NCBI GenBank assembly: GCA_921293015.1 | Contig: OV121090.1 | Span: forward strand, 19,730,304-19,794,303 | DNA from: Phorcus lineatus | Lineage: Eukaryota; Mollusca; Gastropoda; Trochida; Trochidae | Direction of reading: 5' to 3' | DNA length: 64,000 bases | Position numbers and translations under genes: made by a program | The notes under the pieces: model-generated | Told to the model about the DNA's origin: nothing | Databases searched by the model: none | Seen by the model: only the letters and a program-made list of their open reading frames with translations | Shown here: positions 1-64,000 of the stretch, one piece after another | Position numbering within the stretch: the first letter of the stretch is position 1 | Layout of the letters: the number at the start of each line of letters is the position of its first letter

Positions 1-839
1 TCTGATTTCACAAAAACTAAAAAAATGTTTCCAGTTGAAAGACACTGTGTTTTAATCACAAAAAGCATTTTTAAAATGAACGTACAATCATCAGTTAAGC
101 TGTAGGAATCATTGACCCTGATTCCGATGAAAAAAAGTGATCACATAAAATAATTGTCTGCCAATGGTTTTTGCTTGATACTTTATTATTCCCTCTCAAC
201 TAATGATTGTAGGGTTGAGTAATGAGATGTTTTGACCCTTTAAAGATAGCATAAACTAATTAAAATTTGAAGAAATTAATCTTTCAAGAAGGTGCTACTG
301 CCTATTAAAAGCAAGTAAAAAATAGCAAGATTGCAATATTTGATAAAAATCATTGATAAATAACTGTCATGGACAGTGGTGTTACAAGAGTTAGTAGAAT
401 GATGTGAATCTCTGCATGTATTTGGTGTACATAGGTATTTGTATTACTGTAGTGACCATTTGCGGTCAATTCAGTTGCACTTGCACCAGCAATCCTTGTC
501 ATAAAAAATATAGAAAAAGTCAGCTTCTTTATGCAGTCAAGGCTATTCAAGGAACTAACCAACCAACATGATCCTTGTACACTGGCAGAGGTCAGTGACA
601 GTACACATGTAGAGGTCAGTTACATTGGATGTGGAGTCATACTGAAAAATGTCCTACATTGTTGTTTCACTCTCAAACTTTAATCCCCCTATCAAATTCA
701 TCAGACATCAGACCTGAAGTCCTGTTGCACCTGATGGCAAGGCATCAATGTTCCATCTGTCCATCAATCTGTTCACACTTCACGCTACTGACTTCTCTCC
801 TGACCTCAGCTCTACACAAGTAGGCTTTCCCACATTAAC
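1..839. other. Non-coding flank, no gene seen
   Basis: AT-rich sequence downstream of the first receptor gene, which is read on the minus strand. Only short chance frames are present on either strand. I recognise no repeat family, RNA gene or conserved protein here. Confidence 0.6.
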
Positions 840-2585
840 TCAATATTGTAACAAGTTACTCGCCTTTGAAGAAAAAAGCCATCGTCTAACACAATCAAGG
901 GATGGGTCAGTTGGTGATATATCTATTGACAATTCCACACACGTAAGTTTCTTCACTCTAAGCACTTGTTCTAAAGTTGAGAAAGAAGCATGTTTTATCC
1001 TTATTATCAAGATGTTACCTTCCAACAACTCGCCACTTACAAGTCTATCAAGAATCACCTCAACTTCGTGTTCGAACATTCCAGAAGCCTTTTGCTCTTT
1101 CTTATTGAGCACTAATACATAGCGGGAACAGTGGGACATGCATTCCTGAATTCCTCCTAACTGGCTTTGTCCCCCTCGGGCGTCCCTCAGAGGTATGTAG
1201 GTCTCATGTCCCAAGGATTCGAACACAGGACTAAGAACCGAGCCACACCAAGGAGCATCAGTTTCCTCACATGCTATGTATATGTACATTGGTGTGGTAT
1301 CCTCGGTGACAATACTATTTCTATAATACCGTTTGAAAAAGACATCCAATAAATGGTTTATGTATGGACATAATATGTATTTTAACATTACGGATGTGTG
1401 AACTTTGTATATATATACGACAATACTTATGAAAGCAATTTCAATCAGGTGAATCAAAAATACATAATCCGTTAAGATGTCCATGGATGTACTGACGTGT
1501 TCGCTGTCGTTAGATCTCGATGAAAAATGAGACAAAAACGGGGAGGGTTTTGGTGTTATAAGCAAATGTACTGGCAATTGAACTTCCACTGTTACCCACT
1601 GCATTGAACTTGAGTTGTAAATGCGCCTTAAAGCCAAAAAGGTATGGATTCCAATTGTTCGAGGACATACGGTAGTTATAGTGACAAAATCAGGTTTCAT
1701 AAATGTACAAAACCATTTAATTTTGTAACGATTTGGGTTGATCCATCGGTCAAGATAAAGCAGATAGGACATATCTTTATTGTTACAATGTAAACCCTCT
1801 TTTCCGTTTACAAGATGTTTGTAAGAGACTTCATTTTCGTCACCGAATAGAAATGAGGTGAAACCAAATACATTTAATATACCCATTGGAGGGATCTGAA
1901 TATCATGTTTCTCATAGTGATGTTCCTTTAGTTGAAAATCTTGTATATGGTAGTAACGTAGTACGCTTTTTGTGCTGATGTTTCCCACAGAGGACGAGCC
2001 TAAAATCCAACATGAGTAATTTCCGAAATCACTCTCTTCTAAAAGCATAATAGAAAGTGATATAAATGTTGAATAGAAGGAGGTTTCATGATCAACATTT
2101 ATTCTTTTCCTCCACGACTCCTTGATAGGTTTTCCATTGAATGTCCACATAATGACACTAGATTGGTTCGTAAACTTTTGATAAGCCAAGGTATTGAAAT
2201 GCACGTCCTGTCCAATAAATCTAACTTTCACATCGGGGATGTTTCCGGTCTCACTGGGACAAATACGACATTCCATGTCAGAGAAACTCGTGTCAAAACG
2301 AAATGACGCCACATGATCTTCTAACTGTGAAGACATCATTTCTGTCACAAACACAAAGGTTTGATATATTACATAGCCATGAAATAAAGCAAAGTAACAC
2401 AGCGAGAAGCATGTCAGTGATTTACGCCTTCCATGTTTTCTCCCATACAAAATATCCCAAACCGCTAAAGAGATAAGCGCACAGAATAGTAATGACGACA
2501 ACATTGATTGAGGGATAGCAAATTTAACGTATCCGAGAAACAACTTGGTAAATAATTCCATGAATGTGTATCCGTTATTGGCCAT
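840..2585 (-). CDS. Multi-pass Ig-TIR receptor, LLQY-tail type (family member 1)
   Basis: A 581-residue membrane protein in one exon, starting at an ATG. Hydrophobic segments lie near residues 25-47 and 58-82. An Ig-like domain follows (about 115-205, ending in the DFGNYSC motif with Cys192). Then come the family's second ectodomain (about 228-345, with the Cys-Pro-Arg and HTFLALRRIYNSS motifs), a membrane span (about 372-395) and a cytoplasmic TIR-like domain (about 430-560). The TIR shows a box 1 equivalent (YIACEETDAPWC) and a BB-loop equivalent (PLRDARGGQ). Two things are odd. The first Ig cysteine is replaced by Asn near residue 131, so the usual Ig disulfide cannot form. The BB-loop Pro-Gly is Gly-Gly. 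The tail SSKASNLLQY matches the plus-strand gene at 44280, not its minus-strand neighbours. A role as a signalling receptor in innate immunity is inferred from the Ig-TIR layout. Confidence 0.82.
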   Translation of the reverse strand: MANNGYTFMELFTKLFLGYVKFAIPQSMLSSLLFCALISLAVWDILYGRKHGRRKSLTCFSLCYFALFHGYVIYQTFVFVTEMMSSQLEDHVASFRFDTSFSDMECRICPSETGNIPDVKVRFIGQDVHFNTLAYQKFTNQSSVIMWTFNGKPIKESWRKRINVDHETSFYSTFISLSIMLLEESDFGNYSCWILGSSSVGNISTKSVLRYYHIQDFQLKEHHYEKHDIQIPPMGILNVFGFTSFLFGDENEVSYKHLVNGKEGLHCNNKDMSYLLYLDRWINPNRYKIKWFCTFMKPDFVTITTVCPRTIGIHTFLALRRIYNSSSMQWVTVEVQLPVHLLITPKPSPFLSHFSSRSNDSEHVSTSMDILTDYVFLIHLIEIAFISIVVYIYKVHTSVMLKYILCPYINHLLDVFFKRYYRNSIVTEDTTPMYIYIACEETDAPWCGSVLSPVFESLGHETYIPLRDARGGQSQLGGIQECMSHCSRYVLVLNKKEQKASGMFEHEVEVILDRLVSGELLEGNILIIRIKHASFSTLEQVLRVKKLTCVELSIDISPTDPSLDCVRRWLFSSKASNLLQY

Positions 2586-2839
2586 AATCTTCCAAAAAAA
2601 CGGAATTTCGTAGTTCCCTTTTTAAGATTAAGTGTTCACAGTATGATGAAAATCCAATATTCCGAGTTAAAGTAGCCGACACATCGTCAGATTATCTATA
2701 AAACGTAATGCATAGACAAGAGTTAGTTGGTTACTTCTTTGCTAAGGTAAATTAACGTTTTGTCCCAAATATGAACACTGGATAACCACAACGAAGTAGG
2801 GAAATTCCGTAATCTCATACACCGGAGTATGACGTGTAA

Positions 2840-2931
2840 GTAGCAGTAACTTCATCCATAAACGAGAGGTGGATCTAGTTACACCACACCTGATCGCTGT
2901 TTGATTGACAGCTGAATTCGTCGAGGACGGT
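2840..2931. repeat. Dispersed 90-bp repeat, copy 1
   Basis: About 90 bases here recur in the same orientation at 41862-41951 with few differences. Both copies contain the block ACACCACACCTGATCGCTG. Neither copy codes for protein. This copy is interrupted or bounded on its right by the palindromic element at 2932. It may be part of an unrecognised transposon or of a receptor-cluster flank. Confidence 0.7.
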
Positions 2932-3203
2932 TCACAGGCCATCGGATCATTAAAAAATAATATATAAATTTTTTTAATTTTTTTTGAGAACACCCCCTTA
3001 ATAAAATTGTTCCTCTGTTATTAACAGAGGAACAATTTTATTCAAGGGGTATTCTCAATAAAAATTAAAAAAATTTATTCATTTTTTGAGAACACCCCCT
3101 TAATAAAATTGTTCCTCTGTTATTAACAGAGGAACAATTTTATTCAAGGGGTGTTCTCAATAAAAATTTTAATTTTTTTTTTTTAATGATCCGAGGGCCT
3201 GTG
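2932..3203. mobile_element. Nested palindromic MITE with 6-7 bp target duplication
   Basis: The ends are inverted repeats of each other (CACAGGCCATCGGATCATTA on the left; the right end reads back as CACAGGCCCTCGGATCATTA). The element is flanked by GGACGGT at 2925-2931 and 3204-3210, a likely target-site duplication. Inside lie two tandem copies of a near-perfect hairpin of about 70 bases, each with a stem containing AACACCCCCTTAATAAAATT and TTCCTCTGTTA at the turn. There is no coding capacity. It is a non-autonomous DNA transposon of a family I cannot name. Confidence 0.75.
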
Positions 3204-3210
3204 GGACGGT

Positions 3211-4479
3211 AGTCCTAGGTCAACATCAAAGGGACCTATATGGTACAAACCTTTTTGGACAACCTCTCATTTAAATTATCAATTCAACCTGCTTATGTTG
3301 ACTGACACGAAACTTCCCAGGCGAAACGAGGCCATGGCATATTTTAGAGTCGGGCAGTGTATCGTATGATCGCATTTTTATTTCGTTTGCGAATAGAGTA
3401 ACAATTTGTCTATGGGGATTCAAACTCTTTTAAAATCTATCTTTGATTTATCTAACCCTCATTGAAATTTTTAAAATCTAAATTTTAAAGAAAAAACTGC
3501 CCTCCCTATACACTGCCTGTGTGGCCAAAATGTTCCAGTGTTCACGATTTGCCCAACTGCCTTCTGTGGCTTTAATAGCGTAAAATCTCAGAGTTTTAAA
3601 GGCACTAGTGCACGCTTTTACGGTTTAAATTGGCTATTTTAAGGTTTAAGAGTACTTATGCATTCACTTAAGCTTTCTATCGATGCAAAGAAATACTTAA
3701 AATGCTTTACAGTTGACCTGCAATCAACAATGAAAAGGTTTAGACAGCCGCTGTCGGCTTGGACATATAAAAAATCTATAGTTAGCTGTGCACAAACGGA
3801 TAAATTATGGACAGTTGAATGCGGCTGAACTAGTTTTATATGCAGCTATTGAATTTACCTAAACTCTGAACTGAGAACAAAGAATGAAATATGTTTTATG
3901 AAAGCAATGTTGTAAATTAACCGATTTAATAACACAACATTAGCATTGTTATTAGATTGACCAAAGCGGCTGCCGTTTCCTATTTATTTTTATAAGCAAA
4001 ATTTTGATATTTCCGATATCGTAGTTCATGCGGATTTAAAGTTACGTTGCATTCAATAATACCGGCCTTTATAAATCCACTTTACTACCTAACTACGTAA
4101 ATATTTGTTAAATAACTTACGAGGTAGATTACTTGAGTGAGGATCGTGAGTAATATCGAGAGATATGCAGTATCTGTGCATTCGTTCTGTTTACGAAATA
4201 TTGGTGTGCAATAGAGCGTTTAAAATTGACTTCAAATTCACAAGCTTGGGAGACATCAATACAGGTCATATACAATTGTATACCCCTTATCAATGCCGAT
4301 CTTACCTTAAGAATATCAATCAAACTTTATTTAACATTCTTTGAAAGTGGAACCTCGGAGACAAGGGAAGATGAATTCATGAAGAAGACTGGAGACTGTT
4401 GTTTGTGGTCGACCATTTCTTTTATTTGGCGTTGATGGATCATGTTATAAAGGTCATCCCCGAGCCGGTGGTACAGTCA
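3211..4479. other. Non-coding region with a diverged duplicated block
   Basis: No gene is seen. The part at about 3550-4240 aligns by eye, with gaps, to 10370-10960, the distal upstream flank of the receptor gene at 7917. Shared landmarks are TCTCTATCGATACA/TTTCTATCGATGCA, AACTTAACCGATTT/AATTAACCGATTTA and a TTGGTGTGC word near the right end. It is best read as an old duplicated upstream flank of the receptor family. Confidence 0.5.
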
Positions 4480-4483
4480 CAAT

Positions 4484-4540
4484 TTTGGAGTACACGACAG
4501 AGTTATTCCCCAAACTCTGTCGTGGAGACTCAACTCCAAA
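4484..4540. repeat. Inverted repeat (hairpin)
   Basis: A perfect 12-bp stem, CACGACAGAGTT at 4493-4504 and AACTCTGTCGTG at 4513-4524, surrounds an 8-base loop. An imperfect outer stem (TTTTGGAGT against ACTCCAAAC) extends it. No function is apparent; it may be the end of a small foldback element. Confidence 0.6.
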
Positions 4541-4590
4541 CTGTGTCCAGGCTGGGGTGTACAAAGGCAGGGCTACATAGTGGCCTAAAG

Positions 4591-4678
4591 GAGTCTGTAA
4601 CGAGTCTGTAGTGAGTCTAAAGCGAGTCTAAAGAGAGTCTGTAGCGAGTCTAAAGAGAGTCTGTAGCGAGTCTGAAGA
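4591..4678. repeat. 11-bp tandem repeat, eight units
   Basis: Eight consecutive 11-base units of the form GAGTCTRWAGM run without a phase change. Sub-variants alternate (GAGTCTGTAGC and GAGTCTAAAGA), which suggests growth by a 22-bp step. No coding role is seen. Confidence 0.85.
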
Positions 4679-5252
4679 GAGAGAACCTCTCTACGTATTT
4701 AAGCACATGGATGTTATATCACATCACCCAACATATTGCTACGCAACTGGTTTTGCATGCCACATGCTGGATGTTGAACAAAGGGAGCTGATTGTGGTAA
4801 CAGCTTAACGAATGTTATGAGCGATTGAAAGGCCGAATATATAATGTGACGTAATCACTGACCGTTGGCTTGTTGAGGATGCCTAAGGCGATATCGGTCG
4901 AATGAACAGGCGTTTGCAATTTACACATGGAGTACAGTTCACAAGAAAATGTTATTTATGAAAGAATTTCTAATCGATATGAAATATAAAATTTAGAAGA
5001 AATTCTGACGTTTGTTTACACGATGACAATACTTTCCACTTAGAGAGCTTTATTGTATTCTGATCAGGCAGATTTAGTAAAATTTGATAATTTTTTTATT
5101 GAAATGTCTAAGATATAAGAATTTTTATTATGTGATCATATTTTTCCGGCGATCCGATTGGTCGAGAAGCGGTCACGTGTCAGTCGACAGAAAAGCATAT
5201 TGACTTCACTCCGAGTCCGACCAAAAGTGATATTGACTTGACATAGACATAA

Positions 5253-5303
5253 TGACGTCAAACCGTTGTTACATGACGTCATGCTATTGTTATCGTGACG
5301 TCA
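5253..5303. promoter_or_regulatory. Three CRE-type palindromes
   Basis: Three perfect TGACGTCA sites lie at 5253-5260, 5274-5281 and 5296-5303. This is the consensus for CREB/ATF factors. They sit in a dispersed repeat rather than beside a start codon; a similar group occurs at 56116-56144. Whether they act as regulatory sites is unknown. Confidence 0.4.
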
Positions 5304-5395
5304 TTTGACCATCGTGTTGAACAATTGATCCAAATTGCTGTTCATGACTGTAGTTTTTTCTTTTCTTTTCGTATCTAATTCGAAACATAATAAAA

Positions 5396-5539
5396 CAATT
5401 ATGGACTGGTGAATTCGGTCAATACCTGTTTTTATAGACCCGAGGAAAGCAATATTGACCTCGGACTTCGTCCTCTGTCAATATTGCTTTCCTCGGGTCT
5501 ATAAAAACAGGTATTGACCTCGTCACCAGTCTATAATTG
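5396..5539. mobile_element. Foldback element, 144 bp
   Basis: Two long arms are near-perfect inverted copies: CAATTATGGACTGGTGA at the left end and TCACCAGTCTATAATTG at the right. Inside, AATACCTGTTTTTATAGACC pairs with its reverse complement. The central turn is only about 20 bases. It has no coding capacity and is typical of foldback/MITE debris. Confidence 0.75.
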
Positions 5540-5880
5540 TATAATATTGTTACACATATGTTTTTTTGATTTGTCATTACGTCTCAACAATCATGACCTG
5601 GGCCAATTTCGCAATTTTCCACCTAGTTAAGGCAATTGGATAACAAGCCCCCACAGGGTTTCTCTAATCATTATGACGTTATTGCATTTCTTGTAATAAC
5701 CACCGAGTATTGGTTTTACTGTACAACTTGTAAATTTAATGTTGACGATGGGTTCAATGAGCCTACGTCATTAAAGAGCCACTCCGTGATTTTCATGACA
5801 TAAAAGTTGGCTAAAATACGAACCTAAATGTTATATGTAGTGATATAAACTGAAAACATCTTAACTTTTTATCTCCAAAT

Positions 5881-5917
<37 letters not shown>

Positions 5918-6925
5918 CAAATACTGATTCTTCATTAAAATCTGAAAACACCCCCAAAATTGCTCATAGGCGGAGACCACGTGCACCCGTCCAATATACA
6001 TGGATATTAGTTATAAAACCTAACAAACACTATCAACTCCTAACTGCCCTCCTTGTTTTAGAGAGGTCTCGAAAATTACGTTTGACCATTTGACGCGCGC
6101 CACTGTCCGGTTTCCGATTATAATTGCGACTTTCTACCTTCATATAGTCACTGTACAAAACAAATTAGCTTTAAACTGTGTTTTTTGGTAAACGTCGATA
6201 CTTCACGATCAAATGCCATCATTGAGTAAGTTTGACATATATGACTCCAACAACTCACGGAGTGGCTCTTTAAGTAATAAACTTCTGTTCTGTTCTGTTC
6301 TGTTACCATCAGTTGAAATTTTCCTCATATGATGTAGCATATAAACCAACAACTTACTCGAAGTTACCTTGAATAAATAATCACTAAGTTGAATATGCTC
6401 CAATTTCCAATTTAGACAATACCCAACAGTGACATTCAATTCTCTATTGATGAACACCTTTTTGGAAACCTTTGATGCGAATTAGATGAAAATCAATATT
6501 CTATGCTTCTTTCAAGAAAAAATAGGAAAATTTAAAACAGAGATAGAATTACTTGCGAGTGGCACAATTAATGGCGAGAGGTAAACTTATAAATAAATTC
6601 AAAGGAGTTTTTATCATTATTTTATTATAAAAACTGTTATGGCATTTTACACGAACATACAATTCCTAATCTTACCTACTCTCCCTATCCTACGTACCCC
6701 ATACTTATTCTACTCCCTTAATATTTTACCCAACTGCATCCTAGCATCCTGCATCCTTAATACACTTTAGCAAATGCTCAGTTATTCATAACTTCACGAT
6801 AATGCTTTTTATCCCTCATCAATTCTTCTTACCTCGTTGTATTTGACATAAGACATGGCTACATGTTAGGTGTGTCTTCGAACCTTACTTTGTGTAAAAC
6901 AGTTCTTTAATGCAGACACATAAGC
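5540..6925. other. Non-coding region with TA and TTCTG microsatellites
   Basis: No gene is recognised. It contains a TA run at about 5884-5915 and a short TTCTG tandem at about 6287-6303. The sequence CTCACGGAGTGGCTCTTTAA near 6255 and its inverse near 5775 (TTAAAGAGCCACTCCGTGAT) suggest another inverted-repeat element of roughly 500 bases between them. Confidence 0.5.
5775..6275. mobile_element. Possible inverted-repeat (MITE-like) element
   Basis: TTAAAGAGCCACTCCGTGA at about 5775-5793 is the reverse complement of TCACGGAGTGGCTCTTTAA at about 6255-6273, giving 19-bp terminal inverted repeats about 500 bases apart. The interior is non-coding and includes a TA microsatellite. I did not resolve a target duplication, so the call is tentative. 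Confidence 0.6.
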
Positions 6926-7005
6926 CGAGCCCCTAAAGGGATTCAAACCCCGGCCCTCTTGATCCGAAGCCGAGGAGTCTTACCACAGCGCTATCCGCCC
7001 TCACC
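6926..7005 (-). mobile_element. tRNA-derived SINE (tRNA-like head)
   Basis: Read on the minus strand, this stretch has an RNA polymerase III A box (TAGCGCTGTGGTAAGA) and B box (GGTTTGAATCCC) at tRNA spacing within a degenerate cloverleaf. The acceptor stem does not close well and no standard CCA-proximal pairing is visible, so it is a SINE head rather than a working tRNA gene. It adjoins the foldback element at 7056. Confidence 0.65.
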
Positions 7006-7055
7006 CTGTGTCTTTTTTAAACCCATTTATCTTCACACAGAAATTGCACTTTCGA

Positions 7056-7178
7056 AATCTGTTCTGGTCTGATCTGGGGTCTTTATTTTCGCATCGTTTA
7101 TTTTGTTCCTTTCTAGCCTATATCAAAACATAATAAACGATGCGAAAATAAAGACCCCAGATCAGACTAGAACAGATT
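7056..7178. mobile_element. Foldback element, 123 bp
   Basis: Arms of about 52 bases are nearly perfect inverted copies (AATCTGTTCTGGTCTGATCT on the left against AGATCAGACTAGAACAGATT on the right). They surround a turn of about 20 bases. There is no coding capacity. Confidence 0.75.
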
Positions 7179-7916
7179 AGTTAGACGATCATGGAAGGAT
7201 TCTAACGAGGTCGAAACATTTGGTCTCTATGAAAATATGATTCAAAAGTTTATAGTCACAAATTCTTCTATAGTAATACATCATATTAATTGCAACAATA
7301 GTTGAAAGATATAGACGGATACTTATCTGTCAACGATTTTTTAATGTCGAAAACATGCGTTTATGAAGCATACTTCGGAGCCTGAAATATCAACTTTAAA
7401 AAACATATAAAATTGTAGAAGTTTTTCTTATGACAAACTTAAGCCCAAAGTTGCAGATAACCAGCTTAGATCGCGCAAGACATATGGCATTAACATCATG
7501 TCGAAATGAAGTTGCCATTAGCAGTCCATAGGATATTTCAAACTGTCGACGTTTTCTCCTGTACATCTTTGCATACCACCATCCATGACGCTATATGACG
7601 ACAGTGTTGACGGTTGAAATATTCACCAACATGCAAGAATATTTATCCAATACAAGTCAAAACACCACAACTGGAGTTTTGAATTAAGTTGCAATTAACT
7701 TTATCAACAGTTTCAAAATTGCTAGGTATTCAGTATAACATTTTAAACAGTGTACAATTTCCTTTGTACTTAAGGTTTCATTTGCAGTCGGCTTTTGATA
7801 GATAAATGATTAAAAGGCTATCGAGTTTAAGGTCGATTTTGTATATCTATGGGATGGAATAATAAGACTGCAATTGAATTATATTCATCAAAATAATATC
7901 ACCAAAACTTGATTAT
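7179..7916. other. 3' flank of receptor gene
   Basis: No gene is seen. The segment at about 7690-7916 aligns with about 12720-13030 and 35150-35400, in each case just downstream of a receptor C-terminus. It is therefore a duplicated 3' flank of one receptor subfamily. Confidence 0.55.
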
Positions 7917-9818
7917 TCATTCCTTTGATTTATGTGTACATACAAATTTTGCAAAATATTCAAGCAAAATTACTGCATAGAATATTTTTAGTGCTGACAT
8001 TCCTACATCAAAATCGATACACGTAATTGACTTTACTCTGCAAACTTCTTCTAAAGGTGAATATGAAGCTTGGCCTCTCCTCAAAATGCGAATGTTATCG
8101 GCTGACAATTCACCCTCTACCAGCCTATTGATGATGACATCAACTTGGTGCTTCCAAAGTAGTGAAGATTCCCTCTCATTCCCTATCACTATCAGATAGC
8201 GGGAACATATGTCCATGCCTCGTGATATTCCGGACACCTGAATTTCTCCAAATGTGTCCCTCTGGGGTATGAAAGTACCATTACTAAAATATGTGAACAA
8301 ATCACTCAAGAATGTTTCGCAAAATTCGGCATCAGTGTCCTCACAAACTATGTACACTGGTGTATTATACGCTGTGTTTTCCTTCAAACGATAAAAAATC
8401 CAATCAGGGGCTTCATAGAGCATAATGTTTAAAACCAATTTCTTAAGGGGAAAAAAGGTATTATTCAACAATTTCTTTGTCGAAAAAAAACATACATAAC
8501 AAAAAAAAACTACAAGTACAATTTCGATTACATGAAGCATTAAAGAATACTCGTTAAAAGTAATTGTGGACATTTTGGAGTAACTCTTACTCCAGCTTCC
8601 TGTGAAATATTCCATATAGGGAGAAGATCTTTGCGAAATAACAAATGTTTCTGGAAAGTTAACTTCTACCAGGTGCCATTTCGATGAACTCGTGTTATAA
8701 AAACGCCTTAAAACCAAGAAGCTATGGACTCCAAATGCCCGAGGGCACATGCATGTCATGGTGCGAAATGCTGTAACACTCCTGGGAAAGTGTCTCTTAG
8801 TCATCTGGTTGACAGTATCCTTTTGTTTGTTGAAAGCGCGATGATAATACAAAATGTATGATACATCTTCATCCCTACAAAGAAAACGGTCGCCATCTAC
8901 TAGATGCTCAAAGTTAAAGTCTTCTTCCTCACCAAACGATATGTAAGTGAGATTGGCACTTAGAACACCTAATGGAGGTAGTGTATATTCAAGCTTAATG
9001 TTTGGTCTCTTAAGAAGAATAAATTCTGCCATCCTCGCTCTTACTCTTGTTCTGTCTTTGCGATATACAATCGAACAAGAATAGTTTCCAAAATCTCTCT
9101 CATCCAGAAGCATTATGGACAGAGTAGAAATGTTTTTCATGTAATGTGGTTTAGAGGCTGAAACTATTTTGTGTTTCCAGGTATCCGTGACAACCATTCC
9201 ATCGAGTATCCATTCAATTCTCCATTCATCACACCCTTTGATGTCGTAGGATAATATGCAACTGAACTCAATGTCCTCACCGGGATATCTGCTAGTTTCC
9301 GAAACAATCTTTGAATTAACCACCTTTGATGGGTGAATGTCGAGGAACATTTGCCTCTTGTTTCTCATTATGTTTGTATGTAGTTCATGTTTGTCAAATG
9401 CCGATATCGGAAATGTTGTTATCATCCCGAATAACAAAACTGCTACAAAACTGGAAATATATTTGATAATATACCACTTGATAATACACCACACATTTTT
9501 CCCTAGAGGGCGTAGGCTGCTCAAACGAAAGATAAGTAGCCTAATGTTGATAGGTAGGATAGAAAGAAGCAGTGTTAAGTCAAACACAGATTTCTCCTGA
9601 TCATTTCCCCAGGTAGTCAGGGAATCCAACACAATACATACCAACACAAGATACATCACTGGTGGAGATCTCCTTAGAATCTTCACAACATCACGGCTTA
9701 GCAGTATTATAGTTACAAAGGATATAATATAGATTATCACAAGAACAAACGGTGGTGAAGAGTTCCTCAGAAACTCCTCCACATGACTAAGTAGACGCAT
9801 AATGAAGTACGATATCAT
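7917..9818 (-). CDS. Multi-pass Ig-TIR receptor, CTHKSK-tail type (family member 2)
   Basis: A 633-residue protein in one coding exon. I place the start at the ATG at 9818 (MISYFIMRLL); upstream is a good splice acceptor (branch-like CTAAC and a pyrimidine tract, AG at 9845-9846), so a 5' non-coding exon is likely. The N-terminus has two hydrophobic modules (about 24-40 and 52-66, the second with KILRRSPP), then spans near 77-95 and 118-140. The Ig domain is about 175-265 (Cys187, Cys248). The conserved second ectodomain with HSFLVLRRFYN is about 278-395, a membrane span is about 425-447, and the TIR-like domain is about 485-610. The BB-loop region reads QRDTFGEIQ, lacking the usual Pro-Gly, so signalling contacts may differ. 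Its flanks and N-terminus are closest to the gene at 32280. Confidence 0.82.
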   Translation of the reverse strand: MISYFIMRLLSHVEEFLRNSSPPFVLVIIYIISFVTIILLSRDVVKILRRSPPVMYLVLVCIVLDSLTTWGNDQEKSVFDLTLLLSILPINIRLLIFRLSSLRPLGKNVWCIIKWYIIKYISSFVAVLLFGMITTFPISAFDKHELHTNIMRNKRQMFLDIHPSKVVNSKIVSETSRYPGEDIEFSCILSYDIKGCDEWRIEWILDGMVVTDTWKHKIVSASKPHYMKNISTLSIMLLDERDFGNYSCSIVYRKDRTRVRARMAEFILLKRPNIKLEYTLPPLGVLSANLTYISFGEEEDFNFEHLVDGDRFLCRDEDVSYILYYHRAFNKQKDTVNQMTKRHFPRSVTAFRTMTCMCPRAFGVHSFLVLRRFYNTSSSKWHLVEVNFPETFVISQRSSPYMEYFTGSWSKSYSKMSTITFNEYSLMLHVIEIVLVVFFCYVCFFSTKKLLNNTFFPLKKLVLNIMLYEAPDWIFYRLKENTAYNTPVYIVCEDTDAEFCETFLSDLFTYFSNGTFIPQRDTFGEIQVSGISRGMDICSRYLIVIGNERESSLLWKHQVDVIINRLVEGELSADNIRILRRGQASYSPLEEVCRVKSITCIDFDVGMSALKIFYAVILLEYFAKFVCTHKSKE

Positions 9819-12719
9819 CTTGGCTGGTGCCAAGTTTTGTGTTGCTGTTAGTACAGGAAAATTAAAGAGAAATGGACACACCTTTACAAATCTATAAACT
9901 TATTTCTCCAAAATCCAACCTGAAGGAAAAGAACACAACAAACATCACTGGTGTATATCCCCAAAGAGTTCTCACAACTTCAAGCTTTTGCACAAACCTG
10001 AACTTTAACTCGAATATCAGATGAGTCGCTTGTAACTTCAATAAGGCAGTCAAAGAATTTGTCGTCTATGGATACGAAACCAACAAAACTTCGTAAAGAC
10101 TATTGTATATAATGATCATAATGTCGACAATGTGTTGACTTTAAAATGGAATCTTTTGATATGGGTTTACTTGTTGATAGCCACAATAGCAAAGCCAGCA
10201 CTTTCTTAGGGTATGACTGCAATAGCGGTTCGCTCTTTTGTGACAACGCAGGTCCTTGATAAATCAGCAATACAAAATGCACCGCCTAAGACTTACTCAC
10301 TTGTATATGTGCAACTTATAAGACAGTGTCGACAAAAATGACACATTTTATTCTTTAGTTTTTTAAATGAATACGTTTTAAAGGCACTGTAGCAAGCATT
10401 TCACCGCTCAGATTGACTGTTTAAGGCATATTAAGACATCGGCACTCGCTATAGCTCTCTATCGATACAATAGAATATGTGTGTGTCTTTATAACGTCCT
10501 GTAAACGATAATGAAAAGTCTATAACGGCTTAGAGATACAACCAGTCTAAGATCAGTTGTGACTGTTAAAAATGGGACAACTAGTATTGCGGGGAGCTAT
10601 TGAATACCCTCAATTTGTGAACTTAGAACAAGGGATCAAATATTAAAAACATGCTTTATCAAGGCAATCCTGAAACTTAACCGATTTCATAAAAAAAAGG
10701 ATTAGCAGTGTTGTTGATTAACCATGGCGGTTTGCAGTATTTTATTTCCGGGTGTAAGCAAATTTTAACATTTAATGTTAATTTATTGCAACGTTTGCAT
10801 ACTCCCAGTCTTTAGAATCCATTCGATATCATGAGTATGTACATGTTTTCAAAATAGCTTTTATAGAAGATCACCAAAGTTAAGGTAGTAATTAATGTCA
10901 AGAGAAACGCATAGTCTGTGCACTAGTGTATTGGTGTGCTCAAGTGAATATGTTTCAAATACATCTTTTGTCACTAAAATTTTATAAACTCAAATTTCAT
11001 TGTCGTTTTAGTGAAAAAAGTACGAAAGACTTGTCTAAATGACACACATACTTATGACATTAACAGCTGTAACCGACTATGAACTATAGGTGATTTTCCT
11101 TTTAGGACAGTAAGTTGACTTAACAATGATACGTTATTTTTCATTTTCAACCTAAAACTGCTGTGAAATTATCGTATCGACATTTGAGAAGACATACATT
11201 CTTGCTATCATTTTTGTTTTTCGATAGATGGAAATGAATAGTTGCCCAATTTCATTTTGTAGTGGTCTTTGTTTTCAGTTTTAATTAGACAGTCTGTAAT
11301 ACTATTTGAAGATGGTGGAAACGATGAAACTATTAGCACCAGTCAATCCAAACTCTTCATAGAAATCGCATTGACTTGAAAAGAGATGTGTGTGTCAACA
11401 GATCTATTGCCATTGGTCAATCTATTGGTCTGTCTATGTGGTAGATCTTGAATATAAGTTCTAAAGGCAATGGTGTTCAGGATGCAGTGCTAAACACTGA
11501 GATTCAAAAATATTTTGGCAAACATATTAGAGTTACATTTACAGAATGTAAATAGACTGTTTATTTGATATAATTAATATATTTATTAGTGACTGTTTTT
11601 GGTTTTTTTAAGAATGATATGATTATAATAAGGTTCTATTTCCAACGCTGTAAACTATCGCTTAAACTTGAAATATGTTGATAATATATATTTATCTATT
11701 AGCATTATCTAAATGAAGAATATGATTGATACTTTTCGTTGAACAATACCAACAAATCACTGACTATGATTTTCAATTAAAGAGATTTTCATGACGTTGA
11801 TTAAAACCAATATCGTTAGCAAATATTTTTCAGCTCTGTATGTACTTCCTATTTGTTGTAACTACAAGTACACGTCAATATACATTATTTCAAAAGTTAG
11901 AGCTACAACTTGTAGCAACTGATATGACTGGTTGACATTTCAATGTCAAGCAAGGATCTTTAACCTGTAATTAGATACAGACGGGTATGACGTGGATACT
12001 AATATAGGAAAGACCACAATTGCAGAGTCAGTGGTTAAGTTCATTTGCCCTGGGTACAGTTACATGTACCTCGACAAATAATATGTTAATGCGCCTAGTT
12101 GATTTATCGAGGCAAAGCATATGAACACAAATGTCTTGGAAAAATGTTAATAACATTTGAATATAGGGTTTCTTCGAAAATCTTTAGATATATGCGATTG
12201 AGTGTCAAATGGTTAGTGAGTAAGTGTCTTAAGAAATCATGATGTGTTAAGTTTGCGTTATTCGTAGGTTTTATTTTTATCATATAAAACCTTCTACTCG
12301 GGCTAACTCAAGGCTGAAATGTATTTCCAGGGGTTTGAAAAACACCGGGAAGTAGTAAAAACTCTAGATACTTAGGTTATTACAAGAAGTACTGACTTTA
12401 AGGGATAATGAAATTTCTAAGTCAGGTTCATACTGTGATGTCACCTTAAGTGAAGGTAGATAGATTCGCACTGTGAAATATATTACCATATGTAAGTTTT
12501 GGAAGTATGATATCTACCTACACAGTATGTAGAAGGGGATACTTTTCAAAGCACCATGGCCTAGACTTTCAAGCTCAATTTATAGAAATATTGTTTGGTG
12601 TTTCCTTTGTTTAAATTTCCCCGTTAAATATAACATTATGCAAAATTTATTTCAACATTGGGTAAACATATAATTACTCACTCTAATTATTTTAAGTCGT
12701 GGATGTAACTCTCACTTAG
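9819..12719. other. Upstream flank of receptor gene, no gene
   Basis: About 9880-10300 aligns with the upstream flank of the gene at 32280 (shared CCAAAATCCAACCTGAAG). About 10378-10800 is a diverged copy of 3550-4030. A stretch near 11460-11530 (GTTCTAAAGGCAATGGTGTT) matches one near 18090-18160 upstream of the gene at 14787. No coding sequence or RNA gene is recognised. Confidence 0.5.
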
Positions 12720-13090
12720 CAGGCAAAAACAGTCAGGCAGTCATTTTCAATTATCAAGTACAAATAAAAAACACCGCAAGTTGAGTTATGAGTTATGTTC
12801 TATTGAACTTTATTAACACTTTCAAAATTGTTCAGTATTCTTTATTACAGTTTCAAAAGTGTGAAATATCCTTGTTACTTTAGGTTTCATTGTTTGCTAA
12901 GGGTAAAATTTAAAAAAAAATGCTATCGGGTTTAATGTCAAAATGTCATGTATATCGGAAGAAATAATAAGAGTGCAATATCATTGTAATGTTTTCATAA
13001 AAAAAAATATCACCACATTTTCTTATTTAATCTTTTGATTTATGTGTACATACATATTCTGCAAAGTATTTAAGTGAAATGATTGCCAAG
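12720..13090 (-). pseudogene. Receptor 3' stub (C-terminal end and flank only)
   Basis: This segment aligns with the 3' end and flank of the gene at 7917. It keeps the stretch encoding the terminal THKSK-like tail (TTTGATTTATGTGTACATAC at about 13034) and its downstream flank, but homology stops within about 60 coding bases. The rest of the gene is absent. It marks a deleted or incompletely duplicated family copy. Confidence 0.6.
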
Positions 13091-13743
13091 GAAAGTTGTA
13101 ACTGTGAACTACCCAGTGTTACGCCAGAACTAGAACAATGTCTTGCCAGTACTGGCCCTATTTAGTTTGACCATTACTGTTCAGTATCTTTAATACATTG
13201 AAACCATATATATGTATACATCTTCGAATTCTCAGAAATTAAGGTTGCTTAAGTCATTATTATTAAGCTCTGCATTCTTATATTGTTAATCTAACTATCC
13301 TTAAAGTAAGGTATACACATATAAAAATCATAAGCATGGAACTTTGCTTCACATACATTGGAAGTTTTTAAAAATAAAATCTTAATGCTTGCAAATGTTA
13401 TAGAGTCATTCATATAGAAGATCTATCAAAACATGTTATCTAAATAAAGGAAAAACAAATCTTTTGAACATGTTGGTCTAGAGAGAAAACATATGTCACT
13501 AACGATATTTCATGAATTGAATTTGTTTCCCTCATAAAAGGTATAATGTTAATAAAACCTTCAGCAATTTTAGTAAAAGCAAAATACAATTGTAGTTAAG
13601 ATATTAAGCATGTATAGAATACATCAGAGACTTATCTTACTTAAGTTAACTCATAATTTGAACTCACATTTAAAGGACACTTGAGTGATGCCTTCTCCTG
13701 TTATCTCTATAATGCAGACGACAGTTTGAAAAGAATATCCATA

Positions 13744-14085
13744 ATTCCCTAAGAGGATGTGCCATGCCAGAATTGAGCCAGTACTGGCCCAGTACGTATG
13801 CTCAGTATTATCTGTAGTGGGTCTATTCTGAGCCAGTACTGGCCCTTTTAAAATATCCCATACTGCACTACGACAGGAAGTGATATGCCTTAACTGGGCC
13901 AGTACTGGGCCAGTACAGTACACCTGTACCGTATTTCCAGTACTGGGCCAATACAATTCTGCCTGTAATGGCACGATTTGGTAAAGCCAATTCTGGACCA
14001 GTACTGTTTCCATACTGCTAGCCAGTATGCCTTTACCAACTTTACCAGCCAGGATAAAGCCAGTACTGGCCCAGTAAAGTCATGT
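13744..14085. repeat. Field of CCAGTACTGG palindromes
   Basis: The self-complementary core CCAGTACTGG and variants (GGGCCAGTACTGGCCC, CCAGTACTGTTTCC, CCAGTATGCC) recur many times in about 340 bases, on irregular spacing, with an outlier at about 13151. Because the core is palindromic it reads the same on both strands. Short frames cross it but look like chance. I do not recognise a named repeat family. Confidence 0.75.
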
Positions 14086-14786
14086 TTTCTGTGCAAGTTT
14101 ACGTGTTTGTTCATCTGTGACCAAACAAATTTTCATGATCTAACTGCGGGTGAAAAAGCCTGATATTTAATTGGAAGGACAAAAATCATTACACTTGAAA
14201 GTATGCTACATGACTACATTTGACGCACTTCCTTGATACCAATATCTAATAATAACTAACAAATGAATACAAATCCAATTATTATGATAAATAAAGAAAC
14301 AACGAATGAATCCGGCCAGCTTTTTTAGTGTTTCAAAACTAATTAACAGACTGTGCTTAAAATTGATGGCAATGAAGCCTGAAAAAAATAGATTCAGACA
14401 AAAACAAGCCCATTTTAAGTGAGGTTCAAAAGAAGCTTCACACAAATGCATAGATTCTAATAAAAAGTTGGAAATCAAGAAAAAGACGTCTCTTCCACAC
14501 TAAATTTCTAAAAATTGGAAGCACTAAACGTTTAAGATGAAATATATAGTTTTTAACTTTCACAATCTCAAACAAAACTTTTTTCTCAAGCATTCAATTC
14601 ATTTCTTCTGCCCAATAAAATCTTTCAAATGAAAGTGTTACCAAACTGAGATGTTCCACTGTACTTTTTTTCATTGTACTTTGGTATTAGCAAACCTAAT
14701 CATGAAAAGCTTATTGTGTTTTTGTTTCAAACTGCATGAATGAAATCGTAATGTTTTGATTGTATTTTGAAGTTATTGTTAAAGAG
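14086..14786. repeat. Tandem-duplicated 3' flank (unit boundary)
   Basis: Beginning near the word GTGTTTGTTCATCTGTGACC, this flank recurs, diverged, at about 19040-19530, 20725-21440 and 24600-25284, each ending at a receptor C-terminus. It defines the left part of a repeated segment that contains the receptor copies between 14 and 27.5 kb. There is no coding sequence. Confidence 0.65.
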
Positions 14787-16598
14787 CTATAAATCATTCT
14801 TCGATTTATGTGTACATACATATTTTGCGAAATAGGCGAGCTTTCTTTCTGACCAGTTATTCTTAATTCGTGACATACCTTGATAAACATCTATACATGT
14901 AATCGCTTTCACTCTGCAAACTTCGTCTAAAGTTGAATAGGAACCATGGTTTATCCTCAAAATGAGGATATTATCTGCTGACAGTTCACCACGTACAAGT
15001 CTATCAATAATGACATCAACTTGGTGTTTCCACAATGGTGAAGCTTCTTCCTCAGTCCCAGCAAGCACTATCAGATAGCGGGAACATCGGTTCATACCTT
15101 TTCTTATCCCTTCCAGTTCGCCCTGTCCCGGATGTGTGTCAATAAGGGGAATGAAGGCACCATAACTCAGAGCTTCGAACATAGGACATAGGTATTCATA
15201 GCACAATGGAGCACATGTGTCCTCACAAACAATGAACACTGGTGTATTGTACGCTGTGTTTTCCTTGAGACGATCAAAGATCCAATTAGGGGCTCCATGA
15301 AGCATTATGTTCGAGAAATGCTTGATTAAAGGTAACAACATAATGTCTAATATTTTGTTTGTCATAAACATACACACACACCAAAACAAAACTAAACATA
15401 ACCTTTCGATGAAATGAAACATGAAAGCATATTCTTTAAAGATATCTGAGGGAATACTTGAATAACCGCTACTATTGCTTTCTGTGAAAAAGGTCATAAA
15501 TGGAGAAGGTATGGACGAAAGAACTAATGTCTCTGGAAAGGCAACTTCAACTATTTCCCATTTTGTTGAAATTGAGTTATAAAAACGCCTAAATACCGAA
15601 AAACTATGGACTCCAAATGCCTGAGGGCACATGCATGTCATTCTATAATATACAGTTACACCACTCTCTAGGTGTTGTTTAATCATTCGGTTGTCAGTAG
15701 CCGTTTGCTTGTTAATAGCACGATGATAATAGAGAATGTAGGATGAATCGTCATTTCCACATAGAAAAGGCTCTCCATCTACGAGATGCTCAAAGATAAT
15801 TTCCTCATCGTCCTCAACAAAGGATGTATAGGTAATTTTGGCACTAAACAAACCTAATGCTGGAATTCTCACTACTGTCTTACTATTTGGTTGTTGATTA
15901 AGAATGAATTCTCCAGCACGAAAACGATATCCCTGTAAAAATATGATATCCCTAAATAAGATCCAACAGGAGTACCTTCCAAAGTCTTTGTCATCCAGAA
16001 GGACGATTGAGAGTGTTGAAACAACGGGTATTCTGTCCTGTATGTTGAATGGGGTTGATACGATTTTGTGTCTCGTGCTTTCCATTACAAATGTTTCGTT
16101 TAGTTTCCATACCACCTCGTAATGTTCCATATTGTATAATAACTTGCATCTGAATTCGATGTCTTCACCGATATATCTACTTGTTTCCTCAATAATAATG
16201 GAATCAACAAGCTTTACAGGGTGAACGCTTAGGAATATATGATTGGTGTTTCTGATTAATTCTTTATGTTGCTCATGTTTGTCTAACGCTGGTATCGAAA
16301 ATATTGTTGTGATAAAACTAAACAGCAAATATGCTACAGCAATGGAAATGTCTTTGATAATGTACCACTTGCAAATACACCACACACATTTCACTGTATG
16401 GCGGAGGTTGCTAAAACGAAAGTTCAGTAGTCTAATGTTGATACCCACAAGATAAATAAACGGTGAACAGTCAAATATAGATACCTCCTGATCATTTCCC
16501 CAGGTAGCCACTGAATCAAAAACAATGAAGATCAACGCAAGAACAATCCCTGGTGGAGATCTCCTTAAAATCTTCATAAATCCACAAAGACGTCTCAT
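14787..16598 (-). CDS. Multi-pass Ig-TIR receptor, CTHKSK-tail type (family member 3)
   Basis: A 603-residue, single-exon protein beginning MRRLCGFMKILRRSPP. It carries one copy of the N-terminal hydrophobic module, then the conserved WGNDQE motif, and further spans near 42-58 and 85-103. The Ig domain is about 135-230 (Cys151, Cys210, motif DFGRYSC). The second ectodomain contains MCPQAFGVHSFSVFRRFYNS, a membrane span is about 388-412, and the TIR-like domain is about 450-575. Box 1 is FIVCEDTCAPLC. The BB-loop is LIDTHPGQGELEGI, where the usual Arg of Arg-Asp is Ile. After the TIR comes the family tail YVCTHKSK. It is the closest intact relative of the pseudogene at 21450-23239. The receptor role is inferred from domain layout; the ligand is unknown. 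Confidence 0.82.
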   Translation of the reverse strand: MRRLCGFMKILRRSPPGIVLALIFIVFDSVATWGNDQEVSIFDCSPFIYLVGINIRLLNFRFSNLRHTVKCVWCICKWYIIKDISIAVAYLLFSFITTIFSIPALDKHEQHKELIRNTNHIFLSVHPVKLVDSIIIEETSRYIGEDIEFRCKLLYNMEHYEVVWKLNETFVMESTRHKIVSTPFNIQDRIPVVSTLSIVLLDDKDFGRYSCWILFRDIIFLQGYRFRAGEFILNQQPNSKTVVRIPALGLFSAKITYTSFVEDDEEIIFEHLVDGEPFLCGNDDSSYILYYHRAINKQTATDNRMIKQHLESGVTVYYRMTCMCPQAFGVHSFSVFRRFYNSISTKWEIVEVAFPETLVLSSIPSPFMTFFTESNSSGYSSIPSDIFKEYAFMFHFIERLCLVLFWCVCMFMTNKILDIMLLPLIKHFSNIMLHGAPNWIFDRLKENTAYNTPVFIVCEDTCAPLCYEYLCPMFEALSYGAFIPLIDTHPGQGELEGIRKGMNRCSRYLIVLAGTEEEASPLWKHQVDVIIDRLVRGELSADNILILRINHGSYSTLDEVCRVKAITCIDVYQGMSRIKNNWSERKLAYFAKYVCTHKSKNDL

Positions 16599-19489
16599 AG
16601 TTGTATAAAAAGTGATTTTGAGGTTGAGGAATGTTAACAGTTACGGTTGGTGGATTGTGCACAGTTTGTAACCTGTTAGAAATGATCCGCCCTTGTATTG
16701 GATAATTACCCACTAACTGTGATAAACATATACTAAATTGGCCATTTTTAACCACATTCATCTATTGATGGATTATATAATTACAGGAACCTATTTGCAT
16801 AAAATGTCATTGTATCAATAATTGTATCAAATCATCTAATAGCATCTTGTTTATCACTTTGATTTGAATATATGCATATATGTAGTACTTAAGTAGTAAA
16901 AGTACTTAGACAATCTAACTGTGTTGTTTAACCTCTGTCAATGTGTCCTTTATTGATGGCAACACTCAATCGGGTACCTTTCTCACAATTTTTTTACCAT
17001 TAATCAGTAGCAAAGAACCACTAAATGGAAGTAATATATATTCATCGATGTTAATATGGTTTCAAAGTGTCAATCATTTACTTATTTGAACACAAAAATG
17101 TGTAATAATGACTTCATAAATATTGAAAATAGGATGTTCCTAATTATTTTCCATTGTGGATAACATATAAGAAGAGCAAAACATTAAATACATATTCATC
17201 ACATTTCTTTCTTTCCTTTTAAAGATGAAATGATAATTTGACAATAAATAATATGTGACTAAATATCACAGGTATCAAAATAAAATGTACATCCGTTTGG
17301 TTTTGGGTTATAGCTCTGTTCACTCATCTGGAACCAAGACAAAAGGTTCTTTGTAAACGTGAGAGAGCCGTTTTACATCAGTGTAGAGGATTGTGTTACA
17401 TAACATTGTAAACTGAATTTGAACTGTATTTACAAAACCTTCCCCTAGAATATTATTCAGAGAATCCAAAAAGATAAGATCCAAACAAGAACATACGATT
17501 TCGTAAGTTTCAACTTAGATTTCATGACATGTCAAAATAATTATTCGTTGCTCTCGACGTCTTTTCTTGGCTAGGATTCTTGAATGAATTTGAAAAGTAC
17601 AATAAATAATAATTGATTGAAACAAAGCTCTGTTATACTATCTGCAGTGTCAATTCCAAACTCTAAACACACCCATCCTGATGATTTACAAATAAAAACA
17701 ATCACTGAATGCTTTTAAAACTATATTTACTTTGTAAATTGCATGAAGCATGTTTAAACAAGAACTGCGTCTCATTTGCAGACTATTTCGTTCTCCCCAT
17801 TGTTCTCAACATTTAGTTGCATTTAAGGAAATGATTTTTCATTGCTTTCATTCGACAGGTAAATGACAGTTACTATAAGATATATGGACACAAACCTCAA
17901 TAAACTATTAAACAAACTGTCATGTGTAAACCACACACTAAAGCCCCGTCAACACATAACTTAAGGCTAAACATTGTGTTGATCTTGAAAGAGGTATGAG
18001 TGTGTACCAATTGGTTACATTGTATTTAGTTTGTAAGCGCTCAACTGTACAAGATAATGATTTATCATTCAATCCTTCGAAAATATCGTTGCGTTCTAAA
18101 GGCAATGATGTTCCGGGTGCACTGCTTAACTCTTAAATACTCACTAGCAAACATATAGTTTTAAAATCCAGACAGTGTTAGTCAAAATAAATAAATTGTA
18201 AATATCTTGCATCAGGAGTAAACACTGTATTATGCAAGACTAGGCAAAATAAAGATATTTACAATCACTAATTCCTTAAAGAACAATCTACATGCGATGT
18301 TTTTATCAATCTCAATATCTGCCTGTATATACATGTACCTTATATGTGGTATGCCGGAGACAATTCTGGGATCCCCCAAAAGAAGCATGGGGTAGATATT
18401 AAAATTTGGATTTTCGTATCTCTGCCATGAAATATTTATTAACCACATTTTTGACAAATTTTCGACAAAATAATAAATAGGGGTAAACTTTGAGATATTT
18501 ATTTCGTTATTTGTAAGAAAAAAATATTAAATGAATATTCCATGAAAATATTATTTTTCATGTGAGTGAAACAAAAAAAATTACAAAAATGTGAGTGAAA
18601 GTTAAAACGAGATGACCTATCCCCTTAGAGCCATTATTCTGTAAAGATCACAACTTATATGTTTAATGTATGAAGTTTAAGGTATCATGGCCTGACAAAT
18701 GGACAAAGGATACTCTGCATACAAGTGCATGCAAGTGCCAATTTCATTTCCTTTCATACAATATGCCAATTACTCAGATCGCTATTTCCAAAGCAACTCC
18801 CTGAAGCACATTTCAAATTCTAAATTCAATATCATTATGAAATAACTTGATTGCTAGATTTAATCTCACGATATCATATGAGCCGTAATAGCTTTTTTTG
18901 TATTGATGTTTCAAATTCATCTTTCAGAACATCCATGACTCGTTCGATAAAATGATTCCTAAGGAAGCGATCAAATTATGCGTACCAATATTTAGAATCA
19001 TTGACAGTGTAAACTTTTCATATGTGCACACATGCACAAGTTTCCGTGTTTGTTTATCATGAAGTTCCAGCTGGAGAAAAAGCCTGATTTATTAATTTGA
19101 AGAAAAGACATCATTACGCTGAAAATAAGATAACAATAAAATCTGAAATAATCAGATAATTCCTGAAAAGATTCAGTCAAAATTAAGTGCATATGAAAAG
19201 AGTTTCAAAATAAGCTTTACACGAAATGCAAGGATTGTAATAAAAGGGTGGAAGTCGAGATGAGGATGTCTTTTCAAGACTACATTTCTTAAAATTGTAA
19301 CCACTAAACGTTTTCGATGAAGTATATAGTTTTGCACATTTGAAATCTCAAACAAACATTTGTTTTTTAATCATTCAATTCATTACTTCTGCCAAACAAA
19401 ATCTTTAGTGTGTTCCCAAACTGGGTAAAACTAAAGAAGAAAAACTTCTTGTTTTTTTTTAGTTTTAAATTGCATGAACGGAATTGTAT
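16599..19489. other. Upstream flank and spacer, no gene
   Basis: About 16640-17300 recurs in diverged form upstream of the stub at 19490 and the pseudogene at 21450 (words GGTGGATTGTGCACAGT and AACTGTGATAAACATAT). The rest is AT-rich and non-coding. No RNA gene or mobile element is recognised. Confidence 0.5.
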
Positions 19490-19720
19490 TGTTTTGATTG
19501 TATTTAGAATTTATTGTTAAAAAAATATAACTCATTCTTTGGTTTATGTATACATACATATTGTGCGAAATAGACGAGCAACAAAAATGACAAATACCCC
19601 TTGTAAGTTGTGACAAATCTTTATAAAAATGAATACATGTCACGTGGATTGTGCACAGTTTTGTAACTCCCTGTAAGAAACGAGCTGCCCTTATATTGGA
19701 GACAAACATATTCTAAATAA
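19490..19720 (-). pseudogene. Receptor copy with its coding region deleted
   Basis: From about 19490 to 19642 the sequence follows the 3' flank and last roughly 100 coding bases of the gene at 14787 (TTTATGTATACATACATATT). At about 19642 it jumps directly into the 5' flank of the same family (GTGGATTGTGCACAGTTTTG, shared with about 23467). Nearly all of the coding region is missing while both flanks remain in place. Confidence 0.65.
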
Positions 19721-21449
19721 GTCGATTTGACATTAAAATCCTAAATCATATGAAGCGTTTGATGGTCAATTACAGGAATCTATTTATTTAAAATATCACT
19801 CTATCAAAAAGATCATTCGGTATGAACCTTTAAAAGTGTTCTTAAACCTCTGTTAATGTGTCCCATACCTTTCTCTAAACTTGTATAATATTTCATCAGA
19901 AGCAAAATAAACACTAAATGGAAGTTATAAACATAAAAAAGTAATATAAACATGTAACATTGACTTCACTATGCCATGTATAAAAGGTCCCAATTTGTTT
20001 TCATTGTGGACAACATAGGAAGAGCACAACATTTAATATATATTTGTCACTTTCATATCTTTTCTTTTAAAGATAACTTAGGAACAAAATGAATTACAAA
20101 TAACATGTGACTAAATTCACAGGTACCAAAATAAAATCTACATCCGTTTGGTTTTGGGTTTTCTCTGTTCACTCATCTCGAACCAAGAAAAAAGGTACTT
20201 TGTAAACGAGAGTGAGCCGTTTGACACTAGTGCAGAGGAATGTGTCATTATATATGTATCTCGTTATAAACCGAGCTTGAGAGAGGTATTATCAAAACAA
20301 GAACAGACAATTGCGTAGTTTTTAACATTGGTATCAGGGCATATCATATCTTTTTTGTTCTTTATTTGAAACTTTTTATCGATTCTTCTAAGAGTTAGAA
20401 AAGGACAATGAATTATCATCGATGAAAACAAAACTCTTTGATACTATGGGAAATGTCAATTTCCAACTCTAAAAACATACAAACTCGACAGTTGCACTGG
20501 ATAACATGCACTGAAAATTTTCAAAACCTTCTCTACTTTTATTTAACTTTATGAAATAACTGTATTGCTCGGTATAATCTCATGATAACATATGTATTGA
20601 TGTTTCAGTTTAAACAAATTCATCTTTAAGAACATCTATAACTTATTCGGTAAAATTACTATGCGTACCCATATGTAGAATCATTGACAGTGTAAAACTT
20701 TTCATTTGTGCACACAAGAAAACGTTTCTGTGTTTGTTCACCAGTGACCAAAACCTCTTTACTGCATGTAACATTAAGAACGAACATAAGAGAGACGACG
20801 AGGACACTAGATGACATCACAACGTTTAATACAGGACAGAAGGTTACAAGGACAGCCAGATATATTCATGTGAAAATGAATGGTAGAAATGAAAAATAAT
20901 TACACTGAAGTAATGCTACATGACTACATGTGACGGACTTCATTTGTACCAATCTATAATCATAATTAACAAATGAAACCATATCCAATTATAAGAATGA
21001 ATAAGGAAACAAGGAATGAACTCGGTCAGCGTTTTTACTGTTTCAAAACTTATTGATTTTTTCAAAAGAAGTTTTACACGAAATGAACAGATTCTAATAA
21101 AAGGTTGGAAGTCGAGATAAGGATGTCTCTTAAACACTATATTCTTCAAACTTGGATCCACTAAACGTTTCAGATGAAATATATTGTTTTGCACTTTTGA
21201 AATCTCTAACAAAATGTTCTTTCTCAGACATTCAATTCATTTTTCCTGCCCAACAAAATCTTTCAAATCATAAATCCATAGTATTTCCAAAATGAGATGT
21301 TCCACTGTACTTGCATTTTTATTGTAGTTTGCTATGAGTAAACCTAATTATGAAACGCTTATTATGTTTTGTTTCAAACTGCATGAATGGAATCGTAATG
21401 TTTTGATTGTATTTTGAAGTTATTGTTAAAAAGCTATGACTCTTTCTTC
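19721..21449. other. Duplicated receptor flanks, no gene
   Basis: About 19730-20700 matches the upstream flank at about 23570-24560, and about 20725-21440 matches the 3' flank at 24600-25284. A short plus-strand frame at 20708-20899 lies in this repeated flank and is not conserved as protein. Nothing else is recognised. Confidence 0.5.
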
Positions 21450-23239
21450 GATTTATGTGTACATACATATTTTGCGAAAAAAGCAAGCAATATGTCCGAC
21501 CAGGTACTCTTTAGTCTTGACATACCCTGATAAACATCTATACATGTAATTGTTTAACTCACCAAACTTCATCTATAGCTGAATAGGAAGCATTTGTTAT
21601 CCTCCAAATGAGGATATTATCTGCTGACATTTCTCCACGTACAAGTCTATCAATGATGATATCAACTTGGTGTTTCCACAATGGTGAAGTTTCTTCCTCA
21701 GTCCTTGCAAGCACTATCAGATACCGGGAACATATTTCCATGCCTTTTCTTATCCCTTCCAGTTCGCCCTGTCCCGGATGTGTGTCAATAAGGGAAATGA
21801 AGGCACCATAACACAGAGCTTCGAACATAGGACATAGGTATTCATAGCACAGTGGTGCACATGTGTCCTCACAAACTATGTACACTGGTGTAATCTGTGT
21901 TTTCCTTGAAACGATCATAGATCCAGTAAGGGGCGTGATGAATCATTATAGCTAGGAAACTACTTAATATTGGGTAAAATGCAATGTTAAACATTTTGAT
22001 TGAAAAAAATGTACATATACTCATTGCAATACTGAAATATGTAATTTCTACTAAATGAATTATGGAAACATAATCTATCAAAAAATCTAATGGTATATTG
22101 GAATACTTGCTAGAATTGCTTCTTTGAGTGAAATATGCAAGAAATGGAGAGGGCATGGGCGAAATAACTAATGTCACTGGAAAGTCAACTTCCACCAAAT
22201 GCCATTTCGATGAACTTGAGTCATAAAAACGCCTTATCACCGAGAATGTGTGAACTCCAAATGCCTGAGGGCACAAGCATGCCATTGTGTAAAATTGAAT
22301 TATACCACCCTTAATGTGGAATTTCATTATCTTGTTGACAGTAACCATTTGTTTGTTAATAGCACGATGGTAATAAAGAAAGTAGGATGAATCTTCATCT
22401 CCACAAAGAAAGGGAGCACCATCTACTAGATGCTTAAGAAAAATGTTGTCTTCTTCTTCCTCCACAAACGATGTGTAAAAGAATGATGCACTAAATAAAC
22501 CTAATGGGGGTAGTGTTTATTCAAGCTCAATGTTTGGTCGTTTTTGAAGTATGAATTCTTCAAGTATTACTTTGTATATAACTTTGTTTTTGTCGCTTTT
22601 ATATAATATCCAACATGAAAAGTTTCCAAAATCTTTCTCTTCCAAAAGCAGTATAGATAGCGTTGAGATTACAATTTCGGTGTCCGGTGTAAGGGTTGAT
22701 ATTATTTTGTGTCTGCAGCTGTTCAAGACTTCCAAACCATTGTGTATCCAAACAACCATTAACGGTTTGATGTCATAAACTATTTTGCATTCGAATTGTA
22801 TGTCTTCACCAGGATATCGACTTGTTTCCTCAATTATCCCTGAATCTAAAATCTTTCCTGGATGATGTTTAAGGAGTATATGTGTCTCGTTGCTGATTAG
22901 AAATTCATGTTGCTCATGTTTGTCCAATGCTGTTATCAAACATGATTTTGTTATCATTATAAACAACATCCATGCCAAAATAGTTGAAAAGGACCCGATT
23001 ATCAACCATTTGCTGATATGAAACATACACTTTGCAACAACATGAAGGTTGCTAAAACGAAAGTACAGTAGGCAAAAGTTGATATTCACAAGATAAATAA
23101 GCGGTGTACAGTCAAACATAGAAACCTCCTGATCATTTCCCCAGGTAGTCACTGAATCAAACACAATGAAGATCAACACAAGAACAATCACCGGTGGAGA
23201 TCTCCTCAGAATCTTCAAAAATTCACAAAGACGTCTCAT
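21450..23239 (-). pseudogene. Ig-TIR receptor pseudogene (family member 4)
   Basis: This is a full-length relative of the gene at 14787, starting MRRLCEFLKILRRSPP at 23239 and aligning through to the C-terminal tail. It has at least three lesions. There is an in-frame TAA at 22517-22519, after PNIELE, where relatives have Tyr. A small deletion shifts the frame near 21890-21900, just before the TIR box 1. Further loss disrupts the frame near 21555 after IDEV. The Ig domain, second ectodomain (CPQAFGVHTFSVIRRFYDSS) and TIR (DTHPGQGELEGI) remain recognisable. The few lesions suggest fairly recent decay, or an allele in which this copy is null. Confidence 0.8.
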
Positions 23240-25284
23240 AGTTGTACAATATGTGATTTACAACTGTCTTCTACTACAAAGAGGTTGGGGGATGTGAACA
23301 GTTACGGTTGGTGGATTGTACACAGTTTGTAACCTGTTAGATATGATCCGCCCTTGTATTGGATAAATGTGATAAGCATATGCTAAATTAGCCATTTCAA
23401 CTTTTAAATCCTGATTTACTGAGTGTTCTTGTTCCATGCAGACTGAGGGATCAACACTGGTGGGTGGGTGAATTGTGCATATTTTTGTAACTCCCTGTAA
23501 GAAACGACCTGCCTTTTTATTGGATAGGTTCCCTCTTGAGAAACATATTCTAAATAAGCCGATTTGACATTAAAATCCTTAATCAAATATAGCGTTTGAT
23601 AATGGTCACTTACGGGAATCTTTTATTTAAAATATCAGTCTATCAATAAGATAGTTCTGTAGTATTTGAACTTTTAATTGTGTTCTAAAACCTTTGTCAA
23701 TGTGTCCCATATACGGCAACAATGATTCGAGTACTTTTCTCTAAACTTGTATAATATTTTATCAGTAGCAAAATAAACACTAAATGGAAGTTATAAAGAC
23801 AAAAATGTAATATAAACATGTGACATCGACTTCAGTATGCATTGTTTTAAAGGTTCCAATTTTTTCCATTGTGGATAAAGTAAGAAGAGCATAACATTCA
23901 ATATATAAATGTCACTTTCATATCTTTCCTTTTAAAGATAACCTAATAATACAATTGTTTACAAATAATATGTGACTAAATTTCACAGGTATCAAAATAA
24001 AATGTACACCCGTAAAGTTTTGGGATAGCTATGTTCCTTCATCTGAAACCAAGACAAAAGGCTCTTTGTAAACAGGAGTGAGCCAATGACACTAGTGCAG
24101 AGGATTGTGTTGCTACATTTCATTGTAAACTGAGTTTCAGAGAGATATTATCAAAACAAGTACAGGCGATTGCGTAGTTTTCAACATAGATTTCAGGACA
24201 TATCATATCTTTTTATTCTTTATTAGGAAGTGATTTTCCATTCTTCAAAGAGTTTGAAAAGTACAATGATTATCATTGATGAAAGCAAAGCTCTGTGACC
24301 ATGTGAAATGTCCATTTTAAACTCTAAAAAGACACAAACCTGACGGTTGCACTGGATAACATGCACTGAATGTTTTAAAAACTTTCTCTATAACTTTATA
24401 AAATAAATTCATTGCTCGGTATAATCTCATAATAACATGTGAGACATAATAGCTTTTTTATGTATTGATGTTTCAGATCAAGCCAATTTATCTTTAAGAA
24501 CATCCATAACTCATTCACTAAGATGACTAGGTGTACCCATGTGTAGAATCATTGACAGTGTGAACCTTTTCATTCCATGCACACATGGAAAAGTTTCTGT
24601 GTTTGTTCATCCGTGACCAACACATTTTTACTGCAGGAGAAACACCCCGACATATTCATGTGTCAATAATTGGTAGAAATAAAAAAATAATTACACCTGA
24701 CATTATGCTACATGACTACATGTGACGCACTTCCTAGGTACCAATCTCTAATCATGATTAACAAATGATTCCATATCCAATTATTAGAATGAATAGAGAA
24801 ACAAGTAATGAACTCGGTCAGCTTCTTTATTGTTTCTAAACTTATTGACACACACTCAAAAATTCCTGAAAAGATTCAGACATAAACAAGCACATATGAA
24901 ATGAGGTTCAAAAGAAGCTTTACAAGAAATTCAAGGATTCCAATAAAAGATTAGGAGTCAAGATAAGTATGTCTCTTCAACACTACATTTCTTTAAAATT
25001 GTATCCACTAAACATCTGTGATGAAATATATAGCTTTGCACTATTGAAACCTCAAACACATATTTTTTTTCCTCCAGCATTCAATTCATTTCTTCTGCCC
25101 AACAAAATCTTCCAAATCATAAAATCCATAATGTTTCCAAAATGAGATTTTCCATTGTACATGCATTTGTATTGTAGCTTGCTATAAGTAAACCAACTGA
25201 TGAAAAGCTTATTGTGTTTCAGATTCAAACTGCATGAATTGAAACGTTATATCTTTATTTTATTTTGAAGATATTGTTAAAAGG
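23240..25284. other. Duplicated receptor flanks, no gene
   Basis: The 5' flank word (GGTTGGTGGATTGTACACAG at about 23307) appears again in related form at about 23467, so this spacer holds two partial copies of the same upstream flank. About 24600-25284 is the repeated 3' flank of the next gene. No coding sequence is seen. Confidence 0.55.
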
Positions 25285-27204
25285 CTAGAAATCATTCTTC
25301 GATTTATGTGTACATACATATTCTGCGAAAAAAACAAGCAACATGTCAGACCAGAGACTCTTAAGTCTTGACATACCCTGATAAACATCTATACATGTAA
25401 TTGCTTTAACTCTGCAAATTTCATCTATACTTGAATAGGAAGCATGGTTTATCCTCCAAATGAGGATATTATCTGCTGACAGTTCACCACGTACAAGTCT
25501 GTCAATAATGATATCTACTTGGTGTTTCCACAATGGTGAAGCTTCTTTCTCAGTCTCTGCTAGCACTATCAGATAACGGGAACATCTTTCCATGCCTTTT
25601 CTTATCCCTTCCAGTTCACCCTGTCCTGGATGTGCATCTTTCAGAGGTATGAAGGCACCATTACTCAAAGATTCGAAGCAAGGACGTAGGATTGTGTCAC
25701 ACCATGGAACATCAGAGTCCTCACAAGCTATGTAAATAGGGGTATTATACTCACCGTGGTGTTTCAACCTATCAAAGATCCATTTAGGGGATTCATAAAG
25801 CATTGAGTTGAAGATGAAATTATTTGGAAGGGGGAATAAAATAGTTAGCATGTAAAATGTTCTCTGTGTTACAAATATACATACACAGATGAACATACTT
25901 ATACCTGCTACTTCAATCAAATGAAGCATAAAAGCATAATCTTTTAGGAAATATCTTGGGGTATTTGTATAATCGCTACAGTTACTTTCTTGAGTGAAAT
26001 AAGCAAGAAATGGAGAAGGAATGGGCGAAATAACTATTTTTCCTGGAAAGGTAACTTCCTCCATATGCCATTTCAATGATCTTGAGTTATAGAAACGCCT
26101 AAACACTGAGAAGCTATGAATTCCAAATGCCTGAGGGCACATGCTTGTCATTTTGTGATATACAGTTAACCAACGAAGGTGTTTTTGCACCATGCCGTTG
26201 GCAGTCCCCTTTCGCTTGTTAATAGATCGATGGTAATACAAAATGTAGGATGGATCTTCACCTTCACAATGAAAGGGACTTCCATTTACTAGATGCTCAA
26301 AGAAAATGTCCTCGTCTTCTTCCTCAACAAATGATATATAATTAATTATGACACTAAACAAACCTAGTGGTGGTAGAGTTAATTCCATCTCAATGTGTGG
26401 TCGTTTATGAATTAAAAAATCATCAACACGAGCATAATATCTCCGTAATGAACTACCCTTATAGTAAAAGATATAGCAGGAGTAGTTTCCAAAATCCTTC
26501 TCTTCAAGAAGCACTATGGTGAGAGTCGAAATAACGTGTTCCTCGTCAGGTGTAGGGTATGATACGATTTCGTGTCTCGTAGTTTTTATGACAACTTTGT
26601 CATTGTGTAGCCATACAACATGGTACTGCTTTATGTTGTACTGCTTAATGTCAATGTACATTTGGCATCTGAATTGGACGTCTTCACCAGGATATCTACT
26701 AGTTTCTGCAACAAACCTGGAATCAACCATACTTACTGGATGACTCTTGAGAAGTAAATGACTCGTGTTGCCAACTAAAACTTCATGCTGCTCGTGTCTG
26801 TCCAACGCTGACAGAAAAAATGTTGTTGTGATAAAACTAAATAAAACAGTTGCAAATATAGTTGAAACGAATTTAACAATCAACAATTTGAAAATAAACC
26901 ACATAAACTTCACAATTACACGAAGGCGGCACACATTGTTCAATAGTTTAATGTTAACAACAGCAATAGATAGAAGCGGTGTAAGGTCAAACATAGATAT
27001 CTCCTGGTCACTTCCCCAAGTAGTCAGGGAATCCAGCACGACGGAGATCAACACAAGAATAATCACTGGTGGAGATCGCCTCAGGATCTTCATAACCCAC
27101 ACAAGACGTCTATAAGTGACGGAGGCCAGAACGAAGATCATCACAAGAACAAACGCTGGTGGATATCTCATTAGGAAAATCGGCACTTCTAATATAGGTC
27201 CCAT
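25285..27204 (-). CDS. Multi-pass Ig-TIR receptor, CTHKSK-tail type (family member 5)
   Basis: A 639-residue, single-exon protein starting at an ATG (MGPILEVPIF) that follows a possible acceptor (ACATCGCAG). The N-terminus holds two tandem hydrophobic modules: MRYPPAFVLVMIFVLASV (about 12-29) and MKILRRSPPVIILVLIS (about 38-54). Further spans lie near 73-88 and 110-132. The Ig domain is about 170-262 (Cys180, Cys243, motif DFGNYSC). The second ectodomain has CPQAFGIHSFSVFRRFYNS, a membrane span is about 425-446, and the TIR-like domain is about 485-615. Box 1 is YIACEDSDVPWC, the BB-loop is LKDAHPGQGELEGI and the tail is YVCTHKSK. It is the closest intact relative of the pseudogene at 35400-40075, which shares its upstream flank and carries the amplified module. 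Confidence 0.83.
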   Translation of the reverse strand: MGPILEVPIFLMRYPPAFVLVMIFVLASVTYRRLVWVMKILRRSPPVIILVLISVVLDSLTTWGSDQEISMFDLTPLLSIAVVNIKLLNNVCRLRVIVKFMWFIFKLLIVKFVSTIFATVLFSFITTTFFLSALDRHEQHEVLVGNTSHLLLKSHPVSMVDSRFVAETSRYPGEDVQFRCQMYIDIKQYNIKQYHVVWLHNDKVVIKTTRHEIVSYPTPDEEHVISTLTIVLLEEKDFGNYSCYIFYYKGSSLRRYYARVDDFLIHKRPHIEMELTLPPLGLFSVIINYISFVEEEDEDIFFEHLVNGSPFHCEGEDPSYILYYHRSINKRKGTANGMVQKHLRWLTVYHKMTSMCPQAFGIHSFSVFRRFYNSRSLKWHMEEVTFPGKIVISPIPSPFLAYFTQESNCSDYTNTPRYFLKDYAFMLHLIEVAGISMFICVCIFVTQRTFYMLTILFPLPNNFIFNSMLYESPKWIFDRLKHHGEYNTPIYIACEDSDVPWCDTILRPCFESLSNGAFIPLKDAHPGQGELEGIRKGMERCSRYLIVLAETEKEASPLWKHQVDIIIDRLVRGELSADNILIWRINHASYSSIDEICRVKAITCIDVYQGMSRLKSLWSDMLLVFFAEYVCTHKSKNDF

Positions 27205-27359
27205 AGTAATCTGCGATGTGTTTTCGACTGGTGTAGACGCTTGTGTCCCTACAATGCCGAAACATGAATCATTGAAGAATGATCCTGAGACGACGTGTCA
27301 CAAAGGTATGTTATCCTCAAGAGAAGTGGCTCGTGTCGATGAAGTGTATTGTTAACTGG

Positions 27360-27700
27360 AATTGACGTGGAAAACGAATAAAACCTCACTACTCTTTTGA
27401 TACAATGTTTCTCAAATAATGTTCCTACACGAATCCAATAAGAAGGTGTAGTCAATCATTACCATTTCACCAACAATTCTCACTTTGATATTCAACCTAT
27501 TGTATCACATTATTCAATAGTTGCACATCATTATATTAAGCTAGGTCTGCGATAAATGATCAATATGAACCAATAGCAACCACTTTTAAACAACGTTACT
27601 CACTTCATAACGGATCGATGTTATAGCTATCACGCACACAAGAACATCGATAAAATTCCCATTAAATACAATAGGGTATCGAAAAAGAAGACCGACTTCA
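27360..27700. repeat. Receptor 5' flank, paired with 40190-40420
   Basis: This flank aligns with 40190-40420. Shared words are GACGTGGAAAACGAATAAAA, ACCACTTTTAAACAACG and ATAACGGATCGATG/ATAACGGATCGATT. It links the intact gene at 25285 with the array-bearing pseudogene at 35400-40075 as duplicates that include their promoters. Confidence 0.7.
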
Positions 27701-28078
27701 TAAAAGTAACATTTTTGGGACATGGAGAAGTTTGGTGTTTACCCCAGTCAAATTTTAAGATAACTAAATGAAACAGTTCACTTAAGTAATATGTGACTAA
27801 ATTTCTGTCACAGAGAACAAGACAAGATCACTGTGCACTGCATTAAGAGGCAGTGTGACCACGATAGTGTTAGTGGATTCGATTACTTCTTGATATTATG
27901 TCTTAAGCAAAGGTTCAAATAGTATAATGACTTGCATTCATAGTATAAGTATATAAACAAGGATTTTTACAGATAAACTTTGGAGCCAAATAAACGTCAC
28001 CACATTTTATCCCCAAAAAATACTGCTTCCAGAGACAGACAACTTGGAATGGTAAAAAACTTGTTAAGCAAAGAATTG

Positions 28079-28114
28079 CCGACAATTTCATAGATCAGAG
28101 TAACATTTTTATTT
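28079..28114. repeat. 36-bp direct repeat, left copy
   Basis: Identical to 29778-29813; both contain CAATTTCATAGATCAGAGTA. The two copies bracket a 1.66-kb block holding the DIRS-like fragment. Confidence 0.85.
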
Positions 28115-28198
28115 GCTCAAGACTCATAGATAAACATTCATAGATAAACTACCAGGTCTACTACCATCGTGAATAAGTCTAACTTTACTACTGTTCTT

Positions 28199-29640
28199 TT
28201 AGATGGCCCCTGATGCACTGATAATACTAGGTTTGTCTTTCACAATGATATAAATTCCTGCAGCAATCTGGTCTTTCAATTCCCGCTCGACTTGAACTTC
28301 CAGGGCTTTGCATGACATTGAGTTGGCAACAAAAATGTCTGAAGGTATAGGTTTATTTTCATCTGTAATCCGAAACCCCTCTTGCACTCCGGAGAGAATA
28401 AAGTTCCAATTTTTGTGATGTGGTGGAAGCAGTTCTGTCCAGGCATGATGTATCAGGCCTGGTTCTGGGCAGCAACTTGATACGGGCCCTGTTCATCTCG
28501 TGTCTCAGAAGGGGGTGTGGTGGGCCAGTCGGCGGGTAGTTTATTCCATGCTTTGATTCTGGGTGCTGTAGGAAGCAACTTGCACACACATGTCAAGCAT
28601 GCAGTATCTTCTAACCCAGTTTTCCCTATTAAAGTTCTTTCATATTTCTCTCCCACTGGGGGAGAATGGTCCACGTCTTCGTGTCATGCCCTGAGCTTGG
28701 GTGTCAGTAGAACGATTAGCAAATCAATGCAGGGCTTTTGGGATCAATTGGAAATCTCTTAGTTCCCCATTCAAAGCCTTCTTTAGCCTGAAAAATCACT
28801 GTATTCTTTATCATATGATAGGACGCTGGCCCAAGTGTACCTACACGCTAAGCAGAAAGTGTCAGAGGTGTACTTAAGGTATGCTTGGATATCCTCAAAT
28901 GAGATAAGGTGTTTGCAGGATATGAGTTCTTTCATTATTCTGGTATTTGCATATCCCCATTGTTGCACTGTTATTTCTGAAAGTTAGGCCTTTTCTTTCC
29001 AAAGTTAAATTTTGCACCGCCTGCAATGTTTATTTCTAAGTCTAGCCCCAAATCGTTCCCATGAACCTCATCCCAGATAAAGTTTATTATCTGATATGCT
29101 TTACTTCTCTGCTCAGTTGGTAATCCATCATTCTCACCTGACTCAGCACCCAAAATTTGACGCAAACTGTGAACATCAACACTTCCGGTAGCCTCGTTCT
29201 CGATACCGCAACAAATCGGTCTAATGTCAGCTATTATCGACGCACCACGTGACCGAGCAAGTTTGATTTTGTTCCTCTCTGCAAACAATTCACTTTCGAG
29301 TTCAACCCGCGTACGCTCAAGTTTCGTTAATTCAAGTTCTTTTACACTCATGTTTTGCTGCATTTACCTCAGCGTCCATGTTTGATGCTGCACGACCATC
29401 GATCAAACTGTCATGATAGTTACCGCTTCCTTTCGGATGGGCGACAGCGATTCATTCAAAAGTTCGTCACTACCTGCCTTTTCCGCGTCGATTAAAGTTT
29501 TCAGATTTCCTCCAGCACCTTTTCGTTTAGATTTACCGTCAATGATATTTTTGCCTCGTCAAATAACAGCGTCAGTGAGGCCTGCATGGCGTCAAGCTTG
29601 ACATTGAATGCGCATGACAGTAAGGGAGATAACCACTCCT
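28199..29640 (-). mobile_element. DIRS-like retroelement fossil, broken and partial
   Basis: Read on the minus strand, a gag-like part with a coiled-coil-like start lies near 29363-28971. A part with the WASVLSYDKEY motif lies near 28968-28783. The beginning of a DIRS/Ngaro-type reverse transcriptase (EGFRITDENKPIPSD) lies near 28387-28199. The order matches that family. The element is incomplete and interrupted several times. The tyrosine recombinase part is not seen in the window. Long decay is likely. The family call rests on motif recognition by eye. Confidence 0.55.
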
Positions 29641-29777
29641 GCAAAGTCATCCTCTAAACAAGGATGTACGCATGTCAAGCCCGGCTGTAAGCACTACGAA
29701 GGCGGAAGTCCGAGGATGCTGCGAAGTGGTGTTAGCTAGCAGTGGTCAACGGGAGATTCAATATGAATCATACCTTA

Positions 29778-29813
29778 CCGACAATTTCATAGATCAGAGT
29801 AACATTTTTATTT
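29778..29813. repeat. 36-bp direct repeat, right copy
   Basis: Identical to 28079-28114. It closes the block that contains the DIRS-like fragment. Confidence 0.85.
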
Positions 29814-31227
29814 ATATGCTTGTTCAAAGATATTCGGGATCCTAAAATTGCATCTTCAATCTTGTAAGGGCTAGAAGTTTGAGCACTTTGGTTAAAAATT
29901 TACAAAATGTACAAATCTGATTAATTAGATATATGTTATCGACATTTTTTTACATTAGTTTGTTAACGCATAACAACACTACGACACCATAAAGCAACCA
30001 AAATGCCAAATTTTGAATCCTATCTCGTCTAGTTACCAATATTTCTGAAGACGCGTGTTTTTCGCAAAACGTAAAGAAATGATGTAAGTCTATTTCAGTC
30101 TCATTTATCACTCGTGGATTAAAAAATCTCGTATTTGTTACTCTTGTTCTCAAGTTTATAACGATGTCGTTCTGTTTAAACACTGTTGTCAACTTCATGT
30201 TCTTTTTTTACAACATGCTGTCTGCTAGCAATTATATTTAATTCATCCTGATACATCAGCGTATTTGACTTCGCCCAGCTCCATCCTTTAGCGTAAAACT
30301 CTCGTATCGCTTACGGCTGGTTACTCATGGCTATTTATAGCCTACATTGACTTATGTTTGAATTCTCATCCGGGTTTGTGCCGCTAATGCCGAATGCGAG
30401 TCATTTCATTGGCTTGCTTTAGTTAGCGATACGAGCTACATGACAAAGGTTCGGGAAAATAAAGTTCGAATAAACATACGACTAACTCATAAAACAAATT
30501 GATTAAATTTGAAAACATAATGTTTAGCGCTAACGGCATTTTATCTAAAGGGATTGTGACGCCACGGTGTAGTAACGGCGCATGTAGAAGTTTTCAAGAA
30601 TTAAACGTTGGAAAACATGCTCTGTACCAGTGACAACTTACTTTAACCTCCCCTAAAACTATACTGCGTGAGTGGCTATGTCTGAAAATCATTTTGATGA
30701 ATATTTTAAGCTAGGGATGCATTCGAGACGACTAGGTGCAACTGTCCCAAGTTAAAACAGAAGTGTCCGAATCTCGGGCGAATCGATATATGAAATTAAA
30801 ACTATTTTCGACTTTTATTGACAAAAATTGTGGCTAATGAGAAAGAAATCCCCCCCCCCCCTCCAAAAATAATTACTAAATTTTGTATACTTTGATTTGA
30901 AAATTAATAATTATTTTCTTCAGATCTAGATATTTATAAATTATACAGTCTTTCAAAATATTTGAATCGATACGCTGTCCCTCGGTCAGTTTGCCCTACA
31001 TGAAGGGAGAACATTTAGAGACATTGAGAAAACTGAGGATGGATGGGAATAAAAGGTTTAATGTATCTAATTAAGCACAATATAAAATGTGATATATGTT
31101 ATAAATCTTATGATTAATCTGAAAAGCGTTTTATGACCGAAATCGTGATATTCTTCATCAACTCAAGGTCTCTTACCGAATGATATTTCCTATCACAAGA
31201 TACTGTTCTGAAATTAATAAATGGAAA

Positions 31228-31258
<31 letters not shown>

Positions 31259-32279
31259 AAATCAGGAATATCTCATGAAAATCTTCAACAATGTATTTCA
31301 AATAACTGTGTAAGCTAAAGAATTCAAAATATTAGTACTATGTTTCAATGACTGTATAATGGCATTAAATAAAATTTAAAAACCTTAAAAAAAAGTATAA
31401 AGTGGTGTTACGAAATAAATTTGGAATAGTAAAATGTCCCCAGTCAAACCAGCAAAATATAACAAGACAATTGTATATTAATTACAATTTAATCAATCAA
31501 ATAACAAGCAAAGTATTTAATATTACAATATCAAGCTAATACAAATAATTATACAATATCAAAATGAGTCACACTAATTAGCTAAATAAATATATTCACC
31601 AGTCCTTAAGAATCACACAGTTGATAAGTGTAGAAAGCAGTCAGTGAGTCTTGATAGGTGATAGATGAATCCGGCTTGTAAAGGTATCCAAATATCAGTG
31701 GCACGGCAGATGATCGCAAAGTTAATTGTAAGAGGCAAGATGATCAAGAGTTATTATGCCAGCCTATATATAGGTTAGATACCTTCCAGAATGTTCTTTA
31801 AACTTCCTTGACAATATCCAATCAGAAATGTCCAACTCAAGCAATCAAGAAATAATTAGAACATTCTAGAAATAGAAGTTTGTAGTAACTGCCAGCTTAG
31901 ACTATCAAAACAAGTGTGTGTGACCCACTAAACAATATAACAATGTTACACAGTGTTAAACTCTTAAACAATGACATACTCATAACAGTGGTAATAGTTA
32001 TTAGTGCCAATAAAAACACTGCATCTAAACGCTTTTTTCTCCTTCATTGAGAAATTGTTATTTGCTCAGAAATATATTTCAGTCATAGATTAATAAATAA
32101 AGTATTTTCAAAGATATGTTTACATCACTGCAAAATCAACCTTATAATTTGTAATAGAAACCATATCAATCTATCACAAATAAATAAAGATAGGAACATT
32201 TTCTTTGATAGTAAACACTTTAAAACATTATTTAGGACCTTAATAAAGAAATAGGGTTAAGAAAGTTTCACAGCATTAA
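29814..32279. other. Non-coding spacer
   Basis: No gene is recognised. It includes an inverted pair (CTCGTATCGCTTA at about 30302 and TTAGCGATACGAG at about 30423) that may bound a small foldback element. A C12 run lies at 30850-30861 and a G30 run at 31228-31257. The part at 31440-32000 is AT-rich and unidentified. Confidence 0.5.
31228..31257. repeat. Poly-G run, 30 bases
   Basis: Thirty uninterrupted G residues, a potential quadruplex-forming and slippage-prone tract. The exact length is liable to sequencing and assembly error. A C12 run lies about 370 bases to the left. Confidence 0.8.
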
Positions 32280-34199
32280 TTACTTATTCTTTGATTTATG
32301 TGTACAAATAAATTTTGCAAAAAAGCCAAGCATTGTGAATTCCCACATCATGTAAATTCGTGTCATACCTTCATAGATATGTATGCATGTAATTTTCTTT
32401 ACTCTACAAACGTCTTCTAAAGTTGAATACGAAGCATTGTTCATCCTCAAAATGCGAATATTATCAGCTGACAGTTCTCCACGTACCAGTCTATCAACGA
32501 TGAGATCAACTTGGTGTCTCCATATTGGAGATGCTTCACTCTCAGTCCCTGAAAGCACTATCACATAGCGGGAACATCTGTCCATGCCTTCTTTAATCCC
32601 TTGCAGCTCGCCCTGTCCTGGATGTGCGTCTTTCAGGGGTATGAAGGCACCATTACTCAAAGATTCGAACAAAGGACTTAGGAATGTGTCACACCATGGA
32701 ACATAAATGTCCTCACAGGCTATATACACTGGTGTATTATACTCTGTTTGATCCTTATAACGCTGAAAAATCCAACTAGGGGCGTAATACACCATTATGT
32801 TGAAGAAAAGACTAATTGGGTGGAAAAATATGATATTCAAGGTTTTGCTTGACAAATATATACATATAAACACAAACACACCTAGAAGTATCTCTTCCAT
32901 TGTTTTTATTATTAGAGCATAATCTGTTAAGAAATCCATTGGTGTGTTGGAATAATTGCTGCTATTGCTTCTTTGAGTAAAATGTGTAAGAAATGGAGAA
33001 GGCATAGACGAAATAACTAATGTCTCTGGAAATATGACTTCTTCTATTTGCCATTTTAAGTTACTGGAGTTATAAAAACGCCGTATTACCGAGAAGCTAT
33101 GGACTCCAAAGGCCCGAGGACACATGCACGTCATTTTAACAAATGTAATTAAACCACCCGTTAAGTATTTTTGTATCATTCGGTTATCAGTAGCCTCTTG
33201 CCTGTTAATTGCCCGATGTAAAGAAAGAATGTTGGATGAATAATCAGCTCCACACTGAATAGGTTCTCCATCTACAAGATGTTCAAAGAAAATATCATCA
33301 TCTTCTTCCTCCACAAATGATATGTAAGTGACTTGGACACTCAACAAACCTAACAGTGGTAGTGTTGATTTCCATTCAATGTTTGGTCGTTTAAATAGTC
33401 TGGATTCCCTTATCTTAAATACATATTGATGTATGTCTTCGGCCATATAATAAACGATCCAACAGGAGTAGTTTCCAAAGTCTTTGTCTTCAAGGAGCGT
33501 TATCGAGAGAGTTGAAATAATGTTGTCCTTGTCTGGTGCAGATGTTGATACTATTTTGCATCTCGTGGTTTCCATAACAACCTCACCATCGTGCATCCAA
33601 AAAACCTTGTACTGTTTGATGTTATGGTATAATTGGCACTTGAACTGGATGTCTTCCCCATGATATCTACTAGTTTCCTCAGAAACAGTCGAATCAACCA
33701 TCCTTGATGGATGAACCTTGAGAAGTATATGGGTCTTGTTGCTGATTAAAGTATTATGTTGCACATGTTTGTCGAGCGATGGCAGTAAACATATTGTTGT
33801 TATTATACTAAATAAAGTAACTGCTACAAAACTTGAAATATCTTTGATAACATACCATTTGATAATAAACCACACATATTTCCCTAGAAGGCACAGGTTG
33901 CTCAAACGATAGTAAAGTGGTCTCATGTTGATAAGTAGGAAAGAAAGAAGCGGTATGAAGTCAAACACAAGTTTCTCCTGATCATTTCCCCAGGTAGTCA
34001 GGGAATCCAACACGATGAAGACCAACAGAAGATAAATCACTGGTGGAGATCTCCTTAGGGCCTTCACAACATCACGGCTTAGCAGTCTCATAGCAACAAA
34101 GAATATAACTAAAATCATCACAAAAACAAACGATGGTGAAGAGCTCCTCAGAATCTCTTCCACATGGCCTAGTAGACGCATTATGAAGTATGATATCAT
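32280..34199 (-). CDS. Multi-pass Ig-TIR receptor, CTHKSK-tail type (family member 6)
   Basis: A 639-residue protein in one coding exon. I use the ATG at 34199 (MISYFIMRLL), the same start as the gene at 7917; a splice acceptor (ATACAG, AG at 34226-34227) lies 26 bases upstream, implying a 5' non-coding exon. The two N-terminal hydrophobic modules are at about 22-40 and 48-65 (ALRRSPPVIYLLLV). Further spans lie near 80-94 and 122-140. The Ig domain is about 176-266 (Cys188, Cys245). The second ectodomain has CPRAFGVHSFSVIRRFYNSS, a membrane span is about 430-450, and the TIR-like domain is about 485-612. Box 1 is YIACEDIYVPWC, the BB-loop is LKDAHPGQGELQGI and the tail is FICTHKSKNK. Upstream flank similarity also pairs it with the gene at 7917. 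Confidence 0.83.
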   Translation of the reverse strand: MISYFIMRLLGHVEEILRSSSPSFVFVMILVIFFVAMRLLSRDVVKALRRSPPVIYLLLVFIVLDSLTTWGNDQEKLVFDFIPLLSFLLINMRPLYYRLSNLCLLGKYVWFIIKWYVIKDISSFVAVTLFSIITTICLLPSLDKHVQHNTLISNKTHILLKVHPSRMVDSTVSEETSRYHGEDIQFKCQLYHNIKQYKVFWMHDGEVVMETTRCKIVSTSAPDKDNIISTLSITLLEDKDFGNYSCWIVYYMAEDIHQYVFKIRESRLFKRPNIEWKSTLPLLGLLSVQVTYISFVEEEDDDIFFEHLVDGEPIQCGADYSSNILSLHRAINRQEATDNRMIQKYLTGGLITFVKMTCMCPRAFGVHSFSVIRRFYNSSNLKWQIEEVIFPETLVISSMPSPFLTHFTQRSNSSNYSNTPMDFLTDYALIIKTMEEILLGVFVFICIYLSSKTLNIIFFHPISLFFNIMVYYAPSWIFQRYKDQTEYNTPVYIACEDIYVPWCDTFLSPLFESLSNGAFIPLKDAHPGQGELQGIKEGMDRCSRYVIVLSGTESEASPIWRHQVDLIVDRLVRGELSADNIRILRMNNASYSTLEDVCRVKKITCIHIYEGMTRIYMMWEFTMLGFFAKFICTHKSKNK

Positions 34200-35399
34200 C
34201 TTGGCTGGTGCCAAGTTTTGCGTCGCTGTATTTTAGCACAGGAAAATTAATGTGGAATAGGCACAAATTTGCATCTCTATAAGGTCGTTCCTCCAAAATC
34301 CAACCTGAAGATGAATAACACACGAATAAACACTGGTGTATATCCAAGGTCCGAAGTAGTAATTGCGCTTCAGTTGAACTGGTCGTCCATGGATACACAA
34401 CCCACAAACCTATATATAGATCGTTGGATGATACGATCAAACTGTCTACACGTTGTATGGGGAAACATTTGATATGGGTGTATACTTGTTGATCACAAAA
34501 ATAGCACTACAAACTACCCAGGTGTGACTGGGTGTCGTTGAAAAGACACCAATCCAGAATACACCGTTTCTTTGTTTTGTATTGTTAAAAACAGTTATAC
34601 TAATCTTTTTCAACCTAATCCTTTTGAAACTAATATTTTCAACCCTGAAGTACAAACTGTACAAAGTGGCGTACATTTTAGAATTTATTTTTGGAATATA
34701 AGTACTACTTTTTGTAAAACGTTCTAATGTTAGAAAAAAGAAAATTTATTGGTTTGTGTTTGATATTTGATTGACTATCTACCCTTAAGAAATGAACATA
34801 ATATATATTTGATTCTTTCCAAAGTTTCCAGTAGCAGATGTAGCTAGAGTTCTCATTTGTGAACAGTGATATTAATATATGACCTTGTAGTGTCGAGGAA
34901 GGAGATCCCGTTACTAATTGCGGATATTGCATGACTATAGTTATAGGTAATTATAAGATCAACAGGTAACGAATATAAACACTAAAGGCATTCATTTTTT
35001 ATGAGAACACCTTTAGATCATATGCATTCGAGAAATGGATTCGTATAGCTTAAACGAGCTTTGAACATTTGTCTAAATAATCCTTGTATTGATTGTCTTG
35101 CTATCTAAGAGCGTTTGGGATTGAAATTTTCATGAAAATATATGAATATTGATCTAGTGGTAGTCAAAAATCACCACAACTTTGGTTATGAATAATCTTA
35201 TATATGTAATGAGCTTTATATCAGTATTCATTACTACAGTTAAAAAGTGTGAAGTTTCTTTTCTACTTGAGGTTTCATTGTTGGCTAAATGAAAAAAGGC
35301 TATCGGGTTTAAGGTCAAAATATTATGCACATCGGAAGAAATCAAAGTCTGCATTTGTAATGTTTTCATTAAAATAATGTTACCAACACTTTATCATTC
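34200..35399. other. Receptor 5' flank and next unit's 3' flank
   Basis: About 34290-34500 matches the upstream flank of the gene at 7917. About 35150-35400 matches the 3' flanks at 7690 and 12720. No coding sequence is seen between them. Confidence 0.5.
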
Positions 35400-38300
35400 A
35401 ATCCTTTGTTTTATGTGTACATATTTTTTCTGCAAAATAGTGAAGCAAAATGAATGCATAAAAATGTTGGAGTCGTGACATTGCATGATAAACATCGATA
35501 CATGTATTGGCTTTTATTCTGCAAACTTCTTGTATAGTTGAAAATAAAGCATGGTTTAACCTCAAAAGGATAATATTGTCTGCTGACAGTTCTCATGTCT
35601 ATCAACGATGATATAAACTTTGTGTACACCAATTGAGATGCTTCCGTCTCTGCAAGCACTATCGCATATCGGTTACGTCTGCCCATGCCTTATCCCTTGC
35701 AGCCCGTCATGTCCCGGGGCTTCGTAAAGCATTATGTTGAAGAAAAGTTCATTTGTAAGGGAAATTAAAATAGTTAGCAAGTATAGTGTTCTCCGTGTAA
35801 CAAATATACATACTCACATAAACCTACTACTGGAAAGGTAACTTCCACCACATGCCATTTCTATGATATTGAGTTATAAAACGCCTTAACACTGAGAACA
35901 CTGAGAAGCTATGAACTCCAGAGAGAGCACATGCTTGTCATTTTGTTATATACACTTTTTTTTTGTGTGTGTTTTTGAACCATGCCGTTGACAGTCCCCT
36001 GTCGCTTGTTAATATATCGACCTACTTTTAATAGATGCTAAAAGAAAATGTCCTTGTCTACTCCCTCAACAAATGAAATGAAAGAGATTTTGACACTGAA
36101 CAAACCTATTGGTGGTAAAGTTTATTTCATCTTATCTTAAGTCGTTTATGAAGTAAAAAATCATTATACTTTGTAATGTTATATCCCTACGGTAATTGAT
36201 ATAGCAGGAGTGGTTTAAAAAAATCTTTCTCTTCAAGAAACAACATATTGATAGTTGAGATAACGTGTTCCCCGTCAGGTGTATAGGGTATGATACCATT
36301 TCGTTACTCTTAAGTTCTATGCCATTGTGTTCATTCAACCTGATACTGCGTAATGTTGCACTGGTTGATGTCATTTTGCATCTGAATTGGACGTCTTCGC
36401 AGGATATCTACTAGTTTTCCCAACAATCATGAATTCAACCATACTTAATGGATGACTTTTTAGAACTAAATGGCTCCTATTGCCCACAAAATTTTATGCA
36501 GCTCATGTCTGTCCAACGACGGTAGAAAACAATTGTGTTGCAATAAAACTAAATGAAGCAGTTGCAAATATATTTCGAACGACTCTTACAATTTGCAAGT
36601 AAAACAAACAAACTTCACAATAACACAAAGGCTGTATAGAAGTTAGTGTTAATAACCACAAGAGATACAAGCGGTGCAATATCAAACACAGATTCTCCTT
36701 ATCATTCCCAAAGTAGTGAAGAAATCAAGCATAAGGATAATCAACATAAGAACAATCACTGGTGTATTTTTCCTCAGTTCGTCAATACCCAAAGAAGATC
36801 TTTCATACAAACATAGGATATAACAAACATCAAAGCAAAGACAATCACTGGTGGAGATCCCATAAGGATCTTCATTACCCAAACAAGTTTTATCGTAGTT
36901 ACGAAGGATAAAACGAAGATCAACACAAGAACAATCTGGTGGAGGTTTCATCAAGATGTCAATTACCCAAGATGTTGATCTTACAACAAGACTTTTCATA
37001 TTAGTTACATGGGATACAGCGAAGATCACCACAAGAACAGTCACTGGTAGAGATCTCATCAGGATCTTCATAACCCAATCAAGATCTTTCATAGTTATGT
37101 GGGATAGTTCGAACATCAACACAAGAACAACCACTGGTCGAGATCTCATCAGGATTTTCATTACCCAATCAAGATCTTTCATAGTTATGTGGGATAGTTC
37201 AATGATCAGCACAAAAACATTCTCTAGTGGAGATTTCACCAGGATCTTCATTACCCAATCAAGATCTTTCATAGTTATGTGAGATAGTTCGAAGATCAAC
37301 ACAAGAACAATCACTGGTAGAGATCTCATAAGGATATTCATTGCCCAATCAAGTTATTTCATAGTTATGTGGGATAGTTCGAGGATCAACACAAGAACGA
37401 TCACTGGTCGAGATCTCAACTTGATCATCATTATCCAATCAAGTTATTTCATAGTTGTGTTGGATAGATCGAAGATCAACACAAGAACAATCACTGGTAG
37501 AGATTTCATCAGGATCTTCTTTACCCAATCAAGATCTTTCATAGTTATGTGGGATAGTTCGAAGATCAACACAAGAACAATTAATGGTAGAGATTTCACC
37601 AGGATTTTCTTTACCCAATCAGGATCTTACATAGTTATGTGGGATAGTTCGAAGATCAACACAAGGACAATCACTGGTAGAGAATTCCACAGGATCTTCA
37701 TTACCCAATCAAGATCTTTCATAGTTATGTGGGATAGTTCGAAGATCAACACAAGAACAATCACTGGTAGAGATCTCAACTTGATCATCATTACCCAGTC
37801 AAGATCTTTCATAGTTGTGTTGGAAAGATCGAAGACCAACACAAGAACAATCACTGGTAGAGATTTCATCAGGATCTTCATTACCCAATCAAGATCTTTC
37901 ATAGTTGTGTTGGATAGATCGAAGACCAACACAAGAACAATCACTGGTAGAGATTTCATCAGGATCTTCATTACCCAATCAAGTTAATTCATAGTTGTGT
38001 TGGATAGATCGAAGACCAACACAAGAACAATCACTGGTAGAGATTTCATCAGGATCTTCATTACCCAATCAAGATCTTTCATAGTTATGTGGGATAGTTC
38101 GAAGATCAACACAAGGACAATCACTGGTAGAGATTTCATCAGGATCTTCATTACCCAATCAAGATCTTTCATAGTTGTGTTGGATAGATCGAAGACCAAC
38201 ACAAGAACAATCACTGGTAGAGATCTCAACTTGATCATCATTACCCAGTCAAGATCTTTCATAGTTGTGTTGGAAAGATCGAAGATCAACACAAGAACAA

Positions 38301-40075
38301 TCACTGGTAGAGATTTCATCAGGATCTTCATTACCCAATCAAGATCTTTCATAGTTGTGTTGGATAGATCGAAGACCAACACAAGAACAATCACTGGTAG
38401 AGATTTCATCAGGATCTTCATTACCCAATCAAGTTATTTCATAGTTGTGTTGGATAGATCGAAGACCAACACAAGAACAATCACTGGTAGAGATTTCATC
38501 AGGATCTTCTTTACCCAATCAAGATCTTTCATAGTTATGTGGGATAGTTCAATGATCAGCACAAAAACATTCTCTAGTGGAGATTTCACTAGGATCTTCA
38601 TTACCCAATCAAGATCTTTCATAGTTATGTGAGATAGTTCGAAGATCAACACAAGAACAATCACTGGTAGAGATCTCATAAGGATATTCATTGCCCAATC
38701 AAGTTATTTCATAGTTATGTGGGATAGTTCGAGGATCAACACAAGAACGATCACTGGTCGAGATCTCAACTTGATCATCATTATCCAATCAAGTTATTTC
38801 ATAGTTGTGTTGGATAGATCGAAGACCAACACAAGAACAGTCACTGGTAGAGATCTCAACTTGATCATCATTACCCAGTCAAGATCTTTCATAGTTGTGT
38901 TGGAAAGATCGAAGACCAACACAAGAACAATCACTGGTAGAGATTTCATCAGGATCTTCATTACCCAATCAAGATCTTTCATAGTTGTGTTGGATAGATC
39001 GAAGACCAACACAAGAACAATCACTGGTAGAGATTTCATCAGGATCTTCATTACCCAATCAAGTTATTTCATAGTTGTGTTGGATAGATCGAAGATCAAC
39101 ACAAGAACAATCACTGGTAGAGATTTCATCAGGATCTTCTTTATCCAATCAAGATCTTTCATAGTTGTGTGGGATAGTTCGAAGATCAACACAAGAACAA
39201 TCAATGGTAGAGATTTCACCAGGATTTTCTTTACCCAATCAAGATCTTACATAGTTATGTGGGATAGTTCGAAGATCAACACAAGGACAATCACTGGTAG
39301 AGAATTCCACAGGATTTTCTTTACCCAATCAAGATCTTTCATAGTTGTGTTGGATAGTTCGAAGATCAACACAAGAACAATCACTGGTAGAGATCTCAAC
39401 TTGATCATCGTTACCCAATCAAGATCTTTCATAGTTATGTGGGATAGTTCGAAGATCAACACAAGGACAATCACTGGTAGAGATTTCATCAGGATCTTCA
39501 TTACCCAATCAAGATATTTCATAGTTGTGTTGGATAGATCGAAGACCAACACAAGAACAATCACTGGTGGAGATTTCATCAGGATCTCCATTACCCAATC
39601 AAGATCTTTCATAGTTGTGTTGGATAGATCGAAGACCAACACAAGAACAATCACTGGTAGAGATTTCATCAGGATCTTCATTAGCCAATCAAGTTATTTC
39701 ATAGTTGTGTTGGATAGATCGTCGATCAACACAAGGACAATCCCTGGTGGAGATTTCATCAGGATCTTCATTACCACAACAAGATCTTCCATAGTTATGT
39801 GGGATAGTTCGAAGATCAACACAAGAACAATCAAGGGTTGAATTGGCCTCAGGACCTCTCTTTCCTCAACAAAATGTTTCACATTTACGTCGGATAGAAC
39901 GAATATATCACAAGAACATTCTCTAGTGGAAATTTCATCAGGATCTTTATTACCAAAGCAATATCTTTCTTACTTTTGTAGAATATAAGGAAGATCATCA
40001 CAAGAACAGTCACTGGTGTAGATCTCATCAGAATAATCAACACTTTACTAAAATGTTTCTTACGAATGGACAAGG
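35400..40075 (-). pseudogene. Decayed Ig-TIR receptor with amplified N-terminal module
   Basis: Fragments align in order with the gene at 25285: C-terminal TIR and tail (35411-35720), membrane span and second ectodomain (35720-36120), Ig region (36130-36480), N-terminal spans (36500-36737), then the amplified module array (36738-40020). Box 1 and the BB-loop part of the TIR are missing, and stops and shifts are numerous, so no receptor can be made from it. The upstream flank at 40190-40420 matches that of the gene at 25285. Whether the array itself is still transcribed or translated cannot be judged from sequence. Confidence 0.8.
36738..40020. repeat. 90-bp minisatellite derived from a membrane-module exon
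   Basis: The unit is 90 bp and encodes, on the minus strand, a 30-residue module made of MKILMKSLPVIVLVLVF and a short polar link ending MKDLDWV. From 37021 to 39811 unit starts fall exactly every 90 bases (32 units, no insertion or deletion). About five more diverged units lie at the edges, some off phase. Eight units carry a variant (AAGTTATTTC or AAGTTAATTC on the plus strand, starting at 37351, 37441, 37981, 38431, 38701, 38791, 39061 and 39691) that places a TAA in the minus frame. Higher-order copying is visible: a block near 37261-37461 recurs near 38611-38811, offset 1350 bp (15 units). Long open frames on the plus strand are a by-product of the same repeat. Confidence 0.9.
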
Positions 40076-40189
40076 TATTTATTTTCCACTGGTTATGTCC
40101 CTTCTTTGCCGAAATTGGAGTTACTTGTGAGAGGTGTCACAATAAAATGTTCTCGAGTGTAGAGATTCGTGTCATTTAATTTTGTAGTT

Positions 40190-40420
40190 AACTACATATG
40201 ACGTGGAAAACGAATAAAACCACGCTATTCTTTTCTCACTTTGATAGTCAACATATAATGTCATTTGGGTCATTATTCAATAGTGACACACAATTAAACT
40301 AAGCTAATTCAGCGTTGAATAATCAATATCAATTAATACCAACCACTTTTAAACAACGAAACTCACGAATAACGGATCGATTTCAACATCAATAAAATTC
40401 TCATTGTAATACAGTAGCTA
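40190..40420. repeat. Receptor 5' flank, paired with 27360-27700
   Basis: Diverged copy of the upstream flank of the gene at 25285, sharing GACGTGGAAAACGAATAAAA and ACCACTTTTAAACAACG. It probably carries the promoter remnant of the pseudogene to its left. Confidence 0.7.
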
Positions 40421-41700
40421 TCAATTAGCAAAGGCGGCAAAACCGGACAAAAACAAAAACACATGACTTTTTAGTTCAAACTGTAACAGGGTTATTAAGT
40501 ATTTCAATCAGGTTATTATCAACTTTAAAAAATCATCATATCAATCAGTTTGATAATTAATTATTAATCACTTTAATCATTAAATATGCGTAAATGTAAT
40601 AGTTGAATTGAAACGTGCTCTTAAACCTGTGTCTAGGTATAGTAAATCACGTCGTAATTGATGCATGGTTAAATATCGTAAGCAACCATTTTTTAACGGT
40701 CGAGAAAAATGTAAGACAACTAACTGATTCGGGTACTTTCTCTTAAATTGTTTATGTTTTATTGCATCGTAATAGGAAAACATTGTTTTAACGTTTTATG
40801 CCTAATTCATCGATGTTTATATGGTTTCAAATCATTATTCTATTACGGAACTAATACTCTCATGTTTACCTCGAGCTCTTCATTTGATTACTAAGTTTTT
40901 ACTATCGCGGATGTTTTGATCTGTTCGAATCATTGAAATTAGTATGCACGTAAGGAAAACTGAAATAGAATGTTAGAATAGTAGATGTTCTTTTATTGTT
41001 TGTGGCTTCACATAAAAACATAGATAATCATCAGAAACCTTGATGTTCCTGTCTTTAGCAATCTAACAGTTAATTAAAGATATTCATGTGTCATAGAAAT
41101 CCCTCTCGTAATAGATTTTACTCAAACAGCTGTTTGCCACAAAAAAAGGGCTCATGTATAAAATGAGCTGAATTACTTTTAAACTACACTTGTAATGAAG
41201 GCTCTCCACTGCTCCACAAATGAATATTTTATTGAGGAAACCCCCTGTAACATTTTAAGGTTTTCTGATTGGCCTCATTTTTTAATACTTGTCAAATTCT
41301 AGAAATTGTCTAAATGGAAATGTGGCATACTTGTACAATGCATTTGCCATTACGTTGATCGGCACTCTCAAAATTACGGTGGTCAAAATGGATGAGGATT
41401 TCACTTTGAATATATTAGGAATTTGTTTTGTTTGATATGTGATTCACTTTGATTGCTCTCTATGAAATGCCATGATATGAATGCTGAATACTAAGTTACA
41501 ACGAGGTCGTTTCTTTAGGTCCGTTCTACAATTACGCTTCTGTGCCAATTTTACTTTTAACTACTCCAAGAAAACATTCTTTGAAAAAGTTATTCTGGAA
41601 GATTATGTTTCTCAAGCATATCATCCATCCATTTTAATTTGAAAGTAGAATTGAATAAAACAATTTATATTGATATTAATTTATAAGATATTTCAAATAA
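40421..41700. other. Non-coding spacer, nothing recognised
   Basis: AT-rich sequence in the region where gene orientation switches from minus to plus. No gene, RNA or named repeat is seen. Confidence 0.55.
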
Positions 41701-41716
41701 TGTCTATGCATTCATA

Positions 41717-41767
41717 TATATATATATATATATATAATATATGACATATTGTGTAAATACTATATAT

Positions 41768-41837
<70 letters not shown>
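41717..41837. repeat. TA/CA microsatellite
   Basis: Two TA runs (about 41717-41736 and 41779-41837) are separated by a short unique stretch and an ACACAC tract. Confidence 0.9.
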
Positions 41838-41839
<2 letters not shown>

Positions 41840-41861
41840 GAAATTGTATTAGGTTTTGATA

Positions 41862-41951
41862 GGTAGTAGTTACTTCATCCATAAACGAGAGATGGATCTA
41901 GTTACACCACACCTGATCGCTGTTTGATCGACAGCTGAATTCGTCGAGGAT
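41862..41951. repeat. Dispersed 90-bp repeat, copy 2
   Basis: Near-identical to 2840-2928 and in the same orientation. Homology ends at the point where copy 1 carries the palindromic element, so this copy resembles the empty site. Confidence 0.7.
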
Positions 41952-44279
41952 GGATGAATTAACAACTACATAAAGCATATGCGTTGATGTAAGTTCAAAT
42001 AAACCTACCAAACTTCCATATCAACGTCTGATTATGAAATTTATATCATTAATATAACGTTATACACGTAAAATGGCCTATAAGATGGTACCAAAATATA
42101 CGTTTCTTTTTGTCTGCCATAAATAGTTTTAACAAATAACGTTTGACACGTCGGCCCGTTCCAGTCAAGGTATATTGTCCGGATGTCACTGAAGAAAAAC
42201 ACTATCCTTATTTAACTAATAGGCATTCAAATGGTTATAACATGATAATATATGTAGCAGCAATAGGAACAACATTCATAACTTTTCACATATTTGACTC
42301 TAACAACATTGTTATATGTGGTATACAGATTTTCTCTCCCAAAAGGTGAAAGGGTTTACAATTAGGTTGATGGATTGTGCAAGGATTGTTTCTTCTTTTA
42401 TAGAAATTATCCGGACTTGTAAATGATTAGTGTCCGAAGATAACAGACGGAATAAGTTTATATCTACCATATTAACGGGTTTATTACCTACGAGGGTAAT
42501 CATATTGGGATTCATATTTTTCATTTGATGTCTAAGCAAAATATCACTTTTTCATTGTGACGGCGCGTCTTTAATAAAATAACAGTTCGCCTATGACGCC
42601 TATCTATGCTTGGAGGTTGATTTTAAATTCTTTTATTTCGCGACAGCGGTAATAGACAGAATATCATATTCGTATCCATGGCATACTATGTTAACGACTC
42701 TCATGACTAAATATCAGTATATCCCTCGCTCTCGCTCGGGAATTACTAAAGTTAGGCAATCGTGTTGTCAACATTGTATGTCATGGAGACTAATATATTA
42801 TTTTCTATATAATTATCTCCCCACAGTGGTTACTAAAATCTTTTCTTTATCAGTTACGGGTATAGCATTTCCGAGGGCTTGAATTCAATAATCCTTATTG
42901 TTTGAATTGCAGTTAATTGCAGTGACATTTTGTAAATGTCATCTTTGTCAATCCTCCTTTCCATTTCGTTCATCTTATGTATTATCATAAAACGTCTTCA
43001 AAATTTTACAGATTGAAAGATCACATAATGTACTTTCCATGGTTTTATTTTGATTGATCATATCATTTTACGCCGAATATGGCTATTCCAAATGTTTGTC
43101 CATTACCTATTTTCCCGAAATTCATCGTTGACTTATCAAATTTCACGAAATAGCAGTGGCTTTGACAAATCGATAAAAAGACAAGGTCCAATGTTAAGTT
43201 CACAATGAAGTGTATATCACTTTTTCAATGATATATTATTAAGATATCATTTTTTAACATTTTGTGTTGACACAAGTAAATCAATCATACGAAAACCTGA
43301 TTAACATTATTACAGAAAGACAATCAATCTTTGAGTAACAATGTCCTTTGTTCAGTAACATGACTTAATTGCGTCAACCAAAATGATATAAGGGAAAACA
43401 CGAGGGATAGGCTTCGAAAGACATTTAAAAAGAAACGTATGAAAGAAGGGAATGAAAGGACAAACCAAACGTAATATTTAAACCTGCATTGCCATTGTAC
43501 ATTATAGATACGATATGTAAACAACGCAACTGAATAAAGTAACAAACAAACAAGCAATAACAATTCCTATATCTTATACATAAGTGGAACGTCTCACAGC
43601 GTGTACACATTAATTCCATTTTGCACATGTTGATATATCAAGAAAACAGAGAAACGAAAAGATTGTCATACACACATTAATCAAATATATAGGAGGCGTA
43701 TAGGTGTTATGGATTGACTATGTGACACAAACGTCTGATCATGACGACATGAGTCAAGGCAAAAACTCAGGGCTGTTCTATGGCCAGTATTCACAACAGT
43801 TACTTATGAATGGACAAAATAACTGGCGATCGAAAAGCAGGCTATGCAAAGCTAGCATTTTGTCGCGTTGCCGACAAGACGGGCTGTTGTGTACGACAGT
43901 CTATGATTAGAACTGTTGTAAATGATATGAATAGGTGTGGCGTGCAATATGTCACGAAAAGATCTACTAGAGGGAAACGACATGTCCTTGGATATTATTA
44001 TATATCATTAACGTTCGATGTTAACAACAACGGCGAACATTTTGATATTTTTCAAAAAGTCGGTATACGAGAAATAATGTTTCAAGGTGTCAAGCAAGAT
44101 CACTGGCATGATTGATGTAGAAACGGAGCTATACAAGGGGCAAAGTAAGAATAAATCCGTTCAAAAGGATTAATTTGGAACCGGAAGTTGTAAGTTGACA
44201 GTATGAAACCAACAAATTTGGACATGAGCGATACAAACGAAGTTATGGAACATCCTCAGATTCTATATAGAGAATAGAA
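41952..44279. other. Non-coding spacer with a possible old receptor flank
   Basis: A stretch near 42361-42445 (GGTTGATGGATTGTGCA, then a related string) resembles the upstream flank at 16640, suggesting a remnant of a minus-strand unit. Plus-strand frames of 68-101 codons at 43704-44115 show no family I know. Just before the next gene, CATCCTCAG at about 44250-44258 could be a splice acceptor for a 5' non-coding exon. Confidence 0.4.
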
Positions 44280-46028
44280 ATGTTGGGTATTGAACGTGTT
44301 CTGAGGATCCTGAGGAGATCTACACCTGTGTTTGTTATTCTGTTTATCTCCATTGCAGTGGATTCTCTGAATACCTATGGAAATGATCTCGTGTTAACCG
44401 TATTCAACTTTTTGCCGCTACTTTCTCTTGTGTTAAACAACATCCAGGTACTGAAATTCAAGTTACGTCTGTTGTATTACAGCGGAAAACCGATTTTTAG
44501 ATGGTCTCTGTATGGCATTCTTCATATTCTTATCGTTTATCTTGTGTTTATAAGAGTTATGACATATATGATGCCAATTTTGGAGGAGCACGAACACTCT
44601 AATAATCTCATTTTCCCTTTCTCGTTCTATATCACTGAAGTAAAACCCGTAGTTACTGTAGAAACCTTCAGATATCCCGGAGAAGATATTGAATTCAGAT
44701 GCAAGTCTCATATTGGTGACCACTACAGACACATATGGACACATGACGATGTGATAGTCAGAGAGTCGTGGAGGCATAGAATAGATACAGCACGTGAACC
44801 TGAAAACATTACAACTCTTTCTATAAGACTGATAGAGGAGGATGACTATGGTGTATACTCATGTTGGTTGTACGTTAATATGAACCAAGGCATCTATAAA
44901 TTCAAGACTAAAGAATTTACACTAAATAAACGCACTTTTGTAACAGTTGAATCACAAATTCCACTTTCAGGGATATTTTCAACATACGTGGCATACAATT
45001 CACGAGTAGAAGAAGATGATGAAATTGAATTGATTCATAGAGTTGATGGTCAAGAAAAGTCATCTCTATGTTCGGCTAAAGATTCTTCCTACATCCATTA
45101 CATTTACCGAGCACTGCAAAAGCTGGAGCTTATGGATAGCCGAATACTACATGTGCGTGACGAAGACGTCACTGCTTTTCATACGATGATATACATGTGT
45201 CCTCTTGCATTCGGTGCCCATACTTTCTCTGTCTTAAGACACATTTATAACGCCAGTTCAATGCGGTGGGTACTTGCCGAAATTGACATTCCAATGAAAG
45301 TTTTCGTCACACCTAAACGATCTCCATTCCTTGCATATTTTACCAATAGAACAAACAGTAGCAATTATTTAATTGGCTCAATTGACTTCCTTGCAGATCA
45401 GGCCATCGTTTTTCATTCACTGGAAGTGATATTCATATGTGTGATTATAATTGTGTGCATAATTTCCACATCTATACTCATAAACATAGTTATTGATCCT
45501 TTCTTTTATGCAACATTAAACTATTTCGTGAATAAATGGATTGTTCGTTATTTCTATGGAAAAGGAGAAAAAGATACCACACCAGTGTACCTAGCATGTG
45601 AGGAAACTGGTGCTCCTTGGTGTAGCATGGTGCTTAGTCCTGTGTTCGAATCTTTGGGACATGAGACCTTCATACCAATGAGAGACTCTCGCCCAGGACA
45701 GAGCGAGTTAGGAGGTATAATGGAAGGAATGGAAAGATGTTCCCGCTATGTTATAGTTATTACAGAGAAAGAGGAGGGAACTTCACCATTGTGGCAACAC
45801 CAAGTGGAATTGATTCTTGACAGATTGGTACGTGGAGAGTTGACGGAATACAATATTCTCACTGTGAGCATAAACCATGCGTCATATTCACCTATAGATA
45901 ATGTTCGCAGAGTGAAAAATATAGCATGTTTGGAATTGTGTAAGGATATACCAGCCGATGACCGATCTCTTGATGGCGTCATTCGGTGGCTTCTGTCGTC
46001 CAAGGCGAATCATTTGCTTCAGTATTAA
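44280..46028 (+). CDS. Multi-pass Ig-TIR receptor, LLQY-tail type (family member 7)
   Basis: A 582-residue, single-exon protein, on the strand opposite to the main run of the family. It has one N-terminal hydrophobic module (RILRRSTPVFVILFISIAV, about 9-27), then spans near 42-56 and 78-98. The Ig domain is about 130-216 (Cys141, Cys195, motif DYGVYSC). The second ectodomain has CPLAFGAHTFSVLRHIYNASS, a membrane span is about 378-402, and the TIR-like domain is about 433-555. The TIR shows YLACEETGAPWC and the most canonical BB-loop in the window, MRDSRPGQSELGGI. The tail SSKANHLLQY is shared with the gene at 840. A candidate polyadenylation signal AATAAA lies at 46536. Downstream flank similarity shows that it and the pseudogene at 48508 are tandem duplicates. 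Confidence 0.83.
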   Translation: MLGIERVLRILRRSTPVFVILFISIAVDSLNTYGNDLVLTVFNFLPLLSLVLNNIQVLKFKLRLLYYSGKPIFRWSLYGILHILIVYLVFIRVMTYMMPILEEHEHSNNLIFPFSFYITEVKPVVTVETFRYPGEDIEFRCKSHIGDHYRHIWTHDDVIVRESWRHRIDTAREPENITTLSIRLIEEDDYGVYSCWLYVNMNQGIYKFKTKEFTLNKRTFVTVESQIPLSGIFSTYVAYNSRVEEDDEIELIHRVDGQEKSSLCSAKDSSYIHYIYRALQKLELMDSRILHVRDEDVTAFHTMIYMCPLAFGAHTFSVLRHIYNASSMRWVLAEIDIPMKVFVTPKRSPFLAYFTNRTNSSNYLIGSIDFLADQAIVFHSLEVIFICVIIIVCIISTSILINIVIDPFFYATLNYFVNKWIVRYFYGKGEKDTTPVYLACEETGAPWCSMVLSPVFESLGHETFIPMRDSRPGQSELGGIMEGMERCSRYVIVITEKEEGTSPLWQHQVELILDRLVRGELTEYNILTVSINHASYSPIDNVRRVKNIACLELCKDIPADDRSLDGVIRWLLSSKANHLLQY

Positions 46029-46109
46029 CTGCTTTGGATTTTCATCGTAAATAACCTTTTTAATTGATATTTATAAATTTGTCATTTCCTAATTTCCTTT
46101 AATTGTCTT

Positions 46110-46510
46110 TTGCAAATTTCTGTAAGTGTTTTGGATTTTTGCGATGTTTTAAACTTTGCGAGATATTCCAATTTACATCTTTTATCTTTCTTTGTTTTTT
46201 GATGGATTGTCTTGATCGACAATATAAAATGTTTTTTGCAAATAGTTGGAATATATTGTTTTAACATTTATTTTCCTAAAACGTCGCCTTGTGGCTGAAG
46301 TATTGCCCTGGCAACAAGTCTCTTGTATAAACACTCAACTGGTGCCAATCATTTGCGTAATCCCTTGTAACTTCATGTACATCTTCAATAATGGCTTCAA
46401 ATTGGTTACTCCAGATCTCCTCTATACTATGTATACTAACCTCATCTATATACTGCCAACATTCTCATACTACGCCTCACATATCACATGCTTGCAAATT
46501 GCATAAGCAT
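46110..46510. repeat. Receptor 3' flank, paired with 51650-52230
   Basis: This flank recurs downstream of the pseudogene at 48508 (shared CCAATCATTTGC and TTCAATAATGGCTTC/TTGAATAATGGCTTC). It shows that the two plus-strand copies arose by tandem duplication including their 3' flanks. Confidence 0.7.
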
Positions 46511-48507
46511 CTATGTCGAAACATTGCTTCTTCAGAATAAAGAAGTTGAATATCCATAAACATGACTTCTTCATTCCTTATTATCTCAACTTATATGATG
46601 CCTATTAAAGAAATAATCTATAAACGCATCAATTTATGCCATTAAAATATTCAATGCTATTATAAAATCTAGAAGTATTTCTTAATATGGTTTTTATAGC
46701 TGACATTTCTTACGATTCCAAGATCACTTTGCTAACAGTTACTCATTTCTTTCCTTTCAACGAAATTTTGGTAGATATGAGTTCACTTACTGCTAAAAGG
46801 GAAAAGAATGTCCCATAATAGACATTCAAAAGAAATTTTTCTCCCTAATGACATGAGTTCCTTAGTAATTCTCATCATCAAAGCATAGCCAAACTACCTA
46901 TACCTGCATTACCGTATATGCATGCTCCATTTTTTCCAACAGTTCTTGTCATCAATTGTTTATAAATTGTCTACTAAACTTAAGAATTACTTAAATATAC
47001 TTAATCATATTTTGTTATGAAATAGAACATAATTTGTTCATATTTTTAAAGTCAAATTTACTTATGGGTCACTCCAGGTTATGAAACCTCATATTTCATT
47101 TGGCGGTATAATAATGGAATGAACATTATCTTCAAATCCTGGGGATGAACCATTTTCATTGAAAGTGCCGAATCAGACCAAGACTACAATTCTAGCTACA
47201 GACGTTCATTTCATCATTCATATATATGGTACAAAGGAACAACGAACATCCTTGTTCAAAATATGGCAACCAAATGATGCATATGGTATTTATTACAATC
47301 AAATCTTATTCTTTGTTGATTCAAAATGGTATGTATTTGCAGATTGGATTAGGGAAAGTGAGATTCTTCATTTTTCAAAGTTGATTTTGAATTGTCATGA
47401 GGGTGTTAAATATTACATTAGAGTGAAGGCTAGTTCACAGAGGGGACTATCAATAACAACAAATCTACAAGCATTTGCCCCTCAATAGGTATCTCAACGT
47501 CTAATGTCCGAAAACAGCGTGCTCAAACCAGACAATTATACAAATTGCATTAAGCATTTTGAGTTTGATATCAGAAATATTAACATAAGAGTCGTTGACA
47601 ACAAGCATGCTTTCCAAGAAAGAAGTGTTTTCAATGGCTGTAAGTTTGTAAATTGTTTGTGATGTATTTTTTTACCGCAAGACCAAGAAGTGATTAAATT
47701 AGAGCAGAGGTTAGCGTAGAATTGTGTGACTATAGTTATTTACGTGAATATCTGTCTCTTTTCAAAATAAGTATAAGTAAATCACAATGTATCTTTAATT
47801 GGGAGCAGGATAACTTTGTCTGTAGTAGAGAACTGTTCTACACACAGTAAGGTTTGGATTCTACAATGAATTTCAGCGCAGAACCATAGATCCACTGATG
47901 GTTTGCTAGTTCCAGCCGCAATACATGTACGTAGCTGCGGGCTCTCCCTGCAATAATAATTGCAGCCATAATAAAATGGGAGTATTATACTCTTGAAAGC
48001 TGCGTTAAACCCCATATCACCTCACCCAACATATAATTTAACTTTAGGGTTTCATAATAAATGTTGTGTACAATTTATTTTCTCAGCACATTTCAGGATA
48101 AGATTGGACACCTGTACTTGTAGAGCTAACTAATTATATATATTTCCAAAGTAAATTACATGGTCAAAGTCATCATTCATAATTATACACCTATATAATG
48201 AACATTGACCGTCAATATACTGATTAAACGTCTGTGTAATCTAATCATGATAGTATCAGCGACATATATAGATACTTACATGGTTTATAGAAAAACTAGG
48301 CCAGTATCACATTTCTAATCTCTCGGTGCAGTTGAGCTCAATCCAAGAAAGTCTACACCAACCTTTGTCGTTGTTTTAATCCTCGTCTCTCAACATGAAA
48401 CATTCTTTGAATAGTGCTGACGGGATTTATTGAAAAGTTATATTTCATCTATATGAATCTGTTGGGAATATTGGGATCTGTTAATACATGAAACATCAGA
48501 CATTACT
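46511..48507. other. Spacer with one unassigned open frame
   Basis: Mostly non-coding. From 47023 a frame stays open to the stop at 47488. Its end (EGVKYYIRVKASSQRGLS) faintly resembles the last strands of a fibronectin type III domain. It has no early ATG, so it could be an internal exon or its remnant on the plus strand. No partner exons are recognised. Confidence 0.35.
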
Positions 48508-50330
48508 ATGAGATTTCTCAGCCCGGTTGTGAAGATTCTGAGGAAATCTCCACCAGTGATTGTTCTTGTGTTGATCTTCATTGCGTTGGATTCACTTACC
48601 ACTTGGGGATATGATCAAGAAGTATCTGTTTTTGACATTACATCAATACTTTATCTTGTAGCCATAAATGTTAGATTAGTTGTAAATCGCTTGTACCATC
48701 TTCGTGTAATTGCAAAATTGTTCTCTTTGGTCTGCAAGTGGCTTAAAAAGCTAATCGTTTTCTATTTAGTTACAACCCTTATATTTGTCATAATAACAAA
48801 AGTTTTGATGTCAGCCTTGAATCAACACGGGGTACGTATATCTTTCACAAGCTCTATGGATCAAATACAAGAAGTTCGTAATTTTTCTGGTGGTGTTAAT
48901 TTCTTTGTTAAGAAAATTAAATATCTAAATGAAGACATCATACTAAGCTGCATTTTTCACAATCCCTACACTGATTGTGGACACCACAGGGTTGAATGGG
49001 AATTTGATGGCTTGCCAGTCATAGAAACATGGAGACACAAGATAATACCAAACTGCAATACTGGTGATAGACACATTCTTTCTAATCTCTCCATAAGGTT
49101 CTTAATGGACCAAGACTTTGGAACCTACTCATGTGTGATATTTGACCGATATGAAACAAACTGGTTTATGATAGGAATTGAAAACACTTCCCTTTTAAAA
49201 CGACCAATAGAAAATAAGTAGTTACAGCTACCAGTTTTAGGTCTGTTTAGTGTCATGTTCAAATACGACACCTTTGTGGATGGAGAAAATGATGAAATAC
49301 TCTTCCAGCATCTTGTCAATGGTAAACATTTCCAATGTAACCAAGGCGATGTTTCCTATGTTCTGTCTCTGTACCAAAAAATGATCAATCATTATTATAC
49401 CTACAACAAAATGAGACAAGCTCGAGCTCTTGATGTGCAGAATTCCGTTTACATAATGACATGCATGTGTCCTCAAGCATTCGGAGTCCATACATTCTCA
49501 GTGTTAAGGAAAAGCTACAATTTAAAAACATCACAATGGGAAATAATTGAACAAACTCTCCCTGAGACAGTTCATATTTCCCCAATGCCTTCTCCATATT
49601 TTGCATATTTTATTCAAAGAAGCAACAGTAACGAATTTGCAAATGTACCAAAATACTTCTTGACAGAACATGCTTTTTTAATTCATCTCATAGAAATCAC
49701 TTGTATATGTGTTTTGATTTGTGTGTTCATAATTTTAACATCTATTCTCATACGTAAAATTATTGATCCTTACATATCTGATCCTTTAATGCTTTTCATG
49801 TATAAACTGAGTGTTACTTGTTGCTATTCAAAACGTAGAGAGTATACCACACCAGTGTACATAGCATGTGAAGAAACTGATGCTCCATCGTGCAGCTCGG
49901 TGCTAAGTCCTGTGTTCGAATCTTTTGGATATGAAACCTTCATACCCCTGAGGGACACACCCCCAGGTCAGAATGAGTTAGAAGGCATAATGGAAGGAAT
50001 GGAAAGGTGCTCCCGCTATGTAATATTGGTGACAGAGAACGAACAAGACGCCTCCGGAATGTACAAACACGAAGTTGATGTGATTCTTGATAGACTTGTA
50101 CTGGACTAGATGTTATTCTTGACAGATTAGTACTGGGAGAGTTGCAAGAATATGATATCGGTGTGAGCATAAGCCATCTGTTAAATAGACCTATAGCTTA
50201 AGTTCCTGGAGTGAAGGATATAACGTGAGGAACTCTGCAAGGATGGTCGAATGAACCTCTCCTTGATGTTATCGGGTGGCTTCTGTCATAGAAGGCGAAT
50301 CAATTACTCCAGTAAAGTACTTTGGAACTT
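48508..50330 (+). pseudogene. Ig-TIR receptor pseudogene, LLQY-tail type (family member 8)
   Basis: This is a full-length relative of the gene at 44280. One in-frame TAG at 49219-49221, just after the Ig domain (RPIENK), interrupts an otherwise continuous frame that runs on to 50109. At about 50073-50132 a segment (GATGTGATTCTTGATAGACT and its near copy) is duplicated with a 32-bp offset, which shifts the frame within the TIR domain. Beyond it, the C-terminal region is recognisable at DNA level up to the LLQY-equivalent at about 50315 but carries further small changes. The Ig domain, CPQAFGVHTFSVLRKSYN ectodomain and TIR (LRDTPPGQNELEGI) are well preserved, so decay is fairly recent. Confidence 0.82.
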
Positions 50331-50429
50331 CATAATGATTAACATTTTCAAATAAATATCTAGATTCTTTACCTTTTCTGTTCATGTTTTGAAGATAAAT
50401 GTACTTAGCACATTTTGTGAGCACACCGG

Positions 50430-51640
50430 TATGAGGGTTGATTAAATGAAAACTAAAGTTATTGTGTTTAGAAATGGTGGGCCCTTGCGCTCATATGAAA
50501 AGTGGTTTTATATAGTAATGTTATTGAAACTGTGTCATTTTATAAGTACCTAGGGATTATATTTACTCCTAAATTGACCTGGAGTAAAGCTACATCTTGT
50601 CTAGCATCACAAGCTAATAAGGCAATATTCTGTTAAAATTTTCCAACGGAATCTAGGAAACATTAATTGCACAGATTTATTTAAGATTTTTGATTGTATG
50701 ATATCACCTATCCCATGTTATGGAGGTGAAATATGGGGGACATCCTATTGTAATACTAATGAATCTGTCCATGTTAAGTTTTGTAAATATGTATTGAAAC
50801 TTGGAAAATCTACTTGTAACAACATTGCTTTGGGAGAATGTGGAAGTGTGCCTTTACAATTGACTTATACAACTAAAGCTGTGAAATACTGGTGTAGACT
50901 TCTTAACATGCCTGACTATAGATTACCAAAACAATGTTATTACATGCTTTTATCACTAGACAATGTAGGTAGAAATTCATGGGCAAAAAAGATTAAAAAA
51001 CATTCTTTTTCACTTTGGATTTGGATTTGTTTGGCTAAGCCAGGAAATTGGTAACCACAAATTGTTAATTAAATCATTCAGGCAGAGGTTACATGATAAT
51101 TTACTCCAATCCTGGCAATCATCTAAATTAAACATTAAATGTATTTACTTTAAGCAATTTAAATCTTTCATTAAATGTGGAAAGTTACAAATAATGATAT
51201 CCCTCAATATTTAAAAATCATATTTGTAAGATTTCGGTGATGTAATGTTAAATTAGCAGTAGAAACTGGTAGGTACAGAGATGTAACTTATAATGATAGG
51301 CATTGTTTATTTTGTTAATCCAATAGCATTTCATTTGTTGAAGATGAGTGGCTTGTATTTTATATATGTGACGCATAATCAGAGTTAAGAAAAAAGTATG
51401 GTCAATCAAAATATCTCAGTAAATACCCAACTATGATTAATTTTATATCCATTATACAGAGTTATAAGGTTAATATTATGAAGGATGTTTGTCTATACCT
51501 ATACCATGTAGACAAGAAACACAAATCTGAATGAATATGATAATTATACACATATGTTACAATTTAAAAAGTGTTAATGTATGTGTATTTTTGGCTGTAG
51601 GACTGTTACTGAATAAAATGTCTGTCTGTCTGTTCTATGT
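50430..51640 (+). mobile_element. LINE 3' fragment (reverse transcriptase C-terminal region)
   Basis: The frame at 50698-51054 encodes GGEIWG, HVKFCKYVLKLGKST and KAVKYWCRLL, a signature of the region after the reverse transcriptase in Jockey/I/CR1-like LINEs. Matching pieces occur upstream (GGPLRSYEKW near 50475; YLGIIFTPKLTWSKA near 50550) and downstream (LRKKYGQSKYLSKYP near 51385), in shifting frames with stops. The 3' end has a short TGTC-type repeat tail near 51615-51640. The element is 5'-truncated and inactive. It sits inside the duplicated 3' flank of the receptor pair, so it inserted after that duplication. Confidence 0.75.
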
Positions 51641-51649
51641 TTTGCAAAA

Positions 51650-52230
51650 TACATTTTTATGTTTTGGATCTCTGCAGTGCTTTAAGCTTTTTGAGCTTTT
51701 CAAATCTAGAACTTTATGAGGGATATCAATGTCATTATTTATAGATAAGCAACTTCTTCATTCTGCATTATTTTAGTGATGTTTGCCATAGAGTGTCAAG
51801 TGATTGTCAAGTGATTCTTCATCAACTTCTAAATGCCATTCAGAGGAATACTGGACAATAAACTTCTTTTTACGAAAGCATGGTGTCCGAGTGAATAAAT
51901 TGTTTGACCATTTAGTTGAGTAACAAGTCGGTTCTGAAGTCTATCCTGAAAACCTGGAAGCAGTTACTTTTGCAGATAGTGCGATTCAAAATGTAAGGGA
52001 TTATGCAAATGTTTGGAAGATATCATATACTTTTTAACATCATTTATGGCTGAAATATTGCCAGCGATAAACAGTAAGTCACTTGTATAAACATTCATCT
52101 GGTGTCAATCATTTGCATAATCCTTGTCACTTCAGGTACATTTTGAATAATGGCTTCGAGTTACTTACCCCAGATTTCCTGCATACCTCGTACACCAACC
52201 TCATTTTTTATATTTAACCAACATATAAAA
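51650..52230. repeat. Receptor 3' flank, paired with 46110-46510
   Basis: Continuation of the duplicated 3' flank, displaced from the pseudogene by the LINE fragment. Confidence 0.7.
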
Positions 52231-54130
52231 CTATAAAAATGTAACTGCTAAACAACATATTTCTCAAAAACCAGACAAACTTGGTTCAGTTGTTTTTCTG
52301 CACTGACATCTCTATTTGAATAGGATAATTGCTTTGGGTGGTTTCCAAAATCTAAAAAATATCATCATAAAGACTTGGATATCTATGACCGGATAACAAT
52401 ATAAGCATTGCAGAAAATGAATACCTATCAAAAATAACAATTATTCACCTTTACAAAACAAGCATGTTTGAAGAAAAGACCTTTCATGAATATTCTAGCC
52501 TTCTGCAACAGAACTTCAAATAATGCTACCAGAATCCAGGAAGTTACAACTGGTTGATGAAGGGCATTGTACTTATATCCAGTTTTATTATATTTAGCAG
52601 CAAGATCTTATATCCACATAGCAGCAAGATCTAAATTACCCAGTGATTAAAACTTACACTAGTACGCCTTGAGGCATGAGTTTAATCAATGAATTCTTGG
52701 ATTGTTGATTTCTAGATTTCTAGATGACTAGTGTTTCGCACGCGCGATGGGACTGCACTTGATTCGGTACCTCATCGGTCTGAAACGGCATACGCCAATA
52801 AGCTGCTTCATTCAAAACTGTAAAACGGGCATAAAAATGAAAATCTTTGCAAACGAGACAGGACATATTTCTGTTAGTGATCAGATTTTGTTAGTGAAGA
52901 ATAATTAGTTCAGTTGAGTTGCCTTACAAAAATGAGACTATGACTTTAATGAACTTAAATATACAATTTTATTTTACCTTTGCAAAACCTGAATACAGAA
53001 GCCCCAATAAAAAAACATTTGGGGCTTCCTCCACTGTACTACAATAGGATTTTATCAAAGCATTCTCTGAATAACCTTGTCAGCCACCAAGGTCCTGAAA
53101 CAATGAAGCATATTTCCAGGGTGTAATGATTATATAGATAATAATAAAACAATTTATTTTAATTCAAAACAAAAAAAAGCCTTTAATGCATATTGATTAC
53201 TTTAATCTCTTTTGGTGAAAACCATTCCTCGGAGAACACTCAGTGATCAAATATAACTTAACACCAACCTCAGCACTCATACCAATAAGCATATATAATC
53301 AGTCAAACCTTATGATTTCAAAATAAATTAACAAAGAAATTCAATTCAATAAATATATTAAAAAGCAAAAACAAGTCAAAGAGAGAAAAATCAATATCTT
53401 GATTAAATCATTGTGCATCCATAAATCCATGTTTGATTTCAGTCATGATTTAAAACATCTTTTCTTACACCAACTGTAAAATAGTAACTTTATCACAAGC
53501 ATTCAAAATACATTAAATGATTAAATTTATAAATGTTCATTGAATTCCATTCTGTTCAGGATTGAAATGGGATGAATTTTAAAAGAATATTTACTATAAT
53601 GCAGTAAAGATCTGTCATTACATTTAGAGAATTACCGACAGAGTTCATGTTCAGCTGACCTTTGAAGAAAATTAAACCAACAAATAAAATAAGGGCAGGA
53701 AATCAATTAAAAACAAGAGCCTGTGTCACCTTGGCCTCTGTCACATTCTGTCGATTGGCTTACATTTCTCAATATTTATCATAATTTTTTTTTTGGTCCT
53801 TATTTGCAAATGTCTGTTGGCTAAAAACAAAAATACACAATGCCCACATACTCCAATAACAATATCTACACAGTAGGTGTTACCATATGTTTCATAAACA
53901 CAATTCACTATAAAACTTTGTTTACAATTAGATTTTGTGAAAGAGGTGGACATTTGACCTCAACTCAGTGCCCAGCCAGTTCCATTATGATTAGCTGATT
54001 TTCACGCTTGCACAACAAGGAATTGGTGTGTAATTCTCTAGATGTATTACCAGACTGGTGGGTCGTATGACATGACAGATAGTTTTACTAGATTGACTCT
54101 TTGAATTTAATTTTGAAATACATGTACTCA
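52231..54130. other. Spacer, possibly 3' region of the MPV17L2-like gene
   Basis: No gene or repeat family is recognised. The right part may hold the 3' untranslated region of the minus-strand gene that ends at 54131. Confidence 0.5.
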
Positions 54131-54886
54131 TCAAGAAAATATGTGTTGGTCAGAAATATCACAAGAGCTTTTTCCCTCTTCATTACACAACATATCCTTT
54201 TCATATTGCACATTCCCAAAACTTTCATCACTTTCAAGATCAGACAATTCACTGTCCTTTATCAAAACTTTTTGTTCACTGTCTTCCACTTTTTCTTCCA
54301 TGTCTTTATCGTATCTCACATATGAAAAATAACAATCAAATCCGAAAGCAATAGCATTATCATATAACACACGATATCTTGTTGGAAGGAATAGGAAGTT
54401 AATGAGCTGAGCAGGGGGCCAAACAATCCAGTCTGCTGTGTAAAGAATTTTCCCTTTTTCTATCAAGTCCGACTTAGTTTTCTCCCATGAGGCATTTTCC
54501 ATAAGGCACAGCGTTAGCAGAAATGTTCCAATGAATACTGGTGAACAGACAAGCTGATCCACAAGAATTTTCCTCAAAACTACCTTCAGTGTTCTACCAG
54601 GCATCCACTTATCTAACCACAGATACCAATAGTGACAAAATGGACCAATAGCAAAGCCAGTACAGGCAACGTGGAGTGTTCTTTTCTTGTCCCAAGTTGT
54701 CAGCTTTTTATTGATTATCTGATAATTCTGTTGGACGACATCTCCAGCAAATGATAATCCAACGGTGAGGGATATGTTTGTGTACAGAAGGTACTTCTTT
54801 GAGAAGAGTCTTTTACCGCCCCGACTGATCGACTTAACAAAAGGTCTTCCTGCGAGCTGGATGAGGCCATTTCCTATCTTGTTCAT
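54131..54886 (-). CDS. MPV17L2: MPV17-like protein 2 (mitochondrial inner membrane)
   Basis: A 251-residue protein of the Mpv17/PMP22 family. I choose the ATG at 54886 (MNKIGNGLIQ): a splice acceptor lies just upstream (TTTTTTCAG, AG at 54907-54908), so an earlier in-frame Met at 54973 would lie in the intron. Family features include the GDVVQQ motif (about 64-69), GPFCHYWYLWLDKWMPG (about 98-114), LVDQLVCSPVF (about 127-137) and the signature ADWIVWPPAQLINFLFLP (about 170-187). The family has four membrane spans. Human MPV17L2 is about 206 residues and supports mitochondrial ribosome assembly; this protein adds an acidic, serine-rich C-terminal tail of about 45 residues. It is unrelated to the receptor cluster and is probably a housekeeping gene marking its edge. 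Confidence 0.88.
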   Translation of the reverse strand: MNKIGNGLIQLAGRPFVKSISRGGKRLFSKKYLLYTNISLTVGLSFAGDVVQQNYQIINKKLTTWDKKRTLHVACTGFAIGPFCHYWYLWLDKWMPGRTLKVVLRKILVDQLVCSPVFIGTFLLTLCLMENASWEKTKSDLIEKGKILYTADWIVWPPAQLINFLFLPTRYRVLYDNAIAFGFDCYFSYVRYDKDMEEKVEDSEQKVLIKDSELSDLESDESFGNVQYEKDMLCNEEGKSSCDISDQHIFS

Positions 54887-54906
54887 TGCGTATTGGTGAA
54901 TGGAAT

Positions 54907-56100
54907 CTGAAAAAATGTGTTGGAAAATTATAGATGATTCATATAGAGGAGAAATACAATGCAGGAGTGACATAATAAAAAACAGCTTGTCGGCAAGGAT
55001 TTGTAACCATGCATCATTGCATGTACAACAAATTATGAAATAGCTTCAATACTCCAAATGATATCAGTTAATGTAAGATTCAAGAGCAAAACATCAACTT
55101 AATTGCAAAAGAAAATAAGGTATAAAAGCTTAAGTAATTTTTGTTTAAAAAACACTTAGTACTGTAGTAGCCTTATCAAGTGTTCTTCAAAATCTTCAAG
55201 TGAGTTCACACAGGGCTGTTTTCTTGCTGGTTTAAAATAAACACAATCTTAATTCACGAGGAAAATGTCGTTAGTTTCTGGTAAATTTAACATAGTTATT
55301 TATTGGTAATGACTTATTCCGGCAGGGTCAAATTACACTTGAAATTATCACCGATACAAACCTCACCGGTTAGGAGCTCAAGGGCATCGTGGTTACACAA
55401 GTGGGAGGGATATTTCTAAAACTTGAATCGTAAAAGAAAACGAAATAAAACGTTATCTTTAAATGATGAACGTGATTTATTCTATTTTGAATTATTTCAT
55501 ATGTTGATATGACAAATAACAAATACAAATTTCACCTTATAATAAAATTTACAAACGTAACGGAAATATTGATTTTAAATGCAGGTGGTGCATATTTCAG
55601 AAGATTTAAGTTTTTATATTAATCAACCGGAAGTACAGCGCCATCTATAAGCGCCAAGTAAGTGGACTTTTTACAAACATGTGGAAAGCAGAGAAGTGAT
55701 TTAACATAACTAGTGACACTACTTTCTGCAAAGATTTGTTGATATACCTTGCGTAATCCGTCGTATTTGTTGAGGTATGAATTTGAAAAATAACAAGCCT
55801 GAAGAAAAGTTCTGAAACATTTAGCAAACTCCAACGAATAATCTGCTCGAAACTGCATTGCAGGCAAATGTTTGTGACCAAACAGTCAATATGGACAGTT
55901 TGCGAATGTGTCATTCGCATGTTCCTGTATTACTTTATATAAATGTCCATTTGTTGTTTCTTTAAATGAAATATTTAACCATTTTTTGTAGAATTATATT
56001 TAGAATGGTGAAATATGTCATTTATCGGTGAAAATAAAACCCATATTTTCACTAAGTGAAATAAAAATGGTATTCTACTCTGTAAAATGATGCAACAATC
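54907..56100. other. Upstream region of MPV17L2-like gene
   Basis: This holds at least one 5' intron of the minus-strand gene. On the minus strand an ATG at 55858 begins an open stretch (MQFRADYSLEFAKCF) that meets a possible donor (CAAGGTATAT) at about 55755; it might be an upstream exon of this or another gene, but I do not recognise the protein. An ETS-like CCGGAAGT lies at 55627. Confidence 0.35.
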
Positions 56101-56115
56101 ATATGACGTCGTCTG

Positions 56116-56144
56116 TGACGTCATGAAACAATTGAATGACGTCA
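56116..56144. promoter_or_regulatory. Pair of CRE-type palindromes
   Basis: TGACGTCA occurs at 56116-56123 and 56137-56144, with a near match (TGACGTCG) at 56104. This is about 350 bases upstream of the RRM/zinc-finger start codon. A similar cluster at 5253-5303 suggests that the sites belong to a dispersed repeat. Regulatory use is unproven. Confidence 0.4.
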
Positions 56145-56234
56145 TGCAACAGCCGCGCTAGCGAAGCGTTTTAGCTTCTCAATTCATATAGTTAGGGTCA
56201 TTTACGGGGTTTTGAGAAACATAATAAATAGAAC

Positions 56235-56384
56235 ATTTGACATTTCTCGTCGAATACCATGAATATCTCATCTCTGGAAGTAGAAAATCATATATTTACA
56301 CTCGGTGCTACGCCACTCGTGAAAATATAAATTTCTACTTCACTCGATGAGATATCCATGGTATTCGACGAGAAATGTCAAATA
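56235..56384. mobile_element. Foldback element upstream of RRM gene
   Basis: ATTTGACATTTCTCGTCGAA on the left is matched by TTCGACGAGAAATGTCAAAT on the right. Arms of about 38 bases surround about 73 bases. It is non-coding. It lies immediately before the first coding exon of the next gene, within its 5' intron or promoter. Confidence 0.75.
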
Positions 56385-56487
56385 TCCTCTATATACTATT
56401 CCTATACCTTTGTGTTTTTCATCAAGTGCGTACTATATTGTAGTTACCATTGTTCTTTTAACAAATTTCAGATCCGAACAGATTAAA

Positions 56488-59400
56488 ATGATGAGAATGA
56501 GACCGCCTGGTCCTGGAATGGGACCCCGTGGAATGAGACCCCCAGGCCCAGGACCCCGACCAATGGGACCCCCTGGCCCGAGAGGACCCCCTAGACAGGG
56601 CCCACCCGGTCCCCAAGGACCTCCCCGCCCCCCAGGACCACCAGGCCCACCTGGCCCAGGGGGACCTATGCAAGTGAGCAGCAACACTAATGATCCAGCC
56701 TCAGCCAAATCAAGAGTTTTTGTGGGCAACTTGAACACTTTCCATTTAAGCAAAGAAGATGTGGAGCAGATTTTTATGAAGTATGGTTTTGTAACAGGGA
56801 TATCCATGCACAAAGGTTATGCATTTGTACAATTTGGTCGAGAAGTTGAAGCAAGGATAGCAGCTGGTGCTGAAGATGGAAAGAATTATGCTGGACAGGT
56901 TATAGGTTTGTATGTCGAGAACTAAGCACGACTGTGAATGTTTAATTTGTTTTGAAATTGGATTTAGAAACTCTTCTGTTTCATTGCATCAATTGAAATA
57001 TAATTGTTATGAATATGAATTTAATAAATATTTCGTTTTGTGAATGACTGTAAATCTAATATCATTTGCATCTACTTGAGTATTAGATTGCAAATTTGAG
57101 TATCTCATCATTTCTAATCAAGACATTTACATATAGACCGATCCATTAAGCCCCGCCCCTACAGGTTTTCGACCAATCGGCGCGCCGTATTTTTGACCTA
57201 CCTTCCCGCGATCGCTTCCTCGGACATCAACAGGCAACATGGCGGGCTGTCTTTATGACACAGGATTTTCGTCCAGACATTTTACGAAGAAATTGCAGTA
57301 ATATCAAGTCAATATAGTCGATGGCAGTATTAGTAACATTGCAAAAAGGGTCCTATATTTCAGAAAAATACATCGGAGACAGCATATCCGACTCACATCG
57401 GAGATGTATCAATAAAATAATGAGAGGTGAGTGCACCATGCTCGGTTTGTTTACATAAATAAAAGTGTGTTTTGGGGGTTATTTCAAGCTAAATTTTCCA
57501 GTACAGTAAAATAAGTTGAATTAATTTAAAGGTAAGTTTGCCTCAGGCGAGGTGAATAAATAGAATCAAATATTCTTTTTCAAATAATATTTTTCTAAAG
57601 GCTAAGTTGAAATCGATCGATAGAAGGCATTTGTTCCCCGACAGGTTGGGGTGAAACAAATAACACAATAATTATTCTAATCAAACATTAAACAATTTGA
57701 AAGCTAAATAGATGTATGAATTGGAATTTCATAGATTAAAAACTAATTTAATTATATTTTTCCAAGTTTCCATTAGATGTGATACCAATTAATAGAATGT
57801 CAGATTAAATAAAAAATAATCTCATGAAAACATTGATGAAATACTATATTCATGGATTAAACATATATAGGCCTAAAGTCTGTGAAAAGATCATCTCATT
57901 AATAGGACAATTAATTCTAACCTTCAAAAATTCTTGAAAATATAGACATATAATTGATGACATTCTCTTCATGAATATATAATTGTCAAATAAGTTTTCG
58001 ACAAAGGTGAAATAATTTAATGAAAATGATCCTATATAGACACACAATCGTCATGTCTGTATGAAATATTAAAAAACAACCAGCAAGTGGAGCCTTCTAA
58101 CTAATTCTTACAGTTTGTATTGCTAGATCTATAATAATGATAATTTGGTCAGACTATTTATTTTATCTGATTTGATAACACTGACTTTGTCAAAATGTCT
58201 ATCTAATAAGTTTAATCAATTTCTTTTTATGTGAACAATCTAAATAAACATTGCCAGTTTTTAATTTATTTTGAAAGGCTGTTAATTATCACTATCATCA
58301 AACCATACACTCTTTTATTTATGTAATTTTGCAAACCATCAGTTAGAATATTTTCAGGTTTACACCCTTATTGATTGTTAGATGAAAAGAAAAGTCAGTT
58401 GATGCATGAATAAAACACACTCATAAGCTTGTGTTCCTTTTTTCAGAGTCAAGGAGGCAAAGGGTTTTGATAAATCTGCCCATCATTAATAAGTACAGAT
58501 GTAAAAACAGTATGACATGGGCAAATAAAGCAGCATGTAAAATATACCTAATTATTTTTATGATTGAATAATGATACAAGTGAAATCATTGTTTTCTCAT
58601 TCATTAGATAAAATCTTTTAAATACTTCAGCAAAATAGTTTGCAAATTAATCTGATTGTATCTGAGCAGAATAATACAGTCCTATAAATACATTCATAAA
58701 TACATATATTGTGACAACATCTATAATGTACTAATAATTATATAAAGGTACTTATAAGAGTTCATATTTTAGGCATGATTCATTTATTGAATGTAAATTA
58801 TTTCTAATATTTTCTTTTTGCAGAAATGTTTACTGAATTGAATTAATAATTGTTTCTTCATCAAATGATATTATTATAAAAAAGCACATATCACATTCTC
58901 CCTATGAATTGCTATATAGTTAAATATTGATAGTTATCACAAGTTTCATGAGTAAAAACAATTATATCTACTCTAAATACAGGTCATGTCCAGTCACTGG
59001 AGGAATGATTTAGCCAAAAAACAGTTTTAAAATGATTAAAACAGTCGAAATATTACATGATAGAACACTATAAAGGGAGATAACTGACATATGTTACGAT
59101 GTGTCATAAACTTTCCACGGGTTTCAACTCATAGATTCATAAAAGAAGCTTGTTATTTTCACTGATGCTAGATTAATTTTTTAAAAACGACTGTGTTGAA
59201 GGCGAATACAATTTTAGAAAAGATCAGTCTGCGAGATGAAAATCATGTGATCCAGTCCGTACGTGTTGCTATAAATAGGCAGTGCACGCACACATAATGC
59301 ATATGAACCACAGGATTTTACGATTTTTTCAGGGTTTTTTACCAGCAGTTCTCAGAAATGAAAAACACCTGAAACCATCATCAGCAAATTTATTGTTGCT

Positions 59401-62400
59401 CGATTTCACAATTTAATATAAATCAGGGCCCATTGACGCGACAGAGGACCTGTTTTCGCGTGATCAAATATTTTTAAACAGTTATTTTGTTCCAATTTCA
59501 TCAGTTACATTATCAATAGACTATATTTTCAATAATTCAACCGTTTCTGAGACATGACAAAACTCTAATTAGCCGTAGTCGTCGGCAGAATACTCGTACT
59601 CAAAAACACATGTGTCGGACACTTCCGCATGTTTGTCCGAGGTTTGCGGTTGCTAGGGGCGGTCGTTAGGGGGCGGGGCTTAATGGATCGGTCTATTAGT
59701 AGTCAGACCAAATTTATGCTTTAACTGAATACGCGAATGCATTGTGTATATTCAAGATTTGTTGTAATTCCTTTACAAATGCTTTTCTCTACAGCAACAA
59801 ACATAGCTTCGGAACCGAAGGGTAGAGGTATTAAGAAAACTACAACAAATGAAAGGTGTGTTTAGAATTTTTTAATTTAGGGATTGAAGTGACAAGACAT
59901 ATTACAATGGAAGAAGTTATTTTTGCGATTTTGGCTTTGGCTTTTATTGTGTTTTTGTAGTGGTTTTCAACAGCTGTTTTTTTAATTCAAGACCTATAAT
60001 TTAGAATTTTTTTGGTTGATCAGAAACTCAAATGTCCACGCATGAATTGATATCAATCATGTTAATTTATGCAGACGGAACAGCACAAATTCTCAATCCC
60101 CTACAACTCCCACGCCATCAGTGAACTCCAGTATGAAGCGCACCCTGGTGACGTTAGCAGGGGACACCTCTGAACCTCCGGCCAAGAAGCCAGCACCTTC
60201 TTCCAATGCTTCAGAGAACAGAGCCAACAAACTGAAACCCGTCTCATCAATCAACACAGGTACACTGGGTGCATTGTGGCATAGAAAAAATAGAAATTTG
60301 CTGCAAATCACTGAATGTTTTTCAAAGTATTTGCACATATTCTTTGTTAACTCTAGACAGTGCCAACCTGTTCTTCTTTTTGTATTATGTCCCACCAAAT
60401 GAAATTTTGTTGGGGATATAGGAATGACGACCGTACGTCCGTCTGTCCATCCATGCAAACTCTATTCTTGTCCAGAACTCAAAAACTACAAGACCTAGCT
60501 CATTGAAACTTGGTATGTAGTGAATAATTATAATGTTTAGTGGTGCCTTTTTGGGTTTTCAACATCTTCCTACATTTATTTTTGTGCATTTTCATTTAAA
60601 ATGCAACTAAAATTTTATCCAAGGACAAGGGAGGATAACTCTAAAACCTTAAGACCAATTTTATTAAAACTTCCCAGATAGAACAAGTTCATGTGTAGGG
60701 ATTTCAACTATTCTTTCTTTACTTTTTGCCGTTTCCATGGAAACCCAACTTAGACGAAGATTTCTAAACCAGAATTCTGAAACTGTAAGGCAAATGTCAT
60801 TGAAACTTACTATTGGAACAATCACCATGTTTATCAGTGCCTTTGAGTTTTTGACCTCGTCAGAATTTTCCAATGAATCACAATTCACAATACTGTTTCC
60901 AAGGTTGACTCTTAAAACCTCAACATAATAAAAGTAAGGATCTTAGACAATAATCTTCTATAGGATAAATGTATTACAAATGATCTTCTTAGGAAAGTTT
61001 TCAACAAAGAATATGAGTTATTGAGGATTTATGAAAGAATGCAGAACTATTATTTGATATATGTTACACTTCCAAGCTGATCCACGCCTACTTTGTCTAC
61101 TTGTTAGTTTTATTGTCAACCTTTTTTAAGACATTGAAGATCACTTTGGTGTAAGTATCAGACAGGCTTTTCCGAGCTGTTCACTTTATACTACTACTGA
61201 TAGGCAAGCTACTTTCCCCTTAAGTGTGCTTTTTGGGTATGAGGACATCTGTAACCTCAGAAATATTTCTATTTGCATAAACTGTAAATAGTTTTGAAAT
61301 ATGTTGTCATACTAAAGGGAATCTCCTGAAGGCTGAAAAATAAATTGAGTTGTTTGTTGTTAAATCTACTGAAAGCTGGCCTAATGTAAAAAGTGTCTTA
61401 TCTCTCATAAATAACAAGAAAATAGATCTCACTCTGACTTCTAAAGTGTATTAAATGATCTACTCTTCCAGCCGCAACAGACGTATTAATTTGTGGCCGG
61501 TGTAAGCTCCAGTTCAACAGCCTTCACAGTCTAGCACAACACAAGAAGATCCCCTGCCAACTCCGCTTCAGCTGTCAATGTCAGAAGAACCCACCCCCAG
61601 TCTCCGGTGAGGCAATAAATTTGTCATAAAAACTATTTTCTTGGGAAAGGGATAGTACATTCAAACTGTCCAATATCTTTGCAAAGGTTCAAGTGCCTTT
61701 TTTTTTAGAAATAATCATGTGATTTGTTCGAACCTTTTTAACAACTGCATCAATTAATAGTTTCATCAAATATACTTTTGTACCGCATAGAAATTAATTC
61801 AGAGTGGTCAAAAGGTTATTTACCCTCCAGGAGTCTTGATATTATTTTTCCTTCTACACTTCGTATGAACATTGTTTGAATGAGAATCAATTCAAGTTTA
61901 TTCGATTCTTTTGTGTGTGGACCATGTTAATAGGTGATAAGATAAGAGTTGCGTGTTGTCCACACTTCTAATGCCTGATATATTGTCCATGTGGTGCTAA
62001 ACAATGACATTCCCACTTAAGTTGACCATATAACTTTTTGACGTTCCCTCATATTGCTGTTATAACCAGGAGAAGCACTTGCACATGAGTGATTCAAAAT
62101 ATATTTTGATATGTACATGCAAGGAACCATTTTTAATTACCCATATGTGAGACAGAAGTAGTGACCTATTTTCAATATTGGCAATTATGCACATGTCAAT
62201 TTTAGCTAGCAATGAATGTTTAAGTGCAAGGTACCATATTTCGTCACTGTGACATCATATAGCCATTGTTCATGACGTCACTGTAATTGGCTGTCACAAG
62301 AAAAGCAGGCCATTTTCTGGTATTTCCATAAAAATCAAATTAGGTAAAATTTATAATAAGGAAATAATTACCCTCGGAAATGAGTCATAAGAATTTTACG

Positions 62401-62818
62401 AAACCTGTGTAGGGATTGGGAAAGACACCTTTGACAATGGACCACTCTTAGGGCTTTTATTCATTTTCAGAATTTTGAATGGGCCATTCCCCTTAATAGC
62501 AATGGTGAATTTTTAATTTGAATGGGCCATTTTTTCATCCATTGTGCAAGATGGCCCGTGGTCCCTGCCTTTCCCCATACCTGGCCGTGCAAAGTTGGGT
62601 AATACCCTCACTCTAGCTCCAGCAATACAAAAATTTGCACTTGTATAAGTCATATGACACACATCTTCAGGTAATAATCTCTATTGATATCTTGACATTA
62701 CAATGTTGCAGATGAGCCCTCCCACTTAGTCTGTGCAGCGTGTGATGCTGAATTCAACACCTCGTGGTCTCTATTACAACATTGCCAGGAAGAGCACGAT
62801 ATTAAGATTATCAAAACA
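56488..62818 (+). CDS. hnRNPC/RALY-type RRM protein with BCL11-like zinc fingers (partial, continues past window)
   Basis: Five coding exons with GT-AG borders give 302 residues before leaving the window: 56488-56905, 59795-59855, 60075-60259, 61472-61606 and 62712-62818. Reading phase is kept across every junction. Domains in order are a Pro/Gly/Arg-rich leader (1-60), one RRM with RNP2 VFVGNL (77-82) and RNP1 KGYAFVQF (109-116), and the hnRNPC-like end [16 protein letters not shown] Ser/Thr/Pro linker with basic patches follows. Next is a C2HC finger (Cys229, Cys232, His245, Cys250) resembling the N-terminal BCL11 finger, then a C2H2 finger (Cys274, Cys277, His290, His295; [12 protein letters not shown]) resembling BCL11's second. 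An acceptor at 56471 shows a 5' non-coding exon. A nuclear RNA/DNA-binding role is inferred. Exon joins are predicted by eye. Confidence 0.8.
57134..59696. mobile_element. 2.56-kb element with terminal inverted repeats, inside intron 1
   Basis: The left end ATAGACCGATCCATTAAGCC continues through CCGCCCC; the right end is its reverse complement (GCTTAATGGATCGGTCTAT). The terminal repeats are at least 26 bp. GC-rich sub-terminal parts (with ACATGGCGGGC and GGACATCAAC near the left) contrast with an AT-rich interior. No transposase frame is present, so it is a non-autonomous DNA transposon or a large MITE. A clear target duplication was not resolved. Confidence 0.7.
60390..60930. repeat. Probable dispersed intronic repeat
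   Basis: The intron contains CCCACCAAATGAAATTTTGT and then CGTCCGTCTGTCCATCCATG with CTTGTCCAGAACTCAAAAAC, a type of sequence I associate with abundant dispersed repeats in bivalve genomes. The exact family and ends are not resolved. Confidence 0.4.
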
Positions 62819-64000
62819 GTAAGTAGAATGTTTTTAAGAGTCTCATCCTTGAACAAAGTTCCCACTAGCTTTCATTGATATGAGTCGACTAAAATAGTTT
62901 GAAGTCCATAAAATTATTCTCGGTGTGATTAACTCTTTATTTGCTGATGCAGTAATTTTAATCAATAGTAAATGGGAAACTCATCTTTGGCCTGTTGTTC
63001 AGTCTTTTTAAATCCAATCTTGTTCTGAGAAATTAAAGTTTCATGATATGGATTTTTAAAACGGTCCCATTGTGTGTTTCTTCTCCACAAAGGTACTTTA
63101 ACCCAGGCATTAAACAGGCAACCCAGATTGGTTTCAAATGGTTGAATCAGCATGGTTGTTCAGTTTGTTTGATCATTAGCAGTTTTTTTCCAGTTTCTGC
63201 TGCACATTGTAGCTATAACTTTTTTCCAATTTAGCTATAACTTTTTTTCTGCTAAGGCTTTCAGAGCTTTTATACATAGTTTCTTACTTATACTTAGGGG
63301 GAGATTTTTTGACATATTCACATTGAAAGTCAAGGTCAAGGTCATGAATTTATCTTTAAAGTTTTGGTGCTATGAGGCTCTTATTTGGTATATATCATCT
63401 GTGGAAGAGTTTCAAGATTTTTTAAAAGGTTTTCGCTTCAATAAGTCAAAAGTCAATGTCACAAAGAGAAAAATGACTTAGAATGGCTATGCGAAAATGC
63501 TTTATTTAACTATTAACAGTTTTAATCATGATTGTTATACCCAATGAAAAGTGGACATAGATTGTGTGATCTTGGATCTCAAAGGTCCAGGTCACAACTC
63601 ACAAGAAATAGCTTTTTGAGATCTTAAATGAATCATGATGTGATTATTCCCCCTGGGGATTCACTTTCAATGTCAAAGTTCAAGTTAAGATGTTCTGAAA
63701 TCATTAACAAAAAAATTCTAAATCGTTTGAAATCACCCAAATGAAGTCATGCCCAAATGCTACTAATTGTAACAGCAATTTCTTTTTTGCTCAGTTTTCT
63801 TTTGTGCTATATTTAGAAAAAAAAATGCCCATGATATAGTTGTTGTGAAGATGGCAGCACAGGGGAAGGCAGAACCCTAAGTTTTGGGGCAACTCTGCTT
63901 TTGCGTTGTCCCGCAAATGTTCATTTAATTTAGATGCAGACAGCAGACATTTTCATACATATTTTTTTTCATGTTCATACCTAGAAATATGTTTGTTTGA
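62819..64000 (+). other. Intron 5 (partial), no exon seen
   Basis: It begins with a consensus donor GTAAGT. No further zinc-finger exon is visible before the window ends. If the BCL11 likeness holds, later exons with C2H2 pairs would lie to the right. Confidence 0.5.

Follow-up and report, generated by a model that had tools for sequence, protein, structure and literature searches.

A tandem array of about 37 units of 90 bp in the genome of the gastropod Phorcus lineatus probably arose by amplification of the N-terminal repeat of a receptor gene that is now dead. It lies at 36735-40070 of the window, by which the whole stretch of 64,000 nucleotides analysed here is meant, next to a decayed receptor body and within a cluster of related receptor genes. 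At present, the array most likely gives rise to no protein and acts as a minisatellite. All analyses were based on the DNA sequence of one assembly. Its 19.1-kb mitochondrial contig, in which cox1 was identified by Pfam and the remaining genes by visual inspection, has the order cox3-nad3-nad2-cox1-cox2-atp6 on one strand and, in the direction of transcription, nad1-nad6-cob-nad4L-nad4-nad5 on the other, an arrangement that may point to molluscs such as chitons or vetigastropods.

Searching the window with TRF revealed a single large array at 37010-40031 with a period of 90, 33.6 copies, 88% matches, 0% indels, and a score of 4316. Including diverged units at both ends, about 37 units are present, three proximal (36735-37009), 32 in register, and two distal (39890-40070). 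An array at 36738-40020 had been proposed from a sequence-only reading of the window; it is real, its extent being slightly larger. The units are arranged head to tail in a fixed phase. Applying a fixed 90-bp register, 31 consecutive core units on the minus strand (37010-39799) were found to be exactly 90 bp long and free of gaps. The same reading had counted 32 units in exact phase without indels, but unit 32 (39800-39889) contains a +1/-1 indel pair. Taken together with the two distal units it forms a distal edge of three diverged units with indels (39800-40070, minus strand), and the three units of the proximal edge, on the same strand, are also diverged and carry indels. The edge units combined differ from the consensus by 119 mismatches and 8 indels. 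The minus-strand consensus of the core, TTMKDLDWVMKILMKSLPVIVLVLIFDLSN, is an open frame, and Met at position 3 is kept in all 31 core units.

Arrays of near-identical units are prone to misassembly, and a collapsed or falsely expanded sequence had to be considered. Yet there are 28 distinct units among the 32 in register, and at lags of whole units (multiples of 90 bp) exact repeats reach 235 bp at most. The array, 3.3 kb in length, is embedded in a contig of 49.6 Mb, and the window is devoid of N. An assembly artefact is, from these data, very unlikely.

Six receptor ORFs, each in a single frame and 585-670 codons long from stop to stop, were detected in the window; all can be aligned with one another. 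Five are located on the minus strand (843-2585, 7920-9818, 14790-16598, 25288-27204, and 32283-34199) and one on the plus strand (44280-46025); the receptor at 843-2585 is the most divergent of the six aligned. Two further family members, at 21559-23257 on the minus strand and at 48457-50109 on the plus strand, are broken, the latter by two in-frame TAG codons. The receptors are composed of a hydrophobic N-terminus, one Ig domain, another hydrophobic segment, and a C-terminal domain. Ig_3 was matched in six out of six receptors with a best E value of 4.2e-6, all six scores being below the Pfam curated cut-off, and Ig-fold chains head the Foldseek results in the top 50 of 1975 rows. The genes neighbouring the array thus contain the Ig domain expected of an Ig-TIR receptor.

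The C-terminal domain is probably a divergent TIR domain, as judged from sequence matches. At relaxed thresholds, a weak match to TIR_2 was obtained for two of the six receptors (best E 0.0017), and no TIR match was detected by Pfam on the six whole receptors at 0.01. A profile search of the PDB yielded 23 matches, of which the top five are IL1RAPL1, IL1RAPL2, and a Toll-related chain, which we take to be TIR chains, at E values of 0.016-0.081; the rest are mostly unrelated. When one C-terminal domain was compared to the PDB by phmmer, two matches were obtained, neither of them named as a TIR protein. Modelling of the C-terminal domain alone by AlphaFold resulted in a poor model with a mean pLDDT of 37. 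Among viral structures, the first 50 of 728 rows returned by Foldseek are mostly Ig-like and envelope proteins, which provided no lead. TIR proteins of bivalves were reportedly reviewed by Gerdol and colleagues in 2017. With one receptor as query against the assembly, for which 45 candidates were scored and distant relatives may be missed, all 18 listed matches are located within the window.

By sequence homology, the array unit read on the minus strand is the start-Met and hydrophobic N-terminus of these receptors. This relationship had been suggested by the sequence-only reading, and it is borne out by a consensus scan, DNA matches, and a unit tree. When the 90-bp consensus was scanned without gaps across the rest of the window, the ten best placements were all located on receptor N-termini, spread over seven receptor genes or pseudogenes. 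Their scores were 66, 66, 65, 64, 57, 56, 53, 50, 50, and 49 of 90, compared to a best score of 49 and a mean of 43.5 in 50 shuffles; the three placements at 49-50 depend on place and phase besides score. One unit each was detected in the intact receptors 14790-16598 (16516-16605) and 44280-46025 (44273-44362) as well as in the broken receptors 21559-23257 (23157-23246) and 48457-50109 (48501-48590), while the divergent receptor 843-2585 is not represented among the best placements. At the DNA level, the array unit matches the receptor N-termini at 48530, in the second of the broken receptors, with 94% identity over 50 bp, at 27042 with 86% over 65 bp, and at 23168 with 79% over 78 bp. The unit DNA was also searched in the whole assembly of 957.8 Mb, where the best candidates were scored. 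All 40 matches listed are inside the window, and no unit copy outside the window is among them.

The unit tree was calculated from 47 rows, made up of 10 receptor units together with 37 units of the array and its edges. One clade (97/95), nested among the receptor units, contains all 32 in-register units and four of the five edge units, as anticipated if the unit is related to receptor N-termini. The unit therefore originates from a coding segment of its host gene, as in an intragenic minisatellite. The outermost distal unit (39979-40070, minus strand) is placed with unit 1 of receptor 25288-27204 instead, although the support for this grouping is modest (92/71). One diverged type (80/83) occurs in two core units, 3 and 18, as well as in the distal edge unit at 39890. 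In satellite and minisatellite arrays, a homogeneous middle and diverged edges are typically found, and the array could by this appearance be an ordinary family of such repeats, unrelated to the receptors and inserted here. The receptor homology, the colinear flanks described below, and the fact that no further copy is among the listed assembly matches all contradict such an origin, the probability of which is negligible.

Three of the intact receptors carry two tandem units. In receptor 25288-27204, unit 1 (27122-27211) and unit 2 (27032-27121) are exactly 90 bp apart; the distance is 93 bp in receptors 32283-34199 (34099-34188 and 34006-34095) and 7920-9818 (9718-9807 and 9625-9714). Unit 1 and unit 2 are identical at 53, 52, and 47 of 90 bases in receptors 25288-27204, 7920-9818, and 32283-34199, respectively. 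Shuffled sequences reached means of about 24, and for each receptor none out of 2000 shuffles was as good. Since two tandem units are present in intact receptors, the tandem duplication most simply predates the array. Among the paralogues of the window, the number of units is 1, 2, or about 37, a difference in copy number between paralogues that is characteristic of intragenic minisatellites. The amplification of about 35-fold noted before corresponds to about 35 units beyond two. Neither the two tandem units of intact receptors nor the broken receptor body adjoining the array had been recognised in the sequence-only reading.

This decayed receptor body is located directly downstream of the array on the minus strand (36734-35401) and is disrupted by about 20 frameshifts, three in-frame stops, and large deletions. 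Of four paralogues aligned to it, the best fit was obtained with receptor 25288-27204, a single ORF and the closest paralogue. In this alignment, 290 of 469 aligned codons are identical, with 20 frameshifts, three stops, and deletions of 44 and 53 codons; depending on the paralogue aligned (n=4), the number of frameshifts varied from 16 to 21. This alignment starts within the proximal units, and both units of receptor 25288-27204 find a match in it. The last proximal unit (36735-36824, minus strand), LRKNTPVIVLMLIILMLDFFTT, matches unit 2 of this receptor and continues into the receptor body, 252 of 333 ungapped positions being identical over the last units and the start of the body. On the opposite side, the 5' flank of the array (40071-40420, minus strand) and that of receptor 25288-27204 are homologous and colinear. 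Flank and unit 1 together show identity at 336 of 430 ungapped positions, and the flank pieces detected by blastn have E values of 3e-38 and 2e-28. From the colinear edges and flanks, it can be deduced that about 35 extra units are present between unit 1, which follows the flank, and unit 2, which precedes the body; in the intact sister, the flank is followed directly by unit 1, unit 2, and the body. Because both flank and body are homologous to receptor 25288-27204, this paralogue shows the two-unit state of the same gene.

Changes private to one sequence were determined in a four-way alignment with 1302 full columns. The body contains 109 private substitutions (8.4%, a value accumulated since separation from the sister and hence including time alive), which are distributed over the codon positions as 38/44/27 without a bias for the third position. 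In addition, 22 private indels were counted, 17 of them frame-breaking. The sister receptor 25288-27204 has 47 private substitutions (20/7/20) and two private indels, and in the intact receptor 32283-34199 there are 112 private substitutions (36/28/48) and one private indel in the same columns.

In the receptor frame, the core harbors 58 distinct variants, spread over 46 sites; 12 of them are synonymous, 45 are nonsynonymous, and one is a stop. An excess of synonymous variants in the core was not apparent (12 versus 14.2 ± 2.8 expected), and a departure from the synonymous expectation was absent in all six frames. Protection of the hydrophobic core was not detected either, as 17 nonsynonymous variants were found there versus 13.4 expected, including changes of V to E, I to N, and L to R. 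Purifying selection on a unit protein is thus not indicated. In-frame stops are present in 10 of the 31 core units. One stop variant, consisting of two linked changes, occurs in eight units belonging to three distinct unit types and the other in two units. With these stops and the frameshifts in edges and body, no open frame leads through the units into the gene.

The plus strand was also considered as the meaningful one. One of its frames is nearly open over the array, with a stop in just three of the 31 units and ORFs of 127, 234, 214, and 402 codons. However, an open consensus unit suffices to open the whole array, and the homology found is that of the minus-strand receptor frame. A sign of selection is absent from the plus-strand frame, there being no synonymous excess (13 versus 14.7 expected). 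A meaningful plus-strand reading appears extremely improbable.

Comparison of the core units among each other revealed five blocks of two to three units that recur at lags of 5, 7, 12, 15, and 18 units. The recurring blocks differ at 3/270, 2/270, 1/180, 1/270, and 4/180 positions, respectively, but they were chosen as runs with at most two differences per unit, so that they reflect the least diverged extreme of the array rather than its average. Shared stop variants, the lack of a synonymous excess, and recurring blocks together indicate that the latest growth most likely took place after the death of the gene. Most likely, the final copying rounds postdate both the stops and much of the indel decay of the body. 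Gene conversion without growth of the array could produce the same pattern of shared stops and near-identical blocks.

The absence of indels from the core is only partly explained. Assuming independent variants at one indel ratio, an assumption violated by copying, 11.7 indels are predicted for 58 variants at the ratio of the body (P 8e-6), 9.0 if only frame-breaking indels are taken into account (P 1e-4), and 3.9 at the ratio of the edges, 8 indels per 119 mismatches (P 0.02), versus none observed. For the 20 single-unit variants alone, the corresponding predictions under the same assumption are 4.0, 3.1, and 1.3 indels (P 0.02, 0.04, and 0.26). Either exchange filters indels, or much of the variation predates gene death and dates from early growth in frame. 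Homogenisation also erases substitutions, and part of the variation may therefore predate gene death. Among the causes initially offered for the missing indels, recent copying and homogenisation are best supported, and past selection on the reading frame is possible.

Much of the array could accordingly have grown in frame in a living gene, in which many N-terminal hydrophobic segments were made or tolerated, with death and block copying following later. The origin of the array would be the same and only the timing would differ. Such a history is consistent with the exact 90-bp phase of 31 units without any indel, compared to 22 indels per 109 substitutions in the body, and with an open consensus in which Met at position 3 is kept in 31 of 31 core units. 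The diverged type common to core units 3 and 18 and distal unit 39890 (80/83) suggests that some types are old. On the other hand, in-frame growth does not fit well with the numbers of synonymous variants (12 versus 14.2 expected) and of nonsynonymous variants in the unprotected hydrophobic core (17 versus 13.4 expected), and the presence of one stop variant in three unit types implies that this variant probably predates much of the copying. Substantial growth in frame is therefore considered possible, but rather doubtful. A further step would be that the start-Met/anchor unit was amplified in frame to at least a dozen copies and once translated, with a start codon in each unit and a variable number of anchors, that selection on the frame purged indels, and that death occurred shortly before the last block copies. 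This full scenario is unlikely.

Hydropathy prediction gave KD-19 values of at least 1.6, the conventional threshold, in 28 of the 31 core units. The uncharged stretch of the unit consensus is, however, 11 residues long (S16-F26). In an AlphaFold model of receptor 25288-27204, calculated from six sequences with a mean pLDDT of 45.5, helices are predicted at residues 16-41 and 45-63 with pLDDT values of about 30-45. One membrane span per unit is thus a plausible prediction at most. Rfam gave no matches at gathering scores in the region 34000-42000. A hairpin in the unit DNA was examined as a driver of instability and rejected (z -0.04 versus shuffles).

If this reading of the array as a dead gene's amplified repeat is correct, the following course of events may be envisaged. 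A 90-bp segment specifying the start-Met and a short hydrophobic anchor stretch was duplicated in tandem in an ancestor of several receptors of the cluster, as three intact genes still show, and the resulting two-unit tandem in a gene copy sister to receptor 25288-27204 would have served as seed. Misaligned exchange between units, by unequal crossing-over and/or gene conversion, may have added whole 90-bp units. Later additions would have been multi-unit blocks, inserted between the first and the last unit, until about 37 units were reached. The gene body decayed through indels and stops, as is observed, and copying within the array would have continued once its own reading frame was broken, presumably after the stops had arisen and much of the decay had occurred. 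Recurrent copying would keep the middle uniform and in phase, and edge units beyond the reach of exchange would retain old substitutions and indels. A small coding repeat was in this way most likely turned into non-coding repeat DNA, and the array is probably length-polymorphic. In the intact siblings, the two-unit seed persists and its first unit contains the start codon, suggesting that the number of anchors could vary between individuals. As an intact two-unit gene and its dead sister with about 37 units are located within 13 kb, the seed, the edges, and the growth site of a minisatellite can be read directly.

A search of titles and abstract openings, in which few subscription papers were covered, yielded no report on this locus or on a comparable amplification of a start/anchor unit. 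Mucin repeat units are translated, whereas stops are present in 10 of the 31 core units here and the gene body is broken. The similarity to coding minisatellites such as mucin VNTR exons (PMC13345508) consists in a repeat unit amplified inside one coding exon. For the receptors themselves, a figure legend in which Aplysia is compared to other animals includes IG-TIR proteins as a category (PMC9334734). With these, going by the legend, the receptors have in common an Ig and a probable TIR domain in one protein; they differ in being single ORFs with an extended hydrophobic N-terminus, a repeated start unit, and a weak TIR match. The closest parallel is provided by human paralogues of recent duplication, in which internal tandem repeats, i.e. 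minisatellites, are variable (De Grassi & Ciccarelli 2009, PMC2812944). Expansion of coding minisatellites in particular paralogues of human segmental duplications is described there, and slippage or unequal crossover is given as the cause. An intragenic tandem unit with paralogue-dependent copy number is found in both situations, and some of the human cases are coding units of more than 60 bp, mostly in frame. The repeats described there, however, consist on average of 30-bp units in four copies, compared to about 37 units of 90 bp versus two in the sister gene here, and the expanded copy is a pseudogene in the present case. The array is consequently a coding-derived, intragenic minisatellite, and paralogue-specific expansion of such repeats is already known. 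What is unusual is the combination of a start-Met/anchor unit, an intact two-unit sister about 10 kb away, a growth of about 18-fold in a dead gene, and an indel-free core.

When the 958-Mb assembly was searched with one receptor as the query, all members of the Ig/probable-TIR family among the matches listed were located at window positions 840-50109, where six intact genes, two broken ones and the array pseudogene are found. The genes of this family are apparently intronless and consist of a single ORF. One of the broken receptors contains a copy of the 90-bp N-terminal unit at 48501-48590, and 195 bp upstream of it lies the stretch 48306-48395, reading AVELNPRKSTPTFVVVLILVS. By its sequence, this stretch resembles a decayed extra unit, although its score against the array consensus, 44 identical bases out of 90, is inside the null range (mean 43.5, best of 50 shuffles 49).

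Two further ORFs nearby, 54131-55045 and 56323-56925, are not related to the receptors. Judged by eye only, one of them resembles an Mpv17-type protein, and the other is rich in Gly, Pro and Arg and includes an RNA-binding-like stretch. Short repeats are also present in the window. At 2980-3168, a 102-bp unit is repeated (1.9 copies, 98%). The unit itself includes an inverted repeat, and the arrangement looks like a short hairpin element present as a tandem pair. An unbroken homopolymer of 30 G is located at 31228-31257.

In the mitochondrial contig of the same assembly (C74), positions 6175-9200 (about 3 kb) show an A+T content of 98%, with TA or AT accounting for 94.5% of the dinucleotide steps; this region is a long TA-repeat tract separating coding blocks.
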